From: Nitrospira sp.
Lineage (GTDB): Bacteria; Nitrospirota; Nitrospiria; Nitrospirales; Nitrospiraceae
Length of the DNA: 64,000 bases
Direction of reading: 5' to 3'
Assembly: GCA_016788885.1 (NCBI GenBank)
Contig: JAEURX010000017.1
Coordinates: forward strand, 1-64,000
In this document: positions 1-64,000 of the stretch, piece after piece
How the letters are laid out: every line of letters starts with the position of its first letter
How positions within the stretch are numbered: position 1 is the stretch's first letter
Notes under the pieces: model-generated
The model's database searches: none
Told to the model about the DNA's origin: nothing
What the model saw: only the letters and a program-made list of their open reading frames with translations
Made by a program: the position numbers and the translations under genes

Positions 1-1068
1 AAATCTTTTGGCGATCAACCAGTCTTACGCGACGTGTCGCTGAAAGTGCCTGATGGCAGCTTCACGATTCTGCTCGGCCCATCCGGCTGCGGTAAATCAA
101 CACTCCTCCGCATCATTGCCGGACTCGACAGCCAGACCGCCGGCGAGGTGTCTATCGACGGCAAGGCGGTGGATCACCTGCCGCCGGCAGAACGTGACAT
201 CGCGATGGTATTTCAGCAGTATGCGCTGTATCCGCATCTCTCGGTTCGTGAGAACCTCGCCTTTGCGCTGAAGATACGCCGAGTCCCGCGCGACACGATC
301 GAAACCCGTATCGCCGAAGCGGCTCAGTTGCTCGACATCCAGCCGTTACTAGACCGCAAACCCAAAGCGCTCTCCGGTGGTCAACGACAGCGCGTCGCCA
401 TGGGTCGCGCCATCGTGCGGAAACCCAAATTGTTCCTCTTCGATGAACCGCTTTCCAACCTGGATGCGCAACTGCGCACCTCGATGCGGATCGAGTTGAA
501 AAAACTGCAGCAACGCCTGCAGGCGACCATGATCTATGTCACCCACGACCAGGTTGAAGCGATGACACTAGGCGACCGCATCGTGGTGATCGAAGGGGGA
601 CGCATCCATCAGGCAGATGATCCTCAGCAGACCTACAACGCTCCGGCCGATCCCTTCGTCGCCTCCTTCATCGGCACGCCCCCGATGAACCTCTGGCAAG
701 GTCGCCTGACGACGGAGCAAGGCAGGTCCTTCTTCCGCAGCCACGATCTGACCATCCCACTCCCGGCAGGACTGATCCCACCTCAGCCAACGCCCACATC
801 CGCCGTCACGCTCGGCATCCGTCCGGAAGATATCGTGCTCCGGGAATCCCCGGAAGCCGTACCAGTCACAGGCACGGTAGACCTGGTGGAGGATCTTGGC
901 GCAGACCTCCTGTTGCATTGCCAGATCGGTGCACTGCGCCTCGTGGTCAGAACGACTCGCCGCACGGACAGCGTCCAGGGACAGGCGCTGCCCTTCTATT
1001 TCCCTCTCGACAAGCTCCATCTCTTCGCCGACAACCGTCGGCTCGACCCGATCACCACGCCCACTTGA
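1..1068 (+). CDS. ABC transporter ATP-binding protein, MalK/UgpC family (5'-truncated)
   Basis: Nucleotide-binding subunit of an ABC importer, most likely for a sugar or similar small solute; it hydrolyses ATP at the inner membrane. The reading frame is open from base 1, so the true start lies outside the window; the GTG at 34 is an internal codon, because the residues before it (KSFGDQPVLRD) match the usual family N-terminus. Visible are Walker A GPSGCGKST (about visible residues 26-34), the signature LSGGQRQRVAMGRA, Walker B LFLFDEPLSNLD and the switch histidine in VTHDQ. The last 110 residues form the regulatory TOBE-type domain typical of MalK/UgpC. No permease or binding protein follows, so the substrate cannot be inferred. 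The family call is firm. Confidence 0.9.
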   Translation, partial: KSFGDQPVLRDVSLKVPDGSFTILLGPSGCGKSTLLRIIAGLDSQTAGEVSIDGKAVDHLPPAERDIAMVFQQYALYPHLSVRENLAFALKIRRVPRDTIETRIAEAAQLLDIQPLLDRKPKALSGGQRQRVAMGRAIVRKPKLFLFDEPLSNLDAQLRTSMRIELKKLQQRLQATMIYVTHDQVEAMTLGDRIVVIEGGRIHQADDPQQTYNAPADPFVASFIGTPPMNLWQGRLTTEQGRSFFRSHDLTIPLPAGLIPPQPTPTSAVTLGIRPEDIVLRESPEAVPVTGTVDLVEDLGADLLLHCQIGALRLVVRTTRRTDSVQGQALPFYFPLDKLHLFADNRRLDPITTPT

Positions 1069-1228
1069 CTGTGGCCGCGACTTTCTTATCTCTGTGATAG
1101 CGGGCACGCTGAACGACGGAGAAAAACCGCCCGTTCGCTTGCATTGCATCCGGAGACCCCGTAAGCTCCGGAAAGGATTGCGTTCTTTGCCTCAACTTCA
1201 CACAGCATTTGGATAGGGACCGACCCTG

Positions 1229-2266
1229 ATGGCGACAGCACAACGCGGCTACTATGAAATTCTCGGCATCCAACGGGACGCCTCTGCCGACGACATCAAG
1301 AAAGCCTTTCGCAAGCGGGCCCGTGAAATCCATCCCGACCTCCATACCGGCGCAAAAAAAACGGAAATGGAGAAGAAGTTCAAAGAATTGAACGAAGCGC
1401 ATGAGGTGTTGTCGGACCCGGACAAGCGAAAAAAATACGATCAGTACGGCCAGAACTGGGAACAAGCCGAGGCGTACGAGAAGGCCCGACAGCAGGCAGG
1501 TGCCCAAACCGGACGCGGCGGCCAAGCCGGTGGATTCAGCGGCGATTTCGGAGACATCTTCGAAACATTTTTCAGCGGCCGTGGGCGTGGAGGTGCGGCA
1601 GGAGGAACCGCGGGGTTCGCGGTCGATGGGGAAGACCTGGAAACCGACGTTCACCTCAGCATCCGCGATGTGCTGACCGGCGTCACCCGACGCATCGATC
1701 TGACCGAACGCGTCGTCTGCAAGGCCTGTGGCGGCAGCGCCATCGTCCGAGGGCGCCCCTGCGTGGTGTGCGGGGGGGCCGGCACTCAGGCGGAAAAACG
1801 CACCATCGAAGTCCGGATCCCGGCCGGCGTGGAGAACGATACCCGCGTGCGCATTGCGGGCAAGGGACAACCAGGGGTCAATGGAGGCAAGCCCGGCGAT
1901 CTGTACCTGCGTGTCCATCTGCAGACCAACGGAGTGTTCCGGCAAAAAGGATCCGACATTCAGGTCACGCTGCCGGTCTGGCCCTGGGAAGCAGCACTCG
2001 GCGCCGAAGTGATGGCCCCGACGCTGACCGAGCCGGTGAAGGTGAAGATTCCTCCCGGCAGCAAAGCCGACAGCAAGCTGCGCCTGAAAGGCAAAGGATT
2101 GCCCACCGCCACCGGCGAGCAGGGCGATCTCTTTCTCAAGTTAAAAGTCGTCATGCCCACCGCCATCTCCGACGAGGAACGCGCGCTCTACGAACAATTG
2201 AGCCGCGGTCGCCACAGCGATCCGCGCGCCGAGATCCTCGCCGCATCCAGACGCAGTTCATCCTGA
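1229..2266 (+). CDS. DnaJ/CbpA-like Hsp40 co-chaperone with reduced zinc finger
   Basis: Cytoplasmic J-domain protein that stimulates DnaK ATPase and presents unfolded clients. The N-terminal J domain covers about residues 8-75 with HPD at 35-37. A Gly/Phe-rich linker spans about 90-130, followed by two beta-sandwich client-binding domains to the C-terminus. At 345 aa it is close to CbpA/DnaJ2 length. Canonical DnaJ carries four CxxCxG motifs and CbpA none; this protein has only two (C164/C167 and C178/C181), enough for a single zinc site. The start is the first ATG before the J domain; its ribosome site is weak. It is followed 26 bp later by marC with no obvious terminator, so co-transcription is possible. 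It is probably an accessory DnaJ, not the main dnaK-linked copy. Confidence 0.9.
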
Positions 2267-2292
2267 GCATCCCTCACGGAGGCCGGCCGTCC

Positions 2293-2940
2293 ATGACGTG
2301 GGTCGAATACGCGCTCCTCGCGTTCAGTTCGCTCTTTGTGATCGTCGATCCCATTGCCGTGGTCCCGGCCTTTCTCGCCATGACCCCGCGGGATTCCGTG
2401 GCCCAGCGACTGCGAACCGCACGTGTCGCCTGCCTCGTAACGGTCGGGTTGTTGACCGGGTTCGCCCTATTCGGGCAAACCCTGCTCAGCCTATTGGGCA
2501 TTTCCCTCCCCGCCGTGCAAATCGCAGGCGGCCTTATTCTGCTATTGGTCTCCCTCGACATGCTGCGCGCGCAACGGTCCACAGTCCAGGAAACGGCGGC
2601 CGAAACCGCCGCCGGCACCAGCAAGGACGACATCGCCGTCACCCCGCTCGCCATTCCCATGCTCGCGGGACCGGCGGCAATCTCCACCGTGATTCTCTTG
2701 GAGACCCAGGCCACGACCTGGGCCTTGCGCGCAGTATTACTAGGATGCCTTGTACTGATCGGATTGGCGAGTTACAGTATATTAGCGATCGGCGCACGGA
2801 GCGCGAAGTGGCTGAACCCCATTGCCGAGAAGATCATCGCTCGCTTGATGGGGCTCTTGCTGGCCGCGCTAGCCGTTCAATTTATGGTCAATGCCCTCAC
2901 CGGCGAACGGGGTTTGTTGCGGGGGCTGACGGGACATTAA
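2293..2940 (+). CDS. MarC family integral membrane protein
   Basis: Predicted inner-membrane protein of the MarC/NAAT family, whose physiological role is uncertain. The 215-residue protein has about six hydrophobic segments: residues 4-24, 39-60, 65-85, then three after a hydrophilic loop near 95-115. The motifs FVIVDPIAVVPAFLAM and PLAIPMLAGPAAIS are typical of the family. The ATG at 2293 is preceded by a GGAGG ribosome site; the in-frame open stretch upstream overlaps the dnaJ-like gene and is not coding. It lies in the same orientation as the co-chaperone and the secreted Spy-like gene. Confidence 0.88.
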   Translation: MTWVEYALLAFSSLFVIVDPIAVVPAFLAMTPRDSVAQRLRTARVACLVTVGLLTGFALFGQTLLSLLGISLPAVQIAGGLILLLVSLDMLRAQRSTVQETAAETAAGTSKDDIAVTPLAIPMLAGPAAISTVILLETQATTWALRAVLLGCLVLIGLASYSILAIGARSAKWLNPIAEKIIARLMGLLLAALAVQFMVNALTGERGLLRGLTGH

Positions 2941-2966
2941 TCGCACTTAACCGAAGGAGGACTCGA

Positions 2967-3560
2967 ATGACGACGAAACTCTTCACTCTGGCCACCGCGT
3001 CGGCCATCGCCTGCGCGTTGACGCTCTCCCCTGCCTGGGCCAATCCCGAAGGCGGATACGGCGGGCACGGCGGCGGCTATGAAAAAGACCGCCACGGCAT
3101 GGGTGCCGCGATGATGGAAATGATGATGCACGGAGGCGCAGGCCACCTTATCCGGCATCTGCTGAAGCATGAAAAAGAGATCGGGCTGAGTGCCGACCAG
3201 ATCACAAAACTCAAAGAACTCCAGCTCAACCTCGACAAGAACCGCATCAAGATGGAGGCCGATATTCAAGTCGCCGAACGCGAAGTGAAGGCACTGACCG
3301 ACGACGAAAAGTCCGACATCGGAGCCATTGAAGCCAAGTTGAAGCAGAGCGCGGATGTGCAAATCGGGCTCCGCGTGCTCTCGGTCAAGACTCGGCGTGA
3401 CGCCCTCGCCCTCCTGACCCCGGAACAGCGCGCGAAGGAGCAGGCCGAACATGAGAAAATGATGCAGCAGCACAAGGGTATGGGCGCGCCGCACGGCAAG
3501 AATCCTCATGGCGGCAACCCGCATGGTGCGAATCCGCATGGCGAGGCAAAACCGCAGTAA
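2967..3560 (+). CDS. Periplasmic Spy/CpxP-like protein with His-rich tail
   Basis: Small exported protein of 197 aa. A Sec signal peptide occupies about residues 1-25, with likely cleavage after AWA. The mature part begins with a Gly/His/Met-rich stretch, then a helical region with two LTxxQ-like motifs (LSADQITKLKEL and LLTPEQRAK) characteristic of the Spy/CpxP/ZraP group of periplasmic chaperones or metal-responsive proteins. The C-terminus carries repeated NPHG units, a probable metal-binding tail. The start is well fixed by AAGGAGG six bases upstream of the ATG. The next gene encodes a secreted PepSY protein with another His-rich tail, suggesting a joint envelope-stress or metal role. That role is inferred. 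Confidence 0.8.
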   Translation: MTTKLFTLATASAIACALTLSPAWANPEGGYGGHGGGYEKDRHGMGAAMMEMMMHGGAGHLIRHLLKHEKEIGLSADQITKLKELQLNLDKNRIKMEADIQVAEREVKALTDDEKSDIGAIEAKLKQSADVQIGLRVLSVKTRRDALALLTPEQRAKEQAEHEKMMQQHKGMGAPHGKNPHGGNPHGANPHGEAKPQ

Positions 3561-3593
3561 CCCCCTTTACCGGCACTGAATCGGAGGTCATCG

Positions 3594-3962
3594 ATGATCA
3601 AGCATCTGGCAATTCCCGCCCTCATGGTTGCGGCGCTCTGCCTGGCGACGACTCCGGCCTGGAGCGACAAGGGCCACAAGGGCAAGGACGAAAAGTGCGA
3701 CGTCGCCGACCTGGTAAAGGACGCGAAGGTCACTATCGACCAGGCGATCAAAACCGCGTTGGAGGCGGCACCCGGCACGGCGGTTGAAGCTGAACTCGAA
3801 AAGAAGCATGACAAGACCGTCTGGGAAGTTGAAGTGCTCGGAGCCGACGGCGCAATGATGGAAGTGCATATCGACGCCGCGACCGGCGCCGTGATCGACA
3901 AGGAAGCCAAGCACGAGAAACACGACAAGAAAGAGAAGCACGATAAGAAGGACAAACACTAA
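3594..3962 (+). CDS. Secreted PepSY-domain protein with Lys/His tail
   Basis: A 122-residue exported protein. The signal peptide is about residues 1-24 (cleavage near AWS). A single PepSY-type domain spans about 45-100 ([11 protein letters not shown]-like helix followed by [20 protein letters not shown]-like strands ending in GAVID). The tail repeats KHEKHDKK-type units and is strongly charged. PepSY domains are known as small periplasmic modules of peptidases or as stand-alone proteins of unclear function. The ribosome site TCGGAGG precedes the ATG. It sits 33 bp after the Spy-like gene and is followed by a strong hairpin, so the two probably form the end of one transcript. Confidence 0.8.
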
Positions 3963-3973
3963 CGAGCCGTTTG

Positions 3974-4007
3974 CGGCAGGGTGGCATCTTCCGGTGCCAC
4001 CCTGCCG
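3974..4007 (+). terminator. Strong hairpin after the PepSY gene
   Basis: A perfect 13-bp inverted repeat (CGGCAGGGTGGCA at 3974-3986, complement at 3995-4007) with an 8-nt loop begins 12 bp after the stop codon. The downstream sequence is pyrimidine-rich (ACTTCCTTCC) but lacks a clean T run, so it is a probable but not textbook intrinsic terminator. Confidence 0.6.
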
Positions 4008-4186
4008 ACTTCCTTCCATCACGCTCCTTCAGCAGTCCGGCGGAAGCCGCGTCTCCTCAGTCCATCCCGGCCCCTCAGCTCCGCAGATTGACCCTTCACG
4101 CCCATCTATGCGAAAGTTTCGCGATCCATCTGCACTCGCTCGATGCTGAACGACAGCTTCCCGTTTCCGTAACTGAAGGAGTTTCC

Positions 4187-5860
4187 ATGACCATCGACCC
4201 GCGACACAAAAGCCACAATCTGCTCGACGGACCGGGCCGTGCACCGGCCCGCGCCATGCTGAAAGCTGTCGGATTCACCGATGCCGACCTTGAACGCCCC
4301 CTGATCGGCGTCGCCAACACCTGGATTGAAGTCATGCCCTGCAACTTTCACCTGCGCCGGCTATCGGAGAGGGTCAAGGCCGGCATCCGCGCGGCAGGCG
4401 GCACCCCGATCGAATACAACACCATCGCGGTTTCGGACGGCATCTCCATGGGCACCGAGGGCATGAAGGCATCGCTCATCAGTCGCGAGGTCATCGCCGA
4501 TTCCATCGAACTCGTCGCACGAGGGCATCTGTTCGACGGCGTCGTCGCCTTGTCGGGATGCGATAAGACCATTCCCGGCACCGTCATGGCGCTCTGCCGG
4601 CTCAACGTCCCGTCGCTCATGATTTACGGCGGCTCCATCATGCCGGGACACTTTCAAGGACATGACGTCACCATTCAAGATGTGTTCGAGGCGGTCGGCA
4701 AACACGCGTCCGGCAAGATGACCAATGCCGAATTGAAAGACCTGGAAGACCATGCCTGTCCAGGGCCCGGCGCCTGCGGCGGTCAGTTCACCGCCAACAC
4801 CATGGCCATCGCGTTCGAATTCCTCGGCATTTCGCCGATGGGACGCAACGGGGTTCCGGCCATGGATGCGCGAAAGGACGATGTGGCCTTCGAATGCGGC
4901 AAATTGGTCATGGACCTCCTCAAGAAAGACATTCGCCCCAAGCAGATCATCACGCGGCGCTCCATCGAAAATGCCATCGCTGCCGTCGCGACGACCGGCG
5001 GCTCAACGAATGCCGTCTTGCATCTGCTGGCTGTGGCGCGCGAAATGGGTGTGCGGCTCACCATTGATGATTTCGATAAGATCAACCGCAAGGTGCCGTT
5101 GCTGGCGGATTTGAAGCCCGGAGGTCACTTTACGGCAGCGGATCTCTATGCGGCCGGCGGCACAACCCTGGTGGCGAAACGCTTGATCGATGCGAAGATC
5201 CTGCACCCGGACCAGATCACGGTCACCGGACGGACGATCGGCGAAGAGGCCAAAGCCGCCGTCGAAAAACCGGACCAACAGGTGCTCCGGCCACTGTCCA
5301 CACCGATCAAGCCGACAGGCGGCCTGGTCATTCTGAAGGGCAACCTCGCACCGGAGGGCTGTGTCGTGAAAGTCGCCGGTCACTCGATCATGCATTTCAG
5401 CGGTCCGGCAAAGGTGTACGAACGCGAAGAAGATGCCTTCAAGGCCGTGCAGGCCGGAAAGATCAAAGCCGGCGATGTCGTCGTAATTCGTTATGAAGGA
5501 CCGTCAGGCGGGCCCGGCATGCGGGAAATGCTCGGCGTCACCGCTGCGATCGTCGGAGCCGGACTCGGCGATTCCGTCGCATTGCTGACGGACGGACGCT
5601 TCTCTGGTGCCACGCACGGTCTGATGGCCGGACATGTCTCCCCGGAGGCCGTCCGAGGCGGTCCGATCGCCGCTGTCAAGACCGGTGATGTCATCACGTT
5701 CGACATCGCGAAACGGCGGCTGGACGTCAACGTGACGCAGAAGGAACTGGCCTCCCGCCTGAAGAAGGTCAAACACCCGGCGCCTCGCTACGTTTCCGGC
5801 GTGATGGGGAAATATGCCCGCCACGTCTCTTCGGCCTCCGAAGGGGCGGTGACCAACTAA
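4187..5860 (+). CDS. ilvD: Dihydroxy-acid dehydratase
   Basis: Catalyses dehydration of 2,3-dihydroxy-3-methylbutanoate and -pentanoate to the 2-oxo acids, the third common step of valine, leucine and isoleucine synthesis, in the cytoplasm. The 557-aa length is normal for the short, [2Fe-2S]-type branch. Candidate cluster ligands are C52 (in EVMPCNFHL), C125 (SGCDKTIPG) and C197 (CPGPGACGG). The C-terminal half has the expected [11 protein letters not shown] and LLTDGRFSG motifs. The ATG at 4187 follows AAGGAG; an in-frame open extension back to 3971 runs through the upstream hairpin and is not coding. A secreted protein gene starts 2 bp after the stop. Confidence 0.96.
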
Positions 5861-5862
5861 CC

Positions 5863-6771
5863 ATGTTGACCCTGTCTCGGCGGAGTCTTGCGGCGGCGAT
5901 GATCGCCGCCGCTTGCCTCCTCGGGGCAACTTCTCCCAGTGAGGCAGTCGAGCCGCCTCAGCCCCTGTGCAGCGATTGGCAACGCCGCCAGCCCCAATGG
6001 ATCTGGTGCGATGATTTCGAAGTCGACCGGCTCAGCAACTATTTCGAATACGACATCCGGCACGGCCGGTTCGTCCGTGAGGAAGGAGCTGGAGTCGGCG
6101 CTTCCATCGGCATGCGTGCGGAATACCTTCCCGGCGATCCGCACGGCGGCTCGCTCCACCTGGCATTCGGCAAGACGCCCAGCGCGTACATGAAACCAGT
6201 CGATGCCGGAACCGCCAAGTATCGTGACATCTACTGGCGGTTCGACCTGCGGCTGCAACCGGGCTGGACAGGCGGCGGGGCGGATAAACTCACTCGAGCG
6301 ACCATTCTCTCCACCGACCGGTATGCCCAGGCGGCCATCGGCCATCTATGGAGCGGCGGCCTGCCCGGCTCTGATCCGGAACGCCTGTATCTCGACCCTG
6401 CATCCGGCACGGATGAGTCAGGCGCGTTGCGGACCACTACCTACAACGATTTCCCGCGATTGCGATGGCTGGGAGCGGCCGGCGGCGAGACGCCGTTGTT
6501 CAGTCCGGCAAAGATCGGCACGTGGTTCTGTATTGAAGTGCACATGAAGCTCAACCAAGGCGATGCGGGCGACGGCATCTTTGAATATTGGATTGACGAT
6601 CAGCTGGAGGCACGGCGAACCGGCCTAAACTGGATCAGCACCTATCAGGACTACGGTATCAATGCCGTGTACCTGGAACAGTATTGGACCTCTGTCCCAT
6701 TCAGCCGGGTCCAGCAGCGCTACTGGGACAACTTCGTGGTTTCTACCGCCCGCATTGGATGTACCCGATGA
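5863..6771 (+). CDS. Secreted protein of unknown function
   Basis: A 302-residue protein beginning two bases after the ilvD stop. Residues 1-28 look like a Sec signal peptide (RRSLAAAMIAAACLLGAT, cleavage near SEA). The mature protein is rich in Trp, Tyr and Asp (WIWCDDFEVDRLSNYFEYD; VYLEQYWTSVPFSRVQQRYWDNFVVSTARIG-like end), a composition typical of beta-sandwich carbohydrate-binding or lyase-like folds, but I do not recognise a family. Four cysteines could form two disulfides. Close spacing to ilvD suggests translational coupling, but a shared function is unlikely. Confidence 0.7.
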   Translation: MLTLSRRSLAAAMIAAACLLGATSPSEAVEPPQPLCSDWQRRQPQWIWCDDFEVDRLSNYFEYDIRHGRFVREEGAGVGASIGMRAEYLPGDPHGGSLHLAFGKTPSAYMKPVDAGTAKYRDIYWRFDLRLQPGWTGGGADKLTRATILSTDRYAQAAIGHLWSGGLPGSDPERLYLDPASGTDESGALRTTTYNDFPRLRWLGAAGGETPLFSPAKIGTWFCIEVHMKLNQGDAGDGIFEYWIDDQLEARRTGLNWISTYQDYGINAVYLEQYWTSVPFSRVQQRYWDNFVVSTARIGCTR

Positions 6772-6867
6772 GGGAGAAGCCCGACGAGGGCGGCGGCGGG
6801 GACCGAAAAAGTTAACTATTTCTTGATCAACCAACCCGCCAGACTGGTGTAGACTGCGCATCCGCTC

Positions 6868-9012
6868 ATGACGCCGCCCCGACGCAACGCCTTAGACCCA
6901 CAGCTCCCATCCCCCGCGCCTTCACTTGCCGGCGGACGGCCCGTGACCAGTGATCTGTCCCGTCCCGAATGGTTTATTAACCGTGAATTGAGCCTCCTGG
7001 AATTCAATCGCCGTGTTCTGGATCTCGCGAAGGACCAGAAAGTTCCCCTGCTGGAGCGACTGAAATATCTCTGTATCGTCAGTTCCAATCTGGATGAGTT
7101 TTTCGAAGTGCGTGTGGCCGGACTCAAAGAGCAGGTCACGCATGGAGCCGAACAGCGAGGCGCCGATGGCCTGACGCCATCCGAACTACTGAGCCGCATC
7201 GCCGTGCTGACTCATCAGCTCGTTCACGAACAGTATCATGTGCTGAATCACGCGCTGATCCCGAAGCTTGCCGACGAACGCATCCGGTTTCTCAAGCGGG
7301 TCGACTGGATGCCGTCGCACATTCGCTGGATGCGCCGCTTCTTTTCGCGAGAATTGTTGCCGCTGCTGAGTCCGGTCGGTCTTGATCCCGCGCACCCGTT
7401 TCCCAAGCTCCTCAACAAGAGTCTGAATTTTCTGGTCACGCTCGAAGGAACGGATGCCTTTGGCCGCCCAAACGGCACCGCGATCGTTCAGGTCCCGCGC
7501 TCGCTTCCGCGCGTGATCCACCTACCTGTACGCAACACCGCCTGGCCGCATGATTTCGCATTCCTGTCGTCGGTCATCCACGCCTTTGTCCATCAGCTGT
7601 TTCCCGGCATGCAAGTCACCGGCTGTTACCAGTTTCGCGTGACGAGAAACAGTAACCTGTTCGTCGACGAGGAAGATGTCGACGACCTTCGGCGGGCACT
7701 CGAGGGCCAACTACCGGAACGGCGATTCGGCGACGAAGTGCGACTTGAGGTGGCCGACAACTGCCCTGCGGATCTGGTTTATTTCCTTCGTGAACAATTC
7801 CATCTGGAAGCCCGCGACGTGTATCAATGCCACGGGCCGGTGAACTTGCATCGGCTGATGGCCGTGCCGGATCTCGTCGATCGACCGGATTTGAAATTCG
7901 CCCCCTTCACGCCCAGCGTTCCCACGCCCCCCATCCCGAGTGAGGATTGGTTCGACGCCATTCGCCAGGGTGACATCCTGCTGCACCATCCCTATCAGTC
8001 ATTTGCCCCGGTGACAGAGTTTCTCCGCCAGGCAGCTACCGATCCGCACGTACTCACCATCAAGCAAACCTTGTATCGGACGGGAGCTGATTCAGCCATC
8101 GTGCAATCGCTGGTGGATGCCGCGCGTGGCGGAAAAGAAGTCACCGTGGTCATCGAATTGCGGGCACGTTTTGACGAGGAAGCCAACATCGAACTGGCGC
8201 ACGACTTGGAAGAAGCCGGCGCTCATGTGGTGTATGGGGTTGTGGGACTCAAGACACATGCCAAGATGAGCCTCGTTCTTCGGCGTGAAGGCCGCCTCCT
8301 GCGCAGCTACACCCACCTCGGCACCGGCAACTACCACGCCCGCAACGCGAAACTGTACACCGACTTCGGTCTGCTTACCTGCGATGCGGCGATCGGGCGG
8401 GATGTCCGGACGGTCTTTCAGCAGCTCACGTCCCTAGGACAACCGGGTCGCCTCAAACACCTGCTGCAGTCGCCGTTCACGCTGCATGCCACGCTGCTGA
8501 AATGGATCGGCCGTGAAACCGACCGCGCCAAGAAGGGCAAACCCGCCCACATCATTGCCAAGATGAACGCGCTGTTGGAGCCGCAGATTATTCGCGCGTT
8601 GTACAAAGCCTCCCAAGCCGGTGTCAAAATCGACCTCATCGTCCGAGGGCCTTGCGCGCTACGGCCCGGTATCGCGGGACTGTCGGAACATATCCGAGTG
8701 CGGTCGATCATCGGCCGGTTTCTCGAACATAGTCGAATCTTTTACTTCTTGAACGACGGCGATGATCGAGTCTTCCTCTCCAGTGCCGATTGGATGGACC
8801 GCAACTTCTTCCGGCGCATCGAAGTCGCGTTTCCGGTGTTGGAGAACACCTTGCGGCAGCGTGTGATCGACGAGGGCCTCCGCCCCTACCTCGAAGACAA
8901 CACCCACGCCTGGACGCTCCATCGAGATGGCACCTATCGGCGCCTGACACCGGGACGCCGGTCTCCACGCTCAGCCCAACACTGGCTGATGAACAAGCTG
9001 GTGACATCGTAG
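6868..9012 (+). CDS. ppk1: Polyphosphate kinase 1
   Basis: Reversibly polymerises the gamma-phosphate of ATP into inorganic polyphosphate; a peripheral membrane or cytoplasmic enzyme. At 714 aa it is full length. The N domain starts with FINRELSLLEFNRRVLDLA; the head domain follows; the two phospholipase-D-like C domains hold the conserved histidines. H464 (KTHAKM) and H483 (YTHLGTGNY) correspond to the two essential histidines of the E. coli enzyme, the first being the phosphorylated one. The RGPCALRPG and HSRIFYF motifs are also present. The start at 6868 leaves about 30 residues before the conserved region; a GTG at 6943 is an alternative. No ppx gene lies next to it. Confidence 0.96.
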   Translation: MTPPRRNALDPQLPSPAPSLAGGRPVTSDLSRPEWFINRELSLLEFNRRVLDLAKDQKVPLLERLKYLCIVSSNLDEFFEVRVAGLKEQVTHGAEQRGADGLTPSELLSRIAVLTHQLVHEQYHVLNHALIPKLADERIRFLKRVDWMPSHIRWMRRFFSRELLPLLSPVGLDPAHPFPKLLNKSLNFLVTLEGTDAFGRPNGTAIVQVPRSLPRVIHLPVRNTAWPHDFAFLSSVIHAFVHQLFPGMQVTGCYQFRVTRNSNLFVDEEDVDDLRRALEGQLPERRFGDEVRLEVADNCPADLVYFLREQFHLEARDVYQCHGPVNLHRLMAVPDLVDRPDLKFAPFTPSVPTPPIPSEDWFDAIRQGDILLHHPYQSFAPVTEFLRQAATDPHVLTIKQTLYRTGADSAIVQSLVDAARGGKEVTVVIELRARFDEEANIELAHDLEEAGAHVVYGVVGLKTHAKMSLVLRREGRLLRSYTHLGTGNYHARNAKLYTDFGLLTCDAAIGRDVRTVFQQLTSLGQPGRLKHLLQSPFTLHATLLKWIGRETDRAKKGKPAHIIAKMNALLEPQIIRALYKASQAGVKIDLIVRGPCALRPGIAGLSEHIRVRSIIGRFLEHSRIFYFLNDGDDRVFLSSADWMDRNFFRRIEVAFPVLENTLRQRVIDEGLRPYLEDNTHAWTLHRDGTYRRLTPGRRSPRSAQHWLMNKLVTS

Positions 9013-9706
9013 CGCTTAGCGTTCGATGGACCGTCCCCTTCACAGACGTGTCGTGTTCACATCGTCTTACCCTCCCCCATATCCCCCTGTCGTTTTCCCT
9101 GTGTAACCTGTGACGCAACAGTCCGTGCGGGAATGCGGAGCGCCATGTCATGGATAGCCCAGAAATCGGACGCTCCTGCCGCCAATTCTGCTGTGTCATG
9201 TGTCGGCGATTGCTCAATCTCGACAGGGCTACCGGCTCCAGGCAGTCTCCAGACGCTCTGATCGGCCAGGTATCAGAGCGGAACGTCGTCGGCCTTCTCT
9301 GACAATGGCTCACCGATAAAGACCTTCATGGGCATTGGGACTTGAGTTGCGTCCACCTCTCCGCGCCTCTCTCCCTGGCTGTTTCCCCTCTTCTAAGCCG
9401 GAGCGGGACAGCCACCCATTTCATCGAGGCCGCGCATGCTCATACGTGACCAGGAAGACGCGTGAGCATGCACTGCTATGATCAATTCATGTTGGGCAGA
9501 TGCAACAGACCAAGCAGTGATGGGCATGCAAACGAAGAAGGCTCATGGTCGTCGAACGGATCATGCATGAAATCCATCGACTACTCTGGGCCACCGCACA
9601 CACGACGGACGATAGGCTCGGCGGAAAAGCACCCAGGAGCGGGCCGATGCGAGAGGCGGCGGCGTACCGGCCACCGGCATACACCGGCCATGCGACTCAA
9701 TACCGG
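9013..9706. other. Gene-poor intergenic stretch with two inverted repeats
   Basis: No convincing reading frame was found here on either strand. It contains a perfect 9-bp inverted repeat CGCTCTGAT (9254-9262) with its complement at 9272-9280, and a second, GCATGCTCA (9434-9442) with TGAGCATGC at 9463-9471 across a 20-nt loop. Neither is followed by a T run. They could be RNA structures in the ppk1 trailer or protein-binding sites. No tRNA-like cloverleaf was seen. Confidence 0.5.
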
Positions 9707-9925
9707 CTACAATGCATCGGCGGCAAGACTCTCAATACGTGCCTCAATGCACGTGCGACAGAGAGTGGCTTGAGATCGTCGACTCGATTGAGTAAACGGA
9801 ATCTCTTTCCAACACTCCCGGCAGGTGCCGTGGACATGCATGGGCGCGGGACGAAGCGACAGGACGTCTTTCCGGCGGGGACGGGACCGATAGACCTGGA
9901 AACCTCCGTGTACGAGTCGCATCAT
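9707..9925 (-). CDS. Small zinc-ribbon protein
   Basis: A predicted 72-residue basic protein with two CxxC knuckles, C35/C38 (CRECWKEIPF) and C56/C59 (CRTCIEARIE), separated by 17 residues, which suits a single zinc site of the treble-clef or ribbon type. The start is supported by a very good ribosome site, AGAGGAGG, four bases upstream of tandem ATG codons. It is the only frame in the surrounding 1.1 kb with protein-like features. The family is not recognised; small zinc-ribbon proteins of this sort are often nucleic-acid or protein adaptors, but nothing here fixes the role. Confidence 0.6.
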   Translation of the reverse strand: MMRLVHGGFQVYRSRPRRKDVLSLRPAPMHVHGTCRECWKEIPFTQSSRRSQATLCRTCIEARIESLAADAL

Positions 9926-10156
9926 ATTCCTCCTCTGCTAGCAGTAACCGTTTCAAGAGGAGCATACAGGGCGGACATCACACACAGGTGCGGAACAGGT
10001 AAACAGTGTGTTAACAGAGGCGGACGATGGATGGGGATGTGAGAGAGGACTCGGAGCCGGCGTCTGCTTGTATCGGGAGCGGAACGCAATGTCAGGCAGA
10101 AGGGAAACAACCTCCCGCATGACATCAGCGGGCTCAAAGCACATGCGCAGGCCCCG

Positions 10157-10909
10157 TTACCGCGAGGAGGGACGATACCGATCGATCACAGGCGACCAGG
10201 CCGGCTCGAGATCGCGTTTGGCGGTCGCCAGGAAGCGGGATTCAGCTTCGGCATCCCGACTCCCACGCTTGAGGCCAACCGTGTGCACGGCGAAATAGGC
10301 CGGCGTCCCCAGCACTTGAAGATCGGCAATCACATTGGCCAAGGGCTTGCCCCAGAAGGCCTCGAAATAGTGCTCCTGCACCTCGTCGGCGGCCTTCTCT
10401 TGCAGCACCATCGTCGAGGCCCCCACCTCATACTCTCCCATGAACGCAATGGCCCCTGGAGCCACGGTCGTGTCGCTTTGTGCGACGACCGATTTCGGCA
10501 GGAGAAACAGCGTGACTTCGCGCACCTTGCCGAACCCCTTCTCCGACGTGCTGAATGCCACCGCCGCGTAGCGACCGGGCGGGACATTTTGTACGTATAC
10601 CGTCCCGCCGCCACTGCTGCCGGACGGTGGAACCACGATGCTCGTGGGAATCAACTTCGTCCCGTCAAACAGGTCACGGTCCTTCTCGATCTTGACGAGA
10701 TAGAGTCGATCTTCCGTATTGGGCACCCAAGCAGGGCTCTTCATGGTGAGACCAATCACAGCGCTCTGTTGATCAACCGGCTTCGTAATCCGAACCGGAG
10801 AGACAAACTCCCCGGCGAGTATCTGAAACTGCTTCTTCGGAGGCTTGCTGGCACAGGCCGCACCGGACAACAAGGCCATGGCAACGATCGCGATCAGTGC
10901 TCTCTTCAT
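10157..10909 (-). CDS. Predicted exported lipoprotein of unknown function
   Basis: A 250-residue protein starting MKRALIAIVAMALLSGAAC; the hydrophobic segment ends in GAAC, an imperfect lipobox, so it is either a lipoprotein or a Sec-exported protein. The body is rich in beta-strand-like segments; a stretch around VYVQNVPPGRYAAVAF resembles surface-exposed carboxypeptidase-regulatory-like folds. No catalytic motif was recognised. The ATG at 10909 is chosen because it directly precedes the signal peptide and follows GAGGGA; the open frame extends 8 codons further upstream. A sigma-70-like promoter lies about 40 bp upstream. Confidence 0.7.
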   Translation of the reverse strand: MKRALIAIVAMALLSGAACASKPPKKQFQILAGEFVSPVRITKPVDQQSAVIGLTMKSPAWVPNTEDRLYLVKIEKDRDLFDGTKLIPTSIVVPPSGSSGGGTVYVQNVPPGRYAAVAFSTSEKGFGKVREVTLFLLPKSVVAQSDTTVAPGAIAFMGEYEVGASTMVLQEKAADEVQEHYFEAFWGKPLANVIADLQVLGTPAYFAVHTVGLKRGSRDAEAESRFLATAKRDLEPAWSPVIDRYRPSSR

Positions 10910-10949
10910 GCATGTCCCTCTGGATTGACGCAACCTGATTGGCGGCCCC

Positions 10950-10978
10950 AGTGTAGGAGATCCGAGGCGGCGTCACAA
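10950..10978 (-). promoter_or_regulatory. Predicted sigma-70-type promoter for the 10157-10909 gene
   Basis: On the minus strand, TTGTGA (10973-10978) and TACACT (10950-10955) are separated by exactly 17 bp; each box matches the consensus at four of six positions. The implied transcript would start near 10943, giving a leader of about 35 nt before the ATG at 10909. Confidence 0.45.
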
Positions 10979-11113
10979 TAGCTACTTATGCAGGGTGTCG
11001 GGAGCTCAAGGGCACACCGGACTCAATCGGTGGGTGTGGCACAGGCTCATGGCAGTGAGGAAGTCTACTGCGGTGGATCGTCTCAGGGACCGGAACGGCC
11101 ACACAGGAGCGGA

Positions 11114-12376
11114 CTACGGAACCGGCACGACCGGGGCAAGGGGAGCCTCTGCAGCTGTTTTCCCCTGGCTTTGGCTCTCCAGCGACAGACGCTTTAACAC
11201 ACTTTTCGCGCGCTCTTCCAAACGCTCGGCCTCGCCGGATCGCTGCCTCCGCCTCAGGAGCGAGGCATAATTCTTTAAGGTCTTCACGTAGGCATCACGA
11301 TCATACCCCACCGCCTGCTCGTAGATACCCAGCGCCTGCTTATACAGGTCTTCGGATTGGTCGAGCTTGTTCTGCGATTGATACAGAGAGGCGAGATTTT
11401 TCAACTCTCCGGCCACGTGAGGATTGTCGGCCCCTTGCTGTTTCTCGCGGATGGCGATGGCTTGCTGAAACAACGGCTCAGCTTGGGAGTAGAGTCCTTG
11501 CAGCTCATACAGCTGCCCCAAGCGGCTCATGGCCTCCGCCGTATCGACATGCTCATTCCCGATTGATTTTCGGAAGATGCTCACGGCACGCTGATACAAC
11601 ACCTCGGCCTGGGGATACTGATTTTGCGCCCGGTAGGTGTCGGCCAGGTTTTCAAGATTTCTGGCAACGATCGGATGATACGGCCCGAAGGCTTTTTCGT
11701 GAATCGTCAACGTCCGCTGATACAGCGGCATGGCTCGGGCATGTTGCCCCTGCGCCTGATAGAGCTGGGCCAGATTGTCGCGGGTGATGGCGGTTAAACT
11801 GTGCTCCGGGCCCAGCTGCTTTTCGAGAATGTCCAGCGCCCGCTGCAACACCGGTTCCGCATCGGAGAACCGATGCTGGTCCTGATACACCACGGCAATG
11901 TTGTTCAGACTTTCTGCCGTCTTACTGTGATCCGCGCCGAACACCTTCTCTCGAATTTCCCGGGCACGTTGATGAAGCGCCTCCGCCTGGGTGTAGAGCC
12001 CCTGACGACGGTAGAGTTCGCCTAGATCCGTCAGGCTCGCAGCCGTCTCCGCATGAGCCGGACCATAGACCCGTTCGCGGATCGCCAGAGCTTCCTGAAA
12101 CAACGCTTCGGCACGGGGATAGCGAGCCAACTCCCGATTCACCTCACCCAATTGGCTCAAGGTTTCAGCCAAGCGTTTTCCCTGCGGATCCAACACTTCG
12201 GCCTCTTTTCGAGCCGCGACAAATGATTCTTCCGCATGCGTGTAATCTCCGGAGCGCATCGCGTTGGTGCCCTCCGTCATCGCCGACCGCCAACGGTGAT
12301 CCTCCGCGCAACCTGAGACGAAGCCCAGGACGGCCAGACCAAGGGTAAGTGCTCGGGCATTCAATCGCATGCTCAT
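11114..12376 (-). CDS. TPR lipoprotein, kinesin-light-chain-type repeats
   Basis: A 420-residue protein with a lipoprotein signal (ALTLGLAVLGFVSGC, lipobox VSGC at about residues 20-23) followed by about seven 42-residue tetratricopeptide repeats of the kinesin-light-chain class, recognisable by recurrent (Y/F)xxAExLxxxALxIxEKxxGPxHPxxA patterns. The C-terminal 40 residues are low-complexity (Gln/Ala/Pro). Such repeats form a superhelical protein-binding scaffold; the lipid anchor would place it in the envelope. Two ATG codons (12376 and 12370) could start it, neither with a clear ribosome site. Upstream on the minus strand a weak promoter-like pair, TTGGAG and TATCCT at 17-bp spacing, is present at 12434-12462. 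Confidence 0.85.
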   Translation of the reverse strand: MSMRLNARALTLGLAVLGFVSGCAEDHRWRSAMTEGTNAMRSGDYTHAEESFVAARKEAEVLDPQGKRLAETLSQLGEVNRELARYPRAEALFQEALAIRERVYGPAHAETAASLTDLGELYRRQGLYTQAEALHQRAREIREKVFGADHSKTAESLNNIAVVYQDQHRFSDAEPVLQRALDILEKQLGPEHSLTAITRDNLAQLYQAQGQHARAMPLYQRTLTIHEKAFGPYHPIVARNLENLADTYRAQNQYPQAEVLYQRAVSIFRKSIGNEHVDTAEAMSRLGQLYELQGLYSQAEPLFQQAIAIREKQQGADNPHVAGELKNLASLYQSQNKLDQSEDLYKQALGIYEQAVGYDRDAYVKTLKNYASLLRRRQRSGEAERLEERAKSVLKRLSLESQSQGKTAAEAPLAPVVPVP

Positions 12377-12615
12377 GGTGGTTCACTCGTGGATGGTGAG
12401 GAGGTTACTGTTCGGAAATGCTGTTTGATCTGCAGGATACCACTAAGACTTACCCCCTCCAAGGCCTCAAATCAACCCCGGAAGCGGTTCTTTTTCAGCA
12501 ACCAACATTTCGTACATATTTTCAATTAGTTAACACGCACCCACTCAATACGACCGAGCCCTGTTCACGACGGACTGTACCGGATCACTGGCAGGTCTGA
12601 TGAGAGCACACCCGA

Positions 12616-14631
12616 CTAGCGTTGTTGCTGGGTGGAGTCGACGAGGGGAGCAAGCCTCGCAATACCGGAGGTGTCATAGGGGAGGACGCTGAAGACCTTC
12701 GCCACATCGATGGCCGGCTTCCCCGGGCGCAAGGCTTTTTGCGCCAGTGTTGCCACCCACGACAGCGGAAGGAGCACGAATCTGGGCAGCCACCATACCG
12801 ACAGATCCGGGTTAGCCTGGCGAAGACGATCCAGCAGCTCGCGTTTGGTCGGAGACACGGGGTCAAGCAAATTCAAAGGGCTTGGTACCTGGTCCCAGGC
12901 GTCTGTCATCCAACCGAGGAAACGACCGGCAAATCCGACATCCACGACGCCCAGACGGTCACCCGCCGACCCGACCGCCACAAAGATATTGCCCAGGCGC
13001 TTGCCGAGGCGGCCGGGCGGATCGAAATCGCGATAATCGACCAATGCGCCCGGGCGAATAACCTTCACCGACAGGCCCAACTCCTTCCCGAGTTGCACGG
13101 CTAGACGTTCCGATTCCAGCTTACCCCAGACATAAGGCCCCGACCCTTTGCTGTCCGGTTCCAAGGGATGGTTATCGGGAATCGGCTGCCCCGTGCCCTG
13201 AGCCAACACGGCAAGACTACTGACATGGACGAAATGCTTGATGCCCGCCGCAGCCGCGCCACGAATCATGTGTTCCGTCGCATCGAGCGAATTCCGCTGA
13301 TGCTCCGGCCAGCCGCCGGCCGTTTCTGCGGCGGCATGAATGACCGTATCCACACCCTTGAAGAGATGAACGGAAGCTCCGGTCGCCACATCGGCCACCA
13401 CATATTCCGTGCCCGCAATCCGCTCCCAGGGCGAGGGTTCCCGCCGGGCCACCACCCGGACAGGGCGTCCACGCGACAACAAGGCACGGACGATTTCCTT
13501 TCCCAAAAATCCCGTTCCACCAGTCACCAGCACACCGCGGCTTTCTACTGGTTTCGGCGCAGCCGCCGCCAGAGCTTTGGCTTCGCCCGCCTTCAATGCC
13601 TTCGCCACCCGTTCACAGATACGGACGGTCTCCAACAAGCTCTCGGGCGACAAGGGCGACGGAGTCCCGTTGCGGGCCGAGTCATAGAACGCCGAAAAGA
13701 GTTCGGCTAGTCCCGGATAACTCCGCTGGCTCTTGAGGAAGCGGCTCGCCATCGCCGAGGTCGTACCGGTCAACAGCTGCCAAGCTTGTCGGTAGGGAGC
13801 GAATAATTTATCAATACCGGACGATCCTGGCCCGATGGCTCGTTGCGTGGTACTACGGACGTAATCGGCAAAGAGAGATCCGTTCTTGCCGATCACCCGC
13901 AAGTAACTTTCGACGGGGCGTCCCTCCAGCGTCACGATCAACGCCCCGGTGACGCCGCCTCGACGCACCAGCGCATGGACCGTCCCGGCCTGACTGACTT
14001 CCAGCGACAAGAGTTCCGTGCGCCCCTCCCCGGCTTGCTCCAACACCTGAAGCAGCAGATAGACGGGATGCGGCAGGATATCAAGCAATTGATGGTCGGC
14101 GCGAAGTACCTTCCTGCCGCCGGGCGCATGCCGGACCGTCCGGAAGGAAAAATAACTCTCGACATGCACCACCCGGCCGATCGAAGGCAAGTATTGCGTC
14201 AACACCCGGGTGGGCGGTTCGTACAGCAGCTGGTGGCCGGCACAGACGCGAAGGCCTTTGGCGCTGGCTTCATCCAGGATCTGCTGCGCGTCTTCGACGG
14301 ATTCGGTGAACGGCTTCTCGACGTAAATATGGCATCCGGCCTTGAGCGCCATGCGTGCGAGCGGGGCATGGGTCGCCGGCGGAGTGATGATATGGACGAC
14401 ATGAAGTTTTTCCGAGGCGAACAGCTCTTCCGGCGTCTTGAAGCAGCCGATTCCCGGTACAATGTCGCGCATGGCAGCCTGAGCCGCATCGGAGGGATCG
14501 GCCACCGCAACCAACTGCACGCCGGGGCATCGCAAGATGGCGCGGGCGTGATGCTGCGCATGGCGGCCCGCGCCGATGAGCGCGATCCGCAAGGGTCCTG
14601 ACACTGGAGTGTTCGGGTTAGAGTTCGTCAC
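12616..14631 (-). CDS. Fusion of Gfo/Idh/MocA oxidoreductase and NAD-dependent epimerase/SDR
   Basis: A 671-residue two-domain enzyme. Residues 14-350 form a Gfo/Idh/MocA-type dehydrogenase: Rossmann motif IALIGAG near 16-22, the EKP signature at 105-107, and an alpha/beta C-terminal domain. After an Ala/Lys-rich linker (about 345-362) a second Rossmann enzyme begins, with GGTGFLG at 371-377 and the catalytic Y500/K504 pair (YVWGK) of extended short-chain dehydrogenases/epimerases. Both halves are usually separate enzymes acting on sugars or inositols with NAD(P). No frame break is visible at the junction, so it looks like a genuine fusion. The start is a GTG at 14631 with a weak ribosome site. 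The substrate is unknown; a nucleotide-sugar or glycan-precursor pathway is plausible. Confidence 0.88.
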   Translation of the reverse strand: MTNSNPNTPVSGPLRIALIGAGRHAQHHARAILRCPGVQLVAVADPSDAAQAAMRDIVPGIGCFKTPEELFASEKLHVVHIITPPATHAPLARMALKAGCHIYVEKPFTESVEDAQQILDEASAKGLRVCAGHQLLYEPPTRVLTQYLPSIGRVVHVESYFSFRTVRHAPGGRKVLRADHQLLDILPHPVYLLLQVLEQAGEGRTELLSLEVSQAGTVHALVRRGGVTGALIVTLEGRPVESYLRVIGKNGSLFADYVRSTTQRAIGPGSSGIDKLFAPYRQAWQLLTGTTSAMASRFLKSQRSYPGLAELFSAFYDSARNGTPSPLSPESLLETVRICERVAKALKAGEAKALAAAAPKPVESRGVLVTGGTGFLGKEIVRALLSRGRPVRVVARREPSPWERIAGTEYVVADVATGASVHLFKGVDTVIHAAAETAGGWPEHQRNSLDATEHMIRGAAAAGIKHFVHVSSLAVLAQGTGQPIPDNHPLEPDSKGSGPYVWGKLESERLAVQLGKELGLSVKVIRPGALVDYRDFDPPGRLGKRLGNIFVAVGSAGDRLGVVDVGFAGRFLGWMTDAWDQVPSPLNLLDPVSPTKRELLDRLRQANPDLSVWWLPRFVLLPLSWVATLAQKALRPGKPAIDVAKVFSVLPYDTSGIARLAPLVDSTQQQR

Positions 14632-14656
14632 AAGTCGTCTGCAAGTGTGCAGAGCT

Positions 14657-14685
14657 ACTATAGTCTATTCTCGCGCGTTCTTGAA
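14657..14685 (-). promoter_or_regulatory. Predicted promoter of the oxidoreductase-SDR fusion gene
   Basis: On the minus strand a TATAGT box (14657-14662, five of six consensus bases) is preceded at about 17 bp by TTCAAG, a weak -35. The start codon at 14631 would lie some 20 nt from the predicted transcription start. Confidence 0.35.
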
Positions 14686-14803
14686 GCCTTCTTCGAAATT
14701 AGTGCAAGGGGGTGGGGTGGCCGTCCCGAGCAAAGAATAGCCATTGACCAACTTACGGGGCGCGGCTTGACGACGTACGAATCGTGAAGGGAAATGTGTC
14801 GCG

Positions 14804-15799
14804 CTACTTATGTCTGCCGTCGCAGGGAAAACACTGGTCCATACAATCCGGACAGAGTCCCCCATTGAACTGAATCGCCGAACGTTCTGCAATGAAGGTG
14901 GCCAGATCATACCACTCGCCCGATTGGTCCGGAACGCGTTTGCACCAGGAGCATAGATTGATGATGCCCTGAGGCCTTCCCAGCCGCTCCTCCGTTCTCC
15001 AGATGGCTTCCGTCTGTGAGTTCGGTAGGGCAAGGTGTCGATCGCCTGGGACGCGCTGATGAAAGACGAACACCGCCCCCAGCACCGCGCCGCCGTCATC
15101 GACAACCGGCGCGACACTCCCGCGAATGGACCGCAGCTCCCCTTGCCTAGAAATCACTGTCGCCTGATCGATAGTCACGAGACGCATCTCTGCCATTGCC
15201 TGATTGGCAGGATTGTTCCCCTGCTGAGTCCCCTCATCATCGGGAAAGCCCATGAGCGCCGTCACACTCATGCCCACGGCCTCCTCCTGAGTCACCCTGG
15301 TAAATTCTTCAGCCGCGGGATTCATATACGTGACCCGGCCGCCTCGATCCGTTGTCACGATCCCGTCACCGATACAACGCACCGTCGTGGCAATCCATCG
15401 CAACCGTTCACGCATGTGGCGGTCATGTTGAGCCCGGTGCAGGGCCAACTCAATCGTCGTACGCAGTTCATTGGCCTGATAGGGTTTGAGCATGTAGCCG
15501 GCAGGTGACGTCACCTTAGCCCGCTCCAGCGTATGGTTGTCGGCATAGGCCGTCAGATAGATGACCGGCACATCCTGCCGACGCTGAATCTGGAGAGCGG
15601 TTTCGACCCCATCCATTTTCCCTTTCAGCACGATATCCATCAGAATCAAATCGGGATGCGTGTCACCCGCCTTGCGGATCGCGTCCTCCCCCGACGTCGC
15701 AGTGGCCGGAACTCGGTACCCCAGCCTCTGTAGGCTGAGCTGAATGTCTTTCGCCACGACCGGTTCGTCTTCCACGATCAAGATACTCGCTGGTTCCAT
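14804..15799 (-). CDS. Response regulator with PAS domain and C-terminal CxxC motifs
   Basis: A 331-residue signalling protein. An N-terminal receiver domain (about 5-120) has acidic residues E10/D11/E12, phospho-acceptor D55 (LILMDIVL) and the conserved lysine in YMLKPY. A PAS domain follows (about 145-265). The last 50 residues contain LCSWCKRVPD and LCPDCMDQC, paired CxxC knuckles of a type often found at the end of bacterial PAS/GAF regulators, probably binding zinc. No DNA-binding domain or enzymatic output is present, so it likely signals by protein contact. The ATG at 15799 is chosen because it opens the receiver domain and lies 5 bp after the histidine kinase stop; the longer open frame overlaps the kinase gene. 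The two are probably cotranscribed partners. Confidence 0.9.
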   Translation of the reverse strand: MEPASILIVEDEPVVAKDIQLSLQRLGYRVPATATSGEDAIRKAGDTHPDLILMDIVLKGKMDGVETALQIQRRQDVPVIYLTAYADNHTLERAKVTSPAGYMLKPYQANELRTTIELALHRAQHDRHMRERLRWIATTVRCIGDGIVTTDRGGRVTYMNPAAEEFTRVTQEEAVGMSVTALMGFPDDEGTQQGNNPANQAMAEMRLVTIDQATVISRQGELRSIRGSVAPVVDDGGAVLGAVFVFHQRVPGDRHLALPNSQTEAIWRTEERLGRPQGIINLCSWCKRVPDQSGEWYDLATFIAERSAIQFNGGLCPDCMDQCFPCDGRHK

Positions 15800-15804
15800 G
15801 GCGT

Positions 15805-17643
15805 TCACACCCTTTCTGAGTAGTGCAGTTGCTGGAAACGAATTCGCCATTCCGTCCCGAAACCACTGGTCAGTTCCGTATGCCCATCCAGCTTCTCCGC
15901 AAGCAAGCTGACGAGTTCGAGCCCCAATGAATCGGGATTGTTGAGCACGCCGTCTTTGGGAATCCCGATTCCATCATCGCTGACGCGGAGCGTAAACGTG
16001 CCGTCGACATGGTCCAGCAAGGCGATGCGCACCGTCCCGCTCCCGTGATCGACGAACGCGTGCTTGAGGCAATTCGACACCAACTCGTCGATGATCAATC
16101 CGCAGGTCAATCCGGTGTCGATATCGAATTCGACATCATCCACAGTCAAGTCCAACGTAATCAGCGTGGGATCGACGCCGTACGAGCGAAACAGGTGTCC
16201 GGTCAAGGTGCGAATGTAATCGCCCATTTTGATATGAGAGAGATCGTGTGAGCGATGGAGAGTTTCATGCAGCAGCGCGATCGACGTAATACGCACCTGG
16301 CACTCACGAAACAACTGGTTCACCACCGGATCCTTGATGGACGCCGACTGAAGGTTGAGCAGACTGGAAATGACTTGCAGGTTGTTCTTCACCCGATGAT
16401 GGACTTCCCGCAACAGACTTTCCTTTTCCTTCAACATGCGGCGGAGCTGATCTTCCATGTCTTTCCGCTCCGTCAAATCCATGCACGTGCCGATGTACCC
16501 GCCGAATCGGCCGTCCTCGTCGAACAAGGGCACGCCGGCGTCCATGATCCAGCGATACTCACCGTCGTGACGGCGTAACCGATACTCCAACGAAAACGGC
16601 CGTTCGGACCTGAAGGCATCCAGGTACGACTTTCGGCAGCGGTCTAAATCATCGACGTGAATGCCGGTGAACCAATTGTCCCCAATTTCTTCCTGCATCG
16701 TGCGCCCGGTAAACTCCAACCACCGCCGATTGATGAAGGTGATGTGGGTGTCCGGGCCGGCCATCCACACCATGACCGGCGCCGTGTCGGCCATCATCCG
16801 GAATCGCGCTTCGCTCTCCCGCAACGCCGCCTCGATGCGTTTCTTCACCGTCACGTCCCGCGCAATCGCCGATGCCCCCATCACACAGCCGTCGGAATCC
16901 TTCACCGGCGAAATCGTCAGAGACACGTCGATGCGGTCGCCCTTCTTTCGTCGCTGTACCATTTCGACATTACGCACATGTTCACCGCGCGCGATACGGT
17001 CCAACATCATCGGCACTTCATCCAGTCGATTCGGCGGACAGAGCACGGAGATCGGCCGCCCCAACACCTCCTCTGCGCTGTATCCATAGACTCGTTCAGC
17101 GCCGCCGTTCCAACTCTGAATCATTCCGGTCAGGGTCATCCCGATGATGGCGTCGTCGGACGACTTCACGATGGCCACCAGTTCAGACACCGCTTCGGCC
17201 CGCAGGACTTCGAGTTCTTGATTGACGGCAGCAAGCGCGGAAGTGCGTTCGTGCACCTGCTGCTCGATGTCTTCATTGATCCGCAACAACTCCGCCTCGT
17301 CACGCTGGCGCCGCAAGCAAAGCAGCGCGGTGACCCAAATCACCATCAAGGCAAACGCCCGGTTCACGGCACTCACCCAGGTCAATGCGTAAAGCGGGCT
17401 GTGAAACAGATCGAGAATGGTGACACACGACGCCGTGGCGGCCACCCAGAAGGTAATGCGCGGATAGGGAATGCGCGACGCGATAAGTACAGGCACGACG
17501 TACAACGAAGTGATGGTCAAGCCCAAGGGCAGCCACCAATCGACCGCCCCGATCACGGCAATGAGCGCCAACGCCACACCCAAAATCGAGTAGCTGTTGC
17601 GGATCATGCCCAAAAAGAAGGATGAAGGAATTGTCATAATCAT
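15805..17643 (-). CDS. Membrane PAS sensor histidine kinase, HisKA_2 type
   Basis: A 612-residue sensor kinase. About three to four membrane segments lie in residues 15-110, then a short coiled coil (115-150), two PAS domains (about 152-268 and 278-395) and a HisKA_2 dimerisation domain whose EVHHRVKNNLQ motif contains the phospho-acceptor (H416). The HATPase domain has DELVSNCLKHAF and DDGIGIP boxes. This kinase subfamily is typical of light, redox or general-stress sensing. The start is placed at the ATG at 17643, just before the first hydrophobic segment and about 10 nt after GGAG; the open frame runs back to 17835 but that part has no protein-like features. The downstream gene encodes the likely partner regulator. 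Confidence 0.9.
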   Translation of the reverse strand: MIMTIPSSFFLGMIRNSYSILGVALALIAVIGAVDWWLPLGLTITSLYVVPVLIASRIPYPRITFWVAATASCVTILDLFHSPLYALTWVSAVNRAFALMVIWVTALLCLRRQRDEAELLRINEDIEQQVHERTSALAAVNQELEVLRAEAVSELVAIVKSSDDAIIGMTLTGMIQSWNGGAERVYGYSAEEVLGRPISVLCPPNRLDEVPMMLDRIARGEHVRNVEMVQRRKKGDRIDVSLTISPVKDSDGCVMGASAIARDVTVKKRIEAALRESEARFRMMADTAPVMVWMAGPDTHITFINRRWLEFTGRTMQEEIGDNWFTGIHVDDLDRCRKSYLDAFRSERPFSLEYRLRRHDGEYRWIMDAGVPLFDEDGRFGGYIGTCMDLTERKDMEDQLRRMLKEKESLLREVHHRVKNNLQVISSLLNLQSASIKDPVVNQLFRECQVRITSIALLHETLHRSHDLSHIKMGDYIRTLTGHLFRSYGVDPTLITLDLTVDDVEFDIDTGLTCGLIIDELVSNCLKHAFVDHGSGTVRIALLDHVDGTFTLRVSDDGIGIPKDGVLNNPDSLGLELVSLLAEKLDGHTELTSGFGTEWRIRFQQLHYSERV

Positions 17644-18161
17644 AACGACGCCGTCTCCGGTCGCCAGATACGTACGAGCAATCCCTATGCCTTGGGTCTC
17701 GCGGGCGTGCCGCAATCTCCCTCCGCATGTGGAAGACCTGATAGGCTGGGCCCCACTAACCAGGCGCCACACCGTGCCCTTCGCCGCCGTGCAGGGAGTG
17801 ACCAAGGGGAAGACGCTACCGCGCCCGCCCACCATGTCGATCGCTCATCCAGCCGGTCTCATTAGGGAACCCTCGTCCGCGTGCGTGTCGGTGTACACCG
17901 ACACCTTCTGACTGTTCAGACTTGAACGAGGCGCAAACGGCTGTCCTGTCGTTGGTCCAACGACCAGCCTTGAAGCGTGGACAAGGACGTGCCCATGGAG
18001 ACCTAGTGCTTCATGCGGGAGGACAGGCAGATGCACCATGCGAAGTCCACGAGGGCGTCGCAGCCTTCGCCGACAGGCATGGATGCGCACAGAGAGAGCC
18101 CTAAGAAATAGGAGCAGGAATGGAGCGCGGAACCATCCCCCGCGCGGAGATCGAGGTGAGG
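17644..18161. other. Intergenic region with two palindromes
   Basis: No convincing gene is seen in these 518 bases. Two near-perfect dyad symmetries stand out: GTGTCGGTGTACACCGACAC at 17885-17904 and GTCGTTGG-T-CCAACGAC at 17948-17964. A short GC-rich hairpin (GCGCGG at 18125-18130 with CCGCGC at 18140-18145) just downstream of the aminotransferase gene could end its transcript. The region lies between that gene's end and the histidine kinase start, so any control would act on the kinase operon. Confidence 0.55.
17885..17904. promoter_or_regulatory. Perfect 20-bp palindrome, candidate operator
   Basis: GTGTCGGTGTACACCGACAC is a perfect dyad with no spacer, as expected for a dimeric repressor of the TetR, LacI or GntR type. 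It lies about 240 bp upstream of the histidine kinase start. No regulator gene of these families is present in the window. Confidence 0.45.
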
Positions 18162-19280
18162 CTAGCGTTTACGATAAAACGCGGCGATCGTCTGCACGAC
18201 ATACTGGAGTTGCTCATCGCGCAATTCCGCAAAGATCGGAAGGGACAGGACTTCCTCAGCCGCTCGCTCCGATTGCGGGAAGGCACCCTTCGGGTACCCC
18301 AGGTCGCGGTAGCAGTTTTGCAGGTGCAACGGCAGCGGATAATACACTTCCGTACCCACGCCCTGCTCTTTCAAATAACTGCGTAATTCGTCGCGCTTCT
18401 GCACGCGAAGGGTGAATTGATTGAAGACATGAAAGTTTTCCCGGCCCACGACAGACAAGGTGACGTGATCGGTCAAGTGCGCCTCGGTCAACAACTGCAC
18501 ATAGTGCGCGGCATTTCGGCGGCGCCCTTCGGCCCATTGATCGAGCCGTTTCAATTTCACCAGCAAGACGGCCGCTTGCAGGGCATCCAACCGGCTATTG
18601 ATGCCGATCGCTTCATGCACGTATCGCACACGACTCCCGTGAACCCGCAACATGGCAATCGACTCCGCGAGTGCCTTGTCGTTTGTGGTCACCATTCCAG
18701 CATCGCCGAACCCGCCCAGATTCTTCGAGGGGAAGAAGCTGAAACAGGCCAGATCGCCCAACACGCCGGCTCGCCGTCCGTTTTGCGCGGCGCCGATCGC
18801 TTGGCAGGCATCTTCGATCACACCGATCTTGTGTCGTCGCGCAATCTCGTTGATCGCGCCCATGTCTGCGCATTGGCCAAACAGATGCACCGGAATGATT
18901 GCCTTGGTCCGTTTGGTGATGGCCCGTTCCAACAACTGCGGGTCCATATTGAAGTCATCAGAACGGATATCGATGAAGACCGGCTTGGCACCCAGCCGAG
19001 AAATCGCCCCGGCCGTGGCGAAGAAGGTGAACGGCACCGTGATCACCTCATCGCCTGCCTTTACCCCCAAGGCCATCAACGCCAGCAACAAGGCATCGCT
19101 TCCGGATGCCACCCCCACGGCATGCGTGCTGCCGACATACGCGGCCACGGCTTCTTCCAATGCCACCACACGGGGCCCGAGGATAAAGCCCTGCTCATCA
19201 CAGGTCGCTTCGATCGCGGCCAGGATTTCACTGCGCAGGGATTGGTACTGGGCCTTCAAATCAAGCAGCGGAATGTTCAT
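18162..19280 (-). CDS. DegT/DnrJ/EryC1/StrS sugar aminotransferase
   Basis: PLP-dependent aminotransferase of 372 aa that aminates a keto-sugar nucleotide, supplying an amino sugar for surface glycan. Family marks: IPLLDLKAQY at the N-terminus, the VASGSDALLLAL PLP-phosphate loop, IEDACQAIGA, and the internal aldimine lysine K186 in FFPSKNLGGFGD. The ATG at 19280 is preferred because GAGGGAG lies four bases upstream; an alternative ATG at 19301 overlaps the previous gene's stop by 4 bp. It is the last gene of the glycan cluster on this strand. The partner dehydratase that would make the keto-sugar is not recognised in the window, so the product sugar is undefined. Confidence 0.9.
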   Translation of the reverse strand: MNIPLLDLKAQYQSLRSEILAAIEATCDEQGFILGPRVVALEEAVAAYVGSTHAVGVASGSDALLLALMALGVKAGDEVITVPFTFFATAGAISRLGAKPVFIDIRSDDFNMDPQLLERAITKRTKAIIPVHLFGQCADMGAINEIARRHKIGVIEDACQAIGAAQNGRRAGVLGDLACFSFFPSKNLGGFGDAGMVTTNDKALAESIAMLRVHGSRVRYVHEAIGINSRLDALQAAVLLVKLKRLDQWAEGRRRNAAHYVQLLTEAHLTDHVTLSVVGRENFHVFNQFTLRVQKRDELRSYLKEQGVGTEVYYPLPLHLQNCYRDLGYPKGAFPQSERAAEEVLSLPIFAELRDEQLQYVVQTIAAFYRKR

Positions 19281-19297
19281 CGTCTCCCTCGGTCCAC

Positions 19298-20491
19298 TCA
19301 TGACAATCGATTGGGCTGCAACTTCATCACATCGCCGACAGGCCGCCTGCTATGCAGGAGGTACGTATACAGCGACTGATACTGTTTGACGGTTTCCTGG
19401 ATGGTAAACTCTTCCGGCAATTGGTCGTTCCCGTTCCGAAGGTCCGCGCGGAGCCGTTCATCGCCCAACATCTGGCACACTCGCCCTGCGATGGCCCGGA
19501 CATCGCCGGCCGGGCAGAGCGTTCCCTGAATGCCTTCCACAATCGCTTCGGCAGCGCCACCCACTCGGGTCGCCACGATCGGAACCCGGCTCGCCCTCGC
19601 TTCCAGAATCGCGCAGGGCAGGCCTTCCCATTGAGAGGTCAACACGAAGACGTCAAGCGCTTTCAGCAGCGCCGGGACATCACGGCGCCAACCAAGCAGG
19701 GTGACCCGCCCCTGAAGTCCCTCTGCCTGAATCATCGCCTCGATGCGCGGTCGTAGCTCGCCGTCCCCGACCAGAATACAGTGTGCCGCGGACATCCGCT
19801 GGCACACCAGCGCGGCCACACGGATAAAATCTTCGGGCGATTTTTGCGGTTTCAGGCACGAGACCGTCCCCACGAGCAGATCCTCAGGACCCACTCCCAG
19901 TGTGGCCCTGAGACGGTCGCGCTCCGCCGACTCGATCCGAACAGAGAACGCGCGCGGATCAATGCCGGGCCTGACCACCGACACCTGGGAGGCCGTAAAC
20001 AATCCCCATTCAAGCCCCTGACGGCGATCAGCCTGCGAAACCGCGATCCAATGGGTGGTCACGCGCCCGACCATCCATTCAAGCCCGATCAGCAGTCGCT
20101 GAAGCCAAAACGGCTGCGCGGGCGTCACACCATACCCGTGTATCGTGTGCAGAATACAGGGAACACCGGCCAACCAGGCAGCGACGCGCCCTAGGATACC
20201 AGCTTTTGAACTGTGGGTGTGGACAATCTTTGGCCGGAGCCGTCGGAAGGTCGCGACGAGTTCCCAGAGGGCACGCAAATCGTGCAGCAATTGAATCTCC
20301 CGCCCCAGGGAAGGAATCAGCTGCAGTTCCACGCCCTGAAGCGCATGCGCCTCCGCGGTCAACAGTCCGTCGGGCCCTGCAATCAGCACCGGACGGAATC
20401 GCCGGCGATCCAGGCTCGACACCACCTGCATCGCCACTTCCTGTGCTCCCCCCAATTCCAGCTTGGTGATGACGTGACAGACTACATCCAT
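19298..20491 (-). CDS. GT4-family glycosyltransferase
   Basis: A 397-residue GT-B-fold glycosyltransferase that transfers a sugar from a nucleotide donor to a growing lipid-linked glycan at the cytoplasmic face. The N-terminal half begins VCHVITKLELGGAQEV, with the typical GG acceptor loop; the C-terminal half has GDGELRP, the VTLLGWRRDVPALL strand and an intact EX7E motif (EGLPCAILE). It lies 13 bp after the FAD oxidoreductase gene and just before the aminotransferase. Acceptor and sugar cannot be read from sequence. Confidence 0.9.
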   Translation of the reverse strand: MDVVCHVITKLELGGAQEVAMQVVSSLDRRRFRPVLIAGPDGLLTAEAHALQGVELQLIPSLGREIQLLHDLRALWELVATFRRLRPKIVHTHSSKAGILGRVAAWLAGVPCILHTIHGYGVTPAQPFWLQRLLIGLEWMVGRVTTHWIAVSQADRRQGLEWGLFTASQVSVVRPGIDPRAFSVRIESAERDRLRATLGVGPEDLLVGTVSCLKPQKSPEDFIRVAALVCQRMSAAHCILVGDGELRPRIEAMIQAEGLQGRVTLLGWRRDVPALLKALDVFVLTSQWEGLPCAILEARASRVPIVATRVGGAAEAIVEGIQGTLCPAGDVRAIAGRVCQMLGDERLRADLRNGNDQLPEEFTIQETVKQYQSLYTYLLHSRRPVGDVMKLQPNRLS

Positions 20492-20504
20492 GATGATCCC
20501 ACGC

Positions 20505-21815
20505 TCAGGCGGCGGCCTTCATCCGTAAGTGCGCGGCAACCCGCTGCCCCTGGGCAATCGCGTCCTCCATCGACGTATGCTCCCACAGCCCATACCTTCC
20601 GATCGACGAAATGCCTCGCCGGTCCAGTTCTCCCAACAGCTCCTTCACTGCCCGTCCTCGATACCGATCGAACAGCACGTAGGCATAATGCAGATCCTTC
20701 ACATCCGACATCACGACGTCATCCGACGGGAGCAACACACCGGCCTGCGCCAATCCCCGGCGAACCCGTTCGATGAGCGATGCGTCCGACTCCCGCTCCG
20801 TCGGCTGATGCGAAATTTCCACATAGAGCGAGCTGCATCCTGGCTGGCCCATCGAGGCAGAGAAATTCATGGGGAACCCAGCCCGATAGAACGGGTACCG
20901 GTGCTCCGGGAAATAGATCCAGTGTTTGTCTGAAATGCGTTCCCGAGCGACGGCGAGATTCACGTTGTACACGGACACCCAACGCAGCGACTCAGCCAGT
21001 TCCCGCATCGATGCCGGGAGATCGACGCACCGGCGAACGAGTTCCGGCAATGGAATCGTCGAGATGAGACGGTCGTACTCCTCGGTGCGTTCCCCCTGAG
21101 CACTCCGGAAGACAGCCCGATGCCTGCCCGTCTCGATCTCCACCAATTGGGAATCGAACGCCAGATTCTCCACCGAGGGCAGGAACGCCTCCGGCAATAC
21201 CTTGATACCGCCGCTCACCGGGTACTGAAACGACGGGTTATAGCCGAAGGCCTTGTCCTTTATGCCCAACGCACCGCTGACGACATCCTTCACGTCCGGC
21301 TTCGGGACAAGCCACGACACCCAGTCGGAGGTCAGCTCATCGAGCGGCACCTGCCACAGCTTTTCATTGAACGGCACCATGAAATGCTTGGCGATTCCCT
21401 CACCTAGGCTCTCGACAATCCACTGTTTAAAGGAACGACCCTCCGCCGGCGGCTTGGAGACAGGATCCGACAATGTGGCGATGAAGCCCAGGAGACACTC
21501 GCGCACGACTTCTGGCGGCAGACCATGGGTATTCACCTGGAACGGATATTCCGTATACGTGTCATGTGAGAACACGTACGACTTGCGGGCATGTCGCTGC
21601 AGTTGGCCGGGGAGCAGGCTTTCCACCAATGCCTTGATCGCCGTCTGGCGAAAATGGAGCAAATGGCCGGTGTAGTCGAACGTGAAGCCGTCTTTCACAT
21701 AGGAACGGCACAGGCCGCCGACCTCGCGTTCCCGCTCCAAAAGCTTGTACCGCAGGCCACGCAGGTGATAGGCCGCACTCAACCCCGCCAAGCCAGCCCC
21801 GACAATCAGAATCAT
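20505..21815 (-). CDS. FAD-dependent oxidoreductase, protoporphyrinogen-oxidase/amine-oxidase-like
   Basis: A 436-residue flavoprotein with an N-terminal dinucleotide fold (ILIVGAGLAGLSAAYHL), the ERE...GGLCRS second motif and FDYTGHLLHF, resembling the UDP-galactopyranose-mutase/PPO-like oxidoreductases found in polysaccharide clusters. It could oxidise or isomerise a sugar nucleotide or lipid-linked sugar, but the substrate is not clear. Its ATG overlaps the upstream WecA-like stop by 4 bp (ATGA), strong evidence for translational coupling in one operon. Confidence 0.82.
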   Translation of the reverse strand: MILIVGAGLAGLSAAYHLRGLRYKLLEREREVGGLCRSYVKDGFTFDYTGHLLHFRQTAIKALVESLLPGQLQRHARKSYVFSHDTYTEYPFQVNTHGLPPEVVRECLLGFIATLSDPVSKPPAEGRSFKQWIVESLGEGIAKHFMVPFNEKLWQVPLDELTSDWVSWLVPKPDVKDVVSGALGIKDKAFGYNPSFQYPVSGGIKVLPEAFLPSVENLAFDSQLVEIETGRHRAVFRSAQGERTEEYDRLISTIPLPELVRRCVDLPASMRELAESLRWVSVYNVNLAVARERISDKHWIYFPEHRYPFYRAGFPMNFSASMGQPGCSSLYVEISHQPTERESDASLIERVRRGLAQAGVLLPSDDVVMSDVKDLHYAYVLFDRYRGRAVKELLGELDRRGISSIGRYGLWEHTSMEDAIAQGQRVAAHLRMKAAA

Positions 21816-22870
21816 ACGGCGCCGGTCCTTTCTGTCGAACGTGCCGGAGCAGCCTCATGGCTCACGGCAACCACTCCGTTGGAGACATTCACACGCGTCA
21901 AGGCCACGGCAGCAGCAGCGAGACCGATGACCGTGAGCCCGCTCAACCCCAGGGCAAGATCCTGAGGCACAGCCATGACGAGCATGCCGATTCCGCCCAG
22001 GACGGCCGCGCCGAGATAACTGAGCAGCACGACCTGCGTGACCGAGAGTCCCCAATGCCGCAGCCGAATCGCCATGTGATCGGGGCTGCCGAGGAAGACC
22101 GGCAGACCGCGCAAGAACCGGATGTACATGACGAACAGCGTATCGAAAATCGGCATGCCGAGAATCAGCACCGGAGTCAGCAGTGAGACGGAATGGCCTT
22201 CCGTATACTTGCCGATCATGGACAAGGCGCCGAGCATCAGGCCGATGAACATCGCGCCGGAATCGCCCATATAGATGGAGGCGGGGCGCCAATTGTAGCG
22301 CAGAAACCCCAGGAGGCTTCCCATGAGCGCTGCCAGCATGAACGCAATGGTTTGGTCACCATTGAGCACCGCCACGACGCACAGAAATGCCGCACTGATG
22401 ATTCCGACACCGGCCGACAACCCGTCCATGATATCCAACAGATTGAACGCGTTAATGATGCCGATCATCCAGAACACCGTCAGCACGATATCGACCCAAT
22501 CGGGAAGGGAGGCGATCTCGATACGGATCCCGCTCTTGATCAGCACGAAGACGGCCAGACACTGTCCTGCCAGTTTCGTGCCCGGCGAGAGCACGCCGAA
22601 ATCGTCGATCAACCCCAACATGACGATCAGGGTTCCCGAGAGCACGATGCCGAGGACGTCCTGCCGAAACTCGAAGGTAAAAGCCAGACTCACGAGAAAC
22701 GCGAGGTAAATCGCCAACCCACCCAGATATGGAACCGGCTCTCGCTGGTGCTTGAGCCGGCCATCGGGGTTGTCGACAATCCCGAACTTCAGTGCAGCCC
22801 GGCGTGCCATGGGCACCCCGTACATCGCCAATAACACGGCAACCACGAATGTGAGGGTGAGTAGAATCAT
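21812..22870 (-). CDS. WecA/MraY-family glycosyl-1-phosphate transferase
   Basis: Polytopic inner-membrane enzyme (352 aa, about ten hydrophobic segments) that moves a HexNAc-1-phosphate from UDP to undecaprenyl phosphate, starting surface glycan synthesis. Diagnostic motifs: IVDNPDGRLKHQREPVPYLGG, LIDDFGVLSPGTKL, FNLLDIMDGLSAG and YNWRPASIYMGDSGAMFIG. WecA-type enzymes supply O-antigen or teichoic acid primers; MraY is normally in the mur/fts cluster, not here. The ATG at 22870 overlaps the upstream glycosyltransferase stop by 4 bp, better than the longer open frame, and the signal for membrane insertion begins there. Confidence 0.9.
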   Translation of the reverse strand: MILLTLTFVVAVLLAMYGVPMARRAALKFGIVDNPDGRLKHQREPVPYLGGLAIYLAFLVSLAFTFEFRQDVLGIVLSGTLIVMLGLIDDFGVLSPGTKLAGQCLAVFVLIKSGIRIEIASLPDWVDIVLTVFWMIGIINAFNLLDIMDGLSAGVGIISAAFLCVVAVLNGDQTIAFMLAALMGSLLGFLRYNWRPASIYMGDSGAMFIGLMLGALSMIGKYTEGHSVSLLTPVLILGMPIFDTLFVMYIRFLRGLPVFLGSPDHMAIRLRHWGLSVTQVVLLSYLGAAVLGGIGMLVMAVPQDLALGLSGLTVIGLAAAAVALTRVNVSNGVVAVSHEAAPARSTERTGAV

Positions 22871-24006
22871 CGGCCCCCAGTCGAGTGCCCATGGCTCGAA
22901 ACCGAGCGATGCAGAGGCCGCGGCGCCGCTTGATTCGGCGCACATTCAGCAAAGGACCGATACACGTCGGCAAGCCGAGGCCCCCACAAGGCCAAGGAGT
23001 AGTGTGATTCCACCGTTCGGCGGCCGGCTTGTCCCATGCGCGCTCGAAGCTCCGGCTGACGGCAGAGCGCGTGCAAGCGTTCATACCACTCGTCTTCGGT
23101 CGTTGCGAGAAATCCGTTCTCCCCGTCCACGATGATGTCGCTATTGACGCCCACAGGCGAGGCCACCGCCGGCAATCCCACTGCGAGATATTGCAACAGC
23201 TTGAGCGCACATTTGCCTCTCGCCCATTCCGTATCCTCCAGCGGCATCACGCCGATTGTGGCATCCTGGAGATCGTCCACCTCGCGCTGCCAGGTCCATG
23301 GGCGAAACTCGATGTCCACGCCTGGGAGCGCCGGGGGCTGAGAACAGACCACGCGAAGCTTCACCGGATACCGTTCTTGGAGCCGGCGGAGCGCGGGCGC
23401 CACCACGTCCAGATATTTGAGATTGTACGCGAGGCCGATCCAGACAATCGTAATGGTCTCATCCGCTCGATCGCGTGCGACCGTCGTGGGAATCGGCTTC
23501 GGTACAAACCGCGCTGTATCCACCACTGTGGGGACCACCGTGACATAGGATGAGAATCGGGTAGCATAGGCGGCCAGCCGATCGTTTCCGACAATGACTC
23601 CCGCCGCCATGGCCAACAGCACAGGCATTTTCCGTTCATGGCCGTGGGTCAGATAAATCGCATCGTCCAGTTCGAACACCAAGCGGTACTGCAGCCAGCA
23701 CAACAGCCGTTCTATCAGCGGAGGCGCATAGGGAAAGAGTTGCCCTTCGATCACGATCAGGTCCTGCCGGCCCAGGGTAAGAAGTGTTCCCAGACGTTTG
23801 AGAAAGCGGGCCAGCACATAAGGAACTTTCAAACAGCCTTGCAGCAGGGAAGAGCGCAATCGAAGAATGGAAAAGTATGTGGCACCGAACAGCGGAGCCA
23901 CATGGCAGTCGATCCCCGCCTGTTGGAGATGAGGCAAGAATTGATAGACGCGATAGCGACTACTCGGGCCCATGGGCGAGCTCTTGGAAAAATACGTGAC
24001 CGTCAT
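22867..24006 (-). CDS. GT4-like glycosyltransferase
   Basis: A 379-residue GT-B-type enzyme. It begins MTVTYFSKSSPMGPSSRYRV and has WIGLAYNLKYLD and the late motif EWARGKCALKLLQYLAVGLP, typical of a glycosyltransferase subgroup with RGKCA; the position usually held by the second Glu of EX7E is Gln. The start is uncertain: ATG at 24006 or a GTG at 24042, neither with a strong ribosome site. It heads the coupled set that runs through WecA and the FAD enzyme. Confidence 0.85.
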   Translation of the reverse strand: MTVTYFSKSSPMGPSSRYRVYQFLPHLQQAGIDCHVAPLFGATYFSILRLRSSLLQGCLKVPYVLARFLKRLGTLLTLGRQDLIVIEGQLFPYAPPLIERLLCWLQYRLVFELDDAIYLTHGHERKMPVLLAMAAGVIVGNDRLAAYATRFSSYVTVVPTVVDTARFVPKPIPTTVARDRADETITIVWIGLAYNLKYLDVVAPALRRLQERYPVKLRVVCSQPPALPGVDIEFRPWTWQREVDDLQDATIGVMPLEDTEWARGKCALKLLQYLAVGLPAVASPVGVNSDIIVDGENGFLATTEDEWYERLHALCRQPELRARMGQAGRRTVESHYSLALWGPRLADVYRSFAECAPNQAAPRPLHRSVSSHGHSTGGR

Positions 24007-24232
24007 GGCGCGTCTATCGCCCCGTTGTCTCGAAATATCCACCGGTTGTGCAGGCGAATCCGACTAGTCAAATAGTACCGGAGTTCTCCGGCAAGGATAG
24101 ATTTTTCGATGTTTCGACGGGGGGAACGAGCGAGGAAATATTACGGTCACTGCGCTCTGAGGCAATGATACAGGGAAACGTTATGGAACTTGCTGGTGAT
24201 CTCGAGACATCAGGGGCCTAGGACATCAAGAA

Positions 24233-25183
24233 TTAAGCAATTGCTTTATTCCCTCTCTCGCATTTGAGCGAAAGCCAGCTCAGCATTCGGAACAGCCCGC
24301 TATTGAAAGATGTTCGGGGTTCCCATCTAAGCTCAGTTCGAATCTTCGAAATATCCAATACATTGCTGGGAACGTCAAAGCTCCGTCCAGGAGAAAATGC
24401 ACACGCAATTTTACGACCAAGCATAGTCTCTATTGCGATAACCACATCTCTAAGACTTTTCCCCTCGCCACTTCCTACATTGAACACTCGATGTTCCCCG
24501 GTATAGGTTGCGATTTTTATGAATGCATCAATAACATCCCCGACATAGATATAGTCTCGGACCACTGAGCCGTCGCCCCAAATCTCTATTTTTTCGTTCC
24601 TCAGAGCTTTATCCAAAAATACACTGACCACGCCTTGAGAACCGGTCGGCTTCTGACGTTCCCCAAACGGATTAGCCAAACGCAGAATACAATAGTCCAG
24701 CCCAGTCATGGCGTGATGAAGATATAAATATTTTTCGGCCATCAGCTTGCTGATACCATAGGCACAAAGGGGTTGAGTAGGATGGCTTTCTGAAATCGGG
24801 ATCCTCTCTGGAATACCGTATACGGTCCCGCCGGAAGATGCGAATATCACCTTCCTGACCTTTTGTTGGGATGCCACCTCAAGAAGGCGCAGCGTCCCCA
24901 GCACGTTAGTTTCCACGTCATAAATGGGATTACCATTTGACGATTTTGGCAATGTGGTCCATGCAAGATGGAAGAGGATGTCACAGCCTGATATCGCGGC
25001 CGATAAGTCATCGTGGTTGACAAAATCTCCTTCGTACCATTCAACAGAGTCAGGACATTGCATACCTTCAAACCGTTGCAGATTAGGCCGATCCAAAACT
25101 CTTACCACATAGCCTTGAGCCAAGAGTCCAATCGCAAGATGAGACCCTAAGAAACCGCCACCTCCGATAATTAGACAGCGCAT
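24233..25183 (-). CDS. NAD-dependent sugar epimerase/dehydratase (extended SDR)
   Basis: A 316-residue nucleotide-sugar enzyme resembling UDP-glucose 4-epimerase. It has LIIGGGGFLGSHL for NAD binding (about 4-16), SSGGTVYG with the catalytic serine region, the YGISK Tyr/Lys pair near 146-150, and the late motif RDYIYVGDVIDAF. It would produce an epimerised hexose for the glycan. Its start overlaps the preceding glycosyltransferase by 13 bp. Base composition is visibly AT-richer than in the genes to its left. Confidence 0.9.
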   Translation of the reverse strand: MRCLIIGGGGFLGSHLAIGLLAQGYVVRVLDRPNLQRFEGMQCPDSVEWYEGDFVNHDDLSAAISGCDILFHLAWTTLPKSSNGNPIYDVETNVLGTLRLLEVASQQKVRKVIFASSGGTVYGIPERIPISESHPTQPLCAYGISKLMAEKYLYLHHAMTGLDYCILRLANPFGERQKPTGSQGVVSVFLDKALRNEKIEIWGDGSVVRDYIYVGDVIDAFIKIATYTGEHRVFNVGSGEGKSLRDVVIAIETMLGRKIACAFSPGRSFDVPSNVLDISKIRTELRWEPRTSFNSGLFRMLSWLSLKCERGNKAIA

Positions 25184-26547
25184 CGAACCTCACGCTTCTG
25201 CCGCACAATGTCCGCATAAACCTGCGTTAGTTCCTTTGCGTAGTCAGAAATCGACTTTGGTTTGTTTGTCTTGGATAGCTGCCGAACGCGTTCCCTATTG
25301 CGTGCAAGCTGCGCGATCATCGATGCCAGTTCTGAGGCGTCTCCTGGAGCAAATAATAATCCATTGTCATTATGTCGTACTACCTCTGACATACCTCCAA
25401 GATTTGAGGCGATTACCGGGCACCCTGCGGCCTGAGCTGAATAGATAACCAGCGGGGTATTCTCGTACCAAATTGATGGAACGACCAAAACATCGAGTGA
25501 TGCCAATATCGCTCCGATTTGGCTATTGGGAAACGTGCCGCAAAATTCGATTCGACTATCACTACCGGCAACCTGTTTCAGTTCTTGCACATAAGCTGGA
25601 AATTGTCCTGTATCACCATACACCTTCAACTCTACCGCCTCGCTTTGAGGCAACGACCGAATGGCTCGAATCAGGACGTGTGCCCCTTTGTGTTTGTAAA
25701 GAGTTCCGATAAAACCGAGCCGCAGACGCCTGTCATTACTTCCGAATACCCTCTCCGAATACGAGTGCGAAAGATCAATTCCATATGGGCTAACTACCAT
25801 GTTGTCAGACACATATCCATTCTGTTTGAGTGTACGCTCCAAGATCCGAGAAGGAACGAGGACTCTATCGATCTTCCTGAAGCAACTCCTTAGGAAATCA
25901 GGCCGGTGAACCAAGGCCTGGATATGGGAGATAGGGCCTTTCGCAACACGAGGCATTCGCCTTACGGCCTGAACTGCGCGCGCAACAAGCCAATCCGGGG
26001 CAATTGAAAAAACAGAGTCGATCGACCGGGGCTGACTAAGCGACACGATGTGCCGAAGACAATTCACACTGTTCACGTCGGGCCCGGCACATAGGGAATT
26101 GTTCGGCAGGAGCAACTGAATCGTCGGGCACACAAGCCAGAAATCGGTTGGGGTCATGACCGTGGGAACATCGAGCCTGTAGCAGGCTTCAACCATTGAG
26201 GCGGACATGCGAAGCATATGAAAGAAGTGCACAACATCAGGACGCACACGCTTCAGATAGCTTGTGAAATGCTCTCCAAAGAAAGTATTGTTGTGCTCTG
26301 CTTCCGCGATATTCTCTTGCTGCCCCATGGGTACACGGTGGTGATAGAACCGCTCAACCCGGAAACCGCAGTACTCATAGGAATCGAATCTCTCCTCGTC
26401 CTGCAATGGTCTCTTTGTGTGAAACCCGGCAAAGATTGTCACCTCATGCCCTTGCCGCCGTAGCTCTTTGGCAGTATCAAGCGTGAGGGTCTCAGTCCCG
26501 CCCGTAGAATCAGGGTAGAACTGATGGACCGTGAGCAGAAGCTTCAT
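25171..26547 (-). CDS. GT4-family glycosyltransferase
   Basis: A 458-residue GT-B enzyme starting MKLLLTVHQFYPDSTGGTET, with the GGTE donor/acceptor loop, LRLGFIGTLYKHKG (start of the C-terminal fold) and VPSIWYENTPLVIYSAQAAGCP. The EX7E second Glu is Ser. Its insert around 165-215 (a Cys-containing stretch with LLLPNNSLCAGPDVNSVNC) is shared with the 27577 protein, so the two are paralogues probably acting on similar acceptors. It overlaps the epimerase gene. Confidence 0.9.
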   Translation of the reverse strand: MKLLLTVHQFYPDSTGGTETLTLDTAKELRRQGHEVTIFAGFHTKRPLQDEERFDSYEYCGFRVERFYHHRVPMGQQENIAEAEHNNTFFGEHFTSYLKRVRPDVVHFFHMLRMSASMVEACYRLDVPTVMTPTDFWLVCPTIQLLLPNNSLCAGPDVNSVNCLRHIVSLSQPRSIDSVFSIAPDWLVARAVQAVRRMPRVAKGPISHIQALVHRPDFLRSCFRKIDRVLVPSRILERTLKQNGYVSDNMVVSPYGIDLSHSYSERVFGSNDRRLRLGFIGTLYKHKGAHVLIRAIRSLPQSEAVELKVYGDTGQFPAYVQELKQVAGSDSRIEFCGTFPNSQIGAILASLDVLVVPSIWYENTPLVIYSAQAAGCPVIASNLGGMSEVVRHNDNGLLFAPGDASELASMIAQLARNRERVRQLSKTNKPKSISDYAKELTQVYADIVRQKREVRCAV

Positions 26548-26701
26548 GGCTCAATCTGTCCTTGGCGAATGGTCCCGCCTAGAGCACATCTCTCAACACG
26601 CTAGTGGTGCCTGAAACCTGGCCTACGTTTCTGGCTGGTCCAGAACAGCCACGCCCCACGCAGTTGCAGGACTTTTCCCTCAACCCGAATGAGCAATCGT
26701 C

Positions 26702-27580
26702 TCACCTTCTCGGCCTAAGCACAACGATATCCTGAAAGTCATGTATGGCCCCTCTCCGGTAATCCAGCACCTCAAACCATTGAGTCCAATGCTCGAAAAT
26801 GTATGTTTCCGGAATGAATGTAATGCCATATTGAAAAGGCAGGTTGGTTACACACCACCCCATTGCTCTCGATAACCATCGCCGAAGTGTATTGGCGGAA
26901 GCTGTGAGGTGTCCATGCTGCAAAATGAATGCATGCTCGCCTCGCGCAAATAACCGCCTCGCTTTCTCAAACAGCACTCTATCCACCGCAATCATTTCCT
27001 GAATAGAAACTTCATTGATAGCTCGCTCCAACGCGCGAGCACCGTGGACCGTAAGAAACAGAACACCCTCCGAGGCACAAATACGTCGAAGCTCGGCAAG
27101 GAACTCGTCCTGACTCTTCTCGGTGAGATGAGTAAAGACTGAGATCGACGTAATCGCATCAAACTCCTTATCTCTGTAGGGCAATGGCGGGCTGACTGAT
27201 GTTCTTATCACATCAACATAGGACAGATTCTGACTTACCCACTTCACGTGGCGCGCATCAACATCGCAGGCCGACACCTTATGCGGATGCCCCTTGAGCA
27301 TACGGGCTAATCTCCCACAGCCACAGCCGAAGTCAAGAATCCTTCTGTATTCAGAGAGTGCTTTCGTGGATGCCTCTGAGAGGGCGCAATAGAAATCGGC
27401 CCCATGGCTTGCAAAATCCTGCTCGCTGTTAAGCCCCGACACGTTGTACATCAAATCACGTGGTGGGAAAGGGGCGACATACTCCCGTAAGGCATCATTC
27501 TCGAAAACGCCAGTTCTATTGAGCCACGTCCAGTCGTTAATGGAAAGTTGACAGCCCAGCTTAAAATCAGTGCAGCTCAA
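26702..27580 (-). CDS. SAM-dependent methyltransferase
   Basis: A 292-residue class I methyltransferase: motif I RILDFGCGCGRLARML, an acidic motif II (CDVDARH) and the post-I strand ITSISVFTHL. It overlaps the upstream glycosyltransferase stop by 4 bp, so is part of the same operon. It probably O-methylates or N-methylates a sugar in the glycan or caps the chain; that is inferred from context. A 154-bp gap separates it from the next gene. Confidence 0.85.
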   Translation of the reverse strand: MSCTDFKLGCQLSINDWTWLNRTGVFENDALREYVAPFPPRDLMYNVSGLNSEQDFASHGADFYCALSEASTKALSEYRRILDFGCGCGRLARMLKGHPHKVSACDVDARHVKWVSQNLSYVDVIRTSVSPPLPYRDKEFDAITSISVFTHLTEKSQDEFLAELRRICASEGVLFLTVHGARALERAINEVSIQEMIAVDRVLFEKARRLFARGEHAFILQHGHLTASANTLRRWLSRAMGWCVTNLPFQYGITFIPETYIFEHWTQWFEVLDYRRGAIHDFQDIVVLRPRR

Positions 27581-28920
27581 ATCACACCTAGTCCCTTATA
27601 AATTTCCAGAACATCTTGGGTCATCATCCGAGTCGTCCTTGGATAATCTGTCTTCACTATCATCTTCGGCAACAGACTTGGCTCATCGAGGATTCTCCGA
27701 AGCACTCGCTCAAGGTCATCAACATTGCCTCGTTGAAACCAATATCCATTTTCCCCTTCCTCTACGAACTCCGTTAGGCCTGCTACGTCAGATACAATAA
27801 CCGGTGTATGACTTGCCAAGGCGCATAGCAGAATCAGCGGGCTATTCTCATGCCATTGCGATGGGATAACAATGAAATCCATTTGGGATAGCACGTCCGC
27901 CATGGCATCTTTTGGGAAAACACCTCGAAAGTGCACCTCACGCTTCTCCGCGACCCTTTTCATGCTATTCATATAACCGGGGTCTTGGTCTGTTGGCCCA
28001 AACACATGCAACTCGGCAATTCCCCTCGGTAGTCGGCAAAATGCTTCGACTAGAATGTCTACACCTTTATGACTGGCAATCTGCCCAATAAATCCAAACC
28101 GAACGGGTCCATCCACCTCCCTTCGCAATTTTGGTCTTCGGGGAAGATCTACACCGAATCGACTCAGATGAATCGGCGCGCGTAGCCCGTTCGCAACATA
28201 GGCATTCTTGAGAAATTGTGTAGGAGCTATCACCGCCCGATATTTCGAATATCGAGCAGTTAAGATGTCAGGACGTTCCCTAATATCATGTACAGCCTCC
28301 GCAATTTCTTTCGAACACACTCCATTCACATTCGCCAAGGACACAAGCAGCGATCCGGCAAGCCTAGCCCACTGAACTGAACCGGCCCACCGCCCGAGAA
28401 GAGAAACGTCCCCACTCCCACTCCGAGCCCGCAAATAACAGGCGCTGCAGTTAGACCGTTTCTGGTTCGGTCCTTCGCAGAGAGACCCGTCAGCAGCCAC
28501 GAGTTTGTTGTTGAAACAAAACCCAAAAAAGTCTGTGAGCGTTGCTACCGCTACCAAATTCAGCTCGGCAACGACATCCAACAATACTGCGGTGTGATTG
28601 ATCAGATGCGTGACGTGGACTATGTCGGGTCTGATCTCACAAAGGACGTCCCGGATCAGATTATGCAAGGCAACCTGATAGTAGGTATCCTTAACTCGGC
28701 GGTGAACAAAAAAGTTTTTATCAATACAATACACTGGAATATCATCATATTTGTAGGTGGATAGAATGCGCCCGGTCGTCGGTTCACCAGGAAAGATTGC
28801 CGTGACCACGATCGGCTGATGCCCAAGTGCCAACAAATTTCTTGCGAGCTCCAATGTGTAGGTTTCTGTGCCATAGAAATGATTAGGAAAAAAACAATGA
28901 ACGAATAGCGCAACTTTCAT
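27577..28920 (-). CDS. GT4-family glycosyltransferase
   Basis: A 447-residue GT-B enzyme beginning MKVALFVHCFFPNHFYGTETYT, close in plan to the 25171 protein. It carries the cysteine-rich insert (EGPNQKRSNCSACYLRA) and the late motif HENSPLILLCALASHTP in which the second Glu of EX7E is Cys. The ATG at 28920 overlaps the upstream fusion gene's stop by 4 bp and is preferred to the longer frame starting at 28962. Confidence 0.9.
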   Translation of the reverse strand: MKVALFVHCFFPNHFYGTETYTLELARNLLALGHQPIVVTAIFPGEPTTGRILSTYKYDDIPVYCIDKNFFVHRRVKDTYYQVALHNLIRDVLCEIRPDIVHVTHLINHTAVLLDVVAELNLVAVATLTDFFGFCFNNKLVAADGSLCEGPNQKRSNCSACYLRARSGSGDVSLLGRWAGSVQWARLAGSLLVSLANVNGVCSKEIAEAVHDIRERPDILTARYSKYRAVIAPTQFLKNAYVANGLRAPIHLSRFGVDLPRRPKLRREVDGPVRFGFIGQIASHKGVDILVEAFCRLPRGIAELHVFGPTDQDPGYMNSMKRVAEKREVHFRGVFPKDAMADVLSQMDFIVIPSQWHENSPLILLCALASHTPVIVSDVAGLTEFVEEGENGYWFQRGNVDDLERVLRRILDEPSLLPKMIVKTDYPRTTRMMTQDVLEIYKGLGVI

Positions 28921-31868
28921 CGCACCGGCCTCAAGAGCTTCGCATACAACTCCCGATAACATTCAATCATGGTTTCAACCGAAAATTTCTCCTGTGCACG
29001 CTTTTTGTTTATGAGGCCGATTGAGGAACATTTGGCGTGATCTTGCAACAAGTCTAAGATCATGTCGGCCAAGCGGTCACCATTTCCTGGTGGAGCTAGC
29101 CACTCACGCGTCCCAAGAATTTCTGCGAGCCCCCCTACGTCATAACCAACAACTGGAATCCCATAGTTCATAGCCAGAACGCTCACATGGCCGAAGCTCT
29201 CCTTCCAGACAGGCGCCACAAAGACACCCATTTCTTCATACAGTGCAGGAAGCTCTTCATATGATACATAGCCAGTAAATCGAAACGCGTTGGAGACCCC
29301 ATGGAGCTGCACAGTTTTTTGGTACGTCTGCAGCAAGGCACCACCTCCAACAATTAGCGCCTTCGTGCTCGGCCGGCGCATGACAACTTTAATAAACACA
29401 TCGATTGCTTGGGGCGATAGCTTATCCTCTTCAAGCCGATAGACCATCCCGATGCAATCCCGTGGTGCATCCACACTGTGCTTCCTTCGAAAAACACTAA
29501 AATTGCTCCCAGGATAAATGACGAGGCTCTTCCTATCTCGCCGCCCAAAGGTTTCCAACACATAGTCACTGACATAAACATAGCGGGAAATTGCCTCGCC
29601 CCAGTAAGGGGTCACCGGCGTGTTGACATTCTCAACAATTCGACATCCAAACTTGTTCGCTGCATTCAAGGCCGCCTCGTACCAGGCCTTATCTGTCTCG
29701 CCCCAATAATGGACGTGAAAAAGGTTCGGCCTAAAAGTGCACAGGTAGCTGAAAATCCCTTTCTCCAAATCGTCAACGCAAGACAATTCGTGCTCATGAA
29801 TGACCACCCCTGTGTAACTCGGCGGATCAGGCTGAAACCTAGTAATGATCTCCTGTTCATATTGGTGGCCCAGTCGCTCAATTAGATCAACGACCAATCG
29901 AGAAGATCCTCCAATATTAAAGTTCGCAATGGCATGAACCACCTTGGGGCGGCTACTCTCTATCGGACGCATGATCCGTGCTTCATATGAATTGCATTGA
30001 GGAGCAGGAAGGTGCCGATGGTCGAACCACCGCCTAACTCTCGCAGTTGCTCCGGCAAGCCGCCGTACAAGAGCAGATGCAAATACCTCCATTACCAGAC
30101 CAACGATAGCTGTCACTGTGCGAGGAGAACCAGTCTTCGTGCGTAGTGCTCGTTGTAGACGAAAGAGTCGCGGCCCGACCAATGCTAGAAATTCTCGTTC
30201 TTTGGCCGCGAGCTGCTCCTGTAGTGAAAAAATTCGCTCATGCGCCTTGTAATACTCAAATTGCAGAGCACTAAATCGTTTCTCATTCATGATCGAAGCG
30301 GCAACATGATCGACGGATGAATCGAGATAGCACATCTCGAGGACTTCACGGATCGGTTGATCCGAGCAAATGGCCACATATGCCAGAGGGAAGCATGCAT
30401 CCCTTACGGTCACTGAAGGCACGGCTGGGCCACAGAATGTAAGCGGCATGTGTGGAGTTTGATCGGACCCGATACTCACACTGGGACGTATCCACTGTTT
30501 CAACAGGAGAACGTGTCCAAAAGACAGTTTGAGCAAATGGAGGAATTGCCGTTCCGTCATTTCGCGAAGATGAAACGGGTTCGCACCGTAATTCTGAGTA
30601 ACGTCAGGGTTTGGCGTAGAAATAATGAGCTGGCCGCCAGGCACGAGCAACTTGTGGCACTGGCGGACCACCTCAACTTGGGCCTCCTCGTTGACGTGCT
30701 CGATCATTTCAAAGCACGTGATGACATCAAATGAGTGATCGGGGAAGCTCCTCCCCAAGTCTGACCGCTTCTCGAACAAGAGCCTAGGGTTATGGTGGTG
30801 ACGCCTGGCCCAGTCAAGCGCTGTATCGTCAATATCCAAACCAACAACACTATCGGCTACTTCTGCGAGAAGTGCCGCCCCATATCCCGTACCACAGCCA
30901 AAATCTAAAACTTTTGCCCCTGCAACTCGATGCTTCGCAAACTGATATCTGGGAAGGTGCTCATATTCTGCCACTTTAGACCACGTCCCCGGCACATACC
31001 GCTCGTGCATAAACGATTTAAAATTACTACCCTCTGCCTTACATAACAGCCCTGCCGACCCAGCAAGACCGCTATTCAAGGTCGAATACTCGTCTTCATA
31101 CTTAATTTTCCCCAAACTCTCCAGAGGAAAGAGCCCGGCTATCTCCACCTTTGCAAAGTGCAGACTCGTCAAGAGTGCGTGCAACGATTCAGCAGAATAG
31201 TAGACAAGATGAGACGGTGGATGACGGTAAGCCCACCCCGCAGGATCCGCTATGGCATCATAGGATCTAGCATTAGGGGTAGTAATTATGATTCTTGTCT
31301 GAGGACCGATTGCGCCCTTGCTGAAGAGCGTATAGAACAACCCATAGGGATCGGCAAGATGTTCAATTACGTCGAACAAGACAATGAGATCGAACTCATG
31401 GGCGATGAGATTTTCCAGGCAATCTACGACAAAAAATGCATTCCCATGCCTCAAATTGGTGACTCGGCGCGCATGATCTGACACCTCTACCCCAAAGCAT
31501 TTCCACCCCCGCTGAGCCGCCACTGCCAAGTGATTTCCATACCCGCAGCCGATGTCCAATACAGATCGCCCAACTGCACTTCCCTCAAATTCATCCAACA
31601 GTTCTGCGAACATCCCCAACATGGGCTCTGTCTGAGCGTCATAGTCACAATATCCCCCTCGTTCCCCCCCTTCAAACCAGTCTTCACGGTCATACAGCGA
31701 TTTCAGCGTATGCTGCGAAGGCATCGGCCATACAAAATCCGTCGCAGAGGACGGGCAACGCCAAATCGTGTAGCCTTCAATGGAACAGAGAAACTTAGTT
31801 TGGGTTGAGCTAGAAATTGGACAAACAGGACTACCACCTTCAGGCAGAGCGGATCGGCTTACACCCAT
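28917..31868 (-). CDS. Three-module protein: two methyltransferases, coiled coil, GT4 glycosyltransferase
   Basis: A 983-residue fusion. Residues 15-50 are a degenerate zinc-knuckle segment (CPIS and CPSS where C-x2-C is usual). Methyltransferase 1 has VLDIGCGYG at 103-111; methyltransferase 2 has VLDFGCGTGYG at 320-330. A helical, Glu/Leu/Gln-rich stretch at about 528-578 (EYYKAHERIFSLQEQL) looks like a short coiled coil. From about 641 a GT4 module follows, with ANFNIGGSSRLV and ESFGHVSVLAMNYGIP, the second Glu of EX7E being Leu. SD AGGAGG precedes the ATG at 31868, which begins just after the previous gene's stop. Known chain-terminating enzymes of ABC-dependent O-antigens combine modification domains with a coiled coil, so a capping role is a reasonable guess. 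Confidence 0.85.
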   Translation of the reverse strand: MGVSRSALPEGGSPVCPISSSTQTKFLCSIEGYTIWRCPSSATDFVWPMPSQHTLKSLYDREDWFEGGERGGYCDYDAQTEPMLGMFAELLDEFEGSAVGRSVLDIGCGYGNHLAVAAQRGWKCFGVEVSDHARRVTNLRHGNAFFVVDCLENLIAHEFDLIVLFDVIEHLADPYGLFYTLFSKGAIGPQTRIIITTPNARSYDAIADPAGWAYRHPPSHLVYYSAESLHALLTSLHFAKVEIAGLFPLESLGKIKYEDEYSTLNSGLAGSAGLLCKAEGSNFKSFMHERYVPGTWSKVAEYEHLPRYQFAKHRVAGAKVLDFGCGTGYGAALLAEVADSVVGLDIDDTALDWARRHHHNPRLLFEKRSDLGRSFPDHSFDVITCFEMIEHVNEEAQVEVVRQCHKLLVPGGQLIISTPNPDVTQNYGANPFHLREMTERQFLHLLKLSFGHVLLLKQWIRPSVSIGSDQTPHMPLTFCGPAVPSVTVRDACFPLAYVAICSDQPIREVLEMCYLDSSVDHVAASIMNEKRFSALQFEYYKAHERIFSLQEQLAAKEREFLALVGPRLFRLQRALRTKTGSPRTVTAIVGLVMEVFASALVRRLAGATARVRRWFDHRHLPAPQCNSYEARIMRPIESSRPKVVHAIANFNIGGSSRLVVDLIERLGHQYEQEIITRFQPDPPSYTGVVIHEHELSCVDDLEKGIFSYLCTFRPNLFHVHYWGETDKAWYEAALNAANKFGCRIVENVNTPVTPYWGEAISRYVYVSDYVLETFGRRDRKSLVIYPGSNFSVFRRKHSVDAPRDCIGMVYRLEEDKLSPQAIDVFIKVVMRRPSTKALIVGGGALLQTYQKTVQLHGVSNAFRFTGYVSYEELPALYEEMGVFVAPVWKESFGHVSVLAMNYGIPVVGYDVGGLAEILGTREWLAPPGNGDRLADMILDLLQDHAKCSSIGLINKKRAQEKFSVETMIECYRELYAKLLRPVR

Positions 31869-32612
31869 TTACGGCAACCTCCTGCTGTCCCCCGACCATT
31901 GCGACTGTACTCGCTGGCCGCTCTTTCTTGTCGCCACACACATCCACAACAACGTATCTTCCTGGTCCTGACACATTCGGTCCAACCGTAGCGCCACGCG
32001 ATTCACAGTCCTAATAAGGAATTTCCGTCGGATGCCATGCTCTACTAGATGATTCAGGAATATTTGCCCGATCAACGCATATACCCCTCCGCAGGCCATG
32101 ATGCTTCCAGCTTCAAAACCATGGCGAGAAAGACATTCCCGAATCCCATACCGAGTAAATCGCCAATAGTCATGAGGAGCCTCATGATGCCGCCACTGCA
32201 TAGGGGCGGTGAGAATCAGCACACCGCCGGGCCTCGCAAGACGTTGGCACTCAGCTAGATAGAAATTAAAATCAGGCACATGCTCAAGAGTTTGCGTCGA
32301 GAGAATCGTGTCCACACTCTCGCTTGATAGGGGCAATGGTTGATCTGGCTCAACTCGAATATCAATTTTTGTCCCAGCAGCAGCGGCGACATCCGCACCG
32401 ATGTACTTTGTTATTTTTGGCTCAAACAATGCCCGGTAGGGTTGTCCGCCACAGCCGTAGTCAAGCAGAATCCCTTTGGCCTGTGACAATGCTTGCTCCT
32501 CTAGCCATGCGTGTAAATAACTAAGAACAATGTAATGATGACTGTCGCTGGCAAGACGCATATCTCTCGTCCGCACAATTCCACCAAAAGCATCTTGACG
32601 ATCAGATCTCAT
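31869..32612 (-). CDS. SAM-dependent methyltransferase
   Basis: A 247-residue class I methyltransferase with motif I GILLDYGCGGQPY, TQTLEHVPD and LARPGGVLILTAP, followed by a HDYWRFTRYGI segment. It overlaps the wzt gene by 11 bp and abuts the fusion gene. Probably modifies the same glycan. The role of the C-terminal 60 residues is unclear. Confidence 0.85.
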   Translation of the reverse strand: MRSDRQDAFGGIVRTRDMRLASDSHHYIVLSYLHAWLEEQALSQAKGILLDYGCGGQPYRALFEPKITKYIGADVAAAAGTKIDIRVEPDQPLPLSSESVDTILSTQTLEHVPDFNFYLAECQRLARPGGVLILTAPMQWRHHEAPHDYWRFTRYGIRECLSRHGFEAGSIMACGGVYALIGQIFLNHLVEHGIRRKFLIRTVNRVALRLDRMCQDQEDTLLWMCVATRKSGQRVQSQWSGDSRRLP

Positions 32613-33873
32613 TGTTATTGGTGCTCAGCTCACCATGGAACCACCTGCAGGGGAGCACCACCTTCCCCCACGTCGGGAATTTCGAGCGAACTGAAAATGA
32701 CACCGTCAGTTCTGTGAGTGCATAGCATACGCAGAGATCCTTAGAATATGCGCCAAAGGCAACTCGATAATCGCCAGGGGCAAGACAGTTGGGAGTCAAG
32801 ATGAAGCGACCAGTATGAATCCCACCCGAAGGCATAGTCGGCCACCAAACGTTCTCCTCATAGCTCGTCTGCCCAATGACAAGATCTCCGTCCGCGCGAT
32901 AAATACTAACCGCGAATACAACTGCCTCAAGCGATTGAACGGCGAACAAGGTGAATTTAAACCCAATGTCTTGATTTGGATAATAGATCGGCTTCTCGTT
33001 CACACAATAACCATCCAGACCAACTTCGACAAATTTGGCCGCCCTGCTTTCCTGCTGTGCCACAATGTTGCCCTGAATGTCCTGAGAAAGCGGAGGAGAT
33101 CCATTAACCTTCGTGGCTGAGACACAATACTCCTGGCATATGGCAACCGGGTTGCCAATCGAAATAAGTCGTCCACTATCCAGCCATATCGCTCGATCAC
33201 AGAATATCTGGAGAGTGCTCAAGTCGTGCGAGACAAACAAGATAGTCACGCCCTGAGCACGAAGAGCCAAAATACGCTCCATGCATTTATTTCGAAATTC
33301 AAAATCACCGACACTGAGCGCTTCATCGACAATCAGCACATCAGGGGCAGCATGAACAGCCACAGCAACTGCCAGACGGACAAACATACCACTCGAGTAG
33401 GTTCTTACGGGTTGGTCGATCGAGGCCCCGATATCGGCAAATGCCAGGATATCGTCCAACTGTCCGTCGATGTCTGCTTTCGACAGACCAAGCAACGACG
33501 CGTTCAGAAACACATTTTCCAGGCCCGTAAAATCAGGATGAAAACCTGCTCCCAGTTCAAGCAGCGCGGCAACACGGCCATTGACCTCAACGGTTCCGCT
33601 GGTCGGACTCAAGGTGCCCACGATCAACTGCAACAGCGTGGACTTCCCCGATCCGTTCCGGCCGATGATGCCCAGCGTCTCCCCTTTCCTCACTTCGAAG
33701 GAAACATTCTCTATTGCATGGACCTCCCGGTAATACTGTGCCGGTTCGCGTCCGAGACACTTCTGCACCACAGGTAATATCCACTGCTTTCCTCTGTCGC
33801 GCGGGCGATCGTATAACCGATAGGTCTTGGAGAGATGGCGGACGCGAATCGCCCACTCAGAGGACATCGGCAA
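32602..33873 (-). CDS. wzt: ABC exporter ATPase for polysaccharide, Wzt type
   Basis: A 423-residue ATPase of the O-antigen/teichoic-acid exporter family: Walker A GRNGSGKST (71-79), the family's YSSGM signature (159-163) in place of LSGGQ, and Walker B VLIVDEAL (179-186). Beyond about 260 a beta-sandwich Wzt_C-type domain follows, which in characterised systems recognises the non-reducing end of the finished chain. It overlaps the wzm stop by 17 bp. Base composition changes along the gene, with the start (33.5-33.9 kb) GC-rich like the backbone and the 3' part AT-rich. Confidence 0.92.
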   Translation of the reverse strand: MPMSSEWAIRVRHLSKTYRLYDRPRDRGKQWILPVVQKCLGREPAQYYREVHAIENVSFEVRKGETLGIIGRNGSGKSTLLQLIVGTLSPTSGTVEVNGRVAALLELGAGFHPDFTGLENVFLNASLLGLSKADIDGQLDDILAFADIGASIDQPVRTYSSGMFVRLAVAVAVHAAPDVLIVDEALSVGDFEFRNKCMERILALRAQGVTILFVSHDLSTLQIFCDRAIWLDSGRLISIGNPVAICQEYCVSATKVNGSPPLSQDIQGNIVAQQESRAAKFVEVGLDGYCVNEKPIYYPNQDIGFKFTLFAVQSLEAVVFAVSIYRADGDLVIGQTSYEENVWWPTMPSGGIHTGRFILTPNCLAPGDYRVAFGAYSKDLCVCYALTELTVSFSVRSKFPTWGKVVLPCRWFHGELSTNNNEI

Positions 33874-34681
33874 ATACCTTCCGTGTCTTCTGAAACCAGA
33901 GGAGCCCGCCCCATGCGATCAGGTAACTGCCTGCGCAATAGAGACCGATACCGATCCAGGACGGAGCCTTGCCCCAAATAAGCAGGTCTTGCGCTTGTGT
34001 GATGAGAAACGTCAGCGGATTGGCGTAAAGCAAGACTCGGTAGGCCTCCGGAAATGCCTCAGCTGGATAAAACACCGGCGAAAGAAACAGCATGATAGTC
34101 GTCAAGGGCCCGCTCGCTTGCCCGATGTCACGCACAAACACTCCAGCTGATGCTAAGAACCATGACATGCCGATGGTCACCAGGGACAGCGGCAAGAGCA
34201 GAAGGGGCGCCAGCAACATCGTCCAGTGCAAGGCATGATGGAGAAGTCCATAAAACGCTATCAACACCAGCGCGCTGACCGCCGCATGGAACAGCGCCGA
34301 ACCGAGCGATGTCCACGCCAGGATTTCCAATGGAAAGACAATTTTTTTGACGTAGTTGCTGTGATTTACTATCAAGTAGGGCGCGCGGTGGATACTTTCT
34401 GCAAACAACGAATGGACGATCAGTCCGGAGAACAGCAGCAGGCCGAAATCGAGCGCGCTTTCCCCTTCCTGTCCCCACCGCATTCCGAAGGCACCCCGAA
34501 AGACCAGCGTATATACCGTCAGCATGACCATGGGATGCAGAAATGCCCACAACATTCCTAGGAGGGATCCTCGATACCGGCTTGCGATCTCACGTTTGGT
34601 CAATTGACAAATCAGATTCCAATGGGCGGACATACTGGTCAGCACCATGAAGGGAGAGAGGTCGTCTCGCTGGGAAATCAT
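33857..34681 (-). CDS. wzm: ABC-2 permease for polysaccharide export, Wzm type
   Basis: A 274-residue membrane subunit with six predicted helices and the family N-terminus LTKREIASRYRGSLLGMLWAFLHP, plus FLSPVFYPAEAFPE near the end. With Wzt it forms the exporter that moves undecaprenyl-linked polysaccharide across the inner membrane. First gene of the coupled cluster on this strand; no promoter was recognised in the 116 bp upstream. Confidence 0.92.
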   Translation of the reverse strand: MISQRDDLSPFMVLTSMSAHWNLICQLTKREIASRYRGSLLGMLWAFLHPMVMLTVYTLVFRGAFGMRWGQEGESALDFGLLLFSGLIVHSLFAESIHRAPYLIVNHSNYVKKIVFPLEILAWTSLGSALFHAAVSALVLIAFYGLLHHALHWTMLLAPLLLLPLSLVTIGMSWFLASAGVFVRDIGQASGPLTTIMLFLSPVFYPAEAFPEAYRVLLYANPLTFLITQAQDLLIWGKAPSWIGIGLYCAGSYLIAWGGLLWFQKTRKVFADVL

Positions 34682-34797
34682 TCTCTAGCCTTTGACTAAA
34701 AGGCCTGCAACACATCCCGGTACGGTGCAGGAGTGATTCGTAGCTGGTTACCGGCAGGCTTCGTGGCTGTGAGAACCCACGCCGCCACGAGACGAAC

Positions 34798-35562
34798 TCA
34801 AAAATCCCGCTGCTGAAACACCAAACAGGCCCCGGTCAGTAATACTCCCGCGTACAGCAAGCCATACAGCGAGGCCAAAACGAGATACTCCGGAGCCACA
34901 ACAATTCCTACCGCCGCCTGCCCTTTGATATTGAGCATTTCCAGATTCGGGCAGAGGTAGTAGAACAGATCGACCACCGTCTTTACGGTTCCGTTTTCAC
35001 TGTTGACCACCATCGAGCGCAAATCCTCAGTCAGATGGCCGATGACATAGAGGCCAAGCGTGAAAATGGCGCTCAATGTCGTGGAGGTGAAGGTCGAGAA
35101 GAAGAGCGCGATCGCCGTTACCACCAAAATCTCTACAAAGATGAGTTCGACGGCTTGGAACAGAGAGCGTTCGACCGGCACATGATAGAGCCAGAGGGTG
35201 AGCAGAAACACCGCCATCATAATGGCCAGATTCACGAAAAGCGTCAGTGCCAGTCCGAGATACTTGCCCAGGATGAAAAACGTTCGGCTGATGGGCCTGG
35301 CCATGATCGTGTAAATCGTTCGCCGTTCGATTTCCTTGTTCACCAGACTGATGCCGACAAAAATAGCGATGATGACCCCGATCAGATTGATCGCCGCCAA
35401 CCCCATATCCGCGATCACCTTGTGGTGCTCGGTGATGGACAGGTCTGCCAGCAGCACGGACAATCCGATGAGTAACCCTGCGAACAGCACGAGGTTGTAT
35501 AAAATCTTGTCCCGCAAACTTTCACGGAACGCATTGACAGCAATGACACCGATCGCACCCAT
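34798..35562 (-). CDS. ABC-2 type permease, PilI-like
   Basis: A 254-residue inner-membrane protein with about six hydrophobic segments and the typical NKEIERRTIYTIMARPISRTFF cytoplasmic loop of NosY-like permeases. It follows its ATPase by 1 bp. Start chosen at the ATG at 35562, 10 nt after GGGAGG; a GTG at 35580 is less likely. Gene order (pilin, ligase, TPR, ATPase, permease) recalls the Myxococcus pilA-pilG-pilH-pilI set, where PilH and PilI form an ABC transporter needed for type IV pili. That correspondence is inferred from order and class, not from sequence identity. Confidence 0.85.
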   Translation of the reverse strand: MGAIGVIAVNAFRESLRDKILYNLVLFAGLLIGLSVLLADLSITEHHKVIADMGLAAINLIGVIIAIFVGISLVNKEIERRTIYTIMARPISRTFFILGKYLGLALTLFVNLAIMMAVFLLTLWLYHVPVERSLFQAVELIFVEILVVTAIALFFSTFTSTTLSAIFTLGLYVIGHLTEDLRSMVVNSENGTVKTVVDLFYYLCPNLEMLNIKGQAAVGIVVAPEYLVLASLYGLLYAGVLLTGACLVFQQRDF

Positions 35563-35563
35563 G

Positions 35564-36535
35564 TCAGGACGCCCTCCCACTGGTCATATGCGGCAACACC
35601 TTCGTGCCTTCATGCGAGGCCTCTTGAAAGAACAAGTCTTCCAGCGAGGCTTTGTGCGGCGTGACGGATAATAGCCGTCCCCCCTGGCGGCGGATCTCTC
35701 CCACGAGTGCATCGACCGCATCGGGACTCGGCAAGACGATCAGACATTGTTGTCCCTGTTGCAGCACGCGGGTGGCCAGCGAATGGATGAACACATTGCC
35801 TTCGACCTTGAGTTGTTGACAGACCACCTCGACCGATCGCGTGTGATCCTGGCGGACCAATTCATCGACCCGACCGCTCGCCACCAACCGTCCTTTCATC
35901 ACAATGCCGACGCGGTCGCAGATCATCTCGACGTCGTGCAGAATGTGCGTGCTGAAACAGACCGTTTTGCCACAATCGCGTAGACTCAAGATCAGATCGC
36001 GAACCTGTTTACGGCCGACCGGATCCAGCCCGGTCATGGGCTCATCGAGAATAATCAATTCGGGATCGTGAATGAGGGCTTGAGCCAGCCCGACGCGTTG
36101 CAGCATCCCCTTGGAAAATTTCCGCAACTGCCTCGTGCGTGCATCCACGAGCCCCACCAGTTCCAGGAGATCCGTCACCCGCTGAGTGATTGCCGCGCGA
36201 CTCAAACCGGCCAACCGTCCGTAAAACCCAAGAAACTCCTCGGCTGTGAGATAGTCGTAAAAGTATGGCGACTCCGGCAGAAAGCCGATTCGACGGCGCG
36301 TTTCCACATCGCCGGCCGGTTGTCCCAACAGCAAGGCCGTTCCGCTCGTCGCACGCACCAGTCCCATCAGAATCTTCAACGTGGTGGTTTTTCCCGCCCC
36401 GTTCGGGCCAAGGAATCCGAAAATTTCTCCCCTTCTCACAGTGAGGGATAGTCCATCCAGCGCCACGAACGGCGGGCGGCCCGGCCATCCGGACGCGTAG
36501 GTTTTGGTCAGATTGTCTGTGACGATATCGTCCAC
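35564..36535 (-). CDS. ABC transporter ATPase, PilH-like
   Basis: A 323-residue ATPase of the CcmA/NatA class. Walker A is GPNGAGKTTTLKILMG (about 43-58), the signature FSKGMLQRVGLAQAL, and Walker B LIILDEPMTGLD. The last 85 residues form the C-terminal domain usual for two-component ABC-2 transporters. It sits between the TPR protein and the permease in a tightly packed set. Confidence 0.9.
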   Translation of the reverse strand: MDDIVTDNLTKTYASGWPGRPPFVALDGLSLTVRRGEIFGFLGPNGAGKTTTLKILMGLVRATSGTALLLGQPAGDVETRRRIGFLPESPYFYDYLTAEEFLGFYGRLAGLSRAAITQRVTDLLELVGLVDARTRQLRKFSKGMLQRVGLAQALIHDPELIILDEPMTGLDPVGRKQVRDLILSLRDCGKTVCFSTHILHDVEMICDRVGIVMKGRLVASGRVDELVRQDHTRSVEVVCQQLKVEGNVFIHSLATRVLQQGQQCLIVLPSPDAVDALVGEIRRQGGRLLSVTPHKASLEDLFFQEASHEGTKVLPHMTSGRAS

Positions 36536-36550
36536 GGCACTCCTCCGTCC

Positions 36551-37504
36551 TTACTGCCCAGCCGGCGGCAGCGTCTCGATTGCACCGGCTTGCGTCGAAG
36601 CCGTCGCCCCGACCCCCAAGTGGCACGCAACCTTTTCATGGATGCGGAGCCGATCTCGTTTTGAAGACGCACTGACAGCCCCGGTTAATGCATCGATTTC
36701 ATATTGCTCGCCTAGAGGATCCACCGGGAGTTGCGGAATGATTCCCCGTAACATCAAATCATCCAGCTTTGCCGGCCACTGGCCATACTTGAGCCAATAC
36801 CGCCTGGTGCCTTCTTCCAAGAAACGCAGATCCTGCTCTTGAACGATCTCTTTCATTCGTCGAAACAGGGCTTCGCGAACCCGCGCATCGGTTACGCTAC
36901 GGGAAAAGCGATCCAAAAACTCCAGTGCCGCACTTGAATCCCCGCTCTCTACCGTCATGCGCGCGGCTAATTGAGGAAGATAGGCAGGAGAGCCAGGCAC
37001 CCGCGCGGCCATGCGAAAAAACTCTCCTGCTCCAGCCGCATCACAACGCTCATAGTACGAGATGTATCCGGCCAGGAACGGCAGTTGCCAATTCGACGGA
37101 TTGTGGCGGCTTCCTTTTTTCAGGATGGCTAGGCCTTCATCGTGTCGACCGACTAACACACCGAGAAAGAGACCAGTAGCCTGATATGGGGGAACGAAGG
37201 TGGGATCCAGGTCCGTCAACACGTCGACGGCATGATACGTCCAGGTATAGCCCAGCTGCGTATCACGCTTTGCGCCGATATGCTGAACCGCCTGCAGCCA
37301 GATCAGATCTGCGACGACTTGCCGATAGCCAAGCACGGCCAATTTTAAATAGTCTCCCTTCGGGAGATAGGCCAATTGTTCAGCCCGGGCGACAGCGGTC
37401 CGTTCGTGATCGAGAATGAGGAGTAGACTAGACGCACCGGCCCATAACACCAGGCCACACAACACCTGACTTACGCGCGATTTTGCGGGCGTCCTAAATC
37501 GCAT
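36551..37504 (-). CDS. Membrane-anchored TPR protein, PilG-like position
   Basis: A 317-residue protein with a single N-terminal membrane anchor (VLCGLVLWAGASSLLLIL, about 16-33) and helical repeat sequence after it. The stretch YLKLAVLGYRQVVADLIWLQAVQHIG is characteristic of a family often seen beside ABC-2 transporters in delta-proteobacteria and relatives. The C-terminal end has PQLPVDPLGEQYEIDALTGAV. The start is the ATG at 37504, six bases downstream of the ligase stop; the longer frame upstream overlaps that gene. Function unknown; may assist the ABC transporter. Confidence 0.75.
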   Translation of the reverse strand: MRFRTPAKSRVSQVLCGLVLWAGASSLLLILDHERTAVARAEQLAYLPKGDYLKLAVLGYRQVVADLIWLQAVQHIGAKRDTQLGYTWTYHAVDVLTDLDPTFVPPYQATGLFLGVLVGRHDEGLAILKKGSRHNPSNWQLPFLAGYISYYERCDAAGAGEFFRMAARVPGSPAYLPQLAARMTVESGDSSAALEFLDRFSRSVTDARVREALFRRMKEIVQEQDLRFLEEGTRRYWLKYGQWPAKLDDLMLRGIIPQLPVDPLGEQYEIDALTGAVSASSKRDRLRIHEKVACHLGVGATASTQAGAIETLPPAGQ

Positions 37505-37509
37505 AGGCT

Positions 37510-39507
37510 TCACCCGGCGAGGCCTTTTGCTTCGACGGCGGCACGCAACGGCGCCACATCGACATTTAAAAAAGCCCGCTCGATATTGTTTTTGCTCCAC
37601 TGATCGTATCGCGCCTGCCGCACCTGAATTTCTTGAAGCTCTCGCTTCGCGTCATCGATGTGGCCCGCATCGACCCACAAACGGGCTAACAACGCACGAG
37701 CAGGAAGAAAATTCGGCTCCAGTTGCTCAGCCTCTTTCGCCTGCTGCTCGGCTAACGGTCGCTCGCCGAGCATCCAATGAAGTCGAGCCTGTTCATACCG
37801 GTAGGGAGCAGAAAATGGCGCGAGCCGGACAGCCCGTTCGTACACCCGCAATGCGGCCCGCAACCAGGATTTCTGCTGTTCATCGAGAAGACCTGACGCG
37901 GATGACGTCTGCGACGCCGACACATACAACTGGGCCAACAGTCCCAACAATCGACTGTCCAACGGATTTAACTCTATCGCCTCCTTGAACTCCGCATGAG
38001 CCAATCGAAACATCTCTTTGTCTCGGGACACATCAAATGCGTTCGCGTAGACAGACCCGAGACCATGGTGATAGAGCGATTTGCCTGGATCCAACGTAAT
38101 CGCGCGCTTGAATCCTTGAATTGCGATTTCTGTTTCTCCTGCCACGGCCTGCCGAGATGCCTTATCGAAAGTCAGCCAGGCCATCCCCAACCGACTGACT
38201 TCCGCCCCACATAGCAACAACAAACAGGCAGCACCCATTCCCCACGCAAGACGCCCCCGAATCGGGATGATCTGTATGGCATCGGTGCTGCGATGGGTCA
38301 TCCGAGCAGCCGACACTATCAGTCCTGCGCAGAGCACAAGCAGGATCGCGAGAGCCGACTCACGCAAACTGGAGTCCAACGCGGCATGGACCAGAAGGGC
38401 GATCCCTCCGCCTCCTATCCCGAGGATGAGACTTCTCTGCCACCGAAATAATCTTGATTGAAGCACCTGCAGAATGTCACGCACGACCAGGCCTATGCCG
38501 GCCAGAAAGACAAGCAGCGCTCCCACGCCCATCTCCACACCTATTTGCAGATAGTCGTTGTGGGGAGTGTGAGCGACTTTTCCGTATCGGACAATTTCCC
38601 CTTCGACCGGAAACGCATACGAAGGATACGTATATTGGTAGAGCCCTAGGCCAATTCCAAACGGATGATCAGCCATCTGGGCCATTGCGCCCTGCCACAT
38701 CTGCCAACGGGCATACGAAACGGGGTTCTGTTCATGCTCCGCAAGCACCCGTTCTTTGAGCGGAGTAGGAATGATAAGCGCCGCGAACAGGAGCGCGACA
38801 AAGCCCATACCGGCCAACTTCCACCCATATCGGGCCGCCAAGATCCACACTGTGGCCGCGAGCCAGGCCACCAGGCCTCCGCGTGACTGAGTAAAGGTCA
38901 TTGCGATCAGGAGAATGCCCAAAGCTGATCCCATGCCGGCCCACCACAATACAGGCGACAGCGAGGACCGATACAATATCGCGCCTTTCCGGTATCCGTA
39001 CACGGCGATGCTCAAAAGAACTGCCCAGCTGACGGTGAGATAGCTGGCGAGGAAATTCGGGTTAAAAAATGTTCCGCTGGGTCTGACAATATTCCAAACA
39101 ACGCCCTGCACGATTGCCCAGGCAGCTTCCCCTAATCCCATCACGATAATGATCATCGTCAACGTATGCAGACGCTCCCACCGGTCGACAACAGAGACCA
39201 ACAGATAAAACAAGATTGCGTATCCCGTGATCATCACCAGCCACTGCCGGCTCTGATGGACATAGGGGGAAAAAATCGTGGCTGCGACAGCAAAGCCCAG
39301 GAACGCCAGGACGACATATCTGGTTCCAAGCCGTGGAACAATTAAACGACCCGCCCGGATTGCATGAATGAACGTTCCACCAAGCCAGGCCACAATCAGA
39401 AGCCGTATGATCATTTGCGCCGGATGCGTCGTTCCGCCCTCCTGAAGCGGCGAAAAGATCACCAGCGCGCACATTACGATGACTGGCATCGAAGACAGGA
39501 ATTGCAT
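37510..39507 (-). CDS. O-antigen-ligase/Wzy-domain membrane protein with C-terminal TPRs
   Basis: A 665-residue polytopic protein. About twelve hydrophobic segments fill residues 8-430, with the ligase-family periplasmic loop (RWQMWQGAMAQMADHPFGIGLG and the later HTPHNDYLQIGVEMG). Residues 450-660 carry TPR units (FKRAITLDPGKSLYHHGLG). Members of this fold join O-antigen to lipid A (WaaL), polymerise it (Wzy) or glycosylate pilin (PglL/TfpO). Its place directly after a pilin gene favours the last, without proof. Start assigned at the ATG at 39507, which precedes the first helix; the preceding 63 codons of open frame hold the terminator of the pilin gene. Confidence 0.85.
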   Translation of the reverse strand: MQFLSSMPVIVMCALVIFSPLQEGGTTHPAQMIIRLLIVAWLGGTFIHAIRAGRLIVPRLGTRYVVLAFLGFAVAATIFSPYVHQSRQWLVMITGYAILFYLLVSVVDRWERLHTLTMIIIVMGLGEAAWAIVQGVVWNIVRPSGTFFNPNFLASYLTVSWAVLLSIAVYGYRKGAILYRSSLSPVLWWAGMGSALGILLIAMTFTQSRGGLVAWLAATVWILAARYGWKLAGMGFVALLFAALIIPTPLKERVLAEHEQNPVSYARWQMWQGAMAQMADHPFGIGLGLYQYTYPSYAFPVEGEIVRYGKVAHTPHNDYLQIGVEMGVGALLVFLAGIGLVVRDILQVLQSRLFRWQRSLILGIGGGGIALLVHAALDSSLRESALAILLVLCAGLIVSAARMTHRSTDAIQIIPIRGRLAWGMGAACLLLLCGAEVSRLGMAWLTFDKASRQAVAGETEIAIQGFKRAITLDPGKSLYHHGLGSVYANAFDVSRDKEMFRLAHAEFKEAIELNPLDSRLLGLLAQLYVSASQTSSASGLLDEQQKSWLRAALRVYERAVRLAPFSAPYRYEQARLHWMLGERPLAEQQAKEAEQLEPNFLPARALLARLWVDAGHIDDAKRELQEIQVRQARYDQWSKNNIERAFLNVDVAPLRAAVEAKGLAG

Positions 39508-39666
39508 AGGTGTGTTCGCAGACTTGATGCGACCGATACCTCCTGCTTTATCAGAGACCGGCAATTTGGCAAAGTGAAAGTGAAATTGGATACTGGGCGA
39601 GAGAGACAGGGCAGGAAAAAACAGGCTGTTCAGAGAACGGAAAAGATCCGACCAGCCAAAAGAACA

Positions 39667-39693
39667 CGGGGGAGGAACATCGTTCCTCCCCCG
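39667..39693 (-). terminator. Intrinsic terminator after pilin gene
   Basis: A perfect 12-bp inverted repeat (CGGGGGAGGAAC, 39667-39678, and complement at 39682-39693, loop ATC), followed on the minus strand by TGTTCTTTT. It lies 27 bp past the pilin stop. It would separate a highly expressed pilin message from the ligase operon, with read-through possible. Confidence 0.75.
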
Positions 39694-39719
39694 CATCGGA
39701 ACACTCCTGCGAGTGATCG

Positions 39720-40241
39720 TTAGCTGATCACGTCGTCAACAAAAGCAGCAGTCAGCCCACCTTTAATGTCATTAACAAACCAGCTATCAATGGTGGGGTC
39801 ATTGTCGATGCTGGCCACGGCTGAAGCCGTGAAGCCAACCGAACCAGCCGCGGAGCTGGCGAGGGAGGGCTGAGAGGGAGCCGCATCAGGTTGAACCGTG
39901 CACCCTGCCGGGGCGCCGCAGGGGATCTGGTCGACATTCACCGTATTGGACGATGCGGCGTTTCCAAGACTGGCTGGGCTCCGGTACGTATACCGGTTGG
40001 TCGTGCCGGCAAGCGCATAGCCGATCTCGGCGAAACTTCCATAGCGCGAGTTTTCGCTGAGATAGGCCGTCTCAGCCACGAAGATCGCGCCCAGGTTCGT
40101 CTTGGCTTCCGACTGACGCGACTTGGCTTGATAGCGCAAGAAGTTCGGAATGGCGATGGCCGCCAAGATTCCGATAATCGCCACGACGATCATCAACTCA
40201 ATCAACGTAAAACCTTTCTGACCCTTCACTTGCTTCAACAT
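39720..40241 (-). CDS. Type IV major-pilin-like protein
   Basis: A 173-residue prepilin. The leader [10 protein letters not shown] is followed by the prepilin peptidase site and a type III signal-anchor helix, [18 protein letters not shown], with the conserved Glu at mature position 5. A globular domain follows with two cysteines near 107 and 113 in a loop ([11 protein letters not shown]), which may form a disulfide. A good ribosome site (GGGAGG) precedes the ATG at 40241, unlike its neighbour. Paralogue of the next pilin; their ends are alike ([17 protein letters not shown] and YVNDVKQGLSAADSNDV). Confidence 0.93.
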
Positions 40242-40494
40242 AACGCCTCCCTTTCCTATTGTTGCCACTTCACTCGACACATGCTTCATTCCTGTCTCTT
40301 CATTCGGAACCACGTGTTCACGCCTGACAGATCTTGGGGAGAGCAGGTTCTATGCCCAACACCTCCTTCCTCTGAATTCTTGCTTTTCGTTTAATATTCC
40401 TGATACTTACGCTGTTCACCGCGTGACGCTCTGTCTCGCCTACCACTAGCCGGTTCCCTTTTCCGTCACCAGGTGACAAGTTTTGCTGCCACCA

Positions 40495-41022
40495 TTAGCT
40501 CGTCACGTCATTCGAGTCCGCGGCGCTCAAACCTTGCTTGACATCATTCACATACCAGCCATCATGCGTCGGGTCTGCATCCAGATCGGCCGCAGCAGTC
40601 GCCGTAAATCCTGACGAGGAAGTCGTGGCGATCCCCACAGCACCGGTATACGTCACCATCGTTGCCGCTGGACTTTCAGTCCGAATCGTGTCGCAGCTGC
40701 CGACAGACCCGCACAGATTGCTTCCGTTCGGCCCCAGCCCGGCCCCAAGACTCAAACCGGTTCGATACGTATAGCGATTCGTTCCAGGGCCGGTCACTGC
40801 GAAGCCGATATCGGTGAAGTTGCCGAATTCCTTCCGCTCGGTGAAGAAAGACATTTCCGCGACGAAAATTCCCGCCAGATTGGTTCGTGCCTCAGCTTGC
40901 ATGGCCTGGGCCCGGTACCGAAGAAAGTTCGGAATGGCAAATGCGGCTAATATGCCCACAATCACCACCACGACCATGAGTTCGATCAGCGTGAAGCCTT
41001 TTTCCTGTGACGGCAGCGCCAT
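40495..41022 (-). CDS. Type IV pilin-like protein
   Basis: A 175-residue prepilin, leader MALPSQEKG, then FTLIELMVVVVIVGILAAFA with Glu5 of the mature form. The globular domain contains a short cysteine pair (SNLCGSVGSCDT). It is clearly related to the downstream pilin (same length class, NRYTYR loop and end). The ATG at 41022 has no strong ribosome site, suggesting lower expression. A 9-bp inverted repeat lies 30 bp upstream. Confidence 0.92.
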   Translation of the reverse strand: MALPSQEKGFTLIELMVVVVIVGILAAFAIPNFLRYRAQAMQAEARTNLAGIFVAEMSFFTERKEFGNFTDIGFAVTGPGTNRYTYRTGLSLGAGLGPNGSNLCGSVGSCDTIRTESPAATMVTYTGAVGIATTSSSGFTATAAADLDADPTHDGWYVNDVKQGLSAADSNDVTS

Positions 41023-41419
41023 GGTAGTTGATCACCGATATCTTGACTCCCGCACCATGCTCCACTGTTGGCATGGTGCCTGAAAGTTAGGGCTTCCATG
41101 AGCAGGCCTCATGCCACACAACATGACAGCAAAACGTACGCGTCCAACTCACTGTGATCATTGACCTTTTTGCACCCTGTGCGGCTCGGGTCTAGACGGG
41201 AGGTGTCGAGAAGCGATGAAGGAATCCGAGAAAGTGCCAAAAATTGACTGAATCGAACAGTCACGGTGCGGGATTCGCCCATCGACTGCCGTACACGAAG
41301 GATCGAGACATTATCAGTGACACATCAAGGGGATAGATGACGGTCTGGTGGGTAAACGCGACACAGCCTCACTGCGATACGGCGAGACAGGTCTGAATTG
41401 AGGATGGAACAGGCAGAAA
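41023..41419. other. Intergenic region upstream of the tandem pilins
   Basis: No gene was recognised in these 397 bp. An inverted repeat GCACCATGC (41052-41060) with GCATGGTGC (41071-41079), 10-nt loop, lies just upstream of the 40495-41022 pilin; it could be an operator or RNA hairpin in the leader. No clear sigma-70 or sigma-54 promoter could be assigned. Confidence 0.45.
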
Positions 41420-43219
41420 CTACGGGGCCGGAGAGACGGCTTTTCGCTCGGTGACGCGCCGAATGGCCTGGCGAATCCGTTCTTCCTTGGCGGGGTCGCC
41501 CAAACCAAGATCGCGAAATCGCTGCATCAACTTGTCATTAGAGGGATCCAGTTCAAGCGAATGGAGCAGGGCTTCCCGACCATCGGAGAGATGCTGTTGT
41601 TTGAGATGAATTTCGCCCAAGTGCTCGTAGATCACGGGGTCATCGCCGACCAACGCCACGGCTCGCTTCATCTCAGTCAAGGCTTCGGTCAAGAGCCCCT
41701 TTTTGAAAAAGGCCCAGGCCAGGCTATCCACATAATAACCATTGGTGGGCCTGAGTGCGACGGCCTGCTTGGTCAACGCAATGGCTTCTTCGATTTTGAC
41801 GCCCCGTTCCGCGTAACTGTACCCGAGGTAGTTCAATGCATCGGCATGGTGGGGATCCAACGCCAGCGTGGTTTCCATTGACTTCACCACGTCGTCAAAG
41901 CGGTTCAATTTGTCGTAGGCAGTGCCGGCATTGAAGTGGAGGTCCGCGTTGTCGGGGTTATGGCGTATCCCTTCCAGGAAGGCTTGAAGGGACGGCTCAT
42001 ATTCCTCCACTTGGAAATGCGACAGTCCAAGCACAATATGAGCTTCCGGCTGTTTGGGATTCAACCGACTGGCTTCCCGCAAATGTTGGATGGCCTCGGA
42101 ATATTGCTTCGTCCGATACAGCAACACCCCCAGGTGCAAGTGTCCTTCGAAATACGACGGCTCCAGCGTGAGATTGTGACGATAGGCCGCAATCGCATTG
42201 GGATAGTCTTTGGTTTCTTCGTAGAGGTATCCCAAGTAGTCACGAACTTTGAGCTCACTCGGACGCACGGTCAAAATCTGGGTCAGTTGTTGAATCGCCT
42301 TGGGATAATTCTTCTGCTCTCCATAGACCAGTCCCATTCTAAGCTGCGCATCAAGGTCCGACGGATCTTCCTCGAGGATCTCCTGCAACTCTCGCAACGC
42401 CTGGTCGTACTGCTTGGCAGACACTTGGAGGCGAATGAGATGGTGCCGGATTTCGCGATTCTTCGGATTTACGCCCTGCAGATAGCGACGATAGATATCA
42501 ATGGCCTTATCACGATCCTGCTTGGCTTCGTAGACAGACCCTAGCGCGACGTACGCCGGCTCAAACGCGGGATTCAGCGTCACCGCCTGCTCGAAATGCG
42601 TCGTGGCCTTGTCGAAATCTCTCGCTTCGACGCCGATGCGCCCGAGGTAATAGTAGCCGACGGCCGAGTCCGGACTGATCTTGATCCCCGAGCGAATCGT
42701 GTCCTCGGCTTCGACATATTGCTTTTGATTAGCCAGCAATAACCCTTTGGCAAAAAAATGTTCGCTGCGCTGCGGTTCCTGCTCAATGGCACGATTAAAC
42801 AGTCGCAACGCCTTATCGGGCTTCCCTGCCGCGGCGTACATCCCGCCTAACTGCCCAAGCATCTGCGCATCCAACCCGGGAGCCTCGGCCACGTCATCGG
42901 CAAAGCGCACCGCAGCCGGCACATCTCCGGCCGTAAAATTTAGGACGGCCAGCCTGGCCTTGAGATAGCTGGACGTAGGGTCTGTCTGCAGCGCGAGCTG
43001 ATACTCCTTGATCGCCTGCTCCGTCTCCTGCTCCAACTCAGCTTGATAGCCGAGCAGGAAATGATACGACGCGCGAGAGTCCGATGAGGAAGGTGCGACG
43101 CGGGGAATCGTTGGTGCTGCAACAGGGGTAACGGGAGGAGCAGGGCGTGCCTGTGGAGCGCTTTGGCACGCAGCGGTCACGCAGGCAAGCGAGGCCAACA
43201 ACACGACCGTCGTTCTCAC
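41420..43219 (-). CDS. Large TPR lipoprotein
   Basis: A 599-residue protein with a signal peptide (MRTTVVLLASLACVTAAC, initiator GTG) and a lipobox-like TAAC, then a Pro-rich linker and about fourteen 34-residue tetratricopeptide repeats (A-x2-x-Y-x2-A-x3-P patterns, e.g. GYYYLGRIGVEARDFDKATTHFEQAVTLNP). The GTG at 43219 is chosen because AGGAGGG lies eight bases upstream, and a TTG two codons earlier is too close; the longer frame to 43321 contains no signal. TPR lipoproteins of this type often serve outer-membrane or pilus assembly (compare PilF/PilW), which its pilin neighbours make plausible. Confidence 0.85.
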   Translation of the reverse strand: MRTTVVLLASLACVTAACQSAPQARPAPPVTPVAAPTIPRVAPSSSDSRASYHFLLGYQAELEQETEQAIKEYQLALQTDPTSSYLKARLAVLNFTAGDVPAAVRFADDVAEAPGLDAQMLGQLGGMYAAAGKPDKALRLFNRAIEQEPQRSEHFFAKGLLLANQKQYVEAEDTIRSGIKISPDSAVGYYYLGRIGVEARDFDKATTHFEQAVTLNPAFEPAYVALGSVYEAKQDRDKAIDIYRRYLQGVNPKNREIRHHLIRLQVSAKQYDQALRELQEILEEDPSDLDAQLRMGLVYGEQKNYPKAIQQLTQILTVRPSELKVRDYLGYLYEETKDYPNAIAAYRHNLTLEPSYFEGHLHLGVLLYRTKQYSEAIQHLREASRLNPKQPEAHIVLGLSHFQVEEYEPSLQAFLEGIRHNPDNADLHFNAGTAYDKLNRFDDVVKSMETTLALDPHHADALNYLGYSYAERGVKIEEAIALTKQAVALRPTNGYYVDSLAWAFFKKGLLTEALTEMKRAVALVGDDPVIYEHLGEIHLKQQHLSDGREALLHSLELDPSNDKLMQRFRDLGLGDPAKEERIRQAIRRVTERKAVSPAP

Positions 43220-43357
43220 GCTCAACGCCCTCCTCTGAATGCGCGACGGCCGGCGTTCTTCACACGATGGTTGCACAATAGATCCGCTCGAGTTGCAGGG
43301 AAACGGTTCGACGAACCACACACGACGGGGGATTATACCGGCCCTAAAAAGAAGGCG

Positions 43358-44713
43358 TCAAACGACCTCGCGAGTCTCGAGGTTCTCAAACTTGGCGAAT
43401 CGATCGTGGAAGAACAACTCGCGTTTACCGATCGGACCGTTGCGATGTTTACTGACCAGAATATCGGCAATACCTTTCCGCTCCGTGGCCGGCTCATAGA
43501 CCTCTTCGCGGTAAATAAACATCACCACGTCGGCGTCCTGCTCGATCGCGCCGGACTCGCGCAAGTCGGCCAACATCGGCACCGGCGGCTTTCTGGCCTC
43601 GACCGCACGACTCAACTGAGACAAGGCGATGACGGGCACATTGAGTTCCTTGGCGAGACTCTTCAACGAGCGGGAGATGTCCGAAATTTCCTGCTGTCGC
43701 GACTCGGAATCGCTTTTGCCCTGCATCAGTTGGAGATAGTCCACGATCAGCAAATCCAGGCCCCGTTCAGCCTTCAGCCGTCTGGCTTTTCCTCGCATCT
43801 GCTGCACTGTCACGGCCCCGGAATCATCGATGAAGATCGGCGCCTGTTCGAGTTTGCCGGCGGCTTCAGCCAACCGCCACCAGTCTTCCTTCTGGAGTCT
43901 GCCGGTCCGGAGCGAGTGCGAATCGACGCGAGCCTCTGAGCTCAACATACGAAGCACGAGCTGTGGCTTCGACATTTCGAGGCTGAAGATTCCGACCACC
44001 GTTCCGGCATGGAGCGCCGCATGTTGCGCCATCCCGAGCGCCAGGCTGGTCTTTCCCATACTCGGTCGTCCAGCCACAATGATCAAATCCGATGGTTGCA
44101 GTCCCGCGGTCAGATCATCCAAGTCGATGTAGCCGGTCGGAACCCCGGTGACGCGCTCCTTCCGCTTAGAGAGCTTATCCACGACATCAAGGCTTTCCTT
44201 GATGATCTGATTCACCTGCGTAAACGAGCGGTCTAGCTTGCCTTGGGCGAGACCAAAGACCGAGCGCTCGGCGAAATCGAGCAGCTCATCGACAGCAGCA
44301 GTGCCATCATAGCCTCGGGTGATGACTTCCGTCGATGTTTCGATCAACCCCCGCAACAACGCCTTATCGCGCACAATTTTGCTGTGGTAGCGAATATTCG
44401 CAGCCGTCGGAACGACTTGCACCAGTTCCGCCAGATACGCCGATCCTCCCACCACATCGAGTTCCGAACGTCCTTTCAGACACTCCGTCAGCGTGATCTG
44501 GTCGATGACTTCGCCACGATCGGACAACTCCAACATGGCCTGGTAGATCTTGCGATGCGCGGTCCGGTAAAACTCCTGATCCGTCAGCACTTCCATGGCC
44601 TTGGCCATCGCCGTGTTGTCCAACAGGATCGCGCCGAGCACCGATTGTTCGGCCTCGATGTTTTGCGGCGGTAATCTTGGAGCAGTGAGATCCACGGCGG
44701 AAAGGGATTTCAT
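43358..44713 (-). CDS. dnaB: Replicative DNA helicase
   Basis: Hexameric 5'-3' helicase that unwinds the replication fork. At 451 aa it has the N-terminal DnaB domain (NIEAEQSVLGAILLDN) and a RecA-like core with Walker A GRPSMGKTS (215-223), LLIVDYLQLM and a DVVMFIYREE strand. No intein is present. Its ATG overlaps the hisZ stop by 4 bp (ATGA), so it is translated with hisZ, an unusual pairing. Confidence 0.96.
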   Translation of the reverse strand: MKSLSAVDLTAPRLPPQNIEAEQSVLGAILLDNTAMAKAMEVLTDQEFYRTAHRKIYQAMLELSDRGEVIDQITLTECLKGRSELDVVGGSAYLAELVQVVPTAANIRYHSKIVRDKALLRGLIETSTEVITRGYDGTAAVDELLDFAERSVFGLAQGKLDRSFTQVNQIIKESLDVVDKLSKRKERVTGVPTGYIDLDDLTAGLQPSDLIIVAGRPSMGKTSLALGMAQHAALHAGTVVGIFSLEMSKPQLVLRMLSSEARVDSHSLRTGRLQKEDWWRLAEAAGKLEQAPIFIDDSGAVTVQQMRGKARRLKAERGLDLLIVDYLQLMQGKSDSESRQQEISDISRSLKSLAKELNVPVIALSQLSRAVEARKPPVPMLADLRESGAIEQDADVVMFIYREEVYEPATERKGIADILVSKHRNGPIGKRELFFHDRFAKFENLETREVV

Positions 44714-45831
44714 GCTGGCGGCCTCTGCCGTCGAGCCGCAGCCGCTCGCTTCGGACGTCCGGCGTTGGATTGAGTGTTCGCGGGCGGCACCAATTCACCA
44801 GACTGATCAATGGCTCGAAAGACTCGATCCACATCAAGGGCAAACCCGGTAGAGGCAGCGGTACGACCGAACCGCCCCATCAAATGATCGTAGCGACCAC
44901 CGCCCCCGAGCTCCGCGCCGATGCCCGGGGCAAACACATCGAACACAATCCCGTCGTAGTATTCAAATCCACGGAACTCCCCCAGGTCGATCAGCACCGA
45001 CGACTGCTTCGATGGATTGAGGCGTTCATAGACCTGAGCCAATCGATCAAGCGGCGCGAGCAGTGCACGGTCACGCCCCACCAGTTTGCGCCCGCGCGCC
45101 AAGACCTCGGAACCACCACACAACTCCAACACCTCGAGAATCACCTGCGCGGTCGGTCTCGGGACGCGGTCGCGTGCCAACAATCCCTCAAGCAGCGGCA
45201 TGTCTTTCCGCGCGGCGGCCAGTTCCACACGCTTCTGGCCCTCCGGCGAAAGGCCAGACCGGACCAGCAACGCGGTAAAAAAGCCGACATGCCCAACCGC
45301 AACCTTGAACGATGACAGCCCCACCTGGGATAAGCATTCGAGCAACAGCGTCAACACTTCAGCATCACCAGCTACCCCGTCGACCCCGATGAGTTCAGCT
45401 CCGACCTGGAAAATTTCACGGTCACGCCCCGCATGCTCACGCTCATAGCGGAACACCGACGTGCGATAACACAGCCGTAACGGAAGCTGGGCACCCATCA
45501 TGCCCATCGCCACGGTTCTTGCGATCTGCGCAGTCGCGTCCGGCCGCAACAACATCAGGCGGCCCGTGGTCCGATCGACTAGTTGGTAGCATTTTTCGAT
45601 GAGTTCCGGCTCGAGTCCCGGTGCGAGCACATCGAAATACTCGAACATCGGCAGGATGATTTCGTCGTAGCCAGCGCGGGCCAGCACAGCAAGCAAGGTC
45701 TGCTCAAGACGACGAATGCGCCGCGCCGCGGCCGGCAGAATGGTGCTCATCCCGACAGGAATGAGCGACCGTTCCCGGCCAGCCACCAGCGGGGTGGAGG
45801 AAGAAGAGGCCTTCAACGAACGGGAGCCCAT
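44710..45831 (-). CDS. hisZ: ATP phosphoribosyltransferase regulatory subunit
   Basis: A 373-residue paralogue of histidyl-tRNA synthetase catalytic core that acts with short-form HisG in the first step of histidine synthesis. N-terminus IPVGMSTILPAAARRIRRLEQ fits the HisRS-like (P-G-x2-D-x-LP) opening; motif 2 (RLCYRTSVFRYE) and FEYYDGIVFDVFAPGIGAELGGGGRYDHLM are present. It lacks the anticodon-binding domain. It implies a short hisG elsewhere. Start at 45831 rather than the ATG at 45750 because the family's opening motif lies between them. Confidence 0.9.
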   Translation of the reverse strand: MGSRSLKASSSSTPLVAGRERSLIPVGMSTILPAAARRIRRLEQTLLAVLARAGYDEIILPMFEYFDVLAPGLEPELIEKCYQLVDRTTGRLMLLRPDATAQIARTVAMGMMGAQLPLRLCYRTSVFRYEREHAGRDREIFQVGAELIGVDGVAGDAEVLTLLLECLSQVGLSSFKVAVGHVGFFTALLVRSGLSPEGQKRVELAAARKDMPLLEGLLARDRVPRPTAQVILEVLELCGGSEVLARGRKLVGRDRALLAPLDRLAQVYERLNPSKQSSVLIDLGEFRGFEYYDGIVFDVFAPGIGAELGGGGRYDHLMGRFGRTAASTGFALDVDRVFRAIDQSGELVPPANTQSNAGRPKRAAAARRQRPPA

Positions 45832-45849
45832 GATCGACTGCTGGGCACG

Positions 45850-47442
45850 TTACAATCCTTTCGACAGGTCGGCGACCTTCACGGAAAGGATGTGCTTGCT
45901 GTTGGTAATCTGATCCAGAACGGATTTGGGAAGCGGCGCGTCGAGGCCGAAAATCAACAAGGCCTTGCCGCCCCGCTCTTCCCGCGAACACTGCATGCGC
46001 GCGATATTGATGTTGTGATCGCCAAGAATATGACCGACCGTACCGATCACACCAGGGCGATCTTCGTTCAGGATCAGGAGAAGATGGTTATCGGGCACCA
46101 CTTCAACTTTAAACTGATCGATTTCTATGATGCGTGGATCCTTGCGGTGATAGAGCGTCCCCGCGACTTGATGGGACGTCTTTCCGCCTTCGACGCGAAC
46201 CCGAATCACGCTGGTGAAATCGCCGGCATCGCTGATCTTCACTTCTTTGACTTCGATACCGCGTTCCTTGGCGACCACGGGCGCGTTCACGTAGTTGATC
46301 GGATCTTCAAGGATGGGCGTGAGAAGTCCTTTCAACACGGCAATCGTCAACGGGGCGACATTCAATCCGGCCACCTCGCCGCTATACTCGACGGTCAGCC
46401 GCTCTAATCCGCCCTCAAGCAGTTGCGCCTGCAGTAACCCCACCCGCTCGCCGAGCGAAAGGTACGGCTGCAGCTGCGGCAACAGTTCGGGAGACACTGA
46501 CGGGATGTTGACCGCGCCACGGGCAATCCCTTTGGTAAAGTACTCGACGATTTGCTCGGCAATGCCGACCGCCACATTCTCCTGCGCTTCGGTCGTGGAT
46601 GCACCGATATGCGGCGAGCAAATAAAATTGTCCAACGCCAAGAGTGGATTGTCCGCCTTCACCGGCTCATCCTCAAACACGTCGAATGCAGCCGCGGCAA
46701 CTTTCTTAGACTTCAATGCCTCGCACAGATCGCCCTCGTGCACGATGCCGCCACGCGCGCAATTGGCAATCATCACACCCGTTTTCATTTTGGCGATCGC
46801 CTGTGCATTGATCAGCGACTTGGTTTCCGGTGTCAGCGGGGTATGGACCGAGATCACATCAGCCCGGCGGAAGAGTTCATCCAGTTCAACGATGCTGACG
46901 CCCATCTTCTCGGCCCGCTCGGGGGCCAGATACGGGTCATAGGCCATCACCTGCATCCCGACTCCCTGGGCGAGCTTGGTGAGGTAACCGCCGATCTGGC
47001 CGACCCCGACAATACCCAACACCTTGTTATATAACTCCACGCCCATGAACTTTTCTTTTTCCCACTTGCCGCCCTTGGTCGAGGCAGTGGCTTGCGGGAT
47101 GCGGCGCGACATCGAAAAAATCATGGCCATCGTATGCTCGGCGGTGGTCACAGTATTCCCGCCCGGCGTATTCATGACCACAATCCCGCGACGGGTTGCG
47201 GCAGGCGTATCGACATTGTCCAGTCCGGAACCAGCTCGTCCAACAACCTTCAGACGCTCAGCAGCGGCGATAACTTCCGCCGTGACTTTCGTCCCCGATC
47301 GAACGATCAAGCCGTCTGCGTCTTTGATTTCCTTGAACAGCTCTTCTTTCGGCAACTTGGTTTTCACCACTACCGTAAAGCCGGCCTTTTCCAATACCTC
47401 TACACCCTGCTTCGACAGACTGTCGCTGACCAAGATTTTCAT
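45850..47442 (-). CDS. serA: D-3-phosphoglycerate dehydrogenase
   Basis: First enzyme of phosphorylated serine synthesis, oxidising 3-phosphoglycerate with NAD+. A 530-residue long form: substrate and NAD domains (GIVGVGQIGGYLTKLA), catalytic Arg in NCARGGIVHEG, Glu in FEDEPV and His in SPHIGAST, then an allosteric-substrate-binding domain and a C-terminal ACT domain (LLLILNEDRPGVIGTVG...) that usually binds serine. It follows the aminotransferase gene by 35 bp. Confidence 0.96.
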   Translation of the reverse strand: MKILVSDSLSKQGVEVLEKAGFTVVVKTKLPKEELFKEIKDADGLIVRSGTKVTAEVIAAAERLKVVGRAGSGLDNVDTPAATRRGIVVMNTPGGNTVTTAEHTMAMIFSMSRRIPQATASTKGGKWEKEKFMGVELYNKVLGIVGVGQIGGYLTKLAQGVGMQVMAYDPYLAPERAEKMGVSIVELDELFRRADVISVHTPLTPETKSLINAQAIAKMKTGVMIANCARGGIVHEGDLCEALKSKKVAAAAFDVFEDEPVKADNPLLALDNFICSPHIGASTTEAQENVAVGIAEQIVEYFTKGIARGAVNIPSVSPELLPQLQPYLSLGERVGLLQAQLLEGGLERLTVEYSGEVAGLNVAPLTIAVLKGLLTPILEDPINYVNAPVVAKERGIEVKEVKISDAGDFTSVIRVRVEGGKTSHQVAGTLYHRKDPRIIEIDQFKVEVVPDNHLLLILNEDRPGVIGTVGHILGDHNINIARMQCSREERGGKALLIFGLDAPLPKSVLDQITNSKHILSVKVADLSKGL

Positions 47443-47477
47443 TGTCGTGGCGCCTTACCTGAAGGTGACTATGTGAC

Positions 47478-48623
47478 TTACGACTTCCCCATAATAATCT
47501 CTTGGGCTTTGGCGACTCCGCTGCCCAATTTCACGGGATACCCCAACCCTTTGATGACCATCTCCACGGCCGCCAACGCCGTGATGACGTCGAAGCTGTC
47601 GATATAGCCCATATGTGAAATACGGAAGATCTTGCCCTTCAGGTGATCCTGACCACCTGCCGCCGTCATCCCGTATTGAGTCCGTAAATTCTTATAGACC
47701 GCCTGGCCATCTACGCCTTCCGGCGCCGAAATAGCCGTTAACGCATCGCTTGGCCGCTCTTGCGGGAAAATGGACAGTCCGGCGGCTTTGACACCTTCGC
47801 GCATCGCCGTGGCCAACATGGCATGGCGGGCAAACACCGCCTCCAACCCCTCGGCTTTCAGGATGTTCATCACTTCCTTGAGGCCAAGAATGAGCGACAC
47901 CGCCGGCGTGTAGGCCGTCGTGCTCTTTTGTTGGTTCTCTCGCTCCCGTTTAAAATTGAAATAAAACGCGGCATTCTTGGCCTTATCGGCAAGACGCCAG
48001 GCCTTGTCGCTGACGCTGGCAAAGGCCAATCCCGGAGGCAGCATCAACGCCTTCTGGGATCCTGTGATCACCACATCGAGGCCCCAGGCATCCGTCTTCA
48101 AATCGAGCACGCCAAGAGCTGTGATGGCATCTACGACGAGAATGGTGTCCTCGTACTGTTTCACGATTTCGGCCAGAGCTTTGACATCGTGAGCCACAGC
48201 CGTGGACGTTTCGCTTGCCTGTACGTAGACGGCCTTGATGGCCGGATCCTTCTTCAAGGCATCGGCAACAGCCTGCGGATCGATCGCCCGCCCCCATTCA
48301 ACCTTCAACTCAGTCACCTGAGCGCCGAACGTCTTACAGAGTTTCGTCCACCGTTCGCCGAATTTCCCTCCGTTGATCGTGAGGGCCTTGTCACCAGGGG
48401 ACAAGAAATTTGAAACCGACCCTTCCATGCCGCCGGTGCCGGACGCCGCGAGAATCAACACATCGTTCCGGGTTTGGAACAGCCACTTGAGGTCCTCGCG
48501 AACCTCCGCGAACAATTTATCGAACTCGGGAGCCCGGTGATGAATCATCGGCCTGGCCATGGCCAGCAACACCTCCGGAGGAACGGGGGTGGGTCCGGGA
48601 GCCAGCAAATACCGTTTGAGCAT
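47478..48623 (-). CDS. Class V aminotransferase, serine/alanine-glyoxylate type
   Basis: A 381-residue PLP enzyme of the alanine- or serine-glyoxylate aminotransferase group: opening LLAPGPTPVPPEVLLAMARPMIHHRAPEF, ASGTGGMEGSV, and the PLP lysine in VITGSQKALMLPPG. Together with serA it could act as the phosphoserine or serine aminotransferase of serine synthesis. The ATG at 48623 is favoured by GAGGAGG; the extra 22 codons upstream do not look coding. Confidence 0.93.
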   Translation of the reverse strand: MLKRYLLAPGPTPVPPEVLLAMARPMIHHRAPEFDKLFAEVREDLKWLFQTRNDVLILAASGTGGMEGSVSNFLSPGDKALTINGGKFGERWTKLCKTFGAQVTELKVEWGRAIDPQAVADALKKDPAIKAVYVQASETSTAVAHDVKALAEIVKQYEDTILVVDAITALGVLDLKTDAWGLDVVITGSQKALMLPPGLAFASVSDKAWRLADKAKNAAFYFNFKRERENQQKSTTAYTPAVSLILGLKEVMNILKAEGLEAVFARHAMLATAMREGVKAAGLSIFPQERPSDALTAISAPEGVDGQAVYKNLRTQYGMTAAGGQDHLKGKIFRISHMGYIDSFDVITALAAVEMVIKGLGYPVKLGSGVAKAQEIIMGKS

Positions 48624-48861
48624 GGGACGATCCTCCTCGCTGTACGGAACGAACAATGTCAGGGATTTAGAAGGGGCGTACGCTACCATAGCCCCCCCTG
48701 GGTGTCAAGGTAACGAACCACGAAGAAGCTTATCTTTTCAGCATGTTCACGGCCTCAATGGAGCACGGACCTGTGATGTTTCTTGATGGCCGGGAGATGG
48801 TAGCGGGAGGACGCTGTCAGCGCAGCGGCGGGGCGACCCATATTCGAACTCTTTCAATTTC

Positions 48862-48890
48862 TTGACAACCCAAGACCTCCTCGATAGGCT
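48862..48890 (+). promoter_or_regulatory. Predicted sigma-70 promoter of the mltD-like gene
   Basis: A perfect -35 TTGACA (48862-48867), a 17-bp spacer and TAGGCT (48885-48890) stand about 55 bp upstream of the start codon, implying a transcript start near 48897. This is the best promoter match in the window. The 321-bp gap 48624-48944 otherwise contains nothing recognised. Confidence 0.65.
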
Positions 48891-48944
48891 ACCCTTCGAG
48901 AGTCAGAGACCGCACATTTCCTGAACAGTCTGGTGGGTATTCCA

Positions 48945-50351
48945 ATGCATGCACGTCCGTTTGCCGCTGGCGTTCGCTCGTTGCCGCTCCTTTCCTTTTG
49001 CCTTCTGTCCTTATCCTGGACACCTCTCGCGGGCGCAGAGTTCCCCGGCACACCTCAAGGCGATGCTCCCGCCACGGTGGAAACTACTGAGACTCCCGCA
49101 GCCGACCCCCAGCCCCTCATTCAGGAACCGGAATACATGCTGGACGAAGAGGATCGCGCGACCGCCGCGGAGGTCGAAGCAACCGAATCGTCGACGGCCG
49201 TCGCCAGCGAGCCTTCCACTGAAGTCCCGCCAGCCGAAGCCCTGCTGCAACTAAAACCGCTGACCGGCAACACTGCTCGATTTGCGGACTTGCTGACGCC
49301 ACCGGCCGAGGTCATCCAGGAAGCGGCTGCCGAACAAGGACAGGAATCAGACACCACCCCGGAATACAACGTGCCGATCGTCCTGGACCCCTCGGTGCAG
49401 GGCCACATTCGCTTTTTTAACGTGGCGATCCGAAACCGGTTCGAGCAATGGCTCATCCGCCTCAGCCACTATCGTCCGTTGGTCGACAGCATTTTCACGG
49501 AATTCCAATTGCCGAGTGATCTGATTTACTTGTCGCTGGTCGAAAGCGGGTTCAACCCCCACGCATATTCCCGTGCCCGCGCAGCCGGACCGTGGCAATT
49601 CATGAAGGGCACGGCCAAAGTCTACGGTTTGCGCGTCGATAGCTATGTGGACGAACGGCGAGATCCCGTGAAGTCGACCGTGGCAGCCGCACGCTACCTG
49701 CGAGACCTGTACGATCTCTTTGGTACGTGGCCGCTGGCCATGGCCGCGTACAATGCCGGAGAAGGCAAGGTCATGCGAGCCCTGCATACGGCCCAGGCCG
49801 AGAGTTTCTCGGACATCGCCAAGACGCGTCTCATCCGCCGCGAAACGAAGGAATACGTCCCGCGCTTCATGGCCGCCACGATCATCGCCAAGAATCCCGA
49901 TCGGTACGGGTTTCCCCAGAACGACGTCCGCCCCCATCAATTCGAAGAGGTGGTCGTCCGTCGCCCGATTCACTTCAAGGCGATTGCCAATGTCACGGGG
50001 ATTTCGTACCAGGAATTAAAGGTGCTGAACCCGGAATTACGACGTGATGCCACGCCACCGGATGATCCCGAATATCACTTGAAGGTGCCGGTCGGCACCA
50101 GGGAAAAGGTGGAACAGTTATTGGAGCGGGCGCCGACCCATAAGTTCCCGCCGCTGCCGATGCCGGTTCAGGTCAAAAACCGACATTTCAAGAACGAGCC
50201 TGATTCCGGACATTGGTACCGTGTCCGCGTCGGCGACTCTCTGGAGAAGATCGCCAAACGCTTCAACATCTCCGTCAAGACCCTTAAGTCCAACAACAAC
50301 CTGACTGGCCCCACCATCAAGGCAGGGAGCCGCCTGGTCATTGCTAACTGA
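48945..50351 (+). CDS. MltD-like membrane-bound lytic transglycosylase
   Basis: Cleaves the MurNAc-GlcNAc bond of peptidoglycan with 1,6-anhydro product. After a signal peptide (about 1-31) and an Ala/Pro/Glu-rich linker the SLT domain spans about 170-330, with catalytic E200 in SLVESGFNPHAYSRARAAG and the MAAYNAGEGKV motif. One LysM motif lies at the C-terminus (YRVRVGDSLEKIAKRF), giving cell-wall binding. A GTG at 48933 would add four residues; the ATG at 48945 is preferred. Confidence 0.92.
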   Translation: MHARPFAAGVRSLPLLSFCLLSLSWTPLAGAEFPGTPQGDAPATVETTETPAADPQPLIQEPEYMLDEEDRATAAEVEATESSTAVASEPSTEVPPAEALLQLKPLTGNTARFADLLTPPAEVIQEAAAEQGQESDTTPEYNVPIVLDPSVQGHIRFFNVAIRNRFEQWLIRLSHYRPLVDSIFTEFQLPSDLIYLSLVESGFNPHAYSRARAAGPWQFMKGTAKVYGLRVDSYVDERRDPVKSTVAAARYLRDLYDLFGTWPLAMAAYNAGEGKVMRALHTAQAESFSDIAKTRLIRRETKEYVPRFMAATIIAKNPDRYGFPQNDVRPHQFEEVVVRRPIHFKAIANVTGISYQELKVLNPELRRDATPPDDPEYHLKVPVGTREKVEQLLERAPTHKFPPLPMPVQVKNRHFKNEPDSGHWYRVRVGDSLEKIAKRFNISVKTLKSNNNLTGPTIKAGSRLVIAN

Positions 50352-50402
50352 ACGCCTCAGGTTGATCGTCGCTGACTGAATAGGGGGCCGCGGAAGGAAA
50401 GG

Positions 50403-51245
50403 CTACTGGCTCTTCTTCGGAGCTGGCTTGGCAGACTTGCCCGACGCGGCCTTTGCCTTGGCAGGTGCTTCAGCCTGAGGAGCAGGCGCGCTGGCGGCAG
50501 GGGCTGATGGCGTCGCGGCCGCCGGACTCTCGGGGGCTTTCTTCACCTCCAACACCTTGACCCGAACCGCCGCTTCACTGGTGAAGGGCGAGTTAGGGTA
50601 ATTCTTCATCAAATCCTGGTAATGGGCAATGGCACCTTCCGGCCTCGACTGGGACTCTTCAATCTTCGCCAACTCGAACAGGACATGGTCCTTGTTCAGT
50701 GCGCCCGGGATGTCAAGAATACCGGTGAAGGCCTTCACGGCCTGGTCTCGATCCCCCTTTGCCAAGAAGGCATAGGCCAATCGCTGCTGGACGAGCCCCA
50801 TCAGCGAGGTGTTGGAACTGTAGAGCAACATGAATCGCTTGTAGGTTTCGATGCCGGCATCGACCTGGTTCGCCAGGACCTGCGCATTCCCGAGATGAAA
50901 CAGCGCGATCGGAGCCACAGGACTCCGCGGATATTGATCAATGACCTGCGTGTAGAGATTGATCGCCTGGGCGAGCTGCTCTTGGCTTTTCTTTGGATCG
51001 TCGGCAGGCCGATTGAGATAGTGAAGCGTGGCTTCCTGGTCGAGTTCCCTGGCCTTCAAGGTCGATTGATAGTCATACCAAACCACACCAGCGACCACTG
51101 CTCCTGCAACCAGGACAACCCCCAGCCCGACCAGTAACGCACGCCGCTGCTCCTGCAACACGTGGAAAAACCGATCGACGCCACTGATAAGATGGGCTTC
51201 GTCGAGCGGATCGTCTTTGGCAGGAACCCTGATGCGATAACTCAT
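50403..51245 (-). CDS. Membrane-anchored TPR protein, YfgM-like
   Basis: A 280-residue protein with a single transmembrane segment (about 36-58, ALLVGLGVVLVAGAVVAGVVWYDY), then TPR-like helical repeats and an Ala/Pro/Lys-rich tail. Resembles the YfgM family, which has one membrane anchor and periplasmic TPRs and assists chaperones near SecYEG in E. coli. Convergent with the transglycosylase and divergent from the BioF-family gene. Confidence 0.8.
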   Translation of the reverse strand: MSYRIRVPAKDDPLDEAHLISGVDRFFHVLQEQRRALLVGLGVVLVAGAVVAGVVWYDYQSTLKARELDQEATLHYLNRPADDPKKSQEQLAQAINLYTQVIDQYPRSPVAPIALFHLGNAQVLANQVDAGIETYKRFMLLYSSNTSLMGLVQQRLAYAFLAKGDRDQAVKAFTGILDIPGALNKDHVLFELAKIEESQSRPEGAIAHYQDLMKNYPNSPFTSEAAVRVKVLEVKKAPESPAAATPSAPAASAPAPQAEAPAKAKAASGKSAKPAPKKSQ

Positions 51246-51364
51246 GGCTAATCGGTCGTCTCGGTTAGGCACAAGAAGCGGTCGTTTCTGAGAACCGACC
51301 GCCTTATACTAGGGAGCACTCAGGCTTGTCAAATATTCAGCCCCTTCCAGAGGCGCATCAGTTG

Positions 51365-52525
51365 ATGTTCGAACACCAGTTGCAGCAACTTCAGGACCGT
51401 CACCTCCTACGCCGGCTCCGAACCATGGAATCGGGGACGGGACCGACGGCAACGCTTGACGGACGGGAAGTCATCCTGCTGTCATCGAATAACTACCTCG
51501 GCCTGGCCACACACCCGACCGTTGTGGAGGCAGCCGTCGCAGCCACAAGGCAATACGGAGCTGGATCCGGTGCGGCACGCCTCGTCTGCGGAAGCCTGCC
51601 TCCGCATCAAGACCTGGAAACAGCCCTCGCCCGTTTTAAAGGCACCGAGTCGGCACTCACCTTCGCAGCCGGTTATCTAGCCAACATCGGTGTCATCCCC
51701 TCGCTGATCGGGAAAGACGGACTCATCCTGGCCGACCGTCTATGTCACGCCAGCCTACTAGACGGCTGCCGCCTCAGCGGAGCCATGTTTCGCGTCTACC
51801 ACCATCGTGACATGCATCATCTTGAGCGATTGCTTGCCCGTCGCCCGGCAGGCAAATCCACCCTCATTGTCACAGACGGACTCTTCAGTATGGACGGAGA
51901 CATCGCACCGATGAAGGACATCGTGCAGTTGGCCGAACGGTACGACGCCATGATCTATGTCGATGACGCTCACGGCACTGGCATCCTGGGCCCCACGGGA
52001 CGAGGCACCTTGGAGCATTGCAACGTCGAGTCGCGCGTCCCGTACCACATGGGGACCTTGAGCAAAGCCCTCGGGAGTGCGGGTGGCTACCTGACCGGCT
52101 CCGCATCGTTCATTGCCTATCTGGTCAATTCCTGCCGCAGTTTCACTTACACCACTGCGCCCACTCCTGGGAGCGCCGCGGCCGCCACGGCAGCACTCCA
52201 GGTCATCCAACGGGAACCGGAGCGGCGGGCCAGGCTGTGGAGCAACCGCGCACGCCTCGCACAAGGACTCTCTCGGCTAGGCTTCCACCTGGCCGCATCG
52301 GAAAGCCCGATCCTGCCGATCATCGTCGGCGATCCCGATCGCGCCATGACTATGGCTCAATCTCTTCTCGATCACGGTGTCTATGCCCCGGCCATCCGTC
52401 CTCCCACAGTCCCCCCCGCGACCAGTCGAATTCGCCTCACGATCACCGCCGACCACACCGACGAACAAATCGATCGCGCGCTGCGGATCTTGGAACAGGC
52501 AGGGCACGCCATCAACCTGCTCTAA
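51365..52525 (+). CDS. bioF: BioF/KBL-family 8-amino-7-oxononanoate synthase-like enzyme
   Basis: PLP-dependent alpha-oxoamine synthase condensing a CoA or ACP thioester with an amino acid; with pimeloyl donor and alanine it gives the biotin precursor. Motifs: SSNNYLGLATHP, the DDAHGTGILGPTGRG loop, and the PLP lysine in GTLSKALGSAGG. Substrate (alanine vs glycine) not fixed by sequence, so KBL or sphingoid-type synthase is possible. The start is uncertain: ATG at 51365 or TTG at 51326 (AGGGAG upstream), the latter adding 13 residues. No other bio gene is adjacent. Confidence 0.88.
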   Translation: MFEHQLQQLQDRHLLRRLRTMESGTGPTATLDGREVILLSSNNYLGLATHPTVVEAAVAATRQYGAGSGAARLVCGSLPPHQDLETALARFKGTESALTFAAGYLANIGVIPSLIGKDGLILADRLCHASLLDGCRLSGAMFRVYHHRDMHHLERLLARRPAGKSTLIVTDGLFSMDGDIAPMKDIVQLAERYDAMIYVDDAHGTGILGPTGRGTLEHCNVESRVPYHMGTLSKALGSAGGYLTGSASFIAYLVNSCRSFTYTTAPTPGSAAAATAALQVIQREPERRARLWSNRARLAQGLSRLGFHLAASESPILPIIVGDPDRAMTMAQSLLDHGVYAPAIRPPTVPPATSRIRLTITADHTDEQIDRALRILEQAGHAINLL

Positions 52526-52593
52526 CCGGATTTCAGGCAGTGTTGATGGGCCGGACCACGCCTGATCCAGCCCCGTCTCTTCTGGATATTTTC

Positions 52594-52621
52594 TTGATTT
52601 CCCCCCCCCCTATGGCATGAT
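52594..52621 (+). promoter_or_regulatory. Candidate pilT promoter spanning a C10 homopolymer
   Basis: TTGATT (52594-52599) and CATGAT (52616-52621), each matching four of six consensus bases, are 16 bp apart; ten of those spacer bases are an uninterrupted run of cytosines at 52601-52610. Slippage would alter spacing between the boxes. The start codon lies about 80 nt beyond the predicted transcription start. Weak boxes; the homopolymer itself is certain. Confidence 0.4.
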
Positions 52622-52706
52622 CGAATCAGTTCGACGAGCCATGTGTATTGATTCATCCCTACGCTCGTTTATCCACACCGTTTCCTAACTCATATGGAGC
52701 GTCCCG

Positions 52707-53762
52707 ATGATTGATATCTCCAAACTGTTGACCTTTGGCGTCCAGCAGGGAGCCTCGGACTGTCACATCAGCGCCGGCGAGCCGCCGATGATTCGCCTGC
52801 ATGGCGACCTGAAGAAACTCGACCACCCGCCCCTCACGCAGGATGAAACCCATGCACTCATCTACGACATGATGAGCGACGCCCAACGCAAGAATTTCGA
52901 AGAGCATCGGGAGTGTGACTTCTCTTTCGACCTCGGCGACATTGCCCGCTTCCGGGTGAATGTGTTCGTCCAAGGCCGGGGGCTCGGCGCCGTCTTCCGG
53001 ACCATTCCCACAGAAATTCTGCCGCTTGAAAAGCTGGGAATGCCGCCGATTCTTCGGCAACTCTGCGACCGGGAAAAGGGACTGATCCTAGTCACCGGCC
53101 CAACCGGCTCCGGTAAATCCACTACCCTCGCCGGCATGATCGACTATCTGAACAATACCTTTGAGGGCCATATTCTCACGATCGAAGACCCGGTGGAGTT
53201 TGTGCACAAATCTAAGAAGTGTCTCGTCAATCAGCGGGAATTAGGCGTGCACACCTTGTCGTTCGCCAATGCGCTCCGCGCCGCACTCCGCGAAGACCCC
53301 GATATCATTCTCGTCGGAGAAATGCGGGATCTGGATACGATTCAGTTGGCCTTAACCGCAGCCGAAACCGGGCACCTGGTGTTTGCGACCCTCCACACCT
53401 CCAGTGCTCCGAAAACAATCGACCGCATCATCGATGCGTTCCCACCCAACCAGCAGGCGCAGGTCCGCGCACAGCTGTCGGAAACCCTGGAAGCGGTGTT
53501 GACCCAAACCTTGCTCAAAAAGAAAAGCGGCGGCCGGGTTGCTGCCGTGGAAATCATGGTGGGCACCACGGCCGTGCGGAATCTCATTCGCGAAGGCAAA
53601 CTCCATCAGATTCCCGGCATCATGCAAGCCAGCCAGAAGGACGGCATGCAGACCATGGACATGGCCTTGATCGATTTGGCCACGCGAGGCCTCGTCACCA
53701 AAGCCGAAGCGCAATCGCGCAGTATGAATCCCAATCTGTTCAACACGGCAGGCGCGGCCTAA
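52707..53762 (+). CDS. pilT: Type IV pilus retraction ATPase
   Basis: A 351-residue hexameric ATPase that disassembles pili from the cytoplasmic side, powering twitching and DNA uptake. N-terminal PAS-like domain, Walker A GPTGSGKST (131-139), ILTIEDPVEFVH (Asp box), HLVFATLHTSSAPKTIDRIID (His box) and the retraction-specific motif AVRNLIREGK. Ribosome site GGAG at good distance. Followed at 52 bp by a second PilT-like ATPase. Confidence 0.96.
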   Translation: MIDISKLLTFGVQQGASDCHISAGEPPMIRLHGDLKKLDHPPLTQDETHALIYDMMSDAQRKNFEEHRECDFSFDLGDIARFRVNVFVQGRGLGAVFRTIPTEILPLEKLGMPPILRQLCDREKGLILVTGPTGSGKSTTLAGMIDYLNNTFEGHILTIEDPVEFVHKSKKCLVNQRELGVHTLSFANALRAALREDPDIILVGEMRDLDTIQLALTAAETGHLVFATLHTSSAPKTIDRIIDAFPPNQQAQVRAQLSETLEAVLTQTLLKKKSGGRVAAVEIMVGTTAVRNLIREGKLHQIPGIMQASQKDGMQTMDMALIDLATRGLVTKAEAQSRSMNPNLFNTAGAA

Positions 53763-53813
53763 CCAGGCGCCTGCCCGGTCACCGGCTTCAGCCGACACGA
53801 GAAGGGGCATTCC

Positions 53814-54977
53814 ATGGAAGTTCGCACACTCCTCGAAGTCATGGTCAAGCAAGAGTCCTCCGACCTCTATCTGACCGTCGATGCGCCCCCCATCTATCGC
53901 ATCCATGGCTCCACGCATCGAACCGATGCGCCGCCCTTCACCAACGAGCAATTAGAGTCGTTGGCGCTCGCCCTCATGCGAGGGCAGCAACGAGGTGAGT
54001 TCGAGGAGAAGATGGAGATGAACCTGGCCCTGTACTACAAGGACCTGGGGCGTTTCCGCGTCAATATTTTCCGGCAAAAGGGAAATGTCGGGCTGGTGTT
54101 CCGGCACATCAAGGCGGAAATCATGACGGTCGAGCAGTTGGATCTGCCGCCCATCGTTAAAGATATCGCCATGACAAAACGAGGGCTAGTCCTCGTCGTC
54201 GGCGCCACGGGATCAGGAAAGTCGACGACCTTGGCCGCCATGATCGATCACCGGAATACGGTGCACGCGGGGCACATCATCAGTGTGGAAGACCCGATCG
54301 AGTTCGTCCATCATCACAAAAAGTCGATCGTGACTCAGCGTGAAGTCGGTTTCGACACCCATTCGTTCGGCAACGCGCTCAAAAACACCCTGCGGCAAGC
54401 CCCGGACGTGATCCTCATCGGCGAAATCCGGGATACGGAAACCATGGAAGCCGCCATTACGTTCGCGGAAACAGGTCACCTCTGCCTCGGGACCTTGCAC
54501 TCGAATAATGCCAACCAATCCATCGAACGCATCATGAACTTTTTCCCGGTGGAGCGACATGCGCAAATCTATCTGCAACTCTCGCTGAACCTCAGGGCCA
54601 TCATTTCCCAACGACTTATCCCTTCGCTTGACAGCCGTCGAGTCCCCGCACTGGAAATCATGCTCGATACGCCGCGCATCAAAGACCTAATCAAGCGGTC
54701 GGAGATCGACACGCTGAAAGAAGCGATGGAGCAGGGCATTGACGAAGGCTGCCAGACGTTCGACCATGTACTGCTGCAACTCTACAAAGCCGGCAAGATC
54801 AGTATTGAACAGGCGCTGATCAACGCCGACAGTGCAAATAACCTTCGTTTGAAGATCAAGCTGGCAGGATTGAAAGGCGACGATGCGGTCGCGGCACTCC
54901 TAGACAAGAATGATCGTGAGGAAAAAGGGTTCCAGATCCAGGGACAGATGGGCCAGGCGGCAGGCAAGAAGCGTTGA
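53814..54977 (+). CDS. pilU: PilT-family ATPase, PilU-like
   Basis: A 387-residue paralogue of PilT: Walker A GATGSGKST (130-138), HIISVEDPIEFVHH, HLCLGTLHSNNANQSIERIMN, and IKDLIKRSEIDTLKEAME where PilT has AVRNLIRE. In pseudomonads PilU acts with PilT in forceful retraction. The tail (DREEKGFQIQGQMGQ) is extended beyond PilT. Strong ribosome site AAGGGG upstream of ATG at 53814. Confidence 0.92.
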   Translation: MEVRTLLEVMVKQESSDLYLTVDAPPIYRIHGSTHRTDAPPFTNEQLESLALALMRGQQRGEFEEKMEMNLALYYKDLGRFRVNIFRQKGNVGLVFRHIKAEIMTVEQLDLPPIVKDIAMTKRGLVLVVGATGSGKSTTLAAMIDHRNTVHAGHIISVEDPIEFVHHHKKSIVTQREVGFDTHSFGNALKNTLRQAPDVILIGEIRDTETMEAAITFAETGHLCLGTLHSNNANQSIERIMNFFPVERHAQIYLQLSLNLRAIISQRLIPSLDSRRVPALEIMLDTPRIKDLIKRSEIDTLKEAMEQGIDEGCQTFDHVLLQLYKAGKISIEQALINADSANNLRLKIKLAGLKGDDAVAALLDKNDREEKGFQIQGQMGQAAGKKR

Positions 54978-55007
54978 GCCTTACGATCTGAGAAGCACAG
55001 GATCCCA

Positions 55008-55028
55008 GACGCGAGGCCTTCCCGCGTC
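55008..55028. terminator. Weak bidirectional hairpin between convergent genes
   Basis: GACGCG (55008-55013) and CGCGTC (55023-55028) enclose GGCC-type inner pairing. It lies between the ends of pilU and the convergent cytochrome gene. No T run follows in either direction, so only a possible terminator. Confidence 0.3.
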
Positions 55029-55072
55029 GCCACACACCGTGCAGGGGACCACGACGAACAGGTCTCTGACGG

Positions 55073-55588
55073 CTATTCCCCCGTGGCCTGTTCAAGGTAC
55101 ACGGCGATCTTGTTCAACGCTCCCGCACTCAATTTTCTTCCATACCATACCGGCATCGTATCCGGAGGAAAACCCGGAACCACATAGGTTCCCGGCGACA
55201 CGATCGACTCCACGATGTACTCCCGCACCGTCTGTGCCTGCCCCCGGTATTGCGGATCGGCCAGTCGGCTAAGCCCCGTCTTGCCCAACCAGAGTGGTGG
55301 CCCCACCTTCCCGTTTGCACCGGCAATTCCCGGGATCTGATGACAGACCGTACAGCCCGCACGAACAAAGAGTTCCTGAATCGGTTCCTCGCCGGTCACC
55401 AACGGCATCATGGTCGGGTCAATCTGAGGAACTGTAGCGGGGACCGGCGATGACGTGGGCGAATTTTGAAGCCCGGCCAAGGCCACCAGCAGGACAAATC
55501 CCGCCACTAACGCAGCAACGGCCTTGTTCTTGTGATTCGAAGGCGGAACCGATGAGGACGAGGCTGGACCGAGCATAGACACAAACAT
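55073..55588 (-). CDS. Membrane-anchored monoheme c-type cytochrome
   Basis: A 171-residue protein with an N-terminal membrane anchor (about 23-41) and one CxxCH heme site (C79, C82, H83). The distal ligand is probably M145 in GFPPDTMPVW; the YIVESIVSPGTYVVPGF stretch resembles the cytochrome c domain fused to or associated with oxidase subunits. It would carry electrons on the periplasmic face. No oxidase gene is adjacent. Confidence 0.88.
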   Translation of the reverse strand: MFVSMLGPASSSSVPPSNHKNKAVAALVAGFVLLVALAGLQNSPTSSPVPATVPQIDPTMMPLVTGEEPIQELFVRAGCTVCHQIPGIAGANGKVGPPLWLGKTGLSRLADPQYRGQAQTVREYIVESIVSPGTYVVPGFPPDTMPVWYGRKLSAGALNKIAVYLEQATGE

Positions 55589-55682
55589 CGAGCCTTACGA
55601 GGATGTAGCCCCCACCATACTACGAGACATTTTACCCGAGCAAGCAGAGGAGAGGCATCTCAGGTCAAACGGTGAATCGCCC

Positions 55683-56540
55683 CTACTTTGCGGCATCCAT
55701 TGCGCAACGAAACCCAATCGCGCGATCCTGAAAATCCGGCTCCGCCGAAACTCGAGCTGATGATCGCAGTGCCACTGGGAGATCAGACCAGGAACCGCCA
55801 CGAATCACTTTCTTCTCCCCTTTTGCTGGACCAGTGGGGTTCTTGTCTGGGCTCTTCGCATAATATTCACGATCGTACCAATCCCCCACCCATTCCGCGG
55901 CGTTGCCGGCCATGTGGTGGAGGCCATAGGGGCTTCGTCCCCCCTCCTTGAGTCCATGGCGAACGCTCATCCCCTCGACCCCGCCAGTCACATTCACCAG
56001 AGTGACGGCTTCGCTCACCCACACGCCGCGATTGTAATTCGCAATGTCCACAAACGGCTGCATAGGCCCCCAAGGATATCTTCGCCCATCCGTTCCCCGC
56101 GCCCCCTTCTCCCACTCGGCTTCCGTCGGAAGCCTTTTCCCCGCCCAGGTGCAGTAGGCCGACGCATCAGCCCAACTGACTCCGATCGCCGGGCGATCCC
56201 CCACTGTTTCCGCCGCTTCATCGTCCCAGGTCGGCGGGGCATCACGCTGCACCTCCTGAAGAAACCGTCGATAGAGCCGAAGTGACACTTCGTATCGATC
56301 GATCGCATAGGCATCAAGGGTGACGACATGCTCCGGCCGCTCAGCAGGAAGCCCCTCATTGCTTCCCATCGTAAACGCCCCGGCCGGAATCAACACCATG
56401 GGTGCGCCATCTTTGCCTTGAACAGCATCGGGAACACCTTGTTGGCCACCGGCGGCAGGCTGCAATTCCTCTGCAGCACGCACCCAGGCACCGGCAAGCA
56501 GGGTTATGGACATCACGACGGTCATGCCGAATAAACGCAT
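55683..56540 (-). CDS. FGE-sulfatase (SUMF1-like) domain secreted protein
   Basis: A 285-residue protein with a signal peptide (about 1-24) followed by a formylglycine-generating-enzyme-type domain ([16 protein letters not shown] to [11 protein letters not shown]-like end; [32 protein letters not shown]-type core as [11 protein letters not shown]). Most bacterial members are not sulfatase activators; roles vary. The catalytic cysteine pair of true FGE is not obvious. The ATG at 56540 follows GGGAGG; the open frame upstream to 56696 carries an unrelated hydrophobic stretch and is not favoured. Confidence 0.88.
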   Translation of the reverse strand: [285 protein letters not shown]

Positions 56541-56735
56541 ACAGACCTCCCACCCGAGAGACGCGCGCGAGCAATCAGACGCCAAGCTTGTCCAAAGTGT
56601 AACCGCGCCTATCAGCAAACTCAACAGCACAGCAACCGAGCGAAGCACCGCTGAAGCGACGCACAACAAGGTTCGCCCAATCGCAAGTCTCGTCAATGCG
56701 GCGCAGTGATGAGGGGTGAATGCCCCTGAACATAC

Positions 56736-56766
56736 ACCGGCCGGCAGGGGAGCCCTGCCGGCCGGT
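56736..56766 (-). terminator. Intrinsic terminator after the 56793-57287 lipoprotein gene
   Basis: A perfect 14-bp inverted repeat, ACCGGCCGGCAGGG (56736-56749) and its complement (56753-56766), with a 3-nt loop, lies 26 bp past the stop on the minus strand. The following sequence is TGTATGTTCAGG, only moderately T-rich. Confidence 0.6.
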
Positions 56767-56792
56767 CAGCGGGTGGGTACAGTGGCGGTGGG

Positions 56793-57287
56793 TTACCGGG
56801 CAAGCTCAGCCACGCGACGCTCGTGATCCTTAACGGCTCTCGACGCCGTCAGATCCCCTCGATCCAACAGATGGTGTAACACCTCGTGCTTTAACTGCAC
56901 CATCAAAGCCTTGTTCTGAGAAGTGGAGACCGCAGTGTCCTGGAGCAAGTTCAGCCAGCCCGTCGTGGCGCCCTCATACCGACTATTCGGCATGGCTGTG
57001 CGCAGTTCCTGAAACACCGTAATGGCATCGGCCCGATTTTCGAACAGCGCCACCAACGCACGGGTATAGTACGCTTCCTCACAAGCAGGTCCCTTGTGGC
57101 AGTTCTTCATCCGTGCATCCTGGGCATGTGCGATCGCCTGAAGAGGCTTCAACTCCACGGGGTCGGCCTGAAAAAAGGCACTACTCGGAAGCGTCGTCGA
57201 CGAGCCGGGTTGCATCGTCGTGCAGCCTTCAATCCCCCCAACCATCAAGATCCAAAATGCGGCGTACAGCATGGTTCGTTGCGACAT
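56793..57287 (-). CDS. Small lipoprotein with helical repeats
   Basis: A 164-residue protein starting MSQRTMLYAAFWILMVGGIEGC; the lipobox IEGC predicts acylation at residue 22. The rest is helical with TPR-like spacing (YYTRALVALFENRADAITVFQEL) and two cysteines in a short loop (NCHKGPACEEA). Unrecognised family. ATG at 57287 follows GAGGAGG; the longer open frame lacks a signal. Confidence 0.75.
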   Translation of the reverse strand: MSQRTMLYAAFWILMVGGIEGCTTMQPGSSTTLPSSAFFQADPVELKPLQAIAHAQDARMKNCHKGPACEEAYYTRALVALFENRADAITVFQELRTAMPNSRYEGATTGWLNLLQDTAVSTSQNKALMVQLKHEVLHHLLDRGDLTASRAVKDHERRVAELAR

Positions 57288-57535
57288 CTTCAGCCTCCTC
57301 ACAAGTGCGACGATGGTGGTGTGCGTCGATGCTGATCTCTTGCTCGCACGGAATGTTTTGACTGTACCATCGAGACTGGATTCAGCCATTCCACGGAGGC
57401 CGTACCTCTTCGGTATGGGGGAGCAACGCTCAGCGAAACAGCGGAAACATCAAGGCTTTATTCGCAATTAGCAGGAAATGCGAGGATCTGGACAGGCAAC
57501 GATGCTGGGAAGGAGCTCCTGTGAGGCAACCGGAG

Positions 57536-57561
57536 GTCGCCCCACCTGACGGCGGGGCGAC
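57536..57561 (-). terminator. Hairpin after the RTX gene
   Basis: GTCGCCCC (57536-57543) and GGGGCGAC (57554-57561) form an 8-bp stem 11 bp beyond the RTX stop. No T run follows on the minus strand; a weak terminator at best. Confidence 0.3.
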
Positions 57562-57572
57562 ACAGTCCGATC

Positions 57573-60500
57573 TCAATGCCAGTTTGCGGCAAGAATTTGC
57601 TGCACGTCTTGTGGGCGCTGGGCAATGGCCTGATCCCAGCTTAGCCCGGTTTGCTGCGTGAATCCCGCCATAGCTTGGATGAGTTGATTCACCTGAGTGC
57701 TCATCAATTGTTGACCGTTACCGACCTGGACCGTTTCCACTTGGTTGGATGCTCCTGCATACCAGTTAGCAATCGTCACCTGATCCGTCGAACCATACAC
57801 TGCAATACGCAAATCATTGGCGCTCTGACTCAACATGAGATCCAAGGGATCGATTCCGGATGCAAAACTCAATCGATCACCAGTTCCACTGGCATCCGTA
57901 ATGGTGTCCTGTCCATCTCCGCGAGCAAACTGGAACACGTCATTACCCGTCCCACCATTGAGCGCATCATTGCCTTTTCCACCAGACAACGTATCGTTGC
58001 CGTCGCCACCTGCCAGTGCGTTATTGCCGGCGTTGCCCGTCAGCACGTTGGCCAGAGTATTACCCGTGCCGTTGATGGCGGCTGTTCCCGTAAGAGTAAG
58101 ATTTTCGACATTCGCGCCCAACGTCCAAGTCACTGAGCTTTGCACCGTATCGATGCCGGCATTCAGTGCCTCAACCACCGTGTCTCCCGCCCCGACCACA
58201 TACGTGTCATCTCCGGCACCGCCGGTCAGTGTGTTAGCCGCGTTATTGCCGATGAGAATATTATTAAGCGTGTTCCCTGTCCCATTGATAGTCCCTGTGC
58301 CTAACAGAGTGAGGTTTTCGACATTCCCAGCGAGTGTATGAGTCACCGAACTCTGAACGGTATCGATCCCGGCATTTATCGCCTCGATGACCGTATCCCC
58401 TGCGCCAACAACGTACGTGTCGTTTCCTGCGCCTCCGGTCAACTTATTGGCGGCACTATTTCCGATCATGAGGTTGTCCAGGCCATTCCCCGTCCCATTG
58501 ACCGCGGAAGTACCGCTTAGCGTCAGGTTTTCGACATTGGCGCTCAGTGTATAGGTCACAGAGCTCTGAATCGTATCAATGCCCTCGCCGACTAATTCCG
58601 TGACCTTGTCGCCGACATTGTCCACGATATACAGATCATCCCCCTGCGCTCCAATCAGCGTGTCAGCCCCAGCCGCTCCACTGAGAATATTTGCCGCGCT
58701 ATTGCCTGTCAGGGTGTTAGCAAGACTATTACCTGTTCCATTGACAGCAGTAATGCCGGTCAAGACGAGATTTTCGAGATTCGTCTCCAGCGTCCAACTG
58801 ATATCAGACTTCACGGTGTCGGTCCCGGCACCCGCCGACTCTACCACCGTGTCGCCAACGCCTACCACGTAGGTGTCGTTCCCCGCTCCTCCGGTCAAAA
58901 CATTTATCGCACTATTTCCAGTTAGAATATTGTTGAGAGAATTGCCGGTACCATTGATAGCAGCACTTCCGGTGAGGGTCAGATTTTCTAGATTCGAGCC
59001 CAGTGCGTAGGAAAGGCTGCTTTGCACAGTATCCGTACCTTGTCCGGCCGTTTCCGTCACCATGTCGTTGATAGTGTCGACAACATACACATCATTCCCG
59101 GTCCCGCCGGTCATGAGATCCTCGCCCGTGCCCCCGTCCAACGTATCATTCCCCGCGCCGCCCGAGAGAATGTCGTCTCCACCTAATCCCAGCAGTGTAT
59201 CGTTGGTCACATTTCCGTAGAAATAATCCGTGTCTTCGGTACCGACCAGATTGACACCTTCCGTGTGAGCCAGCATGGCGTTGTAATCCCACATCGTCCC
59301 ATCGCTGAATTGGATTCGATCAACGCGCAACGCATCAAATGAGAAAAACCCGCCAAGGTTCACTTGATCCTCAGTACCATTGAGCGTCAGGATGGCATCC
59401 CTGCCAAAATCAGGTGTAGCACGCAACGTGATATCGCCAGACGTAATTCCATCGATCAATTGGAGCGTATCGATGTCCGCACTGTCTCCTTGCTCATCGA
59501 TGCTATCTTGTCCATACCCGCGGCCGAACACATAGATATCGTTTCCACCATAGCCCTCCAGAAAATCGTTTCCGGCGCCTCCGTCAAGCGTATCATTACC
59601 CAAAGACGCCAGGATTTGATCGTTCCCACCGAAACCCTGCATAACCTCATCTCTCGAAGTCCCATAAAACGAGTCATCGGCCTCACTACCGACAAACGTC
59701 ATCCGGCTTTCGATAGCAGCGAACTCCCAAACCGTGCCATCAGCGAACACAAGCTCATCGACCGTCTCGCCTGGCAATGAAAAGTATGAGCGCACCGTCA
59801 ATTGATCAGTCGTTCCCGTGACCCTTAGGACTAGGTCGTTGCCATGGTTCTCAACGATGAGATCGCCGGGAACGATGTTCGACAAAAACTCCACCCGGTC
59901 AAGGCCCGTTCGCGCATACCATTGCACACCTGTTTCCACCGTGTCCTGCGCATACCCACGGCCGAACACGAATGTATTGTCGCCAACCCCGATCAGCGTA
60001 TCATTACCCATCTGTCCATCAAGCCGGTGAGAACCTGACAGTTCATTGTCTAAAGCATTGCCGATCAAATTCACCTGGGTCGTCGGGCTAAGAAACCGAT
60101 CATCCTCAATCCTCACGTTTTCGACGTTGTCCGACGCCTGAAAGGTAAGCGACTCGGTCGGAGTGAGGTACACCGTGTCACGGCCTGCATTTACTTCCTC
60201 GATGATGACTTGGCCCATAGACCGAAGGTGGTACTGATCGTCCCCTGCACCACCGAACAGCTGGTCACCAACACCTGCCGACTCCAAAATGTCATTGCCT
60301 TCGCCACCACGCAACAGGTTGAATCCTTCGTTTCCATAGAGTCGGTCGTTTCCAGCGCCACCATCTAATTCATCATCACCTTCTTCACCTTGCAAGACAT
60401 CATTACCCAATCCACCGAGCAACACGTCGTTGCCTCCACGCCCATGGAGCCAATCCTCCGTCTGGCTCCCTTGCATGTGGTCGGCAAAGCTCGTTCCTTG

Positions 60501-63500
60501 CAGCGTTCCTCCAGTTGCCGGAGAGGACAACTGGAAGCCGCGCGCAAGTAATTCGCCATCCGTGAACACCGTCCCATCGACAAATTCGAATTGGCGGACG
60601 GTATGGAAATCGGCAGGACTGCTCACTCCAAACCCGGTGATCTGAATTGAATCCTCTCCATTGCCCACGCGAAGCACCAAAGAATCGCCTGACGCCACAT
60701 CCAACTTTAGCGATTCGACGCTGATTCCTGCACCAAAAACCAAGCGATTGCTTTGCATTGCATTATCTTGGATCGTATCGGCACCGTCCCCCAAATTGAA
60801 TCGATACGTATCGACTCCAACGCCGCCGATGAGAAAGTCGTCCCCGTTGCCGCCCTGGAGATCATCGTCTCCCGCGCCGCCTTGCAGCACATCATTCCCT
60901 TCCCCACCGTCCAGCAGATCTACACCAGCCTGATTTAGAACGAAGGGCGAATCCCCGACGAGCAGGTCATCACCGGTCCCGCCATAAAGTTGATCGTCTC
61001 CGGCGTCGCCGACCAGCTGATCGCTTCCTTCGCCGCCAAACAGTTGGTCCTGTCTTGCGCCACCCCATAGCTGATCATCACCCTCTTCCCCCTCCAGCGT
61101 GTCATTTCCACCTTCGAGACCGGGAACGGTAGGGTTGTTGCCGTCGCCGTACAGAAAATCATTTCCGGCGCCACCGACGAGAAAATCATTTCCCTCTCGT
61201 CCCTGCACGTCATCGATGCCATCGCCGCCATCAAGCTCATCATTACCAAGTCCGCCATTCAGCAAATCATCGCCCGCTTCCCCGGATAGAATGTCATTCC
61301 CGTCTTGGCCAAACAGCGCATCATGACCTTCGCCACCGAAAAGCGTATCGTTTCCGACATCTCCTTGAAGTTCGTCATCGCCTTCATCACCGAAGAGTGT
61401 GTCGTCGCCCTCCTGCCCAAAGACGCGATCATTGCTACCGCCGCCCCAAAGCGCGTCGTCTCCAAGGCCGCCTTGTAACTCATCATTGTTAGCCCCACCA
61501 TCGAGAAAATCATTTCCCCCAAATCCGGCGAGCAGGTCCATCCCAGTTCCACCATACAGAATATCGTCCCCTCCGCCTCCCTGTAACTCATCTGCTCCGG
61601 CACCGCCGTCAAGAACATCGGCCGATCCTGGATCGTCGGAAAAGTCACCGACTAAGAGGTCATCTCCGTCACCTCCAGAGAGCATGTCCGCTCCGGCTCC
61701 TCCAAACAATGAATCGTTTCCCTCGCCCCCATCAAGCCAATCATCGCCTGCGAGCGTTTGAGTGAAATCTGACTCACCATACAACCGATCGTCACCGGCT
61801 CCGCCAAGGAGAATGTCATCCCCGCCATCGCCGACCAGCAAATCGTTACCGGCCCCTCCATCAAGATAGTCGTCGGCGCCAGACAGGAAAATCACAGCGG
61901 GCTGTGAGGACGGATTCCAACTGAAATTTTCATCGGCAAGACTCCACCAGCCGGCTGGGCGGTTCTCTCCGCGGAGAATATCATCCCCATCTCCTCCCAA
62001 TAGCGTGTCTGAGCCCATCTCCCCCAAGAACGTGTCGTTTCCGCCCCCACCGTCGGCATAGTAGGCGCCGCCATCGACACGAAGACCGCTGGAATCCCAG
62101 TAGTCGGCAAGGCCCACCGCATAATCGTCGCCATTCCCTCCGAGGAACATATCCCCCTCGGTCATCATTGCGTAATCATCCCCAGAACCACCGATCAAGT
62201 AATCGTCCCCGAACCCACCTATAAACACGTCATCGCCACTGCCGCCATCCAATAGATCATCGAATGGGCCGACAAATGCCCAATTGTCTCCAGAGAGAAG
62301 ATCATTGCCGCCGTTTGCATGGATTTCTGTCGCACCGAGACCTGGTGAAAACCCTTCAGACTCTCCACCACCTAGATAGACATCTACAAAGGAGCCTGTG
62401 GGGAAACCCGCGTCGCGAGGGATCTCCGACATGTCTCGCAATTGAATTTCCATCTGACCGCTTTGAAAGTTCTCGTCGACGATGAGCACTCCATTAACGA
62501 TCAGATCGGTCCCTGACATGACATAGATGGTTTTCCCATCAAGACTCGTATACGTATTCTTGGCATCCCCGGCACGGCGAACCCCGCCTTGCAGCACTCG
62601 GTCATCAAAAATAATCTTCCCTTGAGCATCGCTATCTTCAATCCGATCCAGTCCGTCACCGGCATTATAAATGTACGTATCAAAGCCGATGCCACCTTCG
62701 AGAAGGTCAAAGTCTCCTGCCCCGCCTAGGAGAACGTCATTGCCCAGGCCTCCCAGCAGATGATCGATACCATCGTTACCCTCTAGTCTATTCGCACCAC
62801 TGTTCCCGGCAATTAGGTTATCCAACTCATTGCCGATGCCATTGAGGTTGGCCGAACCCATCAACAGTAAATCTTCTACTGATGTTCCATTGAGAGAAAA
62901 TGTCGCTGAACTCCGAATGGTGTCACTGCCATTGTTCCCTACTTCAATAACCTGATCACCAACATCGTCCACAATATAGGAATCGTCGCCTCGGCCTCCA
63001 AACATCCGATCTGTACCAGACCCCCCATCAAGAATGTCATTACCATCATCACCTTGAAGGTAGTCATGACCTCCATACCCTAATAGGGTATCGACGCCAT
63101 CGCCGCCATAAAGATGGTCGTCCGTCAGCGCATGTCCCTCTAGCATCTCAGCATCGCTACTGCCGAAGAGATACTCTCGTTGAAAACTTGGGAAAGTAGC
63201 CAGCACTTCGATTCCCGACGCCATGTCTTTGTAATGAGTTTGCGAAGGGCTGAACGGAGCGGGGATATTTGATAACGTAAGGGCTAGTCGAGCGAGGAGA
63301 AAGGCTCCACGGTCATTTAAATACTGGTCCGTCATATTACCCGCGCCACTCGACGGATCGTACAATGAAAGTTGTCCATCCGCTGTATGGCCAAGACCGT
63401 TGTAGTCCGCCCCTACTACCGCAAAAGGATTCAGTGCTCGCAACGCATAACGATAGGCCAATCCACTATTGCCAGGATCTTGGGCAGCATTCTTTAATTC

Positions 63501-64000
63501 CTCGGCCGACAATCGTGGAGCGACTCGTCCTAGACCATCCGTTTGGATTAACGGCTCAATGACATATGTTTGATTATTTAAGGAGGTTCGAACCTGCTCA
63601 ATATGGGAATAAAACTCATTGCGTGCCCCGATGTCCCCAAAGCCTCCCGTGTCATCGTTGAAGTCAGTATTGGGATCTGGATCGCTTGGAACAAACAGAG
63701 CACGAAGGGCATCCAGGGCCACTTCCAGCGTGTCGCCTTCGGCCACGTGCTCATCAACCGGTGAAGCGAAAGAGCTGGCGGCTGCCGAGGATGCAGCTTT
63801 TAAAATGCCTTCAATGTCACCCTGTGTTAGGTCAGGGTCTACCGTCTCGAAAAGTTCTTGCAGAGCCAAGGAATCAACAAGAAGCGTGATGCTATGGGTG
63901 TTGCCATACTGAGACTCACGCGGATTCTGAAGGTTGATCCCCTCGATCAATGGCTGTCCTTCTATAAGAATTTCATGAACGGGGGCGTGGATGCCAGAAT
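57573..64000 (-). CDS. Giant RTX calcium-binding surface or secreted protein (5'-truncated)
   Basis: Continuous frame to the window edge, so the N-terminus is missing; about 2140 residues are visible. After a non-repetitive N-terminal domain of roughly 300 residues come dozens of GGxGxDxLx nonapeptides that form calcium-filled beta-rolls, interrupted by several HCBP-related modules (pattern DxLVLRVxGxxDQ then a W or F-rich strand and FADGTVW). The C-terminal third holds five near-identical units of about 90-100 residues around NxENLxLxGxxxxNGTGN. The end is nonrepetitive and lacks cysteine, as expected for a type I secretion signal. No HlyB/HlyD/TolC genes are in the window. Likely adhesin or biofilm protein; no protease or lipase motif seen. 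Confidence 0.93.
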   Translation of the reverse strand, partial: SGIHAPVHEILIEGQPLIEGINLQNPRESQYGNTHSITLLVDSLALQELFETVDPDLTQGDIEGILKAASSAAASSFASPVDEHVAEGDTLEVALDALRALFVPSDPDPNTDFNDDTGGFGDIGARNEFYSHIEQVRTSLNNQTYVIEPLIQTDGLGRVAPRLSAEELKNAAQDPGNSGLAYRYALRALNPFAVVGADYNGLGHTADGQLSLYDPSSGAGNMTDQYLNDRGAFLLARLALTLSNIPAPFSPSQTHYKDMASGIEVLATFPSFQREYLFGSSDAEMLEGHALTDDHLYGGDGVDTLLGYGGHDYLQGDDGNDILDGGSGTDRMFGGRGDDSYIVDDVGDQVIEVGNNGSDTIRSSATFSLNGTSVEDLLLMGSANLNGIGNELDNLIAGNSGANRLEGNDGIDHLLGGLGNDVLLGGAGDFDLLEGGIGFDTYIYNAGDGLDRIEDSDAQGKIIFDDRVLQGGVRRAGDAKNTYTSLDGKTIYVMSGTDLIVNGVLIVDENFQSGQMEIQLRDMSEIPRDAGFPTGSFVDVYLGGGESEGFSPGLGATEIHANGGNDLLSGDNWAFVGPFDDLLDGGSGDDVFIGGFGDDYLIGGSGDDYAMMTEGDMFLGGNGDDYAVGLADYWDSSGLRVDGGAYYADGGGGNDTFLGEMGSDTLLGGDGDDILRGENRPAGWWSLADENFSWNPSSQPAVIFLSGADDYLDGGAGNDLLVGDGGDDILLGGAGDDRLYGESDFTQTLAGDDWLDGGEGNDSLFGGAGADMLSGGDGDDLLVGDFSDDPGSADVLDGGAGADELQGGGGDDILYGGTGMDLLAGFGGNDFLDGGANNDELQGGLGDDALWGGGSNDRVFGQEGDDTLFGDEGDDELQGDVGNDTLFGGEGHDALFGQDGNDILSGEAGDDLLNGGLGNDELDGGDGIDDVQGREGNDFLVGGAGNDFLYGDGNNPTVPGLEGGNDTLEGEEGDDQLWGGARQDQLFGGEGSDQLVGDAGDDQLYGGTGDDLLVGDSPFVLNQAGVDLLDGGEGNDVLQGGAGDDDLQGGNGDDFLIGGVGVDTYRFNLGDGADTIQDNAMQSNRLVFGAGISVESLKLDVASGDSLVLRVGNGEDSIQITGFGVSSPADFHTVRQFEFVDGTVFTDGELLARGFQLSSPATGGTLQGTSFADHMQGSQTEDWLHGRGGNDVLLGGLGNDVLQGEEGDDELDGGAGNDRLYGNEGFNLLRGGEGNDILESAGVGDQLFGGAGDDQYHLRSMGQVIIEEVNAGRDTVYLTPTESLTFQASDNVENVRIEDDRFLSPTTQVNLIGNALDNELSGSHRLDGQMGNDTLIGVGDNTFVFGRGYAQDTVETGVQWYARTGLDRVEFLSNIVPGDLIVENHGNDLVLRVTGTTDQLTVRSYFSLPGETVDELVFADGTVWEFAAIESRMTFVGSEADDSFYGTSRDEVMQGFGGNDQILASLGNDTLDGGAGNDFLEGYGGNDIYVFGRGYGQDSIDEQGDSADIDTLQLIDGITSGDITLRATPDFGRDAILTLNGTEDQVNLGGFFSFDALRVDRIQFSDGTMWDYNAMLAHTEGVNLVGTEDTDYFYGNVTNDTLLGLGGDDILSGGAGNDTLDGGTGEDLMTGGTGNDVYVVDTINDMVTETAGQGTDTVQSSLSYALGSNLENLTLTGSAAINGTGNSLNNILTGNSAINVLTGGAGNDTYVVGVGDTVVESAGAGTDTVKSDISWTLETNLENLVLTGITAVNGTGNSLANTLTGNSAANILSGAAGADTLIGAQGDDLYIVDNVGDKVTELVGEGIDTIQSSVTYTLSANVENLTLSGTSAVNGTGNGLDNLMIGNSAANKLTGGAGNDTYVVGAGDTVIEAINAGIDTVQSSVTHTLAGNVENLTLLGTGTINGTGNTLNNILIGNNAANTLTGGAGDDTYVVGAGDTVVEALNAGIDTVQSSVTWTLGANVENLTLTGTAAINGTGNTLANVLTGNAGNNALAGGDGNDTLSGGKGNDALNGGTGNDVFQFARGDGQDTITDASGTGDRLSFASGIDPLDLMLSQSANDLRIAVYGSTDQVTIANWYAGASNQVETVQVGNGQQLMSTQVNQLIQAMAGFTQQTGLSWDQAIAQRPQDVQQILAANWH

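What the first reader, a model, noticed from the sequence alone, without database searches (positions are those of the whole stretch)
28917..31868. Methyltransferase-methyltransferase-coiled coil-glycosyltransferase fusion as candidate chain-capping enzyme
One 983-residue protein contains two methyltransferase modules (103-111 and 320-330 motif I), a helical coiled-coil-like stretch near 528-578 and a GT4 domain. In ABC-dependent O-antigen systems chain length is set by capping enzymes with a coiled-coil ruler (WbdD), and the cap is read by the Wzt C-terminal domain. This protein lies two genes from such a Wzt. The combination of two methyltransferases with a GT4 is unlike the kinase-methyltransferase of WbdD, so it may be a different capping design.
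Basis: partly seen in the sequence, partly recalled or inferred. Interest (0 to 1): 0.65.

Follow-up and report, generated by a model that had tools for sequence, protein, structure and literature searches.

The report
Methyl-capping length-control enzyme for surface sugar
A Nitrospira gene encodes two methyltransferases, a helical rod and a sugar transferase in one protein that very probably stops growth of a surface sugar chain by methylating its tip, and it is inherited together with the exact part of the export pump that would recognise that tip.

Summary
One 983-aa ORF (minus strand) carries MT1, MT2, a helical spacer and a GT4 domain. The MT1-MT2 head is a family (about 45-58% identical) in Nitrospira, Planctomycetota, Desulfuromonadales, beta-, gamma- and alphaproteobacteria. 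In 22 of 26 loci it lies just downstream of wzm-wzt. The head is followed by a coiled coil of variable length and then by nothing, a GT4, another GT4 or a GT2. GT-less members end in a basic amphipathic helix, as described for WbdD.

The strongest evidence is in wzt. The window's Wzm and Wzt N-half match those of eleven sister Nitrospira. At codon ~170 that similarity ends, and the Wzt C-domain instead matches only C-domains of MT1-MT2 genomes. The C-domain and this enzyme therefore arrive together in a 9.2-kb serotype cassette. Three genomes in which the two genes are unlinked still carry the matched C-domain.

[quoted passage not shown] Two corrections: the window's own segment scores below coiled-coil cut-offs, and MT-coil-GT terminators are already known (Klebsiella O7). 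New variant of a known kind. The chemistry is untested.

The parts
28917..31868 (-). MT1-MT2-helical spacer-GT4 fusion, 983 aa (candidate chain terminator fused to a glycosyltransferase)
   Evidence: same architecture in L029
31014..31835 (-). Residues ~12-285: N-terminal zinc-ribbon-like segment (consensus CPVC..LC..RC..C, partly degenerate here) and MT1 (class I SAM methyltransferase)
   Evidence: Pfam PF13489; alignment A3; model
30354..30977 (-). Residues ~298-505: MT2, the most conserved module (UbiG/PF08241-like)
   Evidence: kept where MT1 shrinks
30141..30308 (-). Residues 521-576: single 56-residue helix; coiled coil in most homologues
   Evidence: model; COILS-type scores
30015..30125 (-). 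Residues 582-618: second helix, basic and partly amphipathic, possible membrane contact
   Evidence: model; hydrophobic moment/charge
28920..29951 (-). Residues 640-983: GT4 (GT-B) glycosyltransferase; second Glu of the EX7E motif replaced in all 10 homologues
31869..32612 (-). MTx: stand-alone methyltransferase between wzt and the fusion
32602..33873 (-). Wzt, ABC ATPase with C-terminal Wzt_C (PF14524) carbohydrate-binding domain
32605..33111 (-). Wzt C-domain of the MT1-MT2-associated type (presumed cap reader)
   Evidence: clade; profile match to the A. aeolicus Wzt CBD
33317..33371 (.). Left edge of the swapped serotype cassette, inside wzt at about codon 170
   Evidence: DNA similarity to 11 sister Nitrospira ends here; protein identity crosses over
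24114..24126 (.). Right edge of the swapped cassette, just upstream of the conserved GT gene
   Evidence: three sister genomes
33857..34681 (-). Wzm, ABC-2 permease (80-89% identical to Wzm of 10 of 11 sister Nitrospira)
27577..28920 (-). GTa, GT4 family; start taken at the internal ATG overlapping the fusion's stop
26702..27580 (-). MTy methyltransferase
25171..26547 (-). GTb, GT4 family
24233..25183 (-). NAD-dependent sugar epimerase/dehydratase
21812..22945 (-). WecA-like polyprenyl-phosphate glycosyl-1-phosphate transferase (conserved flank)
   Evidence: PF00953; 91-93% identical in sister genomes

Best explanation
The protein is the chain terminator of an ABC-transporter-dependent O-polysaccharide, fused to a glycosyltransferase. 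The N-terminal MT1-MT2 head O-methylates the non-reducing end of the undecaprenyl-linked chain, with MT2 as the essential methyltransferase. The helical rod (about 56 + 37 residues here, 117-145 in a relative) holds the head away from the membrane and the polymerising GT modules, so that only chains above a minimum length are capped. The basic helix after the rod sits at the membrane. The fused GT4 adds a backbone or penultimate residue. The cap is read by the C-domain of the neighbouring Wzt, which releases the chain for export by Wzm-Wzt. Shown here: anatomy, family conservation, variable rod length and C-terminal modules, and co-inheritance of head and Wzt-C. Inferred: methylation at the chain end, ruler function, membrane contact, and physical recognition of the cap by this Wzt-C.
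For: (1) Directly downstream of wzm-wzt in 22 of 26 loci of other genomes. (2) Coiled coil after MT2 in 19/27 members against 12/288 background ORFs; rod length varies. (3) C-terminal modules are exchangeable: none, GT4, another GT4, GT2, the pattern reported for O7 ORF6 orthologues (PMC11231755). (4) GT-less members end in a basic amphipathic helix: 10 of 12 with D>=2.0 against 2.8% of 288 others. (5) All 23 linked Wzt C-domains plus three unlinked ones form one clade (94/98), 40-55% identical to the window's apart from the near-identical L029; 19 other Wzt C-domains, mostly of the same genomes, show no significant similarity. (6) Crossover inside wzt: identity to 11 sisters 80/87/77% before codon 170 and 46/40/8/13% after; to other-phylum MT1-MT2 genomes 46/74/59% then 61/56/34/49%. 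(7) MT2 distances track Wzt-C (r 0.89; partial r 0.74-0.81), not Wzt-N or Wzm once Wzt-C is accounted for. (8) Sister cassettes at the same locus carry an MT-coil protein or an MT-GT2-GT4 fusion right after Wzt. (9) Literature: Wzt CBD reads terminal 3-O-methyl-mannose (PMC9445017); a one-MT plus coil protein is needed for the O-methyl group in E. coli O101 (PMC13168486); MT-only WbdD suffices in E. coli O8 (PMC3482155).
Against: No biochemistry or LPS structure. The window's own spacer is below the coiled-coil cut-off and its helix has pLDDT about 54-79. L030 has the fusion but no Wzt_C in its genome. G808 has the Wzt-C type without a detected head, on a short contig. The cassette holds two further methyltransferases (MTx, MTy), so internal methylation is possible. 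Wzt-C is also the physically closest gene part to the head, so linkage explains part of the correlation. The Wzt-C pocket is not identical to the A. aeolicus one: Trp362 aligns with Leu.
Confidence: 0.77

Rival explanations
1. The two methyltransferases decorate every repeat unit (or a side-branch sugar) as the fused GT4 adds it. The helix only links the modules, and chain length is set elsewhere.
For: The cassette has four methyltransferase domains in all; a GT is fused in 9 family members.
Against: Many members have no GT at all. The rod is kept and varies in length. The head is tied to one Wzt-C type, which is expected of a cap writer.
Confidence: 0.13
2. MT1 with its zinc-ribbon-like N-terminus is a sugar C-methyltransferase (KijD1/TcaB9 type) acting on an NDP-4-keto-sugar, so the protein makes a branched sugar for the polymer and is not a terminator.
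For: N-terminal Cys pattern; KijD1 5t6b is among the Foldseek matches; dTDP-sugar-type genes lie beside one related wzt locus (L113).
Against: No C-methyltransferase-specific Pfam domain found in nine family members (window and eight others, E<=0.001 and E<=0.05). MT1 is shrunken in three members while MT2 stays. It does not explain the rod or the Wzt-C linkage.
Confidence: 0.05
3. It is a terminator, but the cap is the methylated sugar added by the fused GT4 (sugar plus methyl as one cap, as Kdo is in O12/O4), so GT4 rather than the methyltransferases stops the chain.
For: GT4 is fused to the head in 9 members; terminal-sugar caps are known (PMC11231755).
Against: In O12 and O7 the terminator is at the head and the polymerase GTs follow the coil (PMC11231755); the GT position is empty or different in many members while head and Wzt-C stay constant.
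Confidence: 0.05

Closest known systems
Klebsiella pneumoniae O7 ORF6 (methyltransferase-kinase-CBM-coiled coil-GT2-GT2; PMC11231755)
   Same: N-terminal modifying head, coiled coil, C-terminal GT modules in one polypeptide; orthologues with and without the GTs; ABC-transporter locus.
   Different: Kinase replaced by a second methyltransferase; no CBM in the terminator; one GT4 instead of two GT2; short rod in the window member.
E. coli O9a/O8 WbdD (PMC3482155)
   Same: Methyltransferase head, helical/coiled-coil stalk, amphipathic C-terminus (in GT-less relatives), next to Wzt with a cap-reading domain. The O8 form is methyltransferase only.
   Different: No kinase; two methyltransferases; GT fused; no close sequence relation detected.
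E. coli O101/O162 MT protein (PMC13168486)
   Same: Methyltransferase domain plus C-terminal coiled coil, needed for O-methylation of long chains.
   Different: One MT, no GT. The single-MT-coil proteins of sister Nitrospira resemble it more.
Aquifex aeolicus Wzt carbohydrate-binding domain, reader of 3-O-methyl-mannose (PMC9445017)
   Same: Window Wzt-C type matches it over about 115 residues (E 4e-4).
   Different: Pocket Trp362 aligns with Leu; extra conserved C-terminal PTWG..HP..W segment.
K. pneumoniae O12 WbbB (PMC11231755)
   Same: Terminator, coiled coil and polymerase GTs in one protein.
   Different: The terminator is a Kdo transferase, not a methyltransferase.

Membership tests
ABC-dependent glycan chain terminators with coiled-coil ruler (general class) | Catalytic terminator head at one end of an extended coiled coil | tested here: met
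   Head MT1-MT2 then coil in 19/27 members; the window member itself is helical but sub-threshold
ABC-dependent glycan chain terminators with coiled-coil ruler (general class) | Encoded with Wzm-Wzt whose Wzt has a C-terminal carbohydrate-binding domain | tested here: met
   22/26 loci adjacent; 25/26 genomes hold PF14524
[quoted passage not shown]
   Needs LPS chemistry or in vitro assay
WbdD (kinase-methyltransferase) | Methyltransferase plus kinase domains before the coiled coil | tested here: not met
   No kinase family in Pfam; MT2 occupies that place
WbdD (kinase-methyltransferase) | C-terminal membrane-binding amphipathic helix | tested here: inconclusive
   Predicted in 10 of 12 GT-less relatives; in the window an internal basic helix at 582-618; binding not tested
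Klebsiella O7 ORF6 type | MT-kinase-CBM-coiled coil-GT2-GT2 order | tested here: not met
   MT-MT-helix-GT4; no CBM between MT2 and helix in the model
Wzt with cap-reading C-domain (PF14524) | ABC ATPase followed by Wzt_C domain above the curated cut-off | tested here: met
   36.4 bits against cut-off 30.4; profile matches the A. aeolicus CBD
Sugar C-methyltransferases (KijD1/TcaB9) | N-terminal zinc-binding and C-terminal domains PF08421/PF08484 around the MT core | tested here: not met
   Neither listed for the window protein (E<=0.001) or eight relatives (E<=0.05)
GT4 retaining glycosyltransferases | GT-B fold and EX7E motif | tested here: inconclusive
   Fold met (Z about 31); second Glu of EX7E absent in all 10 homologues

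The most novel reading that the evidence does not exclude
A kinase-free, two-methyltransferase class of chain terminators that writes its own cap (possibly a doubly methylated sugar), with a dedicated Wzt-C reader that lacks the known methyl-mannose Trp lid. Writer and reader spread between phyla as a unit by recombination inside wzt.
Probability: 0.45. Interest if true: 0.65.

Novelty: new variant of a known kind. Interest (0 to 1): 0.55.

Why it matters
It extends the terminator-ruler strategy, worked out in E. coli and Klebsiella, to nitrite oxidisers and to distant phyla, with a second methyltransferase in place of the kinase. The crossover inside wzt is a natural domain swap: the ATPase half stays with the host while the C-domain changes together with the terminator. 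That makes the cap-writer/cap-reader pairing directly testable by exchanging C-domains. The family's rod ranges from about 56 to 145 helical residues with an otherwise similar head, a ready series for testing the ruler model.

Tried and rejected
Assembly or frameshift artefact: rejected (L029 has the same 983-aa ORF). Chance co-location with wzt: rejected. Plasmid-borne spread: no match in plasmids at 1e-40. Viral homologues: only single-MT-like matches at 21-38% identity. Reciprocal search for the Wzt-C type in 399 genomes of the order of L032's genome and 295 Nitrospirota found only the known one in each, so little extra power. AU test on the Wzt N-half (p 0.11) was uninformative because the sisters already form one side of a branch; DNA breakpoints and binned identity were used instead. 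Whole-model structure search was filled by the GT4 domain, so nothing is concluded about the nearest fold of MT1/MT2. The survey of terminators by Mann and Whitfield (Glycobiology 2019, cwz066) is not held, so it may already list this architecture.
Full report
Observation. The ORF lies on the minus strand, 31868..28917, 983 aa. Pfam gives two methyltransferase domains and a GT4 domain. The Nitrospira MAG_246 homologue (L029, 85% identical) has the same length, order and neighbours, and its DNA is collinear with the window from 38441 to 18146. AlphaFold2 (mean pLDDT 82.8) shows two methyltransferase folds, one helix at 521-576, a second at 582-618 (pLDDT about 54-79 over the first helix), and a GT-B domain with VIA Z about 31 to GT4 enzymes. 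The window's own helix does not reach P 0.5 in a COILS-type calculation.

Family. A protein search over one genome per species found 26 loci with the full or nearly full MT1-MT2 head, 34-85% identical over full length in the alignment A1 and 49-60% over the head alone. Both SAM motifs are conserved. In three Rhodospirillaceae-type members (L050, L052, L053) MT1 is shrunken and MT2 intact, so MT2 is probably the essential one. What follows the head varies: the same GT4 (window and eight others), a different GT4 (L033, L036), a GT2 (L040, L047; L048 looks alike), or nothing. A coiled coil follows MT2 in 19 of 27 members against 12 of 288 other ORFs of the same loci. In L035 the rod is predicted as a 117-residue helix followed directly by another of 28. 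GT-less members end in a basic amphipathic helix (SSPRFLARQLWHATRARLR...) in 10 of 12 cases, against 2.8% of background.

Context. In 22 of 26 loci the head gene follows wzm-wzt directly or after the small methyltransferase MTx; GTa, MTy, GTb and the epimerase recur. Exceptions are L030 (Planctomycetota, no Wzt_C in the genome) and L040, L047, L048, whose genomes hold a Wzt on another contig. The window locus also holds a WecA-like initiator and a Wzy_C-TPR protein of ligase type; no flippase-family domain was listed for the genes scanned here. The Wzy_C protein lies outside the swapped cassette, which fits a ligase better than a serotype-specific polymerase (inference).

Reader and writer travel together. 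The C-domains of the 23 linked Wzt proteins and of the three unlinked ones (L087-L089) form one clade (94/98). Nineteen other Wzt C-domains, mostly from the same genomes, show no significant BLAST similarity to the window's. In eleven sister Nitrospira the same chromosomal site has Wzm 72-89% identical and a Wzt N-half 62-73% identical to the window's, but an unrelated Wzt C-domain. DNA similarity stops at window 33317-33371, inside wzt at about codon 170, in all eleven, and resumes at 24114-24126 in the three genomes checked. Binned identity crosses over at that codon. The window's Wzm is closer to a sister of another serotype (89%) than to L029 of the same serotype (77%). MT2 distances correlate with Wzt-C (r 0.89) and, once Wzt-C is accounted for, not with Wzt-N or Wzm. 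Linkage is a caveat there, and the three unlinked genomes are the answer to it. Among 297 genomes of the Rhodospirillaceae MAG's order, ten have the Wzt-C type and nine the head, all nine shared. Those nine were known beforehand; the one independent find (G808) lies on an 8.7-kb contig without the head.

Sister alleles. At the same site the sisters encode, after Wzt and (in all but L196) an MTx-like gene, a 313-352-aa single methyltransferase with a C-terminal coil in eight of eight tested, followed by a GT2-GT2-GT4 protein (Pfam run on one, L195), or a 1285-1306-aa MT-GT2-GT4 fusion (Pfam run on one, L187). So each Nitrospira O-locus examined has a methyltransferase-headed candidate terminator after Wzt.

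Mechanism. By analogy with WbdD, O7 ORF6, O101 MT and the A. aeolicus Wzt CBD (PMC3482155, PMC11231755, PMC13168486, PMC9445017), the head caps the chain end with O-methyl, the rod sets the minimum length, and Wzt-C reads the cap. Two points differ. There is no kinase. And the Wzt-C pocket, aligned by profile to the A. aeolicus CBD, has Leu where Trp362 lids the methyl group, so the cap is probably not plain 3-O-methyl-mannose read in the same way (inference).

Novelty. The class and the fused format are known; the two-methyltransferase head with its own reader type was not found in the papers held. The 2019 survey that could contain it was not available. Hence: new variant of a known kind.

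Noticed in passing
window 24114-33371: Sharp edges of a 9.2-kb serotype cassette shared by the Nitrospira O-locus; the left edge is inside wzt.
   Followed up: yes
window 28920-29951: GT4 domain lacks the second Glu of the EX7E motif (ESFGQVSxFAM) in all 10 homologues.
   Followed up: partly
L050, L052, L053: MT1 is shrunken (second half lost) while MT2 stays intact.
   Followed up: partly
L042, L045, L049, L053, L054: MAGs labelled Marinimicrobia in NCBI fall in the same GTDB order as a Rhodospirillaceae MAG; the NCBI label looks wrong.
   Followed up: partly
G000:C18:88894-89292 (L005): 2185-aa open frame in the same genome with an MT2-like stretch.
   Followed up: no
G000:C5:41657-42034 (L090): Second Wzt in the genome, with an unrelated C-domain.
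   Followed up: no
window 39720-41022: Two type IV pilin-like genes upstream of the Wzy_C-TPR (O-antigen ligase type) gene at 37510-39696.
   Followed up: no
L186: MT-GT2-WbsX-type fusion (1093 aa) directly after Wzt in a genome of another family of the same order.
   Followed up: partly

Follow-up and report, generated by a model that had tools for sequence, protein, structure and literature searches.

A probable pilT promoter of fixed spacing, conserved in the Nitrospira family, and the C10 tract in its spacer

The pilT locus and its C10 tract

The window, by which we mean the whole 64,000-nt stretch that was analysed, lies on contig 17 of a 3.92 Mb genome assembled in 75 contigs. Here a bioF-like gene is followed by pilT and by a second gene of the PilT/PilU family, which is probably pilU, a name suggested by its place 3' of pilT (Table 1). 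The 181-nt gap between the bioF-like gene and pilT contains a run of ten cytosines that ends 96 nt 5' of the pilT start and is flanked by TTGATT and CATGAT. The initial annotation had reported this run and had placed it between elements resembling a -35 and a -10 box; direct reading of the sequence bore out both points. A search of 52300-52900 gave no terminator-like site, so that read-through from bioF is possible. An Rfam search over 52300-53000 gave no match up to E = 1, and the leader folded no better than its shuffles (z = -0.31); on these two grounds a riboswitch or structured leader was rejected. Further along the window, a reading frame of 2125 aa on the minus strand (57573-63950) is rich in RTX calcium-binding nonapeptide repeats, with 24 matched stretches, and it probably encodes a large protein that is secreted or displayed at the surface.

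Table 1. Features of the pilT upstream region and its flanking genes, in window coordinates
Feature	Position	Strand	Evidence
bioF-like gene (8-amino-7-oxononanoate synthase family)	51326..52525	+	TIGR00858, 473.5 bits, above cut-off; same strand as pilT
Conserved A/T-rich stretch TCTTCTGGATATTTTC, directly 5' of the -35-like element	52578..52593	+	0.929 mean pairwise identity over the 28 genus rows, every column ungapped
-35-like element TTGATT (TTGC in most relatives)	52594..52599	+	TTG in 113/113 regions with the architecture
16-nt spacer, 3'-terminal TATGG as extended -10	52600..52615	+	9-nt gap between the searched elements in 113/113
C10 tract	52601..52610	+	In this genome alone among 126 regions
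-10-like hexamer CATGAT	52616..52621	+	A2 and T6 in 113/113
Probable 5' leader of pilT	52622..52706	+	Placed from the -10 position, which would set the start site near 52628
pilT	52707..53762	+	TIGR01420, 498.3 bits, above cut-off; ATG at 52707
Second PilT/PilU-family gene	53814..54977	+	TIGR01420, 442.5 bits

The C10 tract is the sole C or G run of at least 9 nt in the window. Genome-wide there are 13 such runs of at least 9 nt and 7 of at least 10 nt; for the latter, Markov models of orders 0, 1, 2 and 3, evaluated by an approximate formula and trained on the window only, give expectations of 24.6, 13.3, 2.9 and 5.7, respectively. The presence of a C10 run per se is not clearly above chance under such simple models. 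Seven runs of at least 10 nt is the highest count among 29 genomes of the genus, the remaining 28 having 0 to 3 when overlapping hits are merged by eye. Apart from the pilT tract, the runs of this length, six in number, all fall inside reading frames of at least 465 aa; these frames include a TssF-like gene of type VI secretion and one for a CheA-like kinase. On contig 65, a HEAT-repeat reading frame of 465 aa has a G11 run (30807-30817; L053 1501-1511) about 27 codons from its start; judged by position, frame-shift switching is more plausible there than at the pilT tract.

Conservation and spacing of the upstream block

Regions upstream of pilT were picked by means of the PilT protein and not by motif. 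Searching 147 genomes of the family gave matches in 143, and a total of 126 regions was used, 28 from the genus (loci L004-L031) and 98 from outside it (30 loci and 68 stretches). Excluded were G024, in which the pilT start is missing, G049 and G064, which have less than 130 nt of contig ahead of the match, G106 and G133, which gave partial matches, and genomes whose PilT matches were distant only or absent. The two elements were recognized as a 13-mer resembling TTTTCTTGCTTTC with at most 4 mismatches and an 11-mer resembling TATGGCATGAT with at most 3.

A TTTTCTTGCTTTC-like element followed after 9 nt by a TATGGCATGAT-like element is present in 113 of the 126 regions. The gap of 9 nt is constant in all 113, and equally good elements at a different gap were listed in none of the 126. 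When the gap was left free between 0 and 30 nt, 112 regions scored best at 9 and one gave a tie between 0 and 9; the same score was reached in 3 of 2520 mononucleotide shuffles used as a control. Among the 113 regions the block lies at 35 different distances from the ATG, ranging between 46 and 116 nt, which indicates that its position is not tied to the start codon and that it stands as a separate unit. By our tally by eye, these regions carry ten genus labels (g1, g2, g3, g6, g10, g13, g15, g17, g21 and g22) and the 13 regions that lack the architecture carry eight (g5, g8, g9, g12, g14, g16, g18 and g19). Six of these 13 contain TRTGGTATAGT, which is closer to the textbook extended -10 sequence.

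Across the 28 genus rows, mean pairwise identity in the block (52578-52622) is 0.908 with no gapped columns, as compared with 0.439 and 48 of 74 columns gapped in the intergenic DNA 5' of it, and 0.682 and 19 of 89 columns gapped in the leader 3' of it. In the same rows 26 of the 45 columns are invariant, the 16 nt 5' of the -35 element included. Within the genus these 16 nt (52578-52593) are conserved about as well as the promoter boxes themselves, which is more than a core promoter needs; in many relatives they read CTTCYGG and then TATTTTC. The 9-nt gap, by comparison, is filled by 74 different 9-mers at a single length in the 113 regions, with a C content of 66% in the genus and 43% elsewhere. 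We conclude from this pattern that selection is likely to act on the length of the spacer, its sequence being much less constrained.

When species genomes were scanned for TTTTCTTGNTTT and TATGGCATGAT separated by anything from 2 to 20 nt, 43 places were returned; the scan fixes both boxes, testing the gap and the neighbouring gene only, and many of its genomes overlap the PilT-anchored set. Thirty-eight of the places belong to Nitrospira-type records; every one of these has the same spacing (a gap of 10 by that pattern) and lies 5' of a PilT gene. In the other five (Clostridia, two Eubacterium, Lachnospiraceae and Aminicenantes) the gap is 11, and the sequence covered around them contains no PilT.

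In each of the five genomes searched for the exact block, there is one match, always at pilT, with the next best site at 2-3 mismatches; a regulon motif was rejected on this basis. A related stretch on contig 13 (45492-45519; L066 1501-1528), found also in G012 and G015, has CTTGCTTTC...CTATGGCATG 5' of a rimP/nusA-like pair, names that are our reading of the translations. Its gap between TTGC and TATGG is four bases shorter than in the pilT block and its -10 (TAAGGT) differs by eye.

Nature of the promoter

Among the 113 regions the -10 hexamer is CATGAT in 85, CATCAT in 24 and some other sequence in 4. A TG one base 5' of the hexamer is found in all 113, as are the -35 TTG and the fixed hexamer positions of Table 1 around a 16-bp spacer, inside the 15-19 bp expected of the extended -10 class; in 111 the TG is part of TRTG, and TRTGn is a detail of extended -10 promoters. 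Extended -10 (TGn) promoters are described as a class of sigma-70 promoter (PMC2613000). The block shares with this class the TATGG before a hexamer with A2 and T6, the TTG of the -35 and the 16-bp spacer. It differs in having CATGAT or CATCAT where TATAAT is expected and in the further 16 conserved nt on its 5' side. The textbook pattern is itself without enrichment in this genome, TRTGGTATAAT with at most one mismatch occurring at 9 places as compared with 22 for the reversed pattern. A sigma-70 consensus scanner found no site in the region (0.3 expected in shuffles) at its threshold of 9/12, because TTGATT...CATGAT fits the consensus at just 8 of 12 positions; this threshold is a setting of the tool and not a strict definition of an extended -10 promoter.

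We consider it likely, as judged from comparative sequence, that 52578-52622 is the pilT promoter, with a spacer held to length and the C10 run a by-product of point changes. Its parts would be the -35 element TTGATT (TTGMTT in the family), the 16-bp spacer ending in the extended -10 TATGG, and the hexamer CATGAT, and a sigma-70-type RNA polymerase would read the block and initiate near 52628. The spacer, pyrimidine-rich in the genus, would have its length kept by selection while its sequence is free to vary. Where the initial annotation regarded a promoter at this site as weakly supported, cross-genus conservation with fixed spacing gives the boxes it pointed to much stronger support. In the portions of the literature consulted on Nitrospira or pilT phase variation, Nitrospira type IV pili, and Nitrospira promoters or start sites, nothing is said of this promoter.

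Since the 16 nt 5' of the -35 element are as conserved as the boxes and the exact block occurs once in each of the five genomes searched, a dedicated factor or activator might act here. In its stronger form, this explanation makes the block a target for a dedicated pilT regulator or an alternative sigma factor, its likeness to a sigma-70 promoter being partial or secondary. The number of invariant columns and their extension 5' of the -35, the single exact match at pilT in five of five genomes with nothing closer than 2-3 mismatches elsewhere, and the departure of the -10 from consensus would all fit. Nevertheless, the TG, A-11, T-7 and 16-bp spacing suit a core promoter, and TRTGGTATAGT occurs in distant genera; we regard this explanation as unlikely, if worth keeping in mind.

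Far less probable still is a sigma-54 promoter, in which GG (-24) and GC (-12), ten bases apart within TGG-N8-TTGC, would be the recognized elements and the TATGGCATGAT stretch an element downstream of them. Many relatives show the GG-N10-GC spacing exactly (of the 113 regions, 85 have GG, 101 have GC and 75 have both), but at -12 the window carries GA, as do its close sisters, and the reading fails there and in 38 of the 113 regions. Furthermore, GG lacks family-wide retention, being absent from 28 of the 113, whereas TTG and the extended -10 positions are retained in every one, a comparison that is not fully independent because TTG and the core served in recognizing the rows.

Origin of the C10 run and the question of phase variation

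An uninterrupted C10 is present in 1 of the 126 regions; elsewhere, C or G runs reach 7 nt at most (L030), and four regions have a run of 6. In a clade with support of 100/100, the four sisters of this sequence carry CCCCCCTTCC (two of them), CCCACCTTGC and CCACCCTTCC, support within the clade being weak (81/65). C10 differs from CCCCCCTTCC by two T-to-C changes and is equal to it in length. On a parsimony reading, C10 would be derived from CCCCCCTTCC by substitution in an interrupted pyrimidine stretch, two T-to-C changes in one species having fused two C runs into one with length unaltered. We conclude that the run probably reflects drift inside a pyrimidine-rich spacer and would be a by-product of it, not a selected switch.

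The initial annotation had raised the idea that changes in the length of the tract switch pilT. Slipped-strand mispairing would convert C10 to C9 or C11, giving a spacing of 15 or 17 bp and switching pilT expression in the manner of fetA, opc and porA of Neisseria. In these genes a homopolymer of around ten bases lies between the -10 and -35 elements (PMC2791445; for fetA also PMC5320596), as it does here; the C10 of the pilT spacer also exceeds the length of about 9 nt at which such a tract would be looked for, and falls within the range of C10 to C14 given for fetA in different strains (PMC5320596). The source genome, as noted above, heads the genus in C runs of at least 10. A meningococcal G10 reporter switched at a median of 1.2e-7 (PMC4085013), and rare slips are thus to be expected at the pilT C10 too; such slips would be ordinary mutation unless frequent and selected.

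Against a switch, the gap has an identical length in 113 of 113 regions, the uninterrupted run is confined to one species, with 7 the next longest, and the tract has the length of the family, without sign of a slip. In fetA the run is found in several strains at varied lengths (PMC5320596), whereas here it is found in one species and the length is constant, in a comparison made between species with one genome of the source species. Retention of the tract in relatives at differing lengths, as expected of a phase-variable locus, is not what the 126 regions display. Both mutS1 and mutL were found in the source genome, and loss of mismatch repair was rejected as a cause of tract instability; their presence is a weak argument against switching and not decisive at length 10, given that in meningococcus losing mismatch repair had no effect at G10-G13 (PMC4085013). 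Phase variation of pilT appears unsupported on this comparison, given the constant length and the explanation by substitution, and we consider a phase-variable promoter very improbable. Little different in our estimation is the chance that two point changes in a length-locked pilT promoter have created a new contingency tract, in which C11 or C9 would raise or lower PilT.

More doubtful again is the view that the C10 run arose as an error of assembly or consensus calling: its sole source is a single draft assembly of 75 contigs, but the spacer matches the family length exactly, a match that a length error would break, and substitutions of TT to CC are not a typical homopolymer error.

The source organism groups with Nitrospira metagenome-assembled genomes, which are those of nitrite oxidizers and not of pathogens. 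Were a new contingency tract to have arisen here, the population would be split into cells with more and cells with less pilus retraction, and we would be witnessing the birth of phase variation in the pilus motor of a free-living nitrite oxidizer; if the tract slipped, an environmental nitrite oxidizer would possess a contingency locus. The preferred interpretation, a pilT promoter of length-held spacer in which C10 is incidental, is of more general use in that homopolymers in promoter spacers can be checked against relatives before they are named switches. The promoter would be of an ordinary kind, and its conservation is unusually clear; the analysis defines a testable candidate for the pilT promoter, conserved in ten genera within a single bacterial family.
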